Assembly (NCBI GenBank): GCA_947034885.2
Contig: OZ019759.1
Location: 3,412,501-3,476,500 of the forward strand
Length of the DNA: 64,000 nt
DNA from: Thuidium tamariscinum
Taxonomy: Eukaryota > Streptophyta > Bryopsida > Hypnales > Thuidiaceae
Direction: 5' to 3'
The notes beneath the pieces were generated by a model. That model saw nothing but the letters and a program-made list of their open reading frames with translations, had not been told where the DNA came from and did no database searches. Positions 1-64,000 of the stretch are shown here, in pieces. The position numbers were made by a program, and so were the translations under genes. Numbering within the stretch: the first letter of the stretch is position 1; every line of letters starts with the position of its first letter.

Positions 1-869
1 CAACCAAATACATTGCTCCATGTCTTATATGATGCCCAATGTTGCTGCACATCATTGGTCGTCAAAGCTTGAGTCTTTTGGAATCCTCCTTTGAATACGT
101 GAAGTTTTTTCCACACATGCCTTAGTGTGTCCATGCACATGATCGCGAGAAGCAGAAGAGTGGGAGGCAAGTCAAACGTTGGTGATTTCTAAATCAATCT
201 CATCTTTGGCCTTGGAATAGTGGGATTCACCTTCAAGCTTATGGTTTGGACATGCAGCATTTGCTAATCTCCCACCATTTCCATATTCATGTCTTCACTG
301 TCATTGTTTTTTATTGTCATATTTTGATGGCTTGAAGCCCATGTCCATCTTCCTCTACGGTGTTCCAAAAACGATGTATGGCATCATTTTGGAGTACAAA
401 TCTTCCCTTGAATATTGGGAGATTGGAGCTGAAGATGCCTTGGTGTGCCCGTGCACATAATTCTATAGAAGCAAGAAGAGTGGGAGTGCAATGCTTTGCA
501 AACCACAACTACATTGGCTAGCTTCATAGTCAAGGCCACGTACTCTTTCATCCTCAAGATTGCAAAGTCTAAGAACAGAGAGTGAAACACATGATCTTGT
601 CTTGTTTTAAAATCACCATCAATGTTTCTAGAATGTCTTTAGAGATGAGGCAAAGGCAATGTTAAAAGCACCTCCGACGTAGAATCTATCACAAGGGACA
701 TCGTAAGGGTAGTATTCTTGGTGAAATATACTTCTTATAATAGTCTTGGAGTTCAAGATATTGTGATAAGGGTATGCATGAAGTGCTCTTCCAGGATAGC
801 ATTGTGGAAGTTCATGACATTGCAAAACCTTGTGCTCATCACCATTTGCCATTTGTAAGGTAACGATGG
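1..869. other. Non-coding region with scattered short direct repeats
   Basis: No gene recognised. A diverged phrase containing GTGTCCATGCACATGAT and a following AGAAG-rich stretch appears near 127, 443 (as GTGCCCGTGCACATAAT) and 1680, so this tract shares sequence with the foldback region to its right. The short open frames look random and show no recognisable motif. Confidence 0.4.
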
Positions 870-1300
870 ACACAAGATGTGTCAATTGCCGATTAGCCCC
901 CAAATGCATCCCACGGTACAGACTACAAAAGAAGGTGTATTGATAAGTTGTGACGAAAAGCAATGGCTTCCTTCAATAGACGCATTTTAATGATTGTTTT
1001 GGATGTTCACGGATAGAATATTAAGCTCTTGTTGACCTTGAATGTTGTTCACATCATTGATCACCCTTGAATTTGCCTTGACGTTGGTGCCTCTATACAC
1101 AAAGAAAATGAGTGGTAATAAGTGTCGCTATAGTTTATTTTCTTCGTGTATGGAGGCACTACTGTCAAGGAAAATTCAGAGTTGATCGATGATGTGAACA
1201 ACATGACTTGCCTTTTGTCACAACTTATCAGTGCACCTACTTCTATAGTTTGGACCTAGGGATGCAATTGGAGGATGATCAGCAATTGGCACATCTCTTG
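870..1300. repeat. Foldback: nested imperfect inverted repeat
   Basis: Arms of 65 bp at 1044-1108 and 1138-1202 are inverted copies (about 85% identical by eye) separated by 29 bp. Further outward, 870-960 is an imperfect inverted copy of about 1205-1295: both contain the same words, for example GATAAGTTGTGAC on one side and its complement on the other. About 80 bp at 961-1043 lacks a counterpart. This is a foldback or hairpin-type repeat; a decayed foldback transposon or a hairpin small-RNA source are both possible. No terminal motif or target duplication was identified. Confidence 0.6.
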
Positions 1301-1409
1301 CCTTCCATGATCATTGTAGACTTTTCTTGCTTCTCAATGTTTTGAAGATCGCAAAACCACGTGTGAGGTAATTCTACCTCTGACATTTGCCATTTGCAAG
1401 GTAACTTGA

Positions 1410-1564
1410 CCTCTGACAAACTAAGTGGTTGCCAACAAAATGGAACCCACATCGCGGTCCAACACTCCACCCAAATGAATTGCAGTCCATTCTAGGAATG
1501 GAAGGTGCACCGTAAAAGTAAGCGTGGATCCAATGGGTTGACAACCACTTAGCGTGCCAGAGGC
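1410..1564. repeat. Second imperfect inverted repeat
   Basis: 1410-1450 (CCTCTGACAAACTAAGTGG...) is an inverted copy of about 1525-1564 (complement CCTCTGGCACGCTAAGTGG...), with a spacer of about 75 bp. It adds to the foldback structures of the first 1.8 kb. Confidence 0.5.
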
Positions 1565-1800
1565 CAAGATACCATGCATCTCTATCGTCTTTGGTTGCTC
1601 TCATGTTAACGATGCTCCATCCTCGTGGTTGTTTTAGCTTCCTTGAATGCTTGGTAGATTGGAGCCAAACGTGCCTTTGTGTGTCCATGCATATGATTCT
1701 AAGGAAGCGAGAGTGGTATAAACGGAGTACAATGTACACAATGAGCAGGTGGAGCTTTGTTCCTTGGAACCATGTGCATGGGCATACCAAGACATAATTG

Positions 1801-3498
1801 GTGTTGTACGAGTAGTCTAGGCGAAAGTACCTTTACACACAAAAATGTAGTAAAATGACACAAAATATCGTCCCAAGAGATTCCAAATGTTATTGCAAGT
1901 TATGTTTTCTAGTTTCTTTTTCTTTTCTCCACAAAACACACAATTGATTACTTTCTTCTAGATTGCACCTTTCTTTCCAGATTCCGGTTCAATCCTTTTA
2001 AATACTGGTTTTATATTCTTATATTTCACCTTCAAAGGGTCCAGTCTTGATCTTTAGAGGGGTAGGGACTTACCACTTATAAACCTCACACTCTCCACTT
2101 TAATAAAACAAACAAAATACCAAAATAACCAAAGGGTTGTAGCAAAGAAAGAAGATTCGGATCCTTACAACTTTTCAGATGGCCAATCCGGACAATAGGT
2201 CATGTAGGACTACATTCACTCCCCCTTACTACAACGATAGACACAAAGACAACTAGTTCCAAAAGAAAATATTTTCCTAGTTCCGTAGATCGAGCATGTG
2301 GTTGACAGACCTTCCGATGGAAGAAAACTTTCCTCTAGTGATTGCTTAACTCCACACAAAACCACACTGTGATTCCAGAACCTCCTCCATTCGATCTTGG
2401 GCTTCCACTGGATGACCGTTCCAACAATTTAAAGGCACTGTGCGCAAATTCACAATTCAGATTTCAAGTTCTAAAAAGGCAGTCTCTGAGTTTAATCTCA
2501 ATTGCCTAAGTATCTGGATTCCTCCTTATTGGTCCCCTCATCCACCTTAGCCGTCAAACAAATACAAAGGGAATCACTTTATACAAGATGGGATCCAATA
2601 GTTCAATCAATAGCAATTGTGGAATAAAGAAGGGAAATCAACTTTCAAATTGCACTCGGAGGGAATGAGAGGTCAAGCAGCCTCTCCAATTCTTAAAAGA
2701 CAAAACCCCAAAGCCAAAAAGGCAAGAGAAAATCAGGGCAACCAACCAGAGTCCAACTAAGAAATCCGGAAAGACCCTTGATAGTTGTCTTTGGAAAACT
2801 GGATTCAGGGCCTACAGGCGAAAAAAACGTTCCAGAATTGCCATCACAAAAATTCAAATCCTAACTATCCTTCTCTATTTTTGTTGCTTCTTCAAACTAT
2901 CGGCCACTAATAGAGCTGAGAGCCTATGAACTGCAGACTTGGCAGTTGGAGTCGTCTTCGTTGTCGACAAGGTTGGCCATTTCGAAACTAGTTGAGGAAA
3001 TACGTTTGCACCTTCGCTTTCCATCTCACTTCCGAATTCAGTGCTCTTTGCCTCTTGTCGCAATACAGGGTAAGTAAATTCCCCATTATATTCACAAAAA
3101 CCACTGAAGAGTATAACCAAGTGACTCTAAAGATCAAACCTGCGAGATTCTGTGAAGTATCTGGCCTTATTAAGCGATTAAGATAAGTCAGTCCTAAAAT
3201 TCTCCAATCCGGTCCTAGAATTAGAACCAGAAACACCCGAACAACCCAAAGACAATAACCTATTTTCTCGTGCAAACCGGTATTCTGACAATCCAATCCG
3301 GATCAATTCCGCTCCTGGTTTCTCTCGGAACCAATCTGTTCTGGATGGTCCGCACGTATCCTTTCCGTAATCCGATTTAGCTTTGACTCTGTTTTACCAT
3401 TAGAGGGGTCGCCGCTTGATTTTGTAAGCGGTAGGCCCACCGCTCCTTCCATAACTTATAGTGGCTGAAGTCCCACTTTCCTATCAAGGCCTTATTTG
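1801..3498. other. Non-coding region, no gene recognised
   Basis: Repetitive-looking DNA without a convincing open frame. The phrase AGAGGGGTCGCC at about 3402 resembles AGAGGGGGTCGCC at about 63950 near the right end of the window, so both may derive from one repeat family. A decayed LTR is conceivable, but no paired LTRs, primer-binding site or gag/pol similarity is visible. Confidence 0.3.
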
Positions 3499-3530
3499 TT
3501 AAAATGAGACAAATTGTAGTCTCATTTTAA
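3499..3530. repeat. Perfect 12-bp inverted repeat
   Basis: TTAAAATGAGAC at 3499-3510 and its exact complement at 3519-3530 enclose an 8-nt loop. A 17-bp direct repeat (CATTAAATTGAGACT) follows near 3565-3595. It lies left of the X-A 3' end and could mark an element border, but nothing proves this. Confidence 0.5.
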
Positions 3531-4070
3531 TGATTTTTTATTTTAGGGCAAAAAAAGCTTTCATTAAATTGAGACTTCCCATTAAATTGAGACTCGAAAA
3601 TGCCAAGAATTAGCCTTTATTTTTTTTATCTTGCTTCTACCAATGGCAAATATCCACAATCAACATCAATATTTCTTCTTTCAATTATTTTATAGGTCAA
3701 CAAAATATTTCAAAACATTTTCAAGTTAAATGTTTTTTTAAAAGGAAACTTCTATTTCTTACAACGCACATGTAAGGTTCAATGATATCACACTTTGACT
3801 TCTCAAACTTGCCATTTGTTCCTTTATGCAAGAAAATATTCTCTGCATACAATTTTTGAGATTCAATCCAAAAATATATATTTATTACTAATAGAAATCA
3901 ATATCTACTACATATCGACTACACTATGATGATGGACAAATCCATATCTTTTACTCTAAATGCATGCAAATATTAATTTCATAATTTGTAACTTACTACA
4001 ATATGAAAAGCAATCTAATACCTCAAACTAAACAATTTAGTTAACTACTACTTCTACTACTATAAAATAC

Positions 4071-5074
4071 TCATTCTTCTTCCATAGACTCATCTTCCTC
4101 ATCATTGCGTTCATCGATTGTAAAGGCCGCCAACGATGCCTTAATGATACCAACTTGTAAATTTGGAATTGAGACTTTCGGTTTTTTAGTGTTTTCGCGA
4201 AAATGAGGCTTCCAAGCTGTTAAGATACAACCCATACTTGACCATGTTGGCTTGATTGCGGTGTCCTCATGCCACACATTCCCTTGTTTCATATCCCATC
4301 CCTCCTAGGGGAGGATACTTCCCATTTTTTAATAACCTACGTGTGGCAGAATATAGGGTACATTTAAATAATCTTAGGTAAAATTTATAAGAAATTTACA
4401 TATAAAATAAGGGACATTAAAAAGGCAAAGTGTTTTAAAAATAAAATAGGGATGATAATATGGTTGATTTTTCCGCTTTATGGTAAAATAGGGACTCTTT
4501 TAATGTTGCCAAGTAATGATTACAAGTAATTGATAGCCCCCCTAAAAATACCCCACCGCCGCACGTTGAGCTTCCAGATATACAAGAAGTGTCCTCCCTG
4601 GGCATCCCTCATACGTATCCATATTAATGTGTCCATTTGAAGCAGGCGTCCAATATTGAATTTTGATCATATGTATGTACCCTGGATCTGGACTTGGAGC
4701 CGTTATGGCCCTAGCAAGCCAAAATGGTTTAGGATCACCATGAGCGGGTCGTACTGCAATAAAAGAACCTTCATGCGTATCTACATTTACACGGAATGAA
4801 GGATGCGGACAATCACGTCTGCGTCCAACAAACGGCACATCTTCTGCGTCTTCCTCATGTAATGTGCCATCTCTTTGCATCTGATCTGTCTCATCCAGAG
4901 CAATCCTAAAAGTTGGCCAAAAACCATCAAGTAATGCTTCACGCACTTAAAGAGGTGTATCTAGAGCCGCTTGAACACCTTTCCAGTAATCTTCTAAGGC
5001 ACCATTCTTTCGCCTAAACTCTCCTATGTAATCGTCATTTGACATTTTCTTCCGATGCGCAACAAAACCATTCA
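4071..5074 (-). pseudogene. X-A, C-terminal part (DUF7869-like transposon gene), separated by CACTA insertion
   Basis: This is the downstream part of the minus-strand gene whose first part is at 48079-50992. Joining the flanks of the CACTA element and removing one copy of the TCA duplication gives a continuous frame reading ...EHVKKGL / NGFVAHRKK.... An in-frame TAA at 4947-4949 (probably from CAA) interrupts it, after which the same frame continues to a stop at 4542. A further C-terminal piece at 4292-4071 contains AWKPHFRENTKKPKVSIP and IIKASL, which I associate with the C-terminus of DUF7869-type plant proteins. About 250 bp of AT-rich DNA separates the two pieces, either an intron or another insertion. 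The family name is from memory. Catalytic function is not evident in this part. Confidence 0.65.
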
Positions 5075-5104
5075 CACTACAAAAAACAGTGGCATAAATG
5101 ACTG
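5075..5104 (+). repeat. Left terminal inverted repeat of outer CACTA
   Basis: Starts CACTACAAAAAACAGTGG. The first 12 bases match the complement of the right end exactly, then similarity continues with one indel to ATAAATGACT. Flanked on the left by TCA (5072-5074). Confidence 0.9.
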
Positions 5105-5660
5105 TGAAAAATGACTCAAAAACAGTCATTCCGGACCGAAATGACTGAAAAACGACTTCGGGCCCTACAGTCATTGTGGACAAGTCATTTTCGAAATGAC
5201 TCTGGGTGTATTATCACCATCCATTTGGTGAGTGGATGAGTAACACATGGGTCTGTCCAAGGGACATTTCAGTTTGGGAACCAAAAAATTTTAAGGGAAG
5301 GGTGGGCAGCTGACCATTTCTATGGGAATTTAACCTAGGTGGCCGCCCACGTCAGCGATTTCTGCAGTCATTTCAAAGTTGCGATATAGTCATTATTCTG
5401 TTGACGTGGCAGTCCATGTCGGTCTATTTTGTAGTCATTCTTCAGTTGTCAGATAGGCGGACTTCTGCTGACGTGGACAACAATATCGGGGAAATACTGA
5501 GTCATTCTCAAGTTGCAATATAGTTGTGTTGCAATAAAAAATGGTGACTTCTGCTACCTCATTGTGAAGGGTTTAGTAGTTGTATCTCAGTCATTTTTTA
5601 GACATTTTCAGGGTTTACGGTTGGTCATTTCCTAGTTAATTTTGTGTTCCAATGTGGTTC
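5094..5660. repeat. Left subterminal AATGACT/AGTCATT array
   Basis: About seven copies of the core AATGACT, in both orientations, lie within the first 140 bp of the element, and looser TGACT/AGTCA copies continue to about 5660. Subterminal arrays of short motifs are the known TnpA-binding sites of En/Spm-like elements, so this is the probable binding region. Binding here is inferred. Confidence 0.75.
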
Positions 5661-6259
5661 TCCTTGACCCATTCGTCAATCCCATTTGGACCATCCCAAT
5701 CATTTTGAAGTCATACGTAAGTTCAGCTGCAGTAGTGCAATGGGTGCATAGTTCAGATTTGAAGTTCATTTCTTGAGATGGTGGAAAGTCATCACACAGA
5801 TGAGGACGTCAGGCATGACAGTTGAGACTCAGTCACCAACATTTCATCAGTTCTACTCCATGACTACAGTGTACTTGGTGACTATGACATTCAATATACC
5901 TATACCAACAAAGTGAAGGACAAAATCCTATATCAAACAAGTAGAAGGCATTCACATGGGATGATAAAGCAATATGCATTTCCATACTGACAATATACCA
6001 ATGCACTCAAACAAGAACATAAGAGAGTCGTGAAGTTGATATTACCTAAATTCTCACAACACATGGAAAAATGCAAACACACTATACAACTTCAATTGTA
6101 CTAAACAGTAGTACAGTACTGAATCTGACCCCTAGGATGGAATCAGCCGTGGGTGTAGGGTTTAGCTATAATATTTACAATACCATTGTCATTATAAAAC
6201 CGTACTCCAATCGGCAGAAGTCACTGGCCTACCCAAGTACCGAAGTCTATGTTGCAACC
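5661..6259. other. Untranslated or non-coding stretch of outer CACTA
   Basis: No gene seen. It lies between the left subterminal array and the 3' end of the leftward TnpA-like gene, and probably includes that gene's 3' untranslated region. A few TGACT motifs persist. Confidence 0.4.
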
Positions 6260-9200
6260 TCACATTGTAATCTTCAGGTACTTCTGATCCCACATTGTAC
6301 AGGTGCCCTTACAATCTTCAATCTTCTCTTGATTATCGTCTGAATTTGGAAACATTAGCGCCACGCCAGGGTGCAGAACCTCCTTAACATCAACCTTGAA
6401 CCACGTCTCCGGAATTTCAGAGAAATGGAACTTGTGCTTGCCTGGGATACCGCTAATCTTCCCCACAGCCACTTTCTGCCTAGTCGCCCGCGGGTTGATG
6501 AGATAAACTTCGTCTCCGATCCGATACTACAAAGATGCCAATAACTCAGTTCACGGGTAACAAAGCAAAATTCAGTCAAACATTCTACTAAATGGTAACT
6601 TCACAACTACTTCCCTATGACTGCCATGTGACTTTCATGCAACTCTCATCTGACTTGTGAATGACTGAAACACATTTAGTAACTGAGATTTCACTTCATT
6701 GGGAAGCAAGCATTTTACTATTGAACATACTGTGCACAAAATGCCAAGTACGACCTTCTGCTCAATCTGCATTGGGAAAAACAAGGCCCCGTGCAACTTC
6801 TGAAGCCTCGAAATAAGTATAACGTCGTGAATTCATTAGTAACCCACCCTTATAAGCACGGGAGCTGAATTACACCAAATTGTAGGAAAATGAAGAGGGC
6901 CACCCAACTGTAACTTTTGGACGACTACGCCATGACTTCTACATCACTCACTGATGGTGTGACAAACCCCTAATTGATTGTCGATTGACTAAAACTACAC
7001 TACACAATGACTTCGTGAAATAGAAAAAGCATTCTGGGCTTTAGGAAATAATAAGCGCACCTTCTTCGTGGATGCTGCGGTCCCTTTCTTTTTTGTCCCT
7101 CCAACTGCCCTGGGCTTGGCCTCCTGCTTCTGCCCCTTGCCCTACACAAAATGCACATCAACAGATTATCAGATACGAAGATCAATGGAAGGTGAGGGGA
7201 CGCATGCATGCGTGCAACCCAATGGAGGGTGTGTCCCCTCACCTTCCACAATGTCCAAGAACTCATATGCATGTCCTCTTCATCGTCTTTCCAGCATTTG
7301 GGACATGGATTCATTGACAATTTGTGGATATTTGGAGCGGAAAGCAGCAACATCCCCGCATTGGTCAAAAGCCTCTAGTAACGGCCACAAGTACCATTTC
7401 AAATATTCTTTGTCATCTGCCAAGTTGCACATCCACTTCACGTAGAAAGGGGTACTGATGATGACATTAGCATCTAGATTGCACTCCACCCTACTTGCCT
7501 TACTATCTACAATTATTGTATTGGCTGCATTGAAATTGGGCCAAGTCGCATACACTACCTCTAATTGTTTTCCCCACTCATTTGAGGTACCTTTTTCAGC
7601 ATGGCTACTTTCACCATGTTCACCTGACCACGAAAATAGAGGGGCTGCTATGACACCCTTTACCCCCCTCAACATTATAGGTAGCACGTCATCCATGTGT
7701 TCCCTACTACCACTACCCCAGAATGCGACAATAAAACTTTGAAAGTAGCGAGTAAGGAACGATTTCAGCCAAGGACGGAAAACTACTCTCCTGGAGGCAG
7801 TTCCTGTACTACTACGGATTCGTGGGTTTGGATTTCCCTCACAAAGCATACTACAATCTAGCAAGGTCCCATGTACATTGAAAATCACTAATTTGGTAGG
7901 ACCCCATTCACGCAATCCAGTTAAGTGGTCGGGAACACCAGAAGGTCTCACCTCACTGGACGTCTGTTGGCAAACGCCGTGTAGGGAAAGTACCTTCTGC
8001 GGTGACTTTGGAGGTTTCTTGGTCTTCTTCGGTGAGGGCTCCGATGCAACTGCTATCGTCTCCTTTGACTTACACGCTTTAGGCACTTCTGCAAGATTAG
8101 GTGCCGATTCTTCCAATGTGGGCTCCGGAAGTCTCACGGCCTGCCCCTCTTCAGGCTCCCCAAGGCTACCTTCAGCGTCATTGTTTCCCGCTGAAGGACC
8201 ACCGCTGCTGGGCGTGAAGTAGCCATCATCAGAATCCACTCTGTCTTCATCTCGCGCGTCCTCGTGTAGAGAAACCACGTCTTCTTCACCTGCAGTGGTC
8301 CGCTCTTCGACAAAGAGCTGCTCGGGCGTCTTCGGTGTCTTCGTTTCTTCTGTAGCCGCTACAATACTGCCTACGGTTGGAGCCGCCTTATTCACTGCCA
8401 CCTCCGCAGTGGACTCTTTCGGAACCACTGGAACGGATTCTTTGGCACCGCACGGGTTGGACTCCCTCGACGTCTCCCTCGACACCCTTGGGAGCGGATC
8501 TCTTGCAATGTCGGCGTCGGCTTTCGAGAGAATGAGCGCAGGCACTTCTGCGTCACTCACAATGGGCGCTATAGTGGGGCCGACAAGCGTGAGAGGGGTC
8601 AATTCTGAATCGGATTCACATAACGTGATGTCCCGGGACTTCACTAAGAACTGAGCATCACGCTTCTTCACTGCCCCAACACCCACATTCTTCTTTGTTT
8701 TCGCAGAAGGGGCAACGGTCCCTTCCCTGGCCCTGAGTTTAGTCTTCGGCTTCGGCATGATCCCGATTGCGTCAACTTTGGGCAAGTCCCCTGACTGTCG
8801 ATTCTCCAGCACTGACTGGCATATAGAAAGGCTGCCTTCCTCGCGCTGCTTTGACGTGCCCATGTAGGAAGCAAACATTGAGCGCAAATCCTCTATTGCT
8901 GCCGCCTGCACTTTGGAATTTGCTACAAACTCGCCAAGGCGCACATCTACGTCATGCTTCCATGATTCCATAACTGCCTACTAGGAAGCGTCAACCGCCT
9001 CCACCATCTATTCACATATACACATAGAAACGAAAGACCACAGTTATGAGGTTCGGTATTACATGCGCAAGAAATGAAGAAACCCTAAGCCTAAGATAAA
9101 TTGGGCTTCTTCCCACCTCGCCACAGTGAAACAGCCGTGTCCAGTAGAAGACAATTGTTCGACAACATGTGACTAAAAAGTGACTTCAAATACACTACAT

Positions 9201-11113
9201 CATGACTTCATCTTGACTTCATTATGACTTAGTTTTCACTACACAATGACTCCAATGTGACCAAACTATGACTTCTCTTTAACTTCATCGTGACTACAAT
9301 ATCTTAACCAATACTAAAACTGGACTCTACGATGACTACAAAGTGACTTCATGGAATTGAAGTTCCTCTATGTAGGATCCTACGCCAAGCCTGAGCTCCT
9401 ATACATTACCACTGCTATAATTTCTGAAGCCACTACCATTGTGCCAGCAGTCCTTCATGTGGCCCACGAAAGTCATGTTCTAAGCTCCCCTGAAAAGCAA
9501 CAACAGACTTCCTCACCCTACAGAGTGTAGAGACTACCAACCATATTGGTAAGAAGTAGTACAAACACTCACAACATGTCCTAACCGATAGACAAACACT
9601 AATGGCATTGTAACATTTCTCGTTCACCACAGCACCAAGAAGCTGAAGCACAGCTATTTCACTAAAGCAAAGGAAAACAAAGTTGGTTTCACATTTACAT
9701 TGCCCGTGAATTCCGAACCTCCGCTTCCACGCCTGGCCTTTGCTAGTTCTGTAATTCCAGCACTTGTTTCCCCTCCCTGGAGAGGTCATACAAGAAATTG
9801 CAAGCATTAGTTCATATGCGTGATATGACCCCTTCACAAAACAGTTGGCATGCTGTTGAATAAGGTAATGTAAAAGAGACTCTACGGGAAACAGCTCACT
9901 ATACATCTTGAAAAAAAAGACTTACTGCCAAAGCTTCCCTTCCGGCCTTCCCTTTCCTCCCTACTAGCGTGTAATTCTTCACGCTCTTCCGTGCCTTCAC
10001 CATTTTCTGTGCCTTCAGCTTTTGAGCATCAGTATTCCAGTAGTCCTTCAGGCGATCCCACTCCACTCCGTCAATGTGAAGGGGAGCTTTGTTAGTGCCT
10101 TTCTGAAGGCATTTTAAGTAATGGGATTTCAAGCGAGATCTCTCGGCCTTCATATACCTCATCACAGAAGTGCGAAATCCTAATATGCTCAATGGATTCT
10201 CAAGGTACTCAAATTCATTATCTAGGGTTGCTCTGAGTTTCTTCAATGTGTGTGGTTGGTGCTTCTTCCAAGACACCACACTCATGTCAAGGCACTTGGG
10301 AACCAAATCCCGGAGCGCTTCGTCCCAAGCATTTTTGCCTTCGCAGCCACCGTCCACCTCCCTGCCCTCCATTACAAAGACGCGATTTGGCTTCGTTCCA
10401 GATGAAGCACGCTGACGACTCCCAAAGTCGTACTCATTCTTCCTCTTCCGCCGGGAGAAGCGATCTTCACTTTCTTGCGATCCAATACCTGCACAATATA
10501 AGATTTGCCCTGGAGCTTGACCAGGCCACGCCCCTGCCAAGGGTGCTGGAGGATTCACGGTCCACGGAACTACTGCCTGCTGAGATTGACTAGAGACCTA
10601 ATGCCCCGGGATCCAATGCAATGCAAGTTGCCCATATGTGCCATCAGTTTGGAGAGGAGGCGGGAGGGGAGGCGCTTTCTGTGCGGCCTTCGTTGGCGAT
10701 GCCTCCACCACGACAGTCTTCTTCCGCTTGGTCCTGTGGTCTACAAGAGGCTCTTCCTTCTCAAGCGACACCTCCTCGTCTGATGAATCAAACACAGCAT
10801 GCTCAAAGTCTGCACAAGCAACATTGCATGTATGTGAACATTTAGCACATGGGATGCTGCTCTGGTACCCGTGAAGCTTTAATTTGCCAAAGACATTGAA
10901 TACAAGTTCAAAGCGTGTGTAGTAGAACAACAAAAACCTCTAAACCCTAATACCAAAACAGAAAGCATGGTGCCAATTACCTGCGGCAGGTGGCTCCAAG
11001 CTGCATTGCCGCGCAAGATAGTTACAAGCAATTGCGAGATTCATCATACCTGTGGCGATGGCCTCATCATCGGACTTCGTTGCCTCTGACGAAGAATCAT
11101 GCGCGCTACTCAT
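6260..11113 (-). CDS. Outer TnpA-like DNA-binding protein with a captured FCP1/HAD-like domain
   Basis: Multi-exon gene. ATG at 11113; exon 1 (11113-11050) splices to 10809 in phase, giving MSSAHDSSSEATKSDDEAIAT then DFEHAVFD. Next come a Pro/Lys-rich stretch and an exon at about 10500-9900 with a TnpA-like region (GVEWDRLKDYWNTDAQK, a Transposase_24-like W..LK.YW pattern). The exon 8971-7280 (563 codons) starts with a helical segment, passes a long acidic/Pro/Thr-rich linker, and ends in a HAD/FCP1-like domain at about residues 355-550: KLVIFNVHGTLLD, FRPWLKSFL, IIVDSKASRVE. The first catalytic motif DxDGT reads NVHGT, so both key aspartates are lost. A basic exon (7139-7063) and a C-terminal exon (to 6260) follow; the latter has VYLINPRATRQKVAVGKISG and VDVKEVL, resembling the TNP1/EnSpm C-terminal region. 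The join near 10600 is unresolved. Introns hold dense TGACTT arrays. Likely role: binding the subterminal repeats. Confidence 0.65.
9168..9350. repeat. Intronic TGACTT array inside the TnpA-like gene
   Basis: Roughly ten copies of TGACTT/TGACTA lie in about 180 bp in one orientation, the same core as the subterminal repeats. They fall between coding exons, so they are probably intronic. They may be binding sites for the element's own TnpA-like protein. Confidence 0.65.
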
Positions 11114-12947
11114 TGTACGTTGCTCTCCTTGTTTGTCTCCGGCCGCGTCTTCTTTGCACGCCTGCCTCGCGATCTGTCCTCGAAGGCCTCACCGCCTTGA
11201 GCTCCTCCGCACAGGTCCTGAGTCCTTCTTCGCGTAATCGAAAGTCCTTGGGGGATTTTCTTCCGCAAGTTTCTTATCCTTGCGCCGCCACACTCCCAGT
11301 AAACGGCGGATCTGGAACTCTCACGCTAAGATGCACTGATCTCAAATGACGAGCACAACACTGATGGCACATCAAGGTGCACGATAGGTGCTACAATCGG
11401 GAGCAACAGAGAAGAGAACTATGTCTAGGGTTTTCCACTTCAATAAGCTGAAGGGGACACATACGCACACGCATCCTATGTGGCTGGTAGTAATTATTGT
11501 TCGTTTCTGATCCACCACTACTACACAACTTGTAGTGGACTCATATGCGACTTCAGAATGACTGAAAATCAGTTGCGATCCAGATTGGAGACATTCTATA
11601 TGACTGAAATGTAACTCAACGAAGACTATGGAAATTTGCGGCAACTACAGGGCCCAATGCACTACATGTACTCAGAGAAAACCCTAGGCAAGCGTCGCCT
11701 CTGCACCTTGGGATTTGTGCCTGCCTCATCTGAGTTAAGCAACGGTTAAGCATGCAAGCGCTCCATAGTGACAACAGTCTTCCATGACTTATGACACTCT
11801 CTCGACCTCAAGAGCAGCGGAGCGAGCGTAGACGCAGCTATGACATTGAGAGGATCAATGACTTCGCCATTGAGGCTCGACGACTTTGTAGATGACAACT
11901 AACTGCAGATGAAGGCGGTAGATTGTATCACTTACAAGACCGCGCGCGCCGCCAAAGAGGGCTCCAACGCCTTTTGCACTTAAGCAACATTCTGGTCTCT
12001 CCAGAGCTCGTACACACATTTTTCAGGAGGCGGACTCTCCATTGCCTCCTCCATCGTGCTTGGTAAGTGCACTCTCTACCGAAGAGCTTTGTCTTGGTTG
12101 ATAATCGGGATAGAAGTTCGTCCAATTACTGCGTCGAAACAATGTGAGTCCACACTCTATTCCGCTGCGACTTGCAATTGCGTACAAGCGCCGTAAAAGG
12201 CAGGGAGTTGGGTTTGGCACTCTCTTCAGTTCTCCGCACACACGAAGATGGAAATGAGAAAGTTCCAGAGGTGGAAGATGTTCTAGTTAGGTGCACGCAG
12301 CTAGTCCAAGGCATGATGAAGGACATCAGATTTGGTGGCTAGCAATAAATTCTAGGAGTTCGCAATTACTGTGAGACATGTCATGGACTAGACAATGTGG
12401 GGTAGGCACGATCTTCACTTGGTTTGTGTTTTAGTGCAAGTTTTGAAGCCCAAATCATTGTCAAAATTTGGCTCGATTACGCAATAATTAATCTACCTAA
12501 ACCCCTAATCATTTTCTTAGAGTCGAAACCTCAACGCACATGTACTGTTTGTGGTTGGACTTCATGATAGAGGATGTCTTGAACCACTGCCAGTAACCTC
12601 TTCCTAATAGCAGTCATGAAGGAGTTGGTAGTCATGATGTGTGACTAAGAAGTGACTAGTAATAGTAATTTACTAGTTCCAGTATCTATGGAATGACTTT
12701 AAAATAATTCCTCCACTGACGGAGTAGTTCGAAAATAGGTGGATGCTGGATTTAGGATTGCTTGGTTATTAAACATAGTCATAACCACACCTACTAGTTC
12801 ATATTTTCAGCTTTCCAACGAGATGTATGCTTTCTTAGAGACTTTGAATGTCTAGCACTTCTGGCACTGCACTTGGTAATTAATTGAGCTACCTCATTCT
12901 ATGTAGGCCGAAACTGCCAAGTGTATTTTGGCTGCATATTGTCCTAT
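11114..12947. other. Upstream region of outer TnpA-like gene
   Basis: No gene recognised. It contains more TGACT motifs (11540-11620 and 12620-12710) and CCACTACTACACAACTTGTAGTGG near 11526, whose seven-base ends are inverted copies. This is the left half of the intergenic promoter region of the outer element, cut by the nested element at 12948. Confidence 0.4.
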
Positions 12948-15698
12948 CACTAGTAGGAGCCTCTGATTTCCGAGATGTTCCATAGCAACAAAGAAGTTCT
13001 GGAGAACGTCAGGGGGGAGCTGAATTTTTGAATAGCTATACCTCGTTTAATCTGATGTTATGAAAAAACACAAGGAAAGCACAACACCCAATAGGTCATG
13101 ACATGGGGGACATGGATGCTGCTCATCACATCTCCAACAACAGGATGTGTTTCGGTGAACGACCCAGGAAACAGTGACCTGACACGTGTTCCCCTTTTCT
13201 TTTCTTCTTCTGGTTGACCTTAGAGAAGTCGGATAAGTGGGCTGCCCGACTTGAGGAACCACCTGGTTGGGTAGTGGTGGCTCACAGTTCATCTATGGAT
13301 GGATGGAACTGAAGCTTTCCGTTATTCTTTTCATTCATCTCAATCGCCAGTTCACATGATCTTCAGAGCTGCTGAACTTCGATCTCTGAAGTTCTGGCGG
13401 CAGTAGCCAGGTGGGATTTCTGAGTTCATCAAATCAGGCCAGGGTGAACTCAGCCCTGTACTGCCTCGCTGGGGATGAGGCTGAATTATTTTATTATTCG
13501 CAATTTCTGTTTTTGCTAATTCTGAATTCATATATGGACTGAGGGCCCCCCAATTAGCTAGAATCTATAAAGTAAATCCGAAATATACGGCACACAGTGG
13601 GGGTAAATTTAGTCAACATGTAGTTGACTGGGGCAATGAGAGGCTCAATTCCTCATTCCTGGAATAAAGAGAGAATTTTGGAAGTGATCACCGTAGGGGC
13701 TCAATCTAAAGTTGAGGTTGGTAGCACTTCAACTAATGTAATTCAATTCATTTTTAGTGAAATTCATCGTTCGAATTGACAGACTACCCATGCTGTTTCA
13801 TATTTGGAAATTGGCTCAAAGGAAGTTGTACTTCAAATTTCAAGGGGAAGTGGTTCAGGACTCTAATATGAAGCACCTCCAAATATGTAGACATCGAATA
13901 CCTAGATTAGGGATACGGTGAATTCAGTACTACAGATTCTGTACGTGTGAGGAAGTGCTCTTATGAAATGCCCACTCCAATGGGGGAACTCCTGGCACAG
14001 TAGGAGTTCGGTAATTGACGTCCCCCCATGCAAGTATGTGAAAAGAATGTTCAAAATGATAAAAACTGTTATTCCAGCTAAATGCTAGAATATCATGTGT
14101 TCAGGATTCTAGTGCTCATTGCTTAGGTTTTCTGCTCATCACCCTCTAAAGCATTGCACTGAACTGTGGGTTAAAGTTTCTGAAGTACTTAACCCCTGAA
14201 GGACCATTGTCCCCTCGGGGGACAATTTGGAGTTTGGGCAGGTTCCGTAGACCTCAATTTGTAATGAATCTTTTTGAAACTTCCTCATGAGATAGGAAAA
14301 ATGATTAGCTTCATGGGAATGTAATTTTTATATCCACTGGTGAGTGGGAGCTAAAGTTATACCACAGAAAGCCCAAATTTTCATTCGGCGGTCCGAAATT
14401 TTTTGTTTGCTAAAAGTCAACATTCAATTTTTTAATTTTTTTTTTCTGAAACAATATATTTTTGCCTACATCTGAAGCTTTGATTCACTGTATTTGGACT
14501 TATAATGAGAAAGTTATGGACAATCTTGTGTTTCGGGCAATCTAAACAATTTCTTGGAAAAATAACTTATAGGATTCATTTTCGAATGTAGTTTTCACAA
14601 TTTTTCAAAAAAAAATTGTTGGACAAGGTTCTGTTTACTTTCTAGAACAATCTCACCATTGGGATTATTGTATTTCAATCCCATCTTAGAATTATTAACC
14701 ATTTAGTTTTTCTTTCAATCTTGGACCTACATCTACTTAACAGTTTTTTAAAGAATGAAAATGAAGTGTTTTGTGTGTAAAACTTTTTTCCTAGTCTCTC
14801 AACTGAATTTCTTAACACAGAAAATTATAAATTCAAAGTCAATAGTGCAAATTTCTGAAACACATTCCAGTCAAAGTCATCTGAAATTGCAAACCATAGT
14901 TTTAAAAAATTTGCATTTCCAACTTTGAATGCTCATATCTTCCAATCTGTACGGTCAAACTTCATGAAATTTTTACCATTTGATTTCAATCAAGTTAAGT
15001 ACAAGATCCTACGGTTAGATTCTTAAAAAAATATCTTTTTTGTTTTCTTGGATGAATGCAACAGCATTGGCAGTTTCGAGAGGCTTCTGACAGAAAAAAG
15101 GCCTTGGTCCTACTGGGGTTGAATTGGGTCATTCCATGATATATAGAGTTCAATTCTCATTCCAAATGAAGGGGATTGTATTGAATACTGAAGTTATGTT
15201 CGTGGGGCTCATTGAACTCTAACTGTTCAAATGAAATTCCCCCTATACATTATGGCGACCATTTGATTGGGATGGTACAGGGCTCCACGTTGGAAACAAC
15301 CGACACATGGATACATCCTACGTACACTCTCCCTTAGTGGTTGAGAGAAGCGGTGCATGCATGCTCGTCAAAACTCCTGCATGTGATGTTGTGCGTGCTC
15401 TGTAACTCATACTTTCCACATTAGTAGGCTACACTTCTTAGTGGACCGTTATGAACTATCATGATTAAGATGGTCGTGATTGAGACACGGTATTGTCCTT
15501 TTATTATTTCCCCTATGTACATATTCGAATTACTTTTAGGAAAATTGCACGTTTATTTTCTTGAACCTATCAATGCAACCTCTTTAATGCAACCTCTTCA
15601 CTTTCTCTTTGTGGCTTTACAGTTCCTAGTGATATGGTTATGCGACACTTAGGAAATTGACAAGGGTTTTAGGGTACCTTTTGTTAGTGCTTTTATAA
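12948..15698. other. Left non-coding arm of inner CACTA
   Basis: No gene recognised. AT-rich DNA. A perfect 9-bp inverted repeat with a 3-nt loop (ATTGTCCCC-TCG-GGGGACAAT) lies at 14206-14226. Confidence 0.4.
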
Positions 15699-15914
15699 CA
15701 CTAGTAGAAATCCCCGTTTAATGTGGCAAGGCCTAATTTTTCTTGACGGGTTTCACTAGGCAGCAGAAGTATCAATCCGTGTTTTTATGTCAGCATTGAT
15801 GTTGTGTTGAACGTTTTTGTTGACATAAACACATGAGTTGATACTTTTGATGCCTAGTAAAACCCGTCAAGAAAAATTAGGCCTTGCCACATTAAACGAG
15901 GGTTCCTACTAGTG
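15699..15914. mobile_element. 216-bp palindromic CACTA-type MITE
   Basis: Begins CACTAGTAGAAATCCCCG and ends with the inverted form ...CTACTAGTG. Long inverted arms share GGCAAGGCCTAATTTTTC and its complement. Three-base duplications TAA lie at 15696-15698 and 15915-15917. It has no coding capacity; it could be moved by a CACTA transposase in trans and could form a long hairpin. Confidence 0.88.
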
Positions 15915-15917
15915 TAA

Positions 15918-17396
15918 TTAATTCATTAAAGGGTGTAACGTCTGAAATCTATGAAAAGCTTGTGTTCATCGTAGCTTCTATTTGTGTCCGACTTCATTTG
16001 TAGAGATTGCCATTCATGAATCAATGACTCACCATTAAAGGGCGTTCAAGCTACTCAGTGGGCACACATTGTATCAAACTCTGAAAGGAAATAAAAAATT
16101 CCGTCCAATGCGAGGTATCTGAAAAAATTATACTCTCTGCATACGAAATTCTGGACTGCAGGGGTTCATAGACTCACAAGCATTGACAATGTCCCAGTTT
16201 TGAGGAGACTTTAGTCCATGAGGGGTTCATTCATTGTTTTCACTCTCTTGTGAACATTTCCATAATGCCATGTACAAATGACCGCTCACCTTCGTTTACC
16301 TGATTTAGGTTCCTTGCTCCTCAGTTCGGTGGTTTTATAATCAGTACTTCTACGTTGTTTCACTTAGTCGGTTGAACATTCATTTGGAATTACCTATGAT
16401 TGTTGATGACATCATATACAATTGTTAGCATTTTGAATTTCACTTCAAGAATGATAAACAACCCTGAACTAGATGTTGAACTTGGCCATTCTGGCCTTCA
16501 GTGATAGTTTCTATTCCAAAGACCTCATTCGCTATAGCTGGATTGATACAACCTAGCTTCAAAGGTTAGAACAGTTCGTTCCAAACATGAGAACATTTTC
16601 AGGGAAATATGGAATCACGTCGTGCACGTTCTCTGGAACGGGCTCAAATACTGCACACGGGTCGAAAATCGAAAGTTCTTGTCCCTAAGCCTAAGAGCAT
16701 GTCATTTAACATATCAGACTTCAAAAAAAGGAAAGACTCTTTTAATCTATTTCAATTCTTTAAGGACTTCTACTCAGTGTCCTGTTAGAACACCTGTTTG
16801 AAGTGGCATAAAGAACTGTTTCGCTTGTACTTGGATTTAACAACAGATGTACCATAATTTATTATTCTGTTACTTGAGGCATTTAACCTAACATCATTGC
16901 TCACTTACAAAAATTAATTCATACATTCGATGTCCACCTGATTTGGTCAGGAAATTGAAGGTCTTCCTTCATTAAATGGGGGTTCGGATTTGTGACTGTA
17001 CGGATACATTGAACATGGAAGTATACATGTTCATGGTACTAGCCGTCTTGAATTACTTTTGCCTTGTTCATTGATAATGAAAACTGCAACGTAAGTGAGA
17101 ACTTCCGGCATTTGTTCCATTGTCTAGGAGGGGAGAGCATGGAAATCAACCAAGTTTGTCCACGTTCGCCACCGTGCACGTGCCTTGTTTGGTGTAATTA
17201 CCTTGTATTTTAATTTTATTAATTGTATCTCTGTAAGTCCTCATATTTGTTCAATTCCTTTACAACTCCACCTTCCAATTCAACCTGTGCTGTAGATGAA
17301 ATCCAGGAACTGCTTTATTCTTTATTTTTCCACACGTGCACAACATATTTTGTAGATCTCCTCTTACATCTGTTCAACTACTTTAAGTGTCAGCAA
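15918..17396. other. Non-coding DNA downstream of inner TNP2
   Basis: No gene recognised. It lies between the MITE and the 3' end of the leftward TNP2 gene and may hold its 3' untranslated region. Confidence 0.35.
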
Positions 17397-20300
17397 CTAC
17401 ATTGGACTACGCTGCCGAACATCCACATCTCCAGCAACTCTTATGTATACGCCGCCTTCAGCAACGGCTTCTCTGATAGGGTCAGTTGCTAACATCACCG
17501 GTTGCAACCCCTCGAAATCGTCGTCGTTACCCACTTGCATTACCTGTGGATTCATTTCAGCATATTGCACCTCACCTCGTCTACCCCTCACATCTGTCTT
17601 GCTAATAATCTTCCACCCACGTCTATGTGGATCGTCTGAAATCATGACTTGTTGGCAATGTAAAGGAAAGGCAAATGAGTCGCAAATGAGTCGTACATTT
17701 CTCTGTCCATGTGGTTGAAGTTCGCCATTGTAAAACCATATCGATCTCGCAGTATGTTTAGATAACGAATATCACGACTTTCCTTCACCCAATCACACAC
17801 CAACACTGTTGTGCAATGATTACGGTAATCCAACTCCAAAATTTCTTCGATGTATCCCACATTTTCTTCGATATGCTCGATGGGCGTTCCATTGACTAGA
17901 CCCCACCGCAGTTGTCGAGAGAAGGATGCAACAATGCTGGAATCCCGTGTTACCAATGCATTTTCTGAGCTTCGAACACGTAAGTGCATGCCAAATGCAT
18001 ACATATGGCGATGTGAGGTAGCACATCGCTCCAGTGGTTGTGATTATTGCACAATATCCTCTGGTACCATCTCCCCCGCACGTTGAAGTCTTTTCACACG
18101 TGAGCGTAACCAATCCGCAAATGGTGGTACGTCACTGAGTTCATTTGGGTACCGCACCAGCACTGTTGGTCGAGCACGGCGTGTTGCTAAACGGAAAGCT
18201 TCGCGTTTAGTCCAGCGTTGGCCCTTTTCAACAACGTAATTGCTGTTACAGAAGAATGGATCACTCACTGTGTTAGCTAATGCTGAGATATTCTTCTATG
18301 AACTTGAATATTTCACATTCACAGTGTACATGTGCGCAAGAATCCCTACATGCTTTGGAGGTGCCAGCAAAACAAAAGTAACACATACGTTTACATTTAT
18401 GTAAAGGGAGTTGCAATCTACGTAAATTCTTTGCCGTGCACCACTTTCGCGATGGAAATTCTGATTTATGTCAAACGTTCTCCGAGGCAACGTACACTGA
18501 AAAAAAGATCCTCTTTCGTCGGTGGCACTGTTATCACTAAGAGTTGGATGTACTCACTCTCGCCAAGTTTGCAATGACGCTGTGTTGTCTAATACGAATG
18601 CATGTGCATATTGGCGCTCATCGTCCGTCATCTTCCGCTTCCTTCTCTCATTCGAACGTAGAACCTCATCATTCATTTGAGCATCTTCAGTTGGATCCCA
18701 CACACGGTGGGACGTGCCTCTGAACTCCTTCAAGTACTCGGTACAGAACCCTAGCGCTTCCTCCATTCGATAACCTTCTGCCATGCTTTCTTCTAGATGT
18801 GCTAATGTACGCACGTGGTCCTTCAATGTCTTCATGTACCTTTCAATTGGATACATCCAACGACAGTGAACAGGGCCACATAGAAATAGCTGTTGAACCA
18901 AATGTACGGGAAGATGTGACATTATATTCATGAATGTTGGTGGAAATTCCTTCTCCAACATGCACGACGCTATCACCACGCTACGCATCAATTCATCTTC
19001 ATCATCACATCGAACCTCCTTTTCACACAGTTTCTGAAATACTCGACAAATGCGGATGATTGTCATGCGAACGTTTTCATCCAACACGTTCCGCACTGCG
19101 ATGGGGAGAACCTTCATAGAAAACAAATTACAGTTCACATTTGTAAAACAATTCTAAGGATTGTACACTTGATATGAGTTTTCGGAATACAAATGTGACT
19201 ACACTTCCATTTGGCCCTTGTAGATGAGTTTTCCCTACGCACCGAAACTGTGTTATTCAACATACTAAAGCTTAAGTGCATGCACAGTTAACAAGTACTA
19301 CATTTCCTCTTCGTGTTATCTTACAACATTGTTTTATAACACAGTATTCGTTGTTCAGGTCTATGTCTTCACATGCACTTAGAATAGCCTTGGTGACTTA
19401 GACAAACTAAACAAGTGGATATACTCTTCCTATAGATAGGTTCATTACATCATGTATTTCATTGTTTCAACAAGTCATTACCTGTTGCATAAGTACGTGA
19501 TAATCGTGAGTCTTCATGTACTGCAGCTTTCCGTCCTTCAGTCTCTTGTGAATGGATCCAACGTAGTTGGTAGGCGTTTTCATATTCGTTATCACAGCAA
19601 GAAATTCTCTTCGTTCTTCCGGATTGAGAACATAGGGTGCTGGTGGCATGTAAAATTCATCTCGAGCTCGGCGCCCTGGTTGTAACCAAATTTCTTCATG
19701 TACACACAAATCTTCAGCATCCTGGCGACTCCCCGCACTATCATTCATACCAAGAAGCGTCTTCACGATGTTCTCACACAAATTCTTCTCGCAGTGCATC
19801 ACATCTAATATGTGTGGGGCCAATAAATGCTGCAAGATGTAACAAACCATACATGTTCAGTTGCAATTCCAATCTGTTGTGGACTACGTGACATAGGTTC
19901 TTCTGTACATAACAAATCACCTGAAGTGGTTGACAAGATCTGTGGTGCGGGTTGGATAAATAAAGTTCACTTTGAAGTATTTCTGATTCGATCTAGCAAA
20001 AGTATCATTGAATTACTAGGTGATGGTATCTTCTCCAGAATTCAGCTACGATTTAGCGCATTCGAACTATTCATTCATCATGTTCACTTTGAAATTTTCA
20101 GGAAGTGTCATCTGGAATAATTAAAACTTCTGAATACTATTGATGAAATTCTGTTCACAGTCCTTTCACGAAATTATAAATTTTGTGTTGGACCATACCT
20201 GCCAATACGAAAGAACATATAACTCTGGAAGTAACTTCACGCCGGTACTATGCACTGGGTCATCTTTCCCGTTTTCCCTGCCACCGAGGTCGAGATACGA

Positions 20301-21989
20301 TTGTCTCCAAGCTGCAAATCTGATGACGTCCAATCCAGACATAATAGGCGGTTGACCGCTGTGCTCGACCTTGCCGTTGAATCTTTTGTTGCGACGATAT
20401 GGATGTTGACGAGGTAAATACCTTCGCATGCCACCATACACAATTTTCGAACCTCGACAGCGTCCACCCGGTAGAACATCACCTGTTTTTGCCATTCGAG
20501 CCTTTGTATTTGGACCACATGATACACAACCTTTGTATCCTTTGCAACAGACACCAGCTATAAGCCCGTACGTCGGGAAATCTGAAATTGTCCACATCAG
20601 AACACCACGTAATTGAAAACGACGTGAACCTTCAGGTTGTGAAAAATCCAATGTTGCCACTCCATCCCACAACTCATTCAGCTCGTTCAATAACGGACGC
20701 AGAAACACGCCGATGCTTCTAGGTGACGGTGAATGCTTCCCTGAAATTAAAATACACAAAGAAATAAAGAATTTCTTTGTGACAAACCAAGGTTCTAAGT
20801 TGTAGATCAATATCAGGATCGGCCATGTGGACCAATTCGTATTGCTCAACTTGAACGGGTTGACGCCATCTAAAGCGAGACCAAATCGCATATTTCGTGG
20901 CTCAGCTCCAAAGTTTCCAAAAAAAGGGTCCCTATCGATGTGTTTCCATGCAGGACTGTCAACCACTGACCTCATGATGCCGTCGTTACTAACGTGCTTC
21001 GTATAACCGGTTAGCATTGTCGCTAATTCTTTGGAACGCCACATGCGCTTCAGTCGAGGAATGAGCGGAAAATGTCGAATGACCTTCGCTGGGATTGTAT
21101 TGCTTCCTTCCAACCAACGTGACTTCAGACATCGTGGACAGCTATTGAGCAACTCATTCCCAGCATCGTAGAGTATACACCCATCTGGACAAGCATGTAT
21201 GTTGTTGTAGTTCAAACCAAGCCTCCGAATGGTTTTCCACGCTGCGTAATGGCTACGTGGAAGTTTATTGTCAGCCGGCAACAAGTCTTCCGATAAGTAA
21301 TGGAGCAACTCATCTGTGAATTTGTTGCTCACCCGAAATACTAAACACATGTTCATGATGACAACAGTGGCTGACACCACACTCGTCTTTGCTCCTGCAT
21401 ACAATGCCGTCGCTGCTTCCTCATACAATTCCTCCAATCCATCCAATCCATCACTCTCAAGGTCCTCATTCTCACCAATACCATCGCCCTCAAAATGCTC
21501 TCGATGCAAAGCATCTCCTCGATCAAGAGCCTCCATGACTTGTCTTTGCACATCATGATGCTCATCCAAGGGTGGATCCTCACCCAATGGTGCATTCAAC
21601 ACTTCCTCTTCCATTACTTCATGCGGCCCATCGGCTTGTACGCCAACTACTACCTCCTCTTCCACAACATCATCATCGTACATCATGTCCTCTACCCATA
21701 TTCCTTTGATCGGATATGCATCGAGTGGGTCACCTCCAATCATGGACTTCGTCAGAAACGGATCACGTCCCACTAAGCTATGGTGTCTGCGTATAATGTC
21801 AATACTCTTTTGCAACGCACCATGGCAATTTCTGCAAGGACATGGATAAGCATGTATGTTTTTTTCAGTAGCCACACGCAACTCCGTTTGTAAAATTAAA
21901 TCACCCGCTGGTATGTGTCGCAGCGTACCACCATCTTCAGCTATGCGCACTGTTGTAACGCGTCGACGAACGTTATGATTCATTGTCAA
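17397..21989 (-). pseudogene. Inner TNP2-type CACTA transposase, frameshifted
   Basis: Five exons can be read on the minus strand: 21989-20199, 19829-19482, 19111-18558, about 18242-18050 and about 18010-17397. The first three junctions fit in phase (YWQ/HLLAPHILDVMHC; HVLMQQ/VLPIAVR). Exon 1 holds a weak Transpos_assoc-like start (CPCRNCHG), an acidic linker and the Transposase_21 core, with candidate catalytic aspartates in LALDGVNPF and WTISDFPTYG. Exons 2-3 hold the DUF4218 region (DVMHCEKN, HCRWMYPIERYMKTLKDHVR). The last exon is DUF4216-like (NVGYIEEILELDY, then DDPHRRGWKII). Near 17680 an 11-bp tandem duplication (GACTCATTTGC twice) shifts the frame inside DUF4216; before and after it the protein aligns in different frames. 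The transposase core is otherwise open. It lies head to head with the inner TnpA-like gene. Confidence 0.82.
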
Positions 21990-21999
21990 TGTTAATATC

Positions 22000-24686
22000 T
22001 GCAGAAGGAACGAAGAAGAATGCCCCGCTGTGCTGGTAGAATCATGTCTAGTAGAGCACAGAGGAAGTTAACCACACTCCAATCACTTGTTGCGGACGTA
22101 CAGACATTTCATGGAGGGATACCACCACCTTCACTTAATTCCCATAATCTACCATCTCGTCCTCACTCTGCATGCAAGAATCACAATCTGTTAATAATGG
22201 CAATGCAATTACAATATCTAGAACTAACACATGTGTATCAATATGCACTCCTCCTTTACGAAAGCTTGAAACGGAAAACTGGCATGTCTAAGTTGCAAGT
22301 GGTATTTGAGCTACTGGCATTGCGACTATGTCCTTCTAAAATATAGGAGGTCGTCATATTTTTAGTCTGGAGATGTAATTAAGAAATTCTACTCTTCATT
22401 GGAGATCAGAAAACAGGTTGAGCATGCATCCCTTACAAATTTATCTTGCACTACTATAGAGGAGGAAAATAAATCGAACTACTCGAACTTGAGCAATGAG
22501 AAGTGAAAACTTATCATTCTATTCATTTCCATTGCTAGTGGACTACAATGTCATGGAAGAGAGCACTTCTTGCTCTGCGTTTTTGAGCATGAAGACCAAC
22601 ATATCGGCTACGATGACAGTTCCACTGTGTATTATGCTGCTTCTACATTGCTGTACTTACAAGTTCAGCTAGCATATTATCATAGTCTTCCTCCCACTGG
22701 TCAAAGGGATAACAGTCATTATAAAACCAAGACATGCAATAAAGGTTCTGATGGTACACATCATCATAGGTGCTTGCTGTGAAGTCCTTGCTCCCAAGTA
22801 TACCACGTTCGTAATAATACATGTGGTCTGTGTAAAGGAAAACGAGTTCCTCTAAATATTGACTTTCTAGGTCCTCAATTTCTTCAAATGGATAAGCTTC
22901 CTGTAGTTGTTCGCACTCACCTGTAGATTCAATGTCCATACGGTCCAGCCCTGGCATGCTTTCTTCTGTACAGGAATCTCTCTGGAAAAAAGAACAACAT
23001 GTCATTAGACACAAAGATTGGCGAAGATATTCTTTACTATCTACGAAGACATCAGATTTTGGCCTCTAATGATGGAGTTCGAGTAGATATAAAACATTTC
23101 GCGATGAAAATAACATACGATGTAGCCGTAAATTTCTGATGGATGACAAGAACCATATAGAAAATCCTAAATCATAACATTGAAGGAAACAGTTGTGCAA
23201 TTCATAAGCAAGTCGATGTTCACCTTCTTGCTAATCAAATCAATTTAACTTATACTTATAATTCTATGGACATAGAAGTCTCCAACATTATTGAACTGAG
23301 GTGTCCTCCCTTCATTCGATGTACGTACTGTAGTGCATACCACTTTAATTTGGAATATAAATGACTAGCACTGAAGCTTGGTGACCAGAAAAGCAGAGGG
23401 GAATTAATAGCACCCGTATTTTTAAAACATCTTCGGTTGGACATGATGTTCACTTCACACTGAAGCACTCGTAACCACATAGCTTTGAAGATGTGACCAC
23501 CTAAGCCCGTTAACCCTAAATGTAGATTCAAATGTTTGATTCATCTATATTCACCTTATAGACCTACCACCCAAGTCCTAATTAATGTTTACTCAATTAT
23601 TCTAGGGAAATCGACTGTGAGGAGGCAAACTTCATGAGTTTTGGAAAAAAACACCTTCTCGGAAAAAAAAGCCGGAGGTTCATCTCCTGTGATGTTATTG
23701 AATTAGCGTCATCTAAAGTTATAGTGGTTCAGGATGTGAAGAAGGTTCTCTGCTGTATGTCAGAGTTACCAACGGAATTCGTAAAAGCAACAGTTGGGTT
23801 CCCTGAAGATAATCACACTTCCGTTTCTGGTTTGCTGTACATACAATAGCAGCTACTTCGGCGTATCATTTCATGCTCCTGTTCTAACTCCCCCACATTT
23901 AGTACCACACCTGACATGGTCAGTCTGAGGACCCAACAGGAGTTCTGAGTTTGCAGTGGCGACTTGGAGATTTCTAAAGTAGTACGCACTGACGCGCTTC
24001 TGATAATTTCTGATCAGGCAAAAGAGAATTCCATACTCTTGAATCCCTATTCCCTGGACCAGATCCCCGTTAGGTTTTTTTCAATGACGGTTAGTGCTCA
24101 TCACTACGTCATGTGAACATGGACGTTGCGCTTCTAGGGTTTAGGAGTGAATTACCGACTCTTGCGGCATTGCCATGGCACCTGGCGGAAGGAGGAATTC
24201 AAAGGTCATACAATTTTCTCAGCTGCTCGACGCGAAAGCCTTCAAAATGAGGTATTACGGTCGAAGTACCTCCATTGCGGGAAGTCTTCCTGTTGCAGGT
24301 GCGAAACCTAGATGGTACTGACCGCAGTCGTTCTTTAGAGACGGATGCCGTGTCTCCGTATTGAGAGGAATAGCACACAGAACTCCCGTAGTTACCGTTG
24401 TTTCAGCTTCAGATCACCAAGGTCTGCTGAGGCTTGAACGACTCTCCATATACGAAAGGAGACGTCTCTGGAAACATGGTCCTACTCGGAGACAACAAGG
24501 TAGTGTGCGTTAAATAAAACGCAACGGTCATGGCAAAACAGTGGAGTCACTCCGTTTGTGCGCATTCCACGTGGGAGACCGAGAGAGTGGTTTTGGGAAA
24601 CAGTCGCGTGCATCCTGCATTCGGCAAAGGCGTCCTCTCTTTTCCATTGCAATCACGGATTCCTACTACTCGCACTGAGCGTGGAC
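22000..24686. other. Intergenic region between the divergent inner CACTA genes
   Basis: Likely holds both promoters. It includes one acidic, tyrosine-rich minus-strand open frame (23014-22643), listed separately. No other gene recognised. Confidence 0.4.
22643..23014 (-). CDS. Small acidic open frame, possible upstream exon of inner TNP2
   Basis: A 123-codon open frame, rich in Glu, Asp and Tyr (for example YPFEEIEDLESQYLEELV), about 650 bp upstream of the inner TNP2 start and on the same strand. Its composition is less random than its surroundings, and a possible acceptor lies near 22985. No family is recognised. It could be a 5' exon of the transposase gene, a separate small gene, or chance. 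Confidence 0.25.
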   Translation of the reverse strand: MCLMTCCSFFQRDSCTEESMPGLDRMDIESTGECEQLQEAYPFEEIEDLESQYLEELVFLYTDHMYYYERGILGSKDFTASTYDDVYHQNLYCMSWFYNDCYPFDQWEEDYDNMLAELVSTAM

Positions 24687-27600
24687 ATGGATATCAGCTC
24701 ACAAGGAAATGTGCGACGCAAGATCGGAGATTTAGGGTTTCCCTTACCAGACGAGCGCCCACTCCAAATCGAGGTGTCCGCAGAAGCCCGAAGAGTGTTC
24801 GACAGCTTCGTCGCACACGTCGCGTCTTGGCCACCCGCAGCTGTGATCATGTCCGGCTCATCGTGCCCACCTACGCTGACAGATCGAGAAGCAAGTTGCC
24901 GGACCGACTCGCACGCAGTAGCAGAACCATGTCATCAGAGGGATGAATTCGGAGACACCGAGGCCAATACGGTAAGCTATGTTGGCACACCTTGTCATTA
25001 ACTGTTATAACTTCTTTGAGCTTGTGTTTGCGTGCTGAAGTAGTTATCGTAGCTGCCTGGCACATAAAGTTCTCAGTGGTAGCCATGGCGGGATTGGCGG
25101 CCCATCAATGGCTAGACCGACGCGTAGTCGACAATGTGGGCATAGGCGCGCTCTTGGAATGGTGTGACCACACGGCAGTAGGTAGGCAATTCACACTATA
25201 TAAGTCGTGCTAATATCAGCATTCCCATGTTTTCCGAAACATTATTCCTGCTTCAGTAATTCGAGGAGTACCGAGGCGCTTTCAGTTTGCTGGATCCAGG
25301 CTTTGTCGAATTGCAGTGTCTTCGGGCCTTCCGTTACTCATGTTCAGCCTGCCCTGTTGTGTGAGTGTTTAGAAATTACTTATGTAATGCTCTTGTTATG
25401 TTTGTGTGTGTGTCTAAAAGGGACGAGCTGTTGTGTTATATCAGCTGCCCGTACTCAAATCAGTGGACTGAATTCGGTGAGGTGCACGAGAATGAATGTT
25501 AACTGTGAAATTATTGTTGCACGTTGCACAGTTTAGAAGCAGTGTAGTCGTTGGGAAGATGCAGTTTGCATTCATGTAAGCGACTGGAACTTAGAGATCT
25601 AGCGTCGCCGCGTGTCTGGGACATTTGGTTGCCATTGGTACAATCCAGTTGCCTATGTTGCATATGATGTTTCCCTGGACAAATTCCGTTTACCAGGTGG
25701 ACTTCAGGTGGAGATCGATGGATGTGCTTGGGGAGCTTCTTAGTGTGCCAGCGGCTGTTGTATTCCATGTGAATTACACGATCTGTAACCGCAGATGAAC
25801 TGCCTAGTTGTTTTCTTCCTTCGTGACTCATAGACTTAGATTGTGCAGGGATTTCTGCGCACGCTCTTTCATTCGGATTCTAGGCCAAGCAAGATGTCGC
25901 CCCCTCGTGGCATGAAGCGCACGTACCAAGCTCCCAAGCCTGTGTCACTGGAGAGCAGCGACAGAGACGACGTACCAGCCACGCGGCCAAGACAGCAGAG
26001 AGTGCGACTCGTTGATGAGGTAAGATCCAGACTTGATGAAGAGAAGCGCAGGGCAACATTGGCAAAGGGAAAGGGAAAGTCCAGGGCGAACTCACCACTG
26101 ACACCTCCGAGAAAGAAGAAAGTCAGGGCAGCAGTGACCCAATTGTCATCAGACGGAGATCGTCTGCAATCTCCGAGGCATCCCGTCCACAAGGAAGATC
26201 TGGATGAGAGGTAAGTTAGTGTCCTTCGTTTTGTATGTCGAGTGAAGCTATCCCGTGTCACAGAGCTGTCCACGTAGACGTCACCATGCACATAATTTTA
26301 AAGAGGGTGCACATTGCATGTTTTAATGAGTGACCGGTGAGGAAGTACTGCAATGAACCCTCGATTGCTAGAGAAAGCGGGTCCTTCTAACTTGCCGTTC
26401 CCATCTTTCTGTAGCCGTTTTGATATTGAACTGTGTGTTAGTTCTAGATGAGGAACTGACCTTCTGAAGCCCACAATGTCTGTATAGCAATGGCTCAGGA
26501 ACAGCAGATGAAGCTGATGAGGACTATGCAGACAATAGTGCAGATGAGCACTACACAGATGTCCCTGTCACGCGTCTTGTGGACGTGGGAGGTACCTCGA
26601 TGAAGAAGCCCATCACGGTGGATGAGATAGGCTTTCCCAATGGGCGTATGGTGAAGTCCCTCCGAGAAGATGTGCGCCTCTTCTCAGCAGATTTAGATAT
26701 TACAAAAGGCTGGGAATTGCAAGAGAAGGCTGACCGACGACGTTTCTATCAGCGGATTTATAATGGTAAACCACGAACGCTTCATTCTGTCTGATGCTAG
26801 TACCTGAACTGAACTCTTGCTTTAAGTATGGTACAGCAGCAAGCGACTTACAGTAATGAAAGTTCACCTAGCCATGTACGCTGTGGTAACGTCCATTCTG
26901 GGATTGACGTCCATGATGTTCTGCATGTTATTGCACCTTTGAAATGAAGAGCGTTGTCAAAGTGCTTTGTGAATTTTGTTTCTTCCTTTCATGCAAATAG
27001 TGGAATAACATGTATCGTACTGTTTCAGATTGGCAGCTGATTGGACCGTCAAAGAAACTGAGTGACCAGTGGGTGGGACCGCTCATCACAAAGGCACTGA
27101 TTCACAATCGTTGGAAGGCAAATCAACTGATTGATGCGGGTAGGAAAAGACCCGCTGAGTTTGACCGAGATCAGTGGAATGCCTTGGTTGCGAAGCGACT
27201 TACACCAGCGGCTAAGCAGAAGTCGGAACATACGAGATCTATATCAAAAGGCAAGGGCTCAAAGGCATCGCAACTGCAGGCTATAGAGAAAGACATGCTC
27301 GTGAAGTTGGTGAGTAGCTCAAGTGCCATTTCAGTGTTCTTACTGAAGAGGCCACGCTGGATAAGCTGACCTCAAATTGTACTTCCCAAAATCGTTAGAT
27401 GCGGTGCTGTGCATCAAACTAACCCGCTTCAATGATCAACTGCTGGTCAGTCCCATACATGCGATGTGTCTTCCTTGAGATTGAGAGGACTCCCATTGAA
27501 TTCAAGTTCTTTTAAATTGCGGTCTGTTTGCAGACAATGCTGAATAAACGACTACCATATGCCGCGGAGGTGGACGCTGCTGTGGCATCAGAATTTGCCC

Positions 27601-28797
27601 GCCAGGAGGAGGAGAGCCGCATCATTGCAGTTGACAATGCAGCGGAGATAGAACAAATGCGTTCGCGGTTATTTGCCATGGAGGAATGCATGGTTCTCCA
27701 CCAGAGCAAGACAGATGACTCTCAGTCGCGTTTGGAGGCAATGCTGTACGAGTTACTGAAGGGACGTCGAAGTAACAACAACCAACTGTTCGTGTCATTA
27801 GATCAGCAAGTTCCTGTCTATGAAGCGAAGGACAACCAGCCCACCATGACAAAGGAAGCCAGTAAGTCCTTGTCTTCAGAAGCCAACGCTTTTGTGGACT
27901 CCGTAGTGCAAGATGAGGCAGAGGATGGCAATCCCATAGTCAAAGACTGTGGCGTGCCCGAATCCCTTAGTGTGCCGATCATCCCAATGGAGTGCCCTAT
28001 CGTCCCGGTCGCTGTCACAGCCAGTCCTGCACCGAAGTCTCTTCAGAAAGCCTTGGAGTCGCTCACAAATGTTGGCGACGGCAGTGGGAAGCCTAGAGCC
28101 GCAGAGGAGACTGACATCTACGCTTCAGTGCACGATGATGGAGTGATACCATCCTCGGGAGTGCCAGCTACTGGGGGAGGAACAGCAGCCCCATTTCCGG
28201 TACGCAACTGACCAGCAGTTGCAACTGCATTTCGTGATCTTCTGTTTGAGAACCTCGTGGACGTTGTTCCCTCATGAAATTCATCAAAATTATAATATTG
28301 GTCTTCCTGTTTCCAGTGGCACGGAAGTTGGATTCGTGTAGTGAATGCGGAGTAGTAGGTGCATAAAACAGAGAACATGAAGGCACCAACAGCAGACTTC
28401 AATGCAAGAAATAGGCGTGCTATTGATCGAAATCTAATCGCAGCAGAGGTTTAGATAGTCCTTTGCACTTGTTTGGATAAATGAAATAACTATACTTGCA
28501 TGCACCGACGTTTCGTGAACCCAATAGCAGTGGAGCAATGTATATGAACGGTAGTTGACATTGAGTGGCAGTGAGGATACATTCAGTTGGACGCCCACTG
28601 TCCCAAATTTGTCAACAGTACTGACCTCTCTGGAAAGAAGCTTTTGCAGGTGGACCCTTCCCAAGTGGACCCTCTCATTCGTGATGAAGTGGAGTCGTCC
28701 ATGCAGCCGCGCCGCACTGTTCGGTCCTTGGTCAAGTCTCAGGCACCGAATAAAGGCACTCCGGCACATGTAGCCAAGTCCACTGCAGGGAAGGTCT
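24687..28797 (+). CDS. Inner TnpA-like protein (multi-exon)
   Basis: Plus-strand gene with exons at about 24687-24971 (MDISSQGNVRRKIGDLG..., donor GTAAGC), 25843-26211 (basic: SPPRGMKRTYQAPK, KGKGKSRANS, PRKKKVR; donor GTAAGT), about 26490-26763, 27030-27312, 27534-28205 and 28568-28797. The 27030-27312 exon carries DWQLIGPSKKLSDQW and EFDRDQWNALVAKRL, a Transposase_24-like W...L pattern also seen in the outer TnpA-like protein. The 27534 exon opens with a Glu/Gln-rich predicted coiled coil (EEESRIIAVDNAAEIEQMRS). No FCP1-like domain is visible, unlike in the outer protein. Exon ends are by eye and the 3' end is unknown. Likely role: binding the inner element's subterminal repeats. It is divergent from the inner TNP2. 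Confidence 0.55.
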
Positions 28798-31700
28798 GAT
28801 CTTCTACCAACGCACCTTACTTCATTATCATGCACTCTTTTGTAGTGTGAGGTGCCTTTAATTCCTAAGAAGCTCTGATTTCAAAAACCAGCTGTGAACA
28901 CTACTGGTTCGTGAAAAGGAGTCCACGTAGTGGCCTCCAAAGTAGACCGTGCAAACCAAATTCCAACGCTCCTAATTTAAGATAAGGATTTCTAAGATTT
29001 TGTGTACTGACCATCAGGTGGCATCGGCGAAGAAACTGGACAGTTCGAAGAAGTGAAGACACATTTTCGCCTTGTACAGGTTGTCACACGCTGCGGGACA
29101 CTGGAGACGCAGAGGGCGTTTTTTGGAATGTCAGGCACCCCCCAAGGACGGGTCGCGGAAGTGGTGGTCCAAGTAGCCACCCTAGCGTATGTGGACAGTT
29201 ATTCAAGAGTATGTTGTCAGACCTTTAAGCCCTAGCAGAATTGCATTCCAAAATGCTACGTGTAGATGAGAGACGCTGTCCTAGTGAGCAGAATGTAGCT
29301 TGCGTACCAAGGGATAGTCATTTCATACGAGTCCATTGTAAGTCTTGGAAGACTTATTTTCCCTTATGTGAAACTCAAGTTTTGGTTTTCAATATACAAA
29401 ATTACTACACTAATTGAAGCCTAGCCAGTGTAATGGAAAGGTGAATCTTCTGTCAACGGAATTAACAGATGTTGCATGACAGGATAAGCGTACTGTCTAT
29501 GCGACGAGAATGGAAACTGAACCAATTCTCCCACCGCATGTTTAGAACTGTTTTGGACGGAAAGGGATGTTGGAATATGTATGTGCTGTGGACGTTGTAG
29601 AGTGATGGTCCTTTTTCCGAAAGAACGACCACCCTCATTTCACAGTGTGACGGATGTTCCGTGAGCTTGCCATGCCCAGAAAGTAGGTCCGACAAATCCA
29701 CATCTGCGGTTTCATTGAACGAAGGGTTAGTGACGGTAATGGAGTACTGGAAGTCCAATACTCTGAGAAGCGGTAAGGGACTTCACTGCCATCATATTGT
29801 CCGTGCACGTTCGCAGCAAAGAAAAATTTGCAAATGTCACAGTACAAGGGAAGTCAAACGCTGACTACCAGGATGGCAAATTGAGCAATGCAGAAAATCG
29901 TGGTGTGTGCCTTACTCTGGAGTGCAGAATATACAGAAGACTTGGACCTCTAACGTCAGTGAAGCAGAGGTTTAGTCCAAGCGGCAGTGAAGCAGAGGTT
30001 CGGTCCAAAGGCAGGGGACGGCAGATGGTGCATCCGAAGCAAGAAGGGCAGGTGCTAACCCTAAACCAGATGTCCATACAAGGATGCTAGGCGACCGGTC
30101 ACACGTAGTGAAAGGGAAGTCGAAGATGGCATTTTCAGTGCAGGTAAAAGTTAGCAAACTGTATAGTATCCTACGCTGCTTCCAGCTAATCTGCATTGTT
30201 CATTGAGGAGAATAGTGTTATACCTTTTTTTAATTCAAACAATTGTGGCGTATCCATGCTGTAAGGGTTGAAGACACTCACTCTAGATTCAGCGTGCAAT
30301 GTCATTGCACCCTAGTCCACCGTAGTGAGTACCTTCGATGCGGGAGAGATGATTTTTTCGTGCATCAACTACTTCTTCACTCATGAACTCGGGAGCGCTG
30401 AATGCGATGCAGTGGCACTTCATATGTAGATGCGGTCGACATTAAAATTCGATTGAAGTAGTCCGGGCAGTCCACTGACGGTACAGGTCGTTGAATCCAT
30501 GGCATACAACGATGAAGAATACTTGAATTTTCTGAAGGCCTAGGAGGAGAGCTTCAGCTAAACTGCTTTATGAAAAAATGTGAGCTTCTTGTAATCTTGG
30601 CATGCGCAGCGTCCAAATGTAGTTCCTCATTGTCAGTCATTCATGTTAAATTTCTGTTCAGTTTAGTTATAACACTTCTGCAAGTCCGCACAGTTGTACT
30701 GGGCGCTTCCCAAAAACTTTACCGTGATATGAAGGTTCGGGGAGAATCGTTTCCAGTGAGTTCCACATTCCCAAACGGCAGCAGAGCTCCATCAAAGTAC
30801 ATCTGAAAGTGAAACAAGCGATGGGCAAGACCAACCTCCATCTTCAACAGGTCGAGGCATGTCTTTGACGAAGTATAATTTTGAGTATAAAAAGAACTAT
30901 GAGAGTGAAAGGTCTTAGCAGTAATCATGAAAAGGTCACGATTGCAAAGAAGGCTTCATTTGAAGGCTAACTGTGCTTGTATATGTATTGGGCAGATCCA
31001 AAATTCCACTGAATGGTGGACTTCCCACAAGTGCACGACAATGGACCTGGAGTTGGAAATCTGCACGTCCCAGAAGCCGCACCTTGATGGAAGGCTACTT
31101 TACCAAAAATTTTCACTTGCAGTTCAAGTGGATTCGTGAAGACGTGCTGGACCTGAATTTGGTTTGTGGAGGTGGACACCGTTGGACAAGCAAAGGTCCT
31201 CAAAGAGCTCTGTGTAAGCCACATGCATAGATGCAACGGCTCTCCGACTGTTTGCCATGTCCAGGTGCACTGTTCAACTGAAATGCAGGTGCAAGGATTT
31301 AAATCTTGAATTACTCAGAATGCAGAGCTACTTCAGTAGGATGTGCAGGTCTTGGCATATGAAGTTTTAAGAAGAGCTTGGCAATGCTATGTGCAGGTGC
31401 CAAAAGCGTTCTGGTACCAGGAGTTCGAGGTGTAGCCGTGATAATGCCACATACACATATTACATATGTAATGACAGAAGGCAATGAAGTCCAGAATTGT
31501 GGTAACAAAGTTATACACCGTGGATAAGGTTGAGGGCATGGAAATCCGCTGCAACTGCCACAAGCATAGGTCGCCTTTCTGGACTGTTCATTCATAATAG
31601 GGAAGGAGGACATAAGAAGAGGGGTTCATGTCTGAAATGAAGTTGGTCTGTGATATATGAGTAATGCAGTGTCATTAGTTGTGGGCAGAGTAGGTTCTGT

Positions 31701-34700
31701 TTGTCTACAGTGAACGCTTGCATACTCCGTGCAACATCAGTTTCCATTCCTCATGGCTGAGTGAAGGCCTTAGATGAAATGCAAAATCAAGGTATGCGAT
31801 GCTACTTAGCGCTCACTGACGTCTCATGCACTCATGTAATGCAGACCATACTTCAGGAGTTGAGCTGCAGTGCGGCTGTGCCGTCTTAATCGACTTCCTA
31901 CTACACTGTGAATGAGGTAAGTAATACATTGTCATCCTGTCATGTGAACTATGTGCAGCTTCCGTACAAAACAGTAGTTCCGGTAAAATTTCACAGAAGT
32001 TAACCAACTCGCCGAGTAAAAATCAATGTACAGCAAGAAGCCCCAGCTTAATGCCATTCCCCGTCAGAGTGTGCCGGACACTGTTAGCTATGTGCAGAAC
32101 CATATTGATTCAGGCAAACAACTTGCCAGTATGTAATATTAGAAGTTGGAAAGCAGTGAATGCTTTCCAATGTCATGAATGGTATGTGTGACATGCCCTG
32201 CGCATCTTGCAAGTTTAGTTCAGCGAACCGGGATGCGGTGAAATAATGGTGGTCGCATAATAAGAAGGTTCCCAGCTTCCATTAGTAATGATGAAGGTCT
32301 GCTTGCATCAAAACCACTGTTCCTAAACCTTAAAGCAATGTGTCAGGCCTAATTCTCATGTTGACGCCTTCAATCTTTGATTCCAGAGCAGTTGAGGGGC
32401 ACCATCCGTACACGTAGTACCTAAATCGTTTTTGCCATACGTGCATGATAACAGTCTTTAGCCAGAACCGACTGCATTACACTTAGTCGATTTCCGCAGT
32501 ATGGTATTCAAGCTGACAGTGCCTTGTCATTAACGGCCGCCTCACTGATTCGAGCGCATGTAAGACGGGCAGGTGTACAAGTTCACTGCCCAGGTGCGTT
32601 CAACCGAGCTCCGAGCAGTCCTTAACATCGGGAGCACCCAATTCCGAAGTTCCTGAGGAGACGCTTGTTCTGAGGTGGCCGCTGATAAGGACGCATTACA
32701 GAAGCTGGACTCAGAGATCTGTGAAAGCGCAGGTTCAAAACTTTCTATTCTCTTGTATTTCAGAATGTGACACCGTCTCTCGTGGTCATCATGCTTCGAG
32801 GGTGACAAGAGCGTTCATTTGATAAGTTCTATTCGTGTCCGAATTCGCTACAGAACGTCATGAAACCATAGAGCAGGTCGATGACAATTTCTAATTCTCA
32901 GAAAAGAAAGTGAGCAGATGGAGGTGCACTCTAACTGTGATAATGAACTTCTTTAATCGTGATCCATTGACAAAGGTAAGTTGCAGCGCTGCGATTCTTA
33001 TCGCGCAAAGCAACCCTTGAATTACTCACTATGAAGGATGATGCATAGTTTAACGATTTGCCTGTGGCCGAGCATGTGGCTATGCAGGGCGGCAGAGTCA
33101 TCTGACGGGTCTAGTCGGAAAGCAATGAACTTGGATCGCAAGCATGCCACCATGCACGAGATGGGTACGGTGTCTCACAGAAAATAAATGATTACGAAGC
33201 GTAGAAACATTGACTGTGAAATTGCTGAAGCAGTCTGTTCAATCTTTAGAATGCACTGACGGAAGTACAAATGCCTGCTAGGTAGTGCAGAAGAGGAAGT
33301 GCAACGGGGGGAATGAGATGCATGAAGAATTGAAATAAGGTATTCAGTACGTCATGCTCGATGCTGTTGCTAACTGTATAAGAGCTAGGATGGAAAAATT
33401 CAGTTGTTGTATCCTGAAGTACGAAGCTTCAAGCTACAAGGCAAACATGGAATGCTGAAACTTCTACGCAAGAAACTCGAAATCAACCCATTCATATTGC
33501 TTGCGGAGTGTCTGTGTCAACAGAAATCTAACTTGTACCACGACCTGCGCTGGTAACAACACTGTGCATGGAAGTGACAGTGAGCTTGCAATGTCGGAAG
33601 TGCCGCTTCAATAGCATCACTTGATCGAAGTGTACACTGTCATGAAAATCTTACATGACAGTGTCACATGGTGCAACTCTACTGTGCCATGAACTACGGT
33701 CATGGGGGAGTCGTCAATGTAAGAAGTAGGCAGCACATATCGACATTCAGGTGTACAGAGTTCAGGGATTGCGCGCTTGACGAATCAACTTCGGCATCAC
33801 AGACAGCTGCATGTGCAACGGACGCCGTGGAAAGAAAAGGAAGGTAAAGTGCAGTGGGTACCCTTGACAGAACTCTCTCCACATGTCCTTTGTGCAGACA
33901 TCATCAACAGCAAGCGAGTTGCTAATTCCGGGAGATGAGGAGCCCCAAAGATTTAAAATCCGACATACAAGGTGAAACACAGGGCAGTACTGAAGTGAAC
34001 AGGGCAGTGCCGGAGGCCTTCCTGAAGTTACATGGAAAATGTATATATCATATACTACGGGAGGGTGAGCTGCAGGACTTGCAAGTTACGCGCAGTAGGA
34101 CCTATTTCCAAGATTCGTGACGACTGCTCCAACTGATCGAGGACGCGGAGGTATGCTGCACTCAGAAGTCGACTGTGCAGGTCGTCATTTATTATTCCAC
34201 GCCAAGGGTTCTGTAAGTGATTGGTACTCCCACATGCTTTGAAATTCGAGAAGTTGTATGTGTAGTGGGTGAAAATGGAGATACACACAGTCATCATGAA
34301 TAGCGATTCTTGCACATGTGAGGTATGGATAGTGCAGGGTAGCACAATACATAGATGCTTAGCAACCGTTTCCATGGATCGAGTTCATGAAACATGCCAA
34401 GGAACTGAGTCGTACAGAGAAACCATTGAGTGGTCACATTCTCTCTGGTATGAAGAGATTGTCATTAGCTGTAAGAAGTGACCAAACAGTTAGTGCTTGC
34501 TGAGTTGGTCCATGTGACAGGTTCCATGACCCAGAAGAAGACACTGTTGCATGCACTATAGTTTTTCTGTATATTAGCTTCACTACCGAAACATGTGCCT
34601 GATAACCGTGTTTCCATAGCACTAGTGTATGCGGTTGAGGCACAGTGATGAGTACAAGTTCTTACTGTATACTATTGAAAATACAGCAATGAAACATGAT

Positions 34701-35820
34701 TTTTTTAACAGACGATTGAGCATGGCATCACACACATGAGGTGGCGTCATGGAATTGTCTCGTACATTATGAAACATGTTATGATTAGTGAATTGCCAAA
34801 CCTTCATTGTGTTAAATACTGTAGGTCAGGACATTAATGAATTTGAATAGCCCTGGGCTTTTAAGTCTGTCTTGCAGAACTGAACATTGTATTCTTTGTG
34901 TACCCTAACATGTATAAAGGCAATGCGAACCTTCTGTGGTTTCCGTTCTGTTCCTTATCTTGCATTTTGAATCACACGCAATGACGAGAGAAGGTGTCAG
35001 ACAGCGCTTCGGTAGACGCAGCTGAATGCCAATTGTGACATTTTAATCAACACGTATGTTTGCAATGACCACTGCGAACAACACAACAAAGATGCTATAC
35101 AGGAAACATTGCATGTACCCAGCAATGACAAGCTTTGGGCTGTATGTTTTCAAGTCTCTTCGTGCCCATGTAATGAATGACGTGTGAAAATTATTGCACA
35201 CTCCTTCTCTGTTCACTGAGGCACACTCACATACGTACAAACTCACAGACGCTTATGCATGGCAATGTCGTGAAGGTCGCATCGTGAACTGAAAAGTAAT
35301 GTCAAATTCTAGCGTTATGGATACAGAATAAAATGAAACGAACATCTCCTAAAACGAACCAAGTCAGTCTATCATGGAAGTAAGCATCGTCCAAAACAGG
35401 AACACGTACCTACTAACAGCAGGGGCAACAACGCTGCGGACATTCCAGAAGACACTGTGCCGTTACAGTAAACGTGACAGCAACCACAACAAGAAGGTCT
35501 TTGAAAAGTCCACATCACTGGCCACGTCAGCGAGGGGCAGGTGCAAAAATTTTGGGGGGAGGGGCCCGCCAATGATGATGTGGCGATGACATGGCAGACA
35601 CGTGGCTTTTTTCCACACCTTTTTTTAACAAAATTCTGCCCGGTTTTCCTTTATGTTCTTATCGAAACGCGCTATGTTTTCTCCGATTTCCTTATGTTTT
35701 TGGCTTGTCTTTTCTGACGAGTTTATCTAGACATTCACGGTTCACATGCCAAATGTTTCATTCCACGTCAACGCATGCTTTTGCACTTGCCGCAAAAAAC
35801 GAGGCTTTCCTATAGTGTAT
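28798..35820. other. Right non-coding arm of inner CACTA
   Basis: No confident coding exon. A short direct duplication (CAGTGAAGCAGAGGTT twice) lies at about 29958-30005. A perfect 11-bp inverted repeat (ACACTGTCATG and its complement, 9-nt loop) lies at 33634-33664. Small open frames near 29800-30090 and 30927-31230 may be remnants of 3' TnpA exons but show no recognised motif. The right terminus is at 35817. Confidence 0.4.
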
Positions 35821-36140
35821 AACTCCCTTTCTTTTTTGCGCTTTGAGAACAAAGCGCATAGTAGACTCATGTTCAATGTAAGAAGGTGCATGTACTTTGT
35901 CTTAATGATTTAGGGAGGTGAATGCATTTTTACAATTCCAGGACATTGTTTTACAACTCCCTTTTTTTTTTTGCGCTTTGAGAACAAAGCGCATAGTACA
36001 CTCATGTGCAATGTTTAAAGGTGCTTGTACGCAGTCTTAATGATTTAGGGAGGTGAATGCATTTTTACAATTCCAGGACATTGTTTTACAACTCCCTTTT
36101 TTTTTGGCGCTTTGAGAACAAAGCGCACTGTAGACTCATT
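35821..36140 (+). repeat. 134-bp tandem repeat, about 2.3 copies, with a conserved hairpin
   Basis: The phrase AACTCCCTTT(T)n followed by GCGCTTTGAGAACAAAGCGC recurs at about 35821, 35955 and 36090. Each unit contains a perfect 8-bp stem GCGCTTTG/CAAAGCGC with a 4-nt loop AGAA after a T-run. The first copy directly abuts the proposed right end of the inner CACTA. Confidence 0.85.
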
Positions 36141-37452
36141 TTTGAGGTTGCTTCAGTAATCAAAAATCTCGCGAATCCCAGGAAGTGCATAGGGGAAAAA
36201 GTTTGAATCATGTGCATCTCGTCATGATGACTCCCTTTCTCAGCATATTCGTCATTGAGCCAATTCAGTTCCTACTCCTGCAGTTACAAGAACCTGCAGT
36301 GATTGACTTTTCAATGACTACACGTAGTCATTTAGTAGTTACAGACCAACCGTCCACTAAAAATGACTTCAGTTTCACTTTTCTCAGGCACAAAGCAGAC
36401 TGTAAGTCATTCCATGTGGCGATTTTGCTTAGTACATTCTAACAAGTGCTTCGGAAACATAGTGGGAAACGGATTGCGACGTGGCACGAAGAGAGCATAT
36501 TCAAACACAAGTACCATCATCTATGTGGTTATTACCTATTAAAGCCTATGAATGCCTGTCAACGACATTCTAGTCTCAATCCTAATGTTTTGCTAATGCA
36601 TTGCAATGGGATGTATTGTAGATTAGAAGAAGATCTATCAAGAGAACTGAGGCACACTTGTTGGGAATCTTTCCATAGCGAAAGGCATGTTTTAGCATAT
36701 TGTATGCACTAACAGGTTAGTGCCATTCTAGCGCAGCCTTCTTCTCTAAGCGTCGTTGGGTTTTGTTTTTTTCCAAGTGTTTGTCCAGTATTTGTAGGTG
36801 AACTTCCTAAACACACCTTGGGATTTGTAGATTGCATTGAGAGGAAACCCTTCCTTTGCAACCCTGAATAAGTAAATTTGGTTTACTGACTTGACATTCC
36901 AGTACTTCTGGAAGCCCGCCTAGCCTTCGTTCTATATTTTTCCCTCACTTTCTTCTGTTGGCACACGTCCAACAGAGATTCCTTCCATTAATCTTATGGA
37001 AATAGCATTGTACAGAGTAAGTCCTGCTGTCGTGATTATTTTCCGAAGTCCGTATATATTAAACAAGAGCAGATGCAGGAGTACTTCAAAATGACTAGAA
37101 GTTGAAAATGACTGAAACATGACTTCTCCAAAGTCATTATATGTGCTCAGAAATGACTAATATCCAACTCTAAGGAAGTCACGTGCAGTAAAAAATGACT
37201 AAGAAATGACTACTCTGAAGTCATGCTTGATATTTGCAGATGCATTGTGTGATGTGTTGATTATGTCTTCATGGCATGCAGTAGCACAGGAGGAGTGAAA
37301 TTTAATGCTTCACGCACCGGTCGACTGAGGACAAGGTACGGTTTAGGCACGGAAGACGGAGAAGTTGTATTGAAAGTTTCTTCTAGTGAAAGCATTGAGG
37401 TATTCCACAAGCTTGCTTAGTAACTACCGTGAACCTAAAACCTGCATGGAAG
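36141..37452. other. Non-coding DNA upstream of outer TNP2, with TGACT motifs
   Basis: No gene recognised. TGACT/AGTCA motif clusters lie at about 36300-36410 and 37085-37230, the latter with about eight copies, matching the subterminal motif of the outer element. Confidence 0.45.
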
Positions 37453-37616
37453 CACTAGAAGAAAATTGTGTTTGCCTCAACAAAATCCACTTGATGTGTT
37501 TGTTGAGGCAAACGCAAAAACTGCATTGAAGAACGCAAAAAAACGCAGATTTTGCGTTTGCCTCAACAAACACATCAAGTGGATTTTGTTGAGGCAAACA
37601 CAATTTTCTTCTAGTG
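37453..37616. mobile_element. 164-bp palindromic CACTA-type MITE
   Basis: Starts CACTAGAAGAAAATTGTG and ends with its complement ...CTTCTAGTG. The arms are almost perfectly inverted, including TTTGCCTCAACAAA and its complement. Three-base duplications AAG lie at 37450-37452 and 37617-37619. It is a non-autonomous element. The near-perfect arms suggest recent insertion and a strong hairpin if transcribed. Confidence 0.9.
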
Positions 37617-37667
37617 AAGAAGCTGCATTTTACCCTAAAAAGACCGGATCTCTTACACTTGGAAATG

Positions 37668-38123
37668 CCTAAGCAAAGAGTTCTGAAAGCTGCACCATTG
37701 GTTCGTCGTAAGAGGCGTAGAATGGTGGAGTCTGATTCTGATGAAGAGGTACACAAGCGTGATACATGAGGTGCACAAAGGATGTATAATCCAACAACGA
37801 TGTCAGCGAATTCTCTCCAGACGCAAAATTCTGCAAGTGAAGGAAAAGAAACATCTGTAGTACTAAGGCGGTTACATTCCAGTGAACCACATTTGTTGCC
37901 TCATAGTTCTTCATCTATGAATGCAGAACTGGAACAACGCTTCAAAGCGTGGTTGGCGTTGGCATTAGGGCATAGTTCCCCGGTATTAGAATTTCATGGG
38001 ATTGATGGGAATGCATCCATTGGGCCAACAGTCATAGTAGCTTCGCCGGTTATGTGGGAAAATGCATCAACCGCCTCTACTAGTTCTGGAGGGGTCAGTA
38101 CCTGTATACCTCATGGAACTTGA
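37668..38123 (+). CDS. Possible 5' exons upstream of outer TNP2
   Basis: An ATG at 37668 opens MPKQRVLKAAPLVRRKRRRM followed by an acidic SDSDEE stretch, with a donor-like GTACAC at about 37749. A second Ser-rich open frame lies at 37782-38123. A nuclear-localisation-like RRKRRR is visible. These may be 5' exons of the TNP2 gene that starts at 38632 or a small separate gene. The family is not recognised and splicing is unconfirmed. Confidence 0.3.
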
Positions 38124-38631
38124 GGCATCGAAATTGGTTCAAGAATTCTTGTTGTGGATCTGAAGAGCTGTTAATGTTGGTATATGATTCCATTTCTCCT
38201 AATGTGAATGGACTGTTTTAGAATTAAGATTTCGAGTTTATGACTATGTATTTTGACTACTAGCCATTCATTCACTGTCATCTATGTACATAGCAATTGT
38301 TGTGGCAAACCCATTCCCCCCTAAGAAGACATGCCAAATTCAGGCCTATAATACATTAAAATAGATTCACGTAGAAATTTCCAAATCATGTGGATGGCTG
38401 GAATTGTGTGTGCATTGTCAACACTCGTCGACTGACATTCAGTCATTAACGCGTGGAGTATTGTCGTGTTGCAGTCATTTAAAAGTGGAAGGAGCCATTT
38501 TCGAGTGGTTCTACAGTAACTTCAGACATTAGTGAGGAACCTTTTTCTTCAATCAGTCACTGAGGGCTTCCGCATTGTGTAGTCACACACGGACCCAACT
38601 CCGCCTAGAATAATCCTTAATCTCGGTAGAG

Positions 38632-41600
38632 ATGATACCAGGTAGACTCCCCCTCTCGGACAGTGAAAGACAGCGCCTACGGGACGACCAGTTGTGGACA
38701 AGAGAGTTGCAGAGGGCTACCGAACTAAATGTGAGAAAACTGCATTGCCCATGCACCAACTGTCGGGGTCGTAAGAAGTTGTTTTTACGGAATGTTCGGG
38801 AGCATTTGATCCGCTATGGGAGACATCCAGATTGTAGAATGTGGAGAGGTCCAGGGGCACGAGACTCGTCAGACGAGGAGTGGGAGCAGCAATTTTGGGG
38901 ACCGACGGAACCAGAACCAGGGGATTTGGATGCCATGGTTGATACTCGTGGAATGGTTGACCAAGCCTTAGAATCAGCCGAAGATCCTACATTTGCAATG
39001 GAGCGACTCCAGGAAGAAGTTAGAGACAGTTTTGCTGTAGCTGATTCTATCCATGAAGAGTCCATGGAAGCGGGATGTGGTGACATAGCCGAGGAGGTTG
39101 AATGCCGTGATGAGGAACATCCTCCCGACGTGGACACAGGCAATGGCGACGGTGAGCCCCCTTTTTAATGCTTGGGTACTGGAGGAATCACTACGCCCTT
39201 TCTACGACGGTGTTAGGAGCAGCAAACTTGCCGCGACAATATTACTGATGAACTTGTGCAGTGTGCACGGCGTTACCAACCAGTGTGCCAATGAACTTTT
39301 TAGCATATTGCATTTTCATCTCCTACCTGAAAACAATTCCTTGCCAAGAACGTACCATGCAGCAAAATCTCTTACTGGGAAGTTGGGTTTGACATATAAT
39401 ACCATCCATGCTTGTGAGCACGGTTGTGTCCTTTTTCGTGGACCCCATGAGGATGCCCTACGCTGCCCTAAGTGTGGTGGTCGAAGGTATAGAGACGAGG
39501 AGCAGAAGTGCTTCCCACTGAAAGTGCTTCGTCACTTTCCAATCATTCCACGACTCCAGCGGTTGTTCATGAGTCCTAGTATCTCAAAATTGATGGTATG
39601 GCATGCACAGAATCGAAGCAACCGCGAAGGTGGAGATGGCCTAGTCAAACACCCGTGCGACTCCAAAGCGTGGCAACATTTCGAGGAGAATGTGGATCCT
39701 TCTTTTGCAGGAGATGCCCGTAATGTTCACTTTGCGTTGGCAGCAGACGGAGTCAATCCTTACAAGCAGAACCGGTCCTCATGGTCAACTTGGCCTGTAG
39801 TATTGTTGAATTACAACTTGCCCCCATGGTTGAGCACGAAGAAGTTCTTTATTATGTTGGCTCTCTTGATTCCGGGGAGAGAATCAGTGACATCTGATGT
39901 TTTTGACGTGTATCTTGAGCCCCTCGTGGAGGAGTTGTTGGAGTTGTGGACGGGGGTTGCAGCCCATGATGTGTTGAAAGATGTAGGCTCCAAGTCTTTC
40001 CAATTGCGAGCCATGTTGTTGTGGACAATCCACGACTTCCCCGGTTATGGCACTATAGGAGGTTTTGTCCATCAAGGATATGCAGCGTGTCCATGGTGTG
40101 GTGAGGACTTAGGTGCTGAGCATTCTACGGAGTTGGGTAAGCAAACATACGATGGAACCCGACGTTGGCTCCCTGAAGATCATCCTCTCCAGTCTGAGAA
40201 CATGAAGAAGCACTTCAACGGAAAGATGGAAAACCGACCTAAACCACGCACAGTGACAGTGGAGGAGCAGATAAGGCATGCACTAGAGTGTGAGGCATGG
40301 AAGGCAGCTGGAAATAGAGATGGTTCTGCAGGGGACCCTTCCAAAATATATGGCCTAAAACGTCTGAGCATTCTTTTTCGCTTGCCGTATTGGAAAGTGA
40401 GTGACTAGTCTCAAACATGGTTCTAGAAAATGACTTTTCAATGACTGTAATGTGACTTACAAGCCATTCTGAAGTGTCCACTAAGTTATAATGTAGATGG
40501 AGTTTGTCCAAAGTCATCACATACGACTTTTTCATTACTAGTATATGACTTAATACTGTCTTTCGTTCTAGATATACTAACCCTGGAGGTGGTGTTTTAT
40601 TTGTCAGGCATTACTCATTCGGTACACACTGGATCTAATGCACTGCGAACTGAACCTGGCTAAGAACTTCCTCAAAACGATAACAGGTAAGAAGGATACT
40701 GTGAAAGTGAGAAGGGATTTGCAGAGGCGGAACGTGAGGCCACACTTGTGGTTGACCCCACATCCACGCAGAGTAGGGAAGATGGTGAAGCCTCGTGCAT
40801 CGTATGTCTTGACAGATGATGAGTTCGAGAAGTTTGTTAAGTGCATTGAGGCATTAAAAACGCCCAGTGGATATTCATCTGACCTTAGCAAGTGCATGCG
40901 CAAGAAGAATTTTGGAGGCTTGAAGTTCCACGATTATCATGTGCTAATGCAACAAGTCATGCCTCTAGCTCTTCGTGGGCTGATGCAACTTGGACCTCGT
41001 ATGGCTGTCATGAGAATGTGCAAGGTTTTCCGCCGCCTTTGCACAAAGGTGTATAACCCCGCTGACTTTTCCTCTCTTGAAGCAGATGTGGCTGAAAGCA
41101 TGGCATTGTTGGAGATTGAATTCCCGCCATCCTTTTTTGATATCATGACGCATCTTCCCTACCACCTTGCAAAGGAGTTGGACTTGTGTGGACATGTTAG
41201 TGCAAGGTGGATGTATCCGGTGGAAAGATACATGAAGGTCTTGAAGAATCATGTCCGTAACATGGCCCGACCAGAGGCTTGTATGGCAGAGGGCTACTTG
41301 AAAGACGAGTGCATTGGATTCATTACAGAGTACCTCCATAGATTTGAGGCCACTAAGAAACGCGTATGGGATGAAGATGAAGAGTATGGGGATGTAGAGG
41401 AAGTATTGCAAGGGGCAGGCCGGCCATATGTCATGAGTCCAGAATTGAGAGACATGGCCCACCAATACGTGCTCTCCAATGCATCTACAATGCAGAACTT
41501 GGTTGCGTAAGTTCTGTCTTTACCCATTTGTGTTTTTAGAAGCCTCAAAGAATATGAAAACTAGACACCTCCTCACTGTCTTCATGGATTTTGTACTCCA

Positions 41601-44600
41601 TGACGCCTTTGCAATAGTGCAGAAGACACCATGAAGTCATTTTTGAGTTGTGATTAGAAAGAGTAACTTGTAAAATGACTTCTTTGTCACTAGGGGAAGT
41701 AACATGAGAGTGACAATGCTGTAACAACTACCTGCATTTTGCTACAAATCCAAAGACAAGGACTCTCTTGAATGAATGTTGTGCAAAAATTACTCTAGAC
41801 ATTCCTTAGAAGATTATGGAATTTGTACTTTCAGGCAATGGGCGACAGAAAGTGGAGCGAATCCAAATACTCCGACAATAGCGACTTCTTTTCTTGGGAC
41901 AGGTTAGCGGTTGTTTTTGTGCAGGTAAGCGTAATCACTGCGCAGCGGCAGAAGGGTATTTATACCACCCCGATGAGACAACGAACGTCTCCGAGCCGTC
42001 GGAGGCTGATGGCCTGTGTGGCATCGGCCGCTATAATTTCAAACTGGTGACGAGGGTTCGATCTTTGGGTCGTCGCCGGGGCGCCACCCGCCCCTGAGCT
42101 AGTGACAAGATGCAGGAAGTCATGCAAGAGACTGCCGACGGCCGGAGACATTTTTCAGGTGTACTCCAGAAGCATTGAAGGCATGACACCTGCTCCAACT
42201 TTTTCTCCCCCACACAATTTAGGAAGAGTAATGAGTTTTCTAGTTGTCCAAATTGGTTTCATCCAAGGCAGACAATGGAATCCTTTCTTCCAAGACAATT
42301 CCAAGTCAACTCCGTTTGAGTTGGAATATAACAAGAAAATTATTGAAGATAAATTAATGAACCCGCTGACAACCAAAGATTAGGTCTAGATCTTTTAGGT
42401 CTATATTAGAAATCTTTACAGGAAATTGGGTCCTTAGATTTTCTTAAACCCATATGGGCCTGTAATTGTGACTTTAATAAAAGTTATATTGGCCCTTTGA
42501 GTAATGATGCCTGAAAAATGTACAAGTGACATTTCCATCTTACTTGACTCTCTCCAAATCGTACTTTATGAGGTCCGGTTTTTGAGTACCACTTGGAGGT
42601 TACGTACATTCACATGTGAAAAGCCACTCGATTGAATCTCGATTGAATCAAGACCATGGGTAGATTGACCGTGTTTGCCCAGGATAAAGCATTAGCAAGG
42701 TTTGGGTTCTCATGATTTCCAATCATACCGCAGACGGCCGCCATATGTGAGCCCTCGAGATGGCACTCAGGACTCTGGGTCCATTTTTCGCGATTAAATA
42801 GCGAAAATTAGTTAAAATATTCAAGAAAAAGACATAAAAAGAGTGTTGAGGGAGTTTTGGTGTCAGTCTATGCCAAAATGGTGGAAAACCAACTTAGAAG
42901 GTGGAAAATTCCTAATCCTAGAAATTTGAATCATTCTAAGTCTCTAAAGCAAGTTTATGTAAAGATTTAGTAATTCCGAGAGAAATAAGGAATCGAGAAT
43001 TAGTCAGTCCTAGTACGTGTCTATGCAAAGTCAACCTTTTAAGGATGCACGTGACATACTGACTAAGCTAAAAGGATCTACTACGAGCGTGGAAGAGTTA
43101 CCAAGGCTTAAGTTCAATTTTGGAACAAATTGAATTTAAAGGTAAAAACCACTACAATGGATTTGGAGAATTTGCACTTCACGAGATAAAAGATGGAGGA
43201 TTGGAGATTGAAGACTACAGAGAGGTATTCCAAGGGTAGGAGCATGCCAGGAGCGAACAAGAATCAAACAATTGTCCAAGATTCCCAGGCATCGGGAATT
43301 AAATTGTTCAATTGAGCAAAGTAATTCCAAATTACTAAAATTAGAAAGGTGCAAGGTTGCGTGGGACTTACACCAAGAATCTAGGAGTGCCCTAGATGTT
43401 ACCCAATTTATTTCAGATTTTTCCGAAATTCCACGTTGACTCCATGGGAAGTCAACCGCACATAGAAATGTTCGTAAATTCATAGAAATTACATATGATG
43501 CGGTAAAATCTCACTAAAAATTAGGATAGGTTTTTGTGTGCTTAATAAGCGCCCGGTCAAGTTTGAAGACATTCCGACATTCCCAACTACCAAAACCGGC
43601 ATCGGCATCGAATTTCATTGGAAGTTACAAATTGGCGGCGGGTTGACCGGCGTATCAGGAGCGAATGATGTTTGATTGTCGCAAATAAGGAGTCATTCCT
43701 TACTCTCACAGACATTCCTAACAACCCTGGCCTGACAGATTCATCGAAATGCGCAAATCCTAGAAGTTAGATTTTTGACTTTTAATTGGAGTTACTGTAA
43801 TTTCAATTTGGGTGCGCAAATGGCCTAGGAGTGAGGGGTAAGGGGTCCCTTAGGCTAATTGGGGTCTTCTAAAGACAATGGCGCAGACGGTTTTCCGTTT
43901 CGAGTTGTTCCCTAAAAGATAGAGAGGGTCAGCTCTTAGTTTGACTTTTTAATCGTTAATTGCGGTTAATTAGAAGTGATTTTGGAAATATCTCTTGGAA
44001 AATCAAAGATTGGATTTGGTCAAGATCTCTTTCTTGCGTAAAAAGCCATCTTTGGGCTAAAGAAAGACAATTTTCAAAATGACTTTTGGTTAATTTGCAA
44101 AATATGTACGTAAATTAGGGTTAATTCCAAAATATTTTGGGTTAAGATCTTGGATTTGATTTGGCCAAGATTTCTTTTGCCAAATGGGGATGTTTTTAGA
44201 AATTTCCACCATTAAACAACTAATATTTTGGAATTACATTAGGGTAGTTTAGGATAAGAAGTAACAAAGGGTTTTCATCGGCAATTACCGAGAGGGGCCC
44301 GGCCACGGGTATATAAGGGCCCCCCTCGAGGTTGCCAGTACCCTTATTTCTCGCACCAACACTTTGTTCTTCTGTTACTTGTGCCGCCGACACGGTCGGG
44401 GCACTACTTGGACCAAGTATTTTGGCCAAGTCTGGTTTATGTTTAGTTCTTTTCAAGTTTGAAGGCTTAGGGCCCCTTCAATTTTCATTTCTTTTCTTTG
44501 TCACATACTCAAGAGGCAAGACCTCGACGCTTCCTTTGTCACTAATTCACGGAAATTTTGAGCATTGAGCGCCAAAGTTCGGTTTAAATACTGTCATGTG

Positions 44601-47040
44601 TACCTCCTTTGGTTGCAAAATCACAAAATACTAAGACATTTTAAGGATTTAAAGTGAAAGTTAGGTTAAACATTGTCATGTGTACCTCCTTTTGCGAATA
44701 AAACTCTTAAAATACGATTCAACATTTTCACGGCAAAGCTTTGAACTTATAATACCCCAAAGTTATAAACTTAAGAAACCTTGAATTGGGAGTCAAAAGG
44801 GTTAAACACCAAGTGGGGTTATTTCCCATGCCCCGTTAAACATTGCCACATATTCTAGTATTAGAATTAAGGTGTGTTAAACCCAAAATTCAAAGGTACT
44901 TAAACCCAAAAAAATCAAAGTTGTGTGAGAGAGCCAGCCGCTGGGCAGACCAGAGCCAGCAACCGGCGGACCAGAGCCAGCAGCTGGGCGGAGGAGGCCA
45001 GAGGCCGAGCGGACCAAAGCCAGCGTGGCCGGGCGGACCAGGAGCCAGGGTGGCTGAGCGGAGAGAGCTAGTGGCCGGGTGGAGTGAGCCAGCAGGCTGG
45101 GCGGAGAGAGCCGGTCACTCACAAGTGAGATTTTGAAACACAAAAAATTGATTTTTAACAAAATCAAGGGTTGGCAGTTGGCGCCACAACCCCTTTTTTT
45201 TATTTCATTTGAAAATCTAAATCTTAGAGTTTCACATTTCTCACCAAAATATCAACACTCAAACTCCATAGCCGTCGTCTCTCTCATGAAACATTGCAAC
45301 AAAAACCAATTGAGGAAGAAAACTAGACTTGTGAAGAGATTAAGGCTCGGGGATTGCAAAACGGAAGGTATTAACATTATAAAATTAATATCCAAAGGAA
45401 CATTACTATTGAATAAGGTTCCTTATTCCTTGGAAGTTGACCTTTGGAATTAAATAACTATTTAAACGGAATCATACTATTGAGTTTTATTCTTGTTCTT
45501 TAGGAATGTTCTACATTCTTTGGTAGTTAGTTATTAATTAGATTCTTAGAAGGTTTGGATTTTGTTTGTTTTGTTTTATTAGGCCTAATAAGCCAAAAGG
45601 GAAACAAACAAATTGACAACTAATTTCTTTACAAATTAACGCAAATTTAAAAATTAATTAGATTTGAAAAGATTTGATGATAGTTTTCAATTAAAATATT
45701 CTAATAAACCAAAAAGAAACAAACAAAATTGACAACCAATTTCTTTAGAATTAAAATAATTTCAAAATTAATTGGATTTGAAAAGATTTGAAGGAAAATT
45801 CTCATCCAAATTAATTTAATTCAATTGGAATTCGTTGGAATATCAAATTAGAATTAAAATAAACAACAACAAGTAGGTAACTATTAGATTTCCGTCAATT
45901 TCTTTAGATTAGAACATTAACCCACTAGGTAGACTAATTAAATTGCAGTATTTTCCTAATTACCGAGGATTTAGGAATTAAAGGAATTACGCAATTAAAT
46001 TAACGCTATATAACATTTAGTTTCTTTTAAAAAAGGACAAAATTAATTGACCAACAACGTGAGAATTATTATGGATTAGATGGAGAGCCGGGATGATTTC
46101 GATGGCGAGGTTGTAGGAGAATATTTGCACATGATGATGTTTGACAACGGGACCATGGAGATTTACGCAGAGGAGGTAAATCGCCCACTTTTGATTTTCA
46201 TTCTCATCGTTTTACTGTTAAGTTTCTTTTTACCTAATGCTTGGAATTAGATTTAGGCAATATCATTTGATAAAATAGAATAGAGTAGGACCGCTTGGCT
46301 GACTTTCATAATAGAATAGATAAAAACTACAACCACAAATTAGATTAAAGAACACTTAAAAGACGTGACTAAAAGAGTTCATTGCTTGGAAGGCTTTCTT
46401 TTAACACCCAATTAGAAAGAAAACTCAATTAGACATAGGACCCATGTGAAAAACTCTTAGCTCAAGGGTGGAGTTAGGAGCGCTCACAGTAACCATTTCA
46501 GAATAGAAGATGACAGTACCCATACACTTAGTGAGTTACAATAGCGGTGTAGCTTCAATTTTTCAACAACGTTCGGGAGTAGCTGAGGAATCAAATGTCA
46601 ACTACGTGGGAGTCTTGAAGGACATACTAGAGTTGGATTACGGTGCATTCACGACTAAGATCATTTTATTGCGATTCAAGTGGGTGAAAAGCCAAGACAA
46701 TCAAGGTAATCCAACTTATACCAAAGACGAGTCGGGATTCCTCGTCGTAAACTTCCATCACAAATTGTCTCGCATGGCAGACCCGTTCATCTTTCCAAGT
46801 CAGGCCACCCAAGTATTTTTCTCGGATGTCATAGGTAAACCAGGATGGAAAGTGGTGTTATACAAACAAGCTAGAGCAAGACGTGAGGTTGTAGAGACGG
46901 CAGATGCATTCATTAGTACAACAGTAGAGACTGAAGGACTAAGAGCTCCACAGAGGATGCCAAGTCCTCCACCGACAGCAAACCTAGTAGGAGCCATAGA
47001 GTTATCTGAAGAAGATAATTTATTACATGAAGGCTACTAA
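38632..47040 (+). CDS. Outer TNP2-type CACTA transposase
   Basis: Exon 38632-40396 begins with a Transpos_assoc-like zinc motif (CPCTNCRGRKKLF, then REHLIRYG), then an acidic linker and the Transposase_21 core with candidate catalytic aspartates in LAADGVNPY and WTIHDFPGYG and a CPWCGED motif. The donor GTGAGT after YWK joins in phase to 40608 (ALLIRYTLDLMHCELN), opening the DUF4218 exon (40608-41506; SARWMYPVERYMKVLKNHVR). A DUF4216-like exon lies at 46510-47040 (VNYVGVLKDILELDY, KPGWKVVLYKQ). Near 39165, one extra T in a CCCCCTTTTT run shifts the frame; the protein aligns in different frames before and after. This may be a real lesion or a sequencing error. The intron present in the inner TNP2 after HVLMQQ is absent here. 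Between 41.5 and 46.5 kb the gene is interrupted by about 5 kb of AT-rich DNA. It is the less damaged of the two transposases. Confidence 0.8.
41507..46509. other. Long intron-like or inserted tract within outer TNP2
   Basis: A short coding-like exon may lie at about 41836-41910 (after TTTCAG), and another around 46080-46170. Most of the tract is AT-rich without recognised genes. A TATA-like GGGTATATAAGGGCC at about 44308 and TGGCGCCACAACC at about 45179, just after a ...CA end, resemble an LTR promoter and a tRNA-primer site, so a decayed LTR retroelement is possible. No paired LTR was found. GTCATGTGTACCTCCTTT occurs twice, near 44597 and 44676. Confidence 0.35.
44925..45115. repeat. GC-rich minisatellite, about 22-bp units
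   Basis: About eight imperfect units of the type GGGCGGACCAGAGCCAGCAG, very different in composition from the surrounding AT-rich DNA. Open frames on both strands here are by-products of the repeat. Confidence 0.75.
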
Positions 47041-48045
47041 TGCAGTCTGAATTAGGTAGTCAGAAACTAAGATTCCAGTGCATTGTATTTCATGAATTAG
47101 GAATTCGTTTCCTCATGCGTCAATCTGCCCATGCACAACATTTCATCAGAATTGGAATGGGAGGACCTAATTCTATTTGCACAACATCGGAATCGTAATT
47201 GGAGTCATTTTTCAGTAACGTTGTAGTCATATTATAGTCTCACTGTAGTCTCTTTCAGTCATAGTTTAGTTCCAAAGAAGCCACCATTCAGTCGCGACGT
47301 GTAAGTGTCATCCACTTCTGAAGTAGTGACCATGTGAATAGACCTGAAAGTATATAACTGTGCACAAAAAATTTCAATCTTTACCTCCACCACATATTCT
47401 AATTGCAGAGAACATACTAGTGCCATCATTTTGGACCTCTGTCATGACCATATTGTCATGTATTTGCAATTCGGGTTTCCGTAAGAGGCTTAGCATGTGG
47501 AAAAGTCCAATCCTATGTACATGAAGGTATACAACATAGCTTGGAAGGCACGTTAGACGAGCTTGAAGCTGCCAAATCCCTTAAGCGGTCGAAACCCATA
47601 CTTGCAATGCTCATATGTGTTCTGATCACATCATAAGTTCATAAAGAAAAATGCAGTCGCATTTTAGTAGCCTTGCAGTCATGATCTTCCACGTCAACAT
47701 ATAGTCCTGCCCAATCCCTGCCCGCAAAATGCAAACCAAGCAAATTTTTCATGTCCAGTCAATTCTCAGTCATTTTGAAGTACCTCCAAGTCATACCTAA
47801 TGACTAATGACTACTAGTGAATGACTGGATTATCCATGCAGGATGTGCCCTTCTCCCTGCAGCCTTGCAAATAACGGTACTAACAGAAAAACGTAGACTA
47901 CTGTTCTACATCCGTCAAGTCCTAAACCGCAAGTCGCAGGGACGACTGAAAAATGACTGGGACACTGCCTGAACCACAAGGCTGGTACAATTACAGAGGT
48001 AGTAGTCACGATACAGTCAAACCGGACATTGAGTCATTTCCTTGG
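47041..48045. repeat. Right subterminal region with AATGACT/AGTCATT array
   Basis: After the TNP2 3' end the region is non-coding. TGACT/AGTCA motifs occur at about 47205-47290 and densely at 47650-48060, including several exact AATGACT or AGTCATT. This mirrors the left subterminal array. Confidence 0.7.
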
Positions 48046-48075
48046 AGTCATTTATACCCCTGATTTTTTGTAGTG
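48046..48075 (-). repeat. Right terminal inverted repeat of outer CACTA
   Basis: The complement starts CACTACAAAAAATCAGGGG and continues to ATAAATGACT. Flanked on the right by TCA (48076-48078), the target duplication. Confidence 0.9.
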
Positions 48076-48078
48076 TCA

Positions 48079-50992
48079 ATCCCTTCTTTACATGTTCAAG
48101 ATCCTTCATCTTCTCTGGAACAAGAGGTCGAGGATTCCCACTCGACACTGTAGGAAGCCCATCTTCAGTCTCCGACCACAACCGAATCCCCTTGCCATCC
48201 TCTGGCAACCATTTTGGATCGTTACACAAATTTTTGTACTCCATCAAAGGCCATCTGTTTGGATCCATGAAAAGCTTGAATTGCTGGGCTCTAGAATGCC
48301 CCCCTAAAAAATCCCCTCCGGTGCCCAAGTATCCTTGTACAAATGCCTTGAAGTCAGGAACTTCCTCAATGAGATGAGGAATCACTGGGTGCGTTTCGCA
48401 ATCCATAAAAAGACTTCATGAGTCTTGGAAGTGTTGGATAGCTACTTGTCTTCAATCTCGAGCTCCAACGACCAAAAAGAGCATTGATGTCTTCGTGCGT
48501 ATGTCCTACAATGAGGAAATTAATATACACCTCACGAAAAATGCCCTTGCAGACAAGCATAGAGCAAAAAGCAAAAACATATCGGGGTGATTGCAAGAAA
48601 GGGCTGTACTATTTGGCGTCACAATCCAAGTGACTTTCATGCCATTGGCTATAACTTTTGGGGGAATTAAGTCAATGTACTTGAAATTTTTATTGAAGGT
48701 GGCCAACTTGATAGTAAAGAAATTCATTATTTTTCAAAATTTTCCAAAAAACATTTTCTAATTAAATTTTAATTTACCTAATTTGTCACACTTTGCAATT
48801 TAGGGGTTTTTAGTACTGTGGAGTATCCAAAATTAATGATGTAGACTTGAAATTTGTATGGTCTATTTATATACTAAAGATTTATAAGTTGACCAAAAAG
48901 ATTAAAAAAAAACATTATTGTATGTCCTCTACATTGATGCAAATAGGGGCCCCTTGCGCATAGAATTCTTAACATCAAAAAGGGTTTCAAAATAATTCTC
49001 TTGAAGAAATTTAATCATTATTAGTCCTTCTCAAATTGCCAATTTTTACTTTTTCTTAAAATGTCTTTTTCCTATTTTTTATAAATTATTACAAAAAAAA
49101 ATGCAAAAGTGCTCGTTTTCATGATATTTTGCACTTGTCTAGTTCACCTACTTAGAAAATTTTCCTTCACTTTTCCTTCATAGGGTACTTTCTTCTTCAA
49201 GAAATATACATCGAGCATATTTTTTATTTTTTTTTTAAATTGTTTTTCTATTTTTAAAGTACTCCCGAAAAAAAATGAGTACTATTTCAAAACGAGACAA
49301 AAAACGGGAGGCCTTTCTTGCAACCACCCATCGGTTCTTGTTGTCTCCTGAAGCATTGTCTAATTGCAATATTAACACAGGAGGAAGGGGTTTAGCTGGA
49401 AGGGGTTCTTCTGGAGGTGGGAGGAGGGAGTCTAAGCAAGTTTCTACTCCATTTAGAAGTGCTTTTGTCAATGTTGATTGGTCCCTCTCAATAGAAAATA
49501 ACAGGCGTGATGAATTCTTGGGCGCTCCTTCCAAATCACGCAATAATCTTGCAATTGATCCAATAGTATGATTTGAATCTATTGGATAAATACTTAATCC
49601 ATAGTGTGCATAGCGCACATCACCATGACCATGAGCAATTATACCAGTAACTGCTACAAGCATTTTCATGAAAGATTCTGTCACTTTGGTCTTGTGAAAG
49701 AAGTGTGGAGAAGTAGTCTTTGAATGATCCATCTTATCATGAATAATGCACAACATCGTCTTGGGTCGTAGTGTGGAAGTGCATCAATTGGAATAATAGT
49801 ATTCCCTATGAGCTTCTTGCCCTTCATTATGAGTTTTATAAAGATTGGTCCACTTCAATTTTGACTCAACACCCACACAAGCTTTCCTTAATTACTTGTA
49901 GGTGTCACACACTCCACACCTAGCGAAGGTGTCTCCATGTGCTTTTGCAGCATATTCTGGAAAAGAAGCACAACGAATGTTGCTCAAACCGCTTGAAGAT
50001 ATTGGTGGCAAATCCAACATTGCATTGGAAGCATTGATTTCTTCTAATTGCTTGTTCCAACGAAATGAAGATGGCAAAACCATTACAGTCACTTTCTCTC
50101 CAGACCCAAGTGTTCTAGTCTTGTGTGGCATCTGATCAGCATCCTACTCTATAAGAGTTCGAAGTGTGGCAGTAGCTTGAATAGTATGCTTGCGAGGCTT
50201 CTTGCTCCCCAAATTTCCATGAACCTCTGCTTGCTCCCCACTTTTTGCTTTCACTTTGTACCTATAGAATGTACACTTTGCAATCCCATGAATAATCCAC
50301 CAAGCAGTGGGGTACACCTCTCTACCTTTCAAAGTTATCCACTCTTTGCCTCTATTGTCTTTGTGAATCTACCTATGTACCTCTAGAAGTGTCTTGTTAC
50401 GAGCCTTGAAGTCATCCCCTCTATACAGTTCCGTCCGTATTGACTGAATTTGTGCACGTGGGAAAGGTTGCACACAATTCATCTCACCACATGTTTTAGT
50501 AGAAACTGCAGTGATTGACTCCATAGTCAGGAGAAGTTCTTTCTTAGGAAGAACCTCAGGATCAACCCTTTCATGAGTTGTTTCATATGAACGAACCCCC
50601 TTTTGAACTCTTTTGCTTAAGGGATTCATGGCCATGTTGTATATGTGCGTCTGATCGTGATCGTACAATGAGGCTCCGTCATAAAGAAACACTCTCTTGA
50701 TGTGCCAAGAGCGCAGCGACCACATGTTCCCAGAAGAGTAGAGCTCCTCGTTCAAAGACTCTGCAATCTGAATAGCAACTCGGTCGTCACCAAGTGACTT
50801 CCCGTTGTGGTCAACCACCAAATCAGGGTCAACGTTCTGACAAATTCCTCTGGCAATATCCACCCCGTCATTGTTCTGGAGGGTAACAAACTGCGACACC
50901 CATTTCTTACGAGGGATTCCCTCGCACAACCGAACATCATCTGGAAGCGTCGGAACTGGATTTGAAAATTCCTGAGGACTATGAAAATTCAT
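48079..50992 (-). pseudogene. X-A, N-terminal and central part (DUF7869-like, probably transposase-related)
   Basis: Minus-strand gene, one frame from ATG at 50992. In order: an N-terminal region (VSQFVTLQNNDGVDIARGI), a Cys motif (TKTCGEMNCVQPFPRAQI), YPTAWWIIHGIAKCTFYRYK, HDKMDHSKT, GHGDVRYAHYGLSIYPIDSN, LQLDNASGDNKNR, then after a 745-bp insertion YVFAFCSMLVCKGIFREV and FLIVGHTHEDINALFGRWS. The LQLDN...NKN and GHTHEDI motifs are those I associate with DUF7869; an RNase H/DDE-like nuclease fold is plausible, with the aspartates in LDN and HED as candidate catalytic residues. Four in-frame stops interrupt it: 50369 TAG, about 50144 TAG, 49892 TAA and 49784 TGA. A one-base insertion in a T-run near 48398 (LMKSF) shifts the frame. 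The CACTA element then cuts the gene. All four stops are one C-to-T change from CAG, CAA or CGA. Probably dead. Confidence 0.7.
48585..49329. mobile_element. 745-bp TIR element inserted in X-A, superfamily unknown
   Basis: The left end GGGTGATTGCAAGAAAGG and the complement of the right end GGGTGGTTGCAAGAAAGG differ at one of 18 positions. ATCG is duplicated at 48581-48584 and 49330-49333 (a fifth base G also fits). Removing the element plus one duplication restores ...DNKNR/YVFAF... in frame, matching the family. The inside is AT-rich and non-coding. A 4-5 bp duplication with GGGTG termini does not fit CACTA, hAT or typical MULE elements. Confidence 0.85.
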
Positions 50993-51025
50993 TCTGCCAA
51001 AACCAAGTAATATTATCAGGTTACG

Positions 51026-51950
51026 TATTATTGTACCGGTGATAAGATATTAGTCCAGAAAATCATAGAAATACAGAATTTTATAATTTATAAGCCATTC
51101 TTGGTCTTCCAGGAAAGATTGAAAGACCGGTCAATTAAAAAACTCTAGTAATAGAACAATCAAGAAGTGAGACTATTTGAACCCCCTCATAAATTATGAC
51201 AGCATCAGAAAGAAATTTCCATTATCACTGACTCGATGATAAAACAAGAAGGATCTTTATCAACTACATATCCGGCACAAGCATCAAGGACCTCAAACTC
51301 CTTGGAGTCGAGGATAGGACTACAAGGAATATAGTTATCACCGAGTCGATGATACGTAAACGACAGAAATTGAAGCACCATACTTGTACTCGAAAAACAG
51401 TTGAAATCAAGATAACCCTAATGAGTATGACATTCATAATATTGATTCCAAAATAAGTTTTATCGATAGAATATCACCAACTCGATGATACTTTGCAAAT
51501 CCTTTTGAATAATCCACTCCTTATTTTGTATACTAGGAGAAGATTCTTCACGAAAAACGAAATTAGGTGTTATACCCATCTCGTGAAAGACGGTACACAA
51601 ATAATGAGCACTCCCCTACATCAATCCACAAACCAGTATGGATCCAAAAAATAAGTTATCCTCGACTCGATGATAATCACTACTGACAATACCGGGATCA
51701 ACTTTTAGAGTAAACCATTATCCACTTAAGATCCTCACTCCAAATTGTGAGTTGGGTCACTCGAAATCAAGGCTAGTAATAATTTCAAAGAAGTACTCAA
51801 TTGATATAATTGGGTAAGGTATCATCGACACGACGATAAAAAACATTACTCTAAAATTGCAAAACCGCACAATATCCTTGAGTCGACGATACCTCACTAC
51901 CAACAGTGTTCCGTAAATTCCGCCGAGAAACTCGAGGATGGATGCAAACT
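51026..51950. promoter_or_regulatory. Left cluster of 19-bp near-palindromic sites, upstream of X-A
   Basis: 19-bp sites TATC-N11-GATA lie at 51026 (TATTATTGTACCGGTGATA), 51223, 51336, 51472, 51657 (TATCCTCGACTCGATGATA), 51820 and 51873; degenerate ones lie at 51298 and about 51930. Length is constant and the ends are nearly invariant. The cluster begins about 35 bp upstream of the X-A start codon. A protein-binding array is inferred; the candidate binder is X-B or X-A. Confidence 0.75.
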
Positions 51951-53037
51951 ACAAATCCTCAGACCCGTTTACCAGAAGCTGTTTTCCACTGTAAGAGTAC
52001 ACCCGTCACACTTACACACAAACACAACGTGATCGACTAGCACAGAAAACTGAACACATCAACAAACAATATCCATACTACGCACATAAGTGATTACCAA
52101 AGACCGCATACCTGCTAACGACCAAGGACAAATATAATGCCCTCGACTTAAGAACACTGCATTGTGTGCAAACATTCAAACACGCGGCCACAACACGAGA
52201 AAGAAAGACGAGAAAACGAAGAAGTAATTGAATTTGCAGTAAGGCCTTGCTTTGGCCTTGCAATTCACAGAGAAGGCGGGGAAAAGACCGCGTAATGGAT
52301 CTAATTTGAATTCTTCCTAAGTGCACGTCCTCCTACCTCCATAATTTCATGCAACTTCTCTGCACTTTTTGAGATGCCTTTTGTCAGCTTTAAGGCACCA
52401 AGTTTTGGAAATACTTTTTTTGAACCCTTACAGTAATCTACTATAAATGTTAGGCGTTGACTTCCGGAAGGTAGCTTTGGATTCTAGGACATTTCTAAAA
52501 ATTGTCACACTAAATGTGCTTTGTTGAGGCCTTCTAATGTGTCAAAAGACAATTTAGGCAACCCGGGTAGGATTTAGGGTCAACTTTGCAGGGGGGTTTT
52601 AGCTTCCAAGGTCACGGTTTAGGGTTTAGGGCTCTCAAAGTCAGGTTTAGGGTCATGTTTTGAGGGTTTCAGGGTTTCAGTTCAGGGTTAGGTTTTAGAA
52701 TTGGGGTTTACGGTGTGAGACATGCAGCTTCTATATGAGCTTTATGGTTTAAGCTCCAAAAATCATAATGCTTAAACCCTAAATTCCAATTCATGGAAAA
52801 AATAATGTTTATTAAGCTTTGAAGCTCAAGAAATATTAAAGTACTACTTCCATATGAGCTTTAGGGTAATTGATTTTTTTGTTTTTTGAAAACAAAGTTC
52901 AAGTTCATAATGAGAATCCACGCACAATACAAATGCACATTGTCTTGGTCCTAATAGCATCATAAGTTCTGGAGAGTAACCTCAAATGTCATGAATTGTA
53001 CAACTAAAAGATTCCCTAAAAAATAGGAAGAAAGTGG
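51951..53037. other. Non-coding DNA between X-A and X-B, with TTTAGGG words
   Basis: No recognised gene. A minus-strand open frame at 52326-52078 has no recognisable motif. Around 52560-52690 the plant telomere word TTTAGGG occurs several times, two in direct tandem, too few to call an interstitial telomere. Confidence 0.4.
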
Positions 53038-53069
53038 ATTGTCATAGAACATGAATGTTCTATGACAAT
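53038..53069. repeat. Perfect 15-bp inverted repeat
   Basis: ATTGTCATAGAACAT at 53038-53052, loop GA, then the exact complement at 53055-53069. The same TCATAGAAC...GTTCTATGA core recurs in each unit of the 175-bp array at 54.2-54.9 kb. Confidence 0.9.
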
Positions 53070-53602
53070 TTCCATGTGACACTTAGGAATTGCTAAATAA
53101 ATTCTCTATATGGTGGAAAACAAAAGAAACCCACAAAATAATGTTATAAACTATATGCATGAAGAAGCCCTACACCGAAAAAAATGAGCAAGCTTGTCGT
53201 TTTTTTCCCCATGAAACTAAAATTTCAACCTACATCATATATATTCTACAAGTTCTCAACTTGAAGACAATTTTTGAGCCTTTCGTTATCGTGTACTGCA
53301 GTACATTTGGGACCTTGGTGTTTTGAAAAGGAAATAGCAAGCTTGCCATTTTCTTTTGCAAGACTTAGAAAATGAGCTTTTCATATGTGTGATATGGAAA
53401 TTGTTATAAATCATCAAATCCATGTTAACTTTCATGAGAACCCACCCTAAACCCTATGTTTAGGACGCTTTTGTCCTTATAATTCAAAACATTTGTGGTT
53501 GAGGCACATTTCTAAAAACAGGGCAAGAGATGCTCTTTCTGGTGTAATGCAAACGGAATTTGAATTGTCTTTGCAGGAAAATGAATTTCATTCTTTATAA
53601 TG

Positions 53603-53945
53603 AATGTGCTCATCTCATTCTAGCACAGAAGGAATAATTATGTATATAAAATGTTTTATGTTTTATGTTCTTTTTCATCTCATGTAGTAAGTGAATGTAT
53701 ATATGTATATGTATAGATGTATGTATGTATGTATACATATAATGTTTTTTGCACTGAATGTGCTCATCTCATTCTAACACAAAAGGAATCTGTATACAAA
53801 ATGTTTAATGTTTTTTTCATCTCATGTAGTAACTGAATGTATATATGTGGATATATATATATATATATATATGTATACATATTTATTTATTTATTTATAC
53901 ATATATGTATATATATATTTATACATATATGTAATGTTTTCTGCA
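53603..53945. repeat. About 150-bp duplication with TATG/TATA microsatellites
   Basis: GAATGTGCTCATCTCATTCT occurs near 53603 and 53757, and TTTTCATCTCATGTAGTAA follows in both copies. Each copy runs into ATGTATATATG-type simple repeats (53695-53745 and 53838-53935). Confidence 0.8.
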
Positions 53946-54235
53946 ATGGATGTTGAAGAGTGTAAGTTCTTTTTTTTAAGAACCCTAAAGAATTCAATAT
54001 TCATTGTACTTCGTATTAAAGAGATTTAACTAAAGCATTTCATTCTAATTGTTAGTAGATTTAAGTGAAAATGGAAAAGATTGAATCAAATTTAATGAAT
54101 TCGCGAATTACATACATATCATTCTTCTGAAATGAAAATATTTAATCCAAAAACGGAAGACAAGTTACTATTGCTTCACGCATGCTTTCTTATAAATCTT
54201 GAAGACTGTTATAGGAATTCCATGTAAATACAACA

Positions 54236-54905
54236 ATGGAGAAGTTGCAATGCCATAGAACATTCATTTTCTATGACAAAATTCCAACCCAAACTTGGAA
54301 TTATGTATTTTTTGTTGGATTCCAAGAAATAGTCTACCTTCCAATGTGTTTTTTTTTTTTCTGATTGGCCCGTAGACTTGAATTTCAACGTAAAGAGGGG
54401 CCAAAAAAAATATGGAGAAGTTGGAATGTCATAGAACTTTGATGTTCTATGACAAATTTCCATTCCCAACTTGAAATTTTTTGTTTTTTCTTGAATTCCA
54501 AAATATAGGCTACCCTGCCATTGTTTGGCTTTCTTTCATAGTGGCCCTTAGACTTGAAATTCAATGTAAAGAGGGCCAAAAAAAATATGGAGAAGTTGGA
54601 ATGTCATAGAACTTTGATGTTCTATGACAAATTTCCATTCCCAACTTGAAATTATTTGTTTTTTCTTGAATTCAAAAAAATAGGCTACCTTGCCATTGTT
54701 TGGCTTTCTTTCATAGTGGCCCTTAGATTTGAAATTCAATGTAAAGAGGGGCCAAAAAGAATATGGATAAGTTGGAATGTCATAGAACTTTGATGTTCTA
54801 TGACGAAATTCCAATCCAAACTTGGAATTATGTATTTTTTGTTGGATTCCCAAAAATAGGCTATCCTGCCATTGTTTGTGTTTAAGGTAAACAGTCCATA
54901 GACAT
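54236..54905. repeat. 175-bp tandem array, about four copies
   Basis: Units begin with ATGGAGAAGTTG(G)AATG at 54236, 54412, 54587 and 54763 (ATGGATAAG in the last). Each has an inverted repeat TCATAGAAC...GTTCTATGA near its start and ends with GAGGGGCCAAAAA-type sequence. Minus-strand open frames here are repeat artefacts. Confidence 0.88.
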
Positions 54906-55126
54906 GAAAATGAACGTGTAGGTGGACCAAAGTAAAATTTTTGGTGCTTAGTCATTTTTTTTCCTAATTTTGAATGTGTGCCAGTGTTGGTTTTATTTGA
55001 AAATTCCGTAGAGCCTTTTAATGTTGAGTATTTCATTCATTCGATATATTTTGATTGGATCAACTTCGTATTAAACATTGGACTTCAGCATATAAGTTTT
55101 TTTTTTTTATTCAACGATTTTACTGG

Positions 55127-55687
55127 ATCTATTTTAATAATTGGGGTAGTTCAATTTCCAAAATCTTTTGAATTTGGATCCATTTTAATAATTGGGGTAG
55201 TTCAATTTTCAAAATCTTTTGAAACTGGATCCATTTTAATAATTGGGGTAGTTCAATTTCCGAAATCTTTTGAATTTGGATCCATTTTAATAATTGGGGT
55301 AGTTCAATTTTCAAAATCTTTTGAAACTGGATCCATTTTAATAATTGGGGTAGTTCAATTTCCAAAATCTTTTGAATTTGGATCCATTTTAATAATTGGG
55401 GTAGTTCAATTTTCAAAATCTTTTGAAACTGGATCCATTTTAATAATTGGGGTAGTTCAATTTCCAAAATCTTTTGAATTTGGATCCATTTTAATAATTG
55501 GGGTAGTTCAATTTTCAAAATCTTTTGAAACTGGATCCATTTTAATAATTGGGGTAGTTCAATTTCCAAAATCTTTTGAATTTGGATCCATTTTAATAAT
55601 TGGGGTAGTTCAATTTTCAAAATCTTTTGAAACTGGATCCATTTTAATAATTGGGGTAGTTCAATTTCCAAAATCTTTTGAAACCTA
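55127..55687. repeat. 51-bp satellite, 11 monomers in a 102-bp higher-order pattern
   Basis: The monomer begins GGATCCATTTTAATAATTGG. Alternating variants (TTTCCAAAATC...GAATTT and TTTTCAAAATC...GAAACT) form 102-bp dimers, about 5.5 of them, nearly identical. 51 is a multiple of three, so both strands stay open and give spurious repetitive proteins. Confidence 0.93.
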
Positions 55688-56489
55688 AATCAAAATGAAG
55701 GTCTTATTTGTCAAATTGTGACAAAATAGTCATTTTTTGGTAATACAGGCTTCATAGACAGTCACTTTCAAGTAATATGGATCGCTTAATTCATAGACAC
55801 TTCCAAGTTATATGAATGATGAAGTAATATGAATCTTATTTATTCTTTATATTTTGAAAATCTATGAAATATATTATTGCAAGTAATAAATTGGAACACA
55901 AATTTATAGTCGACCATGAAGTTCACTTCATTCTGTACTAACTACTAAGTAAGGTCTTCAAATCATAGTATTGTAACTAATTCGAAGTGTATAGATAAAA
56001 TTTTCAAAGAAGTATAGTTTTTACTATCAACAATTGGAGGAGAGAAAAGAATGATGTTAATTTTTGGAATTGAGGTTTTGAACAAGCGTACTTCGCTACA
56101 TGGAGATTGACTTTCCATTTTGTTTAGAGGTCTTGAAAATTGTTTTCAAAAACTCTAAATGGATGAAAAAATATCACCATCCAAATCCATGTTCTTTAAA
56201 TTGTAGACTACATTTTAAGAAGCTACAAATTAACTAGGATTATGCCTTAAAGGCCCTTTGACTTCATATTAAATTCGATAGTAACTAACTTCTTGGATTT
56301 CTCTTAAAAAACAAGTTAGGAAGACTGCACATTACTTTTTGAGGTTGAACACCCTCCTTGTTCGACATTATAATTTGTCACTCCATCAATGATATTGTGC
56401 ACTCTCTAAGATGTCGAAATCTATGTGTCAATTTTGTAAAAACAGAATCCCAAAATTCGCACGTTCTTAAACTTGTACAATTGCTTAGA
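55688..56489. other. AT-rich non-coding DNA
   Basis: No gene, motif cluster or clear repeat seen in this stretch. Confidence 0.5.
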
Positions 56490-56770
56490 TGTGGAAATAG
56501 GTGTGTAAATTATAAAAATAAAATGTAGAATAAGAAACAAAATGTAGGTTCGGTAGCAAGTTGTGAAAATAGTTGTCTAAATTAGAAAACAAACAACAAA
56601 ATGTAGGCTCGATAGCAAGTTGTGAAAATAGGTGTGTAAATTAAAAAACAAACAAACAAACAAAAAACAAAAAACAACATGAAGGCTTGGTAGTAGGTTG
56701 TGATAATAGGTGTGTAAATTAAAAAAACAATCACAAAAACAAAAAAACTAATTGTACGCTCGGTAGCAAG
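56490..56770. repeat. Irregular 60-77-bp tandem repeat
   Basis: Units share GGCTCGGTAGCAAGTTGTGA and AATAGGTGTGTAAATTA; unit positions are about 56546, 56606, 56683 and 56758. They are separated by A-rich CAAACAAA runs. Confidence 0.75.
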
Positions 56771-56788
56771 TTTAGGGTTTATGGCGGT

Positions 56789-56938
56789 GGCTTGGGGGAG
56801 GCTCGGGGAAGGCTCGGGGGAGGCTCGAGGGAGGCTCGGGGAAGGCTCCTCAGGCTTGAGCATGTGGCGGCGGCTCGAGGGAGGCTCGGGCATGCGCAGG
56901 GAGGCTCGGCGGAGGCTCGAGGGAGGATCGGGGACGAG
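56789..56938 (+). repeat. G-rich 11-bp minisatellite
   Basis: About a dozen imperfect units of GGAGGCTCGGG, with purine-rich strand bias. Open frames on both strands arise from the repeat. Confidence 0.8.
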
Positions 56939-57289
56939 GCCGTGCTCTGGGAGTTCATCTCCCTCGTCGGGAGGTTCACCTTGGCTTCTATTGTCGTCAG
57001 GAGGTTGCTTGTGTTGTCGTGAGGAGGTTTGTTTTGTGTTGTTGTTGGGAGGTTAGTCTATGCTTTGTGGTCGCCTACTTATGATCGTGTTGTCACTGAG
57101 TTTTGCCTTTTCCATCTGCATTGAGAGTTGCTGTGAAATCGCGATCTTCTTCAGCGGACGTGGGAGTTCTTGGAGCAATTGCGTTCGTGGAGGCACGCAG
57201 AGGTGGAGGCGCACGTAGGCGGAGGCACATGGAGGTGAAGGCACGTGGAGGCTCAATTGAAGTTCTCAGGGTTTCACAAGTGTGCCGCC

Positions 57290-57420
57290 GCAACGGACAG
57301 TTCGCGGAGCCTCCAATGAGAGTGAATTTCATTTTCTACTTCGTGGTTGTCGCTGTAGCGGACAGTTCGTGGAGCCTCCGGTGAGAGTGAATTTTATTTT
57401 CTGCTTCGTGGTTGCTGCAG
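57290..57420. repeat. 66-bp direct duplication
   Basis: CGGACAGTTCGCGGAGCCTC near 57293 is repeated as CGGACAGTTCGTGGAGCCTC near 57359, followed in both by GAGAGTGAATTT and CTTCGTGGTTG. A looser duplication with CTCATGTTCTTG and TTTGCATTCAGTTTGTGG follows at about 57600-57780. Confidence 0.75.
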
Positions 57421-58046
57421 TTGCTCTGCGGTGAATGCCGCATTGGCTGCCTGCCTTTTTTTCTTTCAATAATCAGAGACGGACTCCACTCAGTACTTCC
57501 GTTGGTGAGGGTTTATGATTCAGGGTCCTCCATTTCTTGTCGCCTTCATCTGGTTTTGGTGGTTTAGGGTTAAGGTTTTACCGCCTTGCGTGGATTTCTT
57601 CTCATGTTCTTGTTTGACTTGGTCTTATACAGCTTTGCATTCAGTTTGTGGGTAATGCTTTGAGTTCAATTTGTGGGTACTAGTTTGAATTCAGTTTGGT
57701 TAAGGGTTCAGTGGATTCCATTGATTTCATCTCATGTTCTTGCTTGAATTGGTATGCTTATTGCTTTGCATTCAGTTTGTGGTTACTGCAGGGTGGAATT
57801 CAAAGATTTGGAGCGCTCGAATTTTAAGTTCTAAAGTAATTTTGGAGTCATCGAAGAATAGGTTAGTTTTGCTCATGAATTGAAATGTCAAGGTGACTTT
57901 GCCAGTCCGTGGAATGTGGTGTGAGGTTTAGGGTTTAGGCATGCACTAAATATGGGTTCAGGTACTACACCTTCAAATTCCTTTTCAATTTTAAAGCAAA
58001 TGAAGAGGCATCATTGAAATTAGGGTTTTGAGAAAGGTGTTGGACC
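57421..58046. other. Non-coding DNA upstream of the right site cluster
   Basis: No gene recognised. It contains the looser duplication noted near 57600-57780. Confidence 0.4.
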
Positions 58047-61000
58047 TATCGTCGGCCCGGTGATAGTAGGGCAAGCCATTTATTTTGGTAGAATTAGGGT
58101 TGAGAAGCACATAGAGATGTTATCCTCGTTCCGGTGATATCACGATGTCATGCTCAGGACTTGCATGCTTGTAGATAAGTATCCTCGATACGATGATAAG
58201 AAAAGATTTTGATAAATTTTAACTACGTGACAAAGAAATTGTAGATAAGTATCCTCGATACGATGATAAGAAAAGATTTCGATAAATTTTAACTATGTGA
58301 CAAAGAAATATGCTATTTTGAGTTACCTACATTAAACATCTGATGCCATAATGAATTAATTCCCACTATTATAAGAATTTCAGTGCTCATGCCCTTATCA
58401 TCGACTCGAGGATAAACGGTTAGTGATTCAGGCAAAATAGAGAAACACAAGAACATTGTCAGAAAACGTCAGAAAACGTGACTTTTCGTTGTGATGCCGG
58501 AGATAAATGAAATCAACTAACCTTAGTGAGTCTCCTAATCAGTAGTTCTGACTAACACAATAAAATATGGAGAGCAACCATAGGAACCAGACGGTTATCA
58601 CAACCCAAGAAATTAACCCTCTTAAGGATTTAGGTTTGCCTACTATTGATAGCTGATAAACATCTTCATTGAGTTATCGTCGTGTCGAGGATAAGTGCTT
58701 CCCCATGACTAAGGTGGGTTTGAGAGCACCTTCTGTGTTATAAGTAATTAAAACCTTTCTATCATCCTGACAGCAAAATACTAGTAGTGTCAAATAAAGT
58801 ACTTCTTTCAGTTTTGTGAGGAAACTGCCTCTATCTTCTTTTTGTAGAAAAACAAAAAAATCATTATCAATGAATACAAAATTCACCGTCAAAAATGATT
58901 AGCATATCTATCATAATATTCTGCTTGTTCTTCAAATTCTTATTTTGATGCATAGTCATGGTGTTTATTTACGACTGTCCTATATCATCGAGTCGATGAT
59001 ACCAAAATCTAACCATTGTCCGTTATGGTAATAGAGGAAAAGAACAATGGAGCAAACGGACACGTACAACTATTCCTTAACATCTCACCACCTAAAACCG
59101 TTCATTAAACCTTTTAATGATGAACCCTTCATCATAGAAATGGAGGACATATATGGGACGTTGTGGGAGTTCAGGGAGCATATTCATAGTTATATGGAGT
59201 TTCGGTGTAAACCGATTTAAAAACTATGTGTACCTGTATTACAGAGTTCAAGGGACAAATACGTATATGCCCTGGAATCTGAAAGAAAAAGTGACACTAA
59301 TTGAGGAGCACCAGAGGGACTACATTTTGATTGTGCTGCAAGAGGTGGACAACAGTGGAAGACCAAAAGAGCACTGCCACTCCATTGTGCTGAACGTGAA
59401 CTCCTATCATGGAAAATTTGATCTCTCCACTCTGATGACATTCTTGGAGGGTTCGCAAATAGAATCACTGAATGACCAGTTTGAAAAAGCTGGATACGTG
59501 CTTTGGAAGAACAGCACCGCTAGATCAAACGCAACAAGATTGCGCCTCATTTTCCAGACGCTTGATCGGTACGCACTAGAGCACGTCGAGAAAGAACCTG
59601 TAGTGGGTCGTCCTGCCGACCACTCGCAAGGTCGTCGTCAGGGAAGCGACAGCCCTGCCTCTCTATCATTCACTGGAACAGGGTCAGGGAGTAGACCACG
59701 AAAGCCTGGACAAACAAGGTCCAAGCCTAAAAAGAGAGATCCTCCTGGACCTACACAGGGAGAGTCTACCAGAAAGAGGAAGAGAAGCCTGACCAGTGCA
59801 CCTGCTATTGGAGGTAGTGCTGGTTCTGTTTTGACTATAGTGTCCGTTGCTTTGTCATCAACTGCGGAGGAGGTCCCTGAGCATGAGAAGTTTGCTTTAA
59901 TCTAGAGAACTTTCTGGGCAGGGCACCAAAAATGCTTTCTCTTTGATCAAGAGACCGTTAAGATCGACATCAAACAATGCATTATAGCCAGTCCTCAATA
60001 TGTCATTCGCACCTTACAGAGGGACATTGTGGATGCTGTGAAGAAGGAGCTCGTCCAACTGATAGATGTGAATCAACGGCAGAAAGTCTGCGTAACACTA
60101 GTGAACAAGAAAAAACTTTTGAAAAGGAATCCTGAATCATGGGACGAAATCAAGAACGAGAAGTTCATGATTATCAACGGACAGCACAGCATTACAGCTT
60201 CGCAGGAGCTACAAATTTCTGGCTGTGGAGAAGCAAGGAAAGTGGAACTCAAGACGTGGGACGCATACATTGTTTGGATTCTTGATGAAAACAAGTTGCG
60301 CAATATATCCAAGTACTATAATTGCACAAACCACTTGGACCACGCCCAACCAACTTGGGGGAACCAAATCGTAAGTTGTCGGAGAATTTGGATCACCTAC
60401 AAGCGTCCCACGGATGTGCGCACGGAAGACTTCTCGAAGAAGAATAAGGCAGTATTCGAGCTGACAAAGTACAAGGTATAGTGCCATCCAGAACCCATAT
60501 TGTCGACTCGATGATAAGCTGGCTTCTGTGTTTTGTTACCGTGAAATGTTATTTCAATTCTATTTCTTCGTCAGTGATTTTCTCCATGTTTCACATTTGA
60601 GTCACAGTTAACGTATCACCGCATCGAGGATAAAGTCCTAGTTTGTTTAAAATGTTTCATGCAACTTATGATGCTATGCAATTTTTGTAGAGCTTCACGG
60701 ATGTTGTAATCGAGGGCTTTCAAAACATAAATCTTGAGAGAGACGGCGCTCTTATCAGTGGCACCTCCAATCTGAAAAATGAAATTCAGATCATCACCCT
60801 GCTCGACAATCTTTGGGTGCATTGGGAGTCTTTCCTGACGAAGTACTCCAAGGGCGACTTAATTGACCCGTACACCTTGGAGCCTTACAAAGCAGCAAAA
60901 GGATTCAAGATTAATAGCATGTCCTTTAAGAGGGAGTTCTTCAAGCACTTCGGGCATTTTACGGACGTGGACTTCGGAGTGAACGCGGTGCATCTGCTCA

Positions 61001-63583
61001 ATAAAACACCTGGTCGTCTAGCAATTTATCCGAAGGTGTCAGTGACCGCAACCAAAGTTCTCGTGCCTAACAACATGACCCACAAGGAGTGGGGGGAGCG
61101 GAGGAAGCGCAAGAAAATTGTGCTCCAAGATTTAATGGCCATGAACCCCGATTTGAAGGTCATAGATAATGGTGGCGATGTTATCGACGGTACTTGGAAG
61201 TCCTGGAAGGCAAGGCACAGATTCACATCGGCCTCGTGGGATTTCCTTCTGACGCATCCAAGAGCGGATTATTTCAAGCGTCGTCTCCGCAACAATGCTT
61301 GGTTGAAACGGGCAAAAGACCTCGAGAAGCAATTTCCCGAGGTACTTTTCATGTTCACCAGGTTCATGAAGTTGAAATATCAACTTCCTCAACTGGAAGG
61401 AGGTGTTCAGATTAGGGGGATTGATGTTGGCGCTCAAGCTCTCGTGACGAGCTTGACATACAAGTATCATTCCCGGGAGGTGAACTTCGCGCTGGTGGAT
61501 TTCAGAGAAGCTCCGTGAGTCAAACCCTCCGAAGATGAATACGCCATCGACCCTTTTTTGAACTTCCTTTCATTGAATTTGAAGTCGAAGATGACAACGT
61601 CGAACATGTGGCTCTTCATCTTGAAGGGAAACAACAACGTCAAGGCAGCAACAGCCTTCGCAGCTTTGAAACTCCAGGATTTTGAGTGCGTGCCGTCTAC
61701 GTATGTCCTAGGAAGAGTAGAGCTCTTAGACAACGTGACAAATCGCACGGCAACTCCAGATGTCCAATTGCTCTTCTTGTTCAAGAAGAACAACGACTTT
61801 GCGTCCGCTAGTCGTGTGTTGGTGAAGAGTAGGTACTCTACTCCCGTACAGAACATGTACTATTGGGACTGGAATAAGAACACGGAGGCCAAGTGGCGGA
61901 TAGAGCCTTCCGAATTGCGCATGGAGTTCTACTTGGACATGCTCTGTGATTTCTCGAAACTAGACGAGAACGTCTTGGGTATTTTTGTGGGAGCGAAGTT
62001 CATGCTTGTTGCAAAGGTAAGTAAAGGACACCTCTGAACTAAGTATCCTCGACTCGAGGATACTTGTCTTTCATTCAAACAATTTCTTGAATGACATGGG
62101 CCTTTGTTATCCTCGACTCGAGGATAATGTAAGGTATTTCTGTTGTTGTGTTTTCTCTATTAATTTGGAGAAGACTCTTTTCAACTGTAAACTAATTCAA
62201 CATTATATTGTGTAATGATGGACAGATGTTTGGAGCTTTTTTTTACGAGTTTGTGGAGAAGTTAGATGTGAAAGCATACCAGGCGATTTCATATCTTGCC
62301 AAGAAGATGGACAAGAACGACTTCATGATGACGAACTCTCCGTACTCGATGCTATACGAGAAACCCCCTACCCGTAGCCTCATCATCATTAGTTCCGAAT
62401 CGCCTGATTCACCTCCTCTAAATTTTCGGTCGTCGGCTGCGGAAGCTCGTCCTCTCCCCCAACAAAGAGAGAATGTCGGTCCACACTTGACAACAAATCC
62501 AGGTGTGCAGGGACTAGATGAGTTTGGAACGAACATGTTCCAAATGTATCTATGGATGGCAAACGTGGATGTGGTTGCAAAAGTTGCACTGACCGCCGTC
62601 CAGGAGTCGGCTCAACCGGAGTTGGAGTTGGTTGAAGTCCAAACGACACCAGAAGCTCCCCCTGCCACTACTGCTGCAGCAGCAAAGACTGAATCTGATT
62701 CAGATTCTGAGGATGACGATGACGACGGCATGGAGACAGACACTGAGTTCGAGAGAACAAGAGCTCAGCGTGCGGAGGAAGAGAAAGATGATGAGGATCC
62801 TCTAGACTTCGGCGCGCGGGAGGACAGTTTCATGAGAGGGGGTTCTGCCAATGACGATGTCATCATGCAGGAAGTGGGACAGGATGATGGACAGACGGAG
62901 GGCCGATCATATCAATTACCTCTAGCGGATGTTGTCGACAAAGACGGGAAGCCAGTCTTTTATGACTTTGGCAGTGACGATGATCCACTCGATCATCCTC
63001 ACGAGTCCGACGACGATGATGAGGATCACGACGGCCCCCCGAAGGTGACAAAGTTGAAACCACTACTTTGGCATGGTGGGAAAGTGATGAAGGTGGAGAA
63101 AGACCATTGGAAAGAGGAGGAGGAAAAGAGGGACAAAAGAATCTCTCGGAATTTGGAGCGGGAAGCGAAGGACAGAGCACTCGCGGAATCGAATGCGAAA
63201 CTCATCGAGGTGACGCAGCAATCCCAGCAGAAGATGTCTGCGCTTTCCAGCGAAGTAGAAGAGTTGAGACGATTGGTGCAAATCCAACTTAGTCAGAGAG
63301 CTCTAGTAGAGAACGTGCTCCCATTGCCTTTGCCTTCAGAGCAGACTGTTCTTGTTCCTCCCCGAGTCCAAGAGCTAGTCTCTGGACTCCCGGATCCTCG
63401 ACTCGAGGATACCCATCGTGTGGTGTCCTTGGCACACGATGATCAATGTGGTGGAATGCACCCTGGCATCACAAGTGAGTCTTATTGTGCACTCTCCGGA
63501 TGAGAGTGCATTTGAAGTGTCCTTCCCTCAATGGTGAGGACCTGCGCAAGAAGATGCACGAGATTATCGTCGCGTCGACGATA
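58047..63583. promoter_or_regulatory. Right cluster of 19-bp near-palindromic sites, around and inside X-B
   Basis: Thirteen 19-bp sites. Upstream: 58047, 58121, 58180, 58250, 58396, 58675, 58983. Intron 1: 60498 and 60614. Intron 2: 62044 and 62108, both exactly TATCCTCGACTCGAGGATA. Inside exons: 63393 (GATCCTCGACTCGAGGATA) and 63565 (TATCGTCGCGTCGACGATA). Length never varies. TAT(C/T) and GATA ends and a TCG-N3-CG centre are conserved, while the middle and position 5/15 bases vary. Likely protein-binding sites. Confidence 0.82.
58171..58310 (+). repeat. 70-bp tandem duplication carrying a 19-bp site
   Basis: GTAGATAAGTATCCTCGATA and the following 50 bp appear twice (58171 and 58241), so one 19-bp site was copied by local duplication. 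Confidence 0.9.
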
Positions 63584-63831
63584 TCCTAGAGAGTGCTGCC
63601 GAAGCACCATCCAAGTCAGAGACAGCACATGTCTGCCAAGTCTCAGAGCAGGAGCAAGTCACCGTGGAAATGTCCTCTCCTGTGGACGAAGAAGAGAGAT
63701 TGGACTATGGGGAGGATGACCCTGAGGACAACGTTCCAGAGGAAGGCAAAGTGCAGGCTCTTGCCACGGCGTTGGAGGAACAAGCGGCATTGGAAGAGCA
63801 GACGGCGCCTCAGGCAATTGAATCTACATAG
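59047..63831 (+). pseudogene. X-B: ParB/DGQHR-like plus degenerate beta-class DNA methyltransferase-like protein
   Basis: Four exons: 59047-60475, 60691-62016, 62226-63474 and 63539-63831. All three GT-AG introns keep phase (YK/SFTD; MLVAK/MFGAFF; IT-R-PAQED). Start at 59047 (MEQTDTYNYSLTSHH); one surplus T near 59216 shifts into the main frame. Exon 1 ends in a ParB/sulfiredoxin- or DGQHR-like segment: FMIINGQHSITASQEL, then NKLRNISKYYNCTNH and WGNQIVSCRRIW. Exons 2-3 follow beta-class DNA methyltransferase order: FALVDFREAP where DPPY is expected, then EPSELRMEFYLDMLCDFS, VLGIFVGAKFMLVAK (motif I, FxGxG read as FVGAK) and MFGAFFYEF. Both motifs are degenerate, so activity is unlikely. Exon 3 continues with acidic runs and a coiled coil (SALSSEVEELRRLVQIQLSQ). 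In-frame TAG at 59903 and TGA at 61516 fit CAG/CGA decay. Role is inferred: binding the 19-bp sites or DNA. Confidence 0.6.
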
Positions 63832-64000
63832 GTAACATTTTATAGCCCTTATGACTTCGACTGACTTAATAAAACTTGAAGTCATGTGATTCTCTTGTAA
63901 GAGGTAGCAAATGGGTTCCGACTCTCATTTGTATTTATGATGTCTGACAAGAGGGGGTCGCCACTCTTTAATTACCTGGCGCTGACGGAGAATCCGTCTG
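63832..64000. other. Downstream DNA at window end
   Basis: No gene seen. AGAGGGGGTCGCCACTC near 63950 resembles the phrase near 3402. The right end of element X is not visible. Confidence 0.35.

What the first reader, a model, noticed from the sequence alone, without database searches (positions are those of the whole stretch)
59047..63831. A plant-type gene that appears to fuse a ParB/DGQHR-like segment to a degenerate beta-class DNA methyltransferase
Seen: NGQHSITAS with a downstream Asn/Trp-rich helix region, then DFREAP, an EPSEL...VLGIFVGAK block and MFGAFFYEF, in the order expected of beta-class N4/N6 methyltransferases (DPPY before FxGxG). Known: ParB-like N-termini fused to such methyltransferases are common in bacterial phages and integrative elements. 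Inference: a prokaryote-derived ParB-methyltransferase was captured by a eukaryotic element, gained introns and lost catalytic residues, perhaps becoming a DNA-binding protein. It is not contamination, because three phase-consistent introns are present. A bacterial N4C methyltransferase captured by bdelloid rotifers is a precedent.
Basis: partly seen in the sequence, partly recalled or inferred. Interest (0 to 1): 0.9.

Follow-up and report, generated by a model that had tools for sequence, protein, structure and literature searches.

The report
Transposon protein with dead DNA methyltransferase
A damaged copy of a repeated, probably transposon-borne gene in a plant-like genome encodes a protein shaped like a bacterial DNA methyltransferase that seems to have lost its working parts, and a palindrome shared with many relatives lies around and inside the gene, which suggests that the element may recognise its own DNA.

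Summary

New here: a 19-bp palindrome, TATCNTCGANNCGANGATA, occurs 19 times in the window, only around this gene and a divergent DUF7869 gene. It recurs in an independent contig (5 sites) and in intron-derived tails of 30 of 128 homologous ORFs; 22 of 23 first read-outs in two frames lie 12-36 nt after the 5' splice site. I infer a transposon accessory protein that binds its own element's palindromes, working like VANC anti-silencing proteins or as an autoregulator; binding is not shown. Transposon-borne ParB-methyltransferases are reported in algae (PMC12477816), so this is a new variant of a known kind.

The parts
48020..51049 (-). Decayed gene with DUF7869 domain, transcribed away from the ParB/methyltransferase-like gene; probable transposase or partner of the same element (inferred)
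   Evidence: PF25273 E 2.2e-12 in 49238-49783; further fragments down to 48020; palindromes lie just upstream of it and around the other gene
51223..51891 (.). Cluster of 6 palindrome sites upstream of the DUF7869 gene
58047..59001 (.). Cluster of 7 palindrome sites upstream of the ParB/methyltransferase-like gene
59047..60475 (+). Exon 1 (frameshift near 59190; in-frame TAG 59903-59905)
   Evidence: homologues P0001-P0004, P0085-P0128
60176..60202 (+). NGQHSITAS, ParB/DGQHR-like loop
   Evidence: nearly invariant in alignment A4; in the top-scoring windows against phage ParB GGHMRLKAA, not significant by shuffles
60476..60690 (+). Intron 1, phase 0, with palindromes at 60498 (+22 from donor) and 60614
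   Evidence: boundaries shared by homologues
60691..62016 (+). Exon 2 (in-frame TGA 61516-61518): mostly helical N-terminal part, then methyltransferase fold
   Evidence: 80 homologues; model pLDDT 89.5
61396..62016 (+). Beta-class DNA methyltransferase fold, catalytic motifs replaced (model residues 236-442)
61498..61515 (+). DFREAP at the motif IV (DPPY) position (position inferred from the strand that ends there); D-x-R-x-x-P conserved in the family
61969..62013 (+). Motif I position: NVLGIFVGAKFMLVA, conserved Lys in place of the last Gly
62017..62225 (+). Intron 2, phase 0, with palindromes at 62044 (+27 from donor) and 62108
   Evidence: donor boundary shared by homologues; acceptor not checked against homologues
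62226..63474 (+). Exon 3: its start (MFGAFFYEF...) probably completes the methyltransferase fold (inferred), then an acidic low-complexity tail; palindrome at 63393
   Evidence: 3' boundary not confirmed
63565..63583 (.). Last palindrome site, in the presumed exon 4 ORF (63538-63831)

Best explanation
This is a decayed copy of an accessory gene of a plant-type DNA transposon. Its intact relatives encode a protein with an N-terminal ParB-like domain (probable) and a C-terminal beta-class DNA methyltransferase fold that has lost its catalytic motifs. I infer that the protein binds the element's own 19-bp palindrome as a symmetric dimer, at sites upstream of both element genes and inside its introns. 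Bound there it would control or protect the element's expression: either by keeping host silencing off, as VANC proteins do for VANDAL transposons, or by autoregulation near the 5' splice sites. Shown: the fold, the replacement of motifs, the palindromes, their recurrence in relatives and their spacing to splice donors. Inferred: ParB identity, membership of one transposon with the DUF7869 gene, DNA binding, dimerisation, and the regulatory outcome.
For: Fold. No [DNSE]PP[YFWL] near the motif IV place (residues 255-290) in 68 members; conserved replacements there D (67 of 68) and R (61 of 68); at motif I Lys in 52 of 53, never Gly. Palindromes: 24 strand matches against 0.04 expected; 19 sites, none in 1-51222 or 51892-58046. 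Independent contig L245 (CADCWO010000074.1; 102 of 188 aligned residues of the NGQHS domain identical): 4 sites without mismatch to the pattern upstream, 1 in intron 1, none in coding sequence. Read-outs in 30 of 128 homologous ORFs, shuffled mean 0.4, maximum 2 of 200 shuffles; 35 of 36 read-outs lie outside the aligned exons; 22 of 23 first read-outs in frames 0 and 1 lie 12-36 nt after the donor, 7.6 expected if uniform along the tail. Arms stay complementary (wobble pairs counted) at the variable position in 23 of 27, reached by 0 of 10000 permutations. Repetitive: clusters of up to 700 member sequences. Selection: window against L245, 188 aligned codons, differences by codon position 63/57/115. 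[quoted passage not shown] VANC motifs in introns and non-coding parts of VANDAL (PMC5735166, passages read).
Against: No binding data. ParB homology is not significant by profile score (local 22 of 60, global 48 of 60 shuffles; 173 of 1000), and the exon 1 model failed (pLDDT 33). Structure matches have low global scores (Foldseek TM up to about 0.5 by target length, identity 8-15 percent) and sequence profiles barely see the methyltransferase (local 1 of 60, global 12 of 60 shuffles; the top window is out of register and motif I comes behind it; full exon 2 82 of 1000). The read-out patterns were written after I had seen several tails, and the 12-36 nt span was chosen. Frame-1 read-outs alone are complementary in only 4 of 8, and many upstream window sites do not match at positions 5 and 15. 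A role in splicing or as RNA hairpins is not excluded. The DUF7869 gene is linked to this gene only by the palindromes in one window, with about 6 kb between the two clusters. Element ends were not found. The host genome could not be searched.
Confidence: 0.55

Rival explanations
1. The palindromes act in RNA: as hairpins just after the 5' splice sites they control splicing of the element's own transcript, with or without the encoded protein binding them.
For: First site 12-36 nt after the donor in 22 of 23 ORFs with a frame-0 or frame-1 read-out; window +22 and +27, L245 +21. Window intron 2 folds at z -4.7 and L245 intron 1 at z -2.6, window intron 1 only at z -1.3. Arms covary in 23 of 27.
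Against: The same palindromes lie in clusters upstream of both genes (13 of 19 sites in the window, 4 of 5 in L245), and two upstream L245 sites fold as strongly as the introns (z -4.0, -4.4). Many upstream window sites are not complementary at positions 5 and 15. A symmetric DNA site would also keep its arms alike.
Confidence: 0.2
2. The protein is still an active methyltransferase with unusual motifs, marking the element's DNA.
For: Beta-class fold with an Asp kept at the motif IV place (67 of 68); the Ectocarpus protein of this kind is described as predicted to make N4C or N6A (PMC12477816).
Against: No PPY-type motif in 68 members and Lys for the last motif-I Gly in 52 of 53 members that cover the site.
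Confidence: 0.08
3. A host gene family, not a transposon gene; the palindromes are regulatory sites of that family.
For: Strong protein conservation and intron positions shared by distant members; no element ends found.
Against: Repetitive clusters (up to 700 members), a decayed copy near CACTA elements, and a DUF7869 gene sharing the palindromes.
Confidence: 0.12
4. The NGQHS region is not ParB-like but an unrelated domain that happens to share a short motif (bears only on this part of the best explanation).
For: No ParB_N hit in 49 members; profile score not above shuffles.
Against: The best local hhalign segment and the best of about 92,000 ungapped windows against 46 phage fusions both fall on the ParB GxHR loop, in register, and the domain order matches those fusions.
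Confidence: 0.3

Closest known systems
ParB + N4/N6 methyltransferase accessory gene of Sola1-1_Ec32 (Ectocarpus) and similar genes of green and red algal transposons (PMC12477816, passages read; its refs Iyer 2011 and Petroll 2025 not read)
   Same: Beta-class methyltransferase fold with a probable ParB-like part; neighbour gene on the opposite strand; probably a eukaryotic element
   Different: Here the catalytic motifs are replaced; the partner gene is DUF7869; palindromes near splice donors; sequence not compared with the algal proteins
Phage ParB-methyltransferase fusions (for example phages T280 and TPWB-09; Pfam PF02195 + PF01555 above cut-off)
   Same: Order of domains; fold of the methyltransferase; best-matching local segments in register
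   Different: The phage consensus has DPPYG and FLGSGST; this family has neither, and has introns and a long exon 1 N-terminus; sequence similarity is at or near chance level
VANC anti-silencing proteins of Arabidopsis VANDAL transposons (PMC5735166, passages read)
   Same: Element-encoded protein with motif clusters in the element's own introns and non-coding parts (here clusters seen, binding inferred)
   Different: VANC21 motif is a 9-base repeat in one orientation, not a palindrome; protein homology was not tested
Bdelloid rotifer N4C methyltransferase (PDB 8s9o)
   Different: PDB title calls it a DNA cytosine-N4 methyltransferase; this family has lost the motifs

Membership tests
Beta-class DNA amino-methyltransferase | Methyltransferase fold with motif IV before motif I | tested here: met
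Beta-class DNA amino-methyltransferase | Catalytic [DNS]PP[YFW] | tested here: not met
   0 of 68 members in residues 255-290
Beta-class DNA amino-methyltransferase | SAM-binding FxGxG-type motif I | tested here: not met
   First Gly kept in 50 of 52; last Gly position is Lys in 52 of 53, Glu in 1
Beta-class DNA amino-methyltransferase | Pfam N6_N4_Mtase match | tested here: not met
   Not among the 11 families matched by any of 27 members at E up to 1
ParB/sulfiredoxin superfamily | Pfam ParB_N match | tested here: not met
   Not among the 14 families matched by any of 49 members at E up to 1
ParB/sulfiredoxin superfamily | G-x-H/R loop in a ParB-like profile | tested here: inconclusive
   In register but not above shuffles
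ParB/sulfiredoxin superfamily | ParB fold | tested here: inconclusive
   Model of exon 1 homologue P0003 pLDDT 33
Algal transposon ParB-methyltransferase accessory genes | Lies in an element, opposite strand to its transposase | tested here: inconclusive
   Divergent DUF7869 gene shares the palindromes; transposase identity and element ends not shown
Algal transposon ParB-methyltransferase accessory genes | Sequence homology to the Ectocarpus protein | not tested
VANC-type anti-silencing system | Repeated motif in the element's introns and non-coding parts | tested here: met
VANC-type anti-silencing system | Encoded protein binds the motif and lowers DNA methylation | not testable with these tools
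   needs an experiment

The most novel reading that the evidence does not exclude
A transposon family has turned a captured prokaryotic ParB-methyltransferase into a catalytically dead reader of its own palindrome, and has placed that palindrome at a near-fixed distance behind its splice donors and upstream of its genes, so that one protein senses and tunes transcription, splicing or silencing of every copy.
Probability: 0.35. Interest if true: 0.88.

Novelty: new variant of a known kind. Interest (0 to 1): 0.72.

Why it matters
Why transposons carry prokaryotic DNA-methylation genes is open. This family seems to separate binding from catalysis: the enzyme looks dead but the fold is kept, and a specific palindrome travels with it. 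That makes self-recognition by a transposon directly testable in a host with intact copies, and it would add to VANC another element-encoded protein with a DNA motif of its own.

Tried and rejected
Family libraries gave nothing useful for the pieces: Pfam, PHROGs (one member met a phage methyltransferase family at E 0.17, and only 25 of 36 families were shown), NCBIfam. Sequence-profile searches of solved structures gave only chance matches. The exon 1 model was made from 5 sequences and failed; the second and last structure job had gone to exon 2, so the larger alignment A4 (49 rows) could not be folded. tblastn of P0118 in phage records found no relative (best E 7). The IMG/VR scans with P0005 and with one exact form of the palindrome found nothing. 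In the paper library, no paper holds three 15-17 letter forms of the palindrome or DUF7869, and the capped listings (15 of 55; 9 of 9; 15 of 538; 12 of 82) showed no land-plant ParB-methyltransferase element; I read passages only, and most subscription papers are not held. Considered and rejected: bacterial contamination of the window (introns, plant-type CACTA genes around); an active enzyme (motifs). The idea that covarying arms prove an RNA hairpin was rejected, because symmetric DNA sites give the same pattern. A search for inverted 12-mers between 44000-52100 and 57500-64000 gave mainly the palindromes themselves and no clear ends.

Limits: the 128 homologues are unnamed clusters, many partial. 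Of ORFs with tails of at least 10 residues, 13 of 31 for exon 1 and 16 of 30 for exon 2 show a read-out; the rest do not. One read-out (P0002, residue 27) lies near the N-terminus, outside the tails. Read-outs see only the part of an intron before the first in-frame stop; frame-2 read-outs (5 of 6 at 22-28 nt, 1 at 61) must end in a stop and were left out of the spacing test. The read-out patterns and the 12-36 nt span were set after I had seen some of the data. The 46 phage sequences came from 242 ORFs picked by length and a PPY motif, with duplicates between scans; only L001-L005 of them were checked for domains. L245 sits in a cyanobacterial bin and is probably plant contamination there (my inference).

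Full report
What was checked. The gene runs 59047-63474 or further. Exon 1 ends at 60475, intron 1 is 60476-60690, exon 2 is 60691-62016, intron 2 is 62017-62225 and exon 3 opens at 62226; both introns are phase 0. Homologous ORFs stop matching at the same two donors, and exon-2 ORFs begin matching at the intron 1 acceptor. The acceptor of intron 2 and the third intron were not checked against homologues. The copy is decayed: TAG at 59903, TGA at 61516, and a frameshift near 59190.

Family. Exon 2 has 80 homologues at 25 to 68 percent identity, none with a precomputed Pfam domain. The NGQHS part has 48 listed members including the query P0003. Some clusters hold tens to hundreds of member sequences (up to 700), as expected of a repeated element. 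Sources are unnamed and I could not name the host. The window also holds CACTA tnp2 genes with Transpos_assoc, DUF4218 and DUF4216 domains, which I recall as plant-type.

Catalysis. Of 68 members that cover motif IV, none has [DNSE]PP[YFWL] in residues 255-290; Asp is kept in 67 and Arg two residues on in 61. At motif I the first Gly is kept in 50 of 52, and the last-Gly position (register) is Lys in 52 of 53 and Glu in 1. The replacements are themselves conserved, which argues for a kept, non-enzymatic job rather than simple decay. Between the window and contig L245, 188 aligned codons of the NGQHS domain differ at positions 1, 2 and 3 in 63, 57 and 115 cases, a pattern that fits purifying selection.

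ParB. I collected 242 ORFs with a PPY motif from loci of phage ParB-methyltransferase fusions, 46 after thinning. The best local hhalign segment of the NGQHS domain falls on the ParB GxHR loop, P 0.17; 22 of 60 column shuffles score as high, and 48 of 60 in global mode. In an ungapped window test the same register is the top of about 92,000 windows, yet 173 of 1000 shuffles reach its score. For the methyltransferase part the local hhalign segment is motif I in register and 1 of 60 shuffles reach it (12 of 60 in global mode). In the window test its top window is out of register, reached by 11 of 1000 shuffles, and the motif I register comes third; for the whole of exon 2 it is 82 of 1000. So ParB is plausible by place and order, not proven, and the methyltransferase rests on structure.

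Palindromes. ATCCTCGACTCGAGGAT with up to 3 mismatches matches 24 times on the two strands, 0.04 expected. With the pattern TATCNTCGANNCGANGATA and up to 3 mismatches there are 19 sites: 6 at 51223-51891, 7 at 58047-59001, 2 in intron 1, 2 in intron 2, 1 in exon 3 and 1 at 63565; five block shuffles of the window gave 0, 1, 1, 0 and 2. The first cluster lies just upstream of a decayed DUF7869 gene on the other strand, so the two genes are divergent and share the motif. L245, a 4235-base contig from a cyanobacterial bin, encodes an uninterrupted exon 1 and part of exon 2, and has four sites without mismatch to the pattern upstream and one in intron 1, none in coding sequence.

Recurrence in relatives. 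The homologues are known as proteins only, but many ORFs run into the introns. Reading the palindrome in three frames, 30 of 128 ORFs hold it against 0.4 on average in 200 residue shuffles, and 35 of 36 read-outs are outside the aligned exons. The patterns were written after I had seen several such tails. The first read-out in frames 0 and 1 lies 12-36 nt after the splice donor in 22 of 23 cases, 7.6 expected if uniform along the tail (span chosen); the window sites are at +22 and +27, L245 at +21. The variable position on the two arms stays complementary, wobble counted, in 23 of 27 read-outs, 0 of 10000 permutations reaching that: 19 of 19 in frame 0 but only 4 of 8 in frame 1. Upstream window sites often do not match there.

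Mechanism. I favour a self-recognition protein: the element's own protein binds palindromes at its promoters and introns. The closest working model is VANC in Arabidopsis VANDAL elements, whose motifs also sit in the element's introns and upstream regions (PMC5735166, passages read). The near-fixed spacing behind splice donors could mean control of splicing or early elongation. As RNA, window intron 2 and L245 intron 1 fold better than shuffles (z -4.7, -2.6), window intron 1 hardly (z -1.3), and two upstream L245 sites fold well too (z -4.0, -4.4). The DNA and RNA readings are not separated by my data.

Known or new. [quoted passage not shown] the two cited works were not read). So the kind is known. 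What I did not see in print, in the listings, is the dead-enzyme family, its DUF7869 neighbour and its palindrome.

Noticed in passing
38614-41507, 46507-47037 and 18557-22067: Two CACTA-type elements with Transposase_21 (tnp2) and DUF4218 domains; the first also has Transpos_assoc above its cut-off, and a DUF4216 ORF that may belong to it (inferred).
   Followed up: partly
7283-8977: ORF with an NLI-interacting-factor-like phosphatase domain (PF03031, E 1.8e-9), possibly a gene fragment carried by an element.
   Followed up: no
55122-55684: 102-bp tandem array, 5.5 copies at 99 percent, open in frame on both strands.
   Followed up: no
52590-52700: Degenerate TTTAGGG-like repeats (seen), resembling plant telomere sequence (recalled).
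   Followed up: no
L245:1-4235: A relative of this gene sits in a contig filed under an uncultured Synechococcales genome bin (CADCWO010000074.1), probably contamination of that bin.
   Followed up: partly
60498, 62044 and homologous introns: Palindromes keep a nearly constant distance of 12-36 nt to 5' splice sites in both introns; reason unknown.
   Followed up: partly
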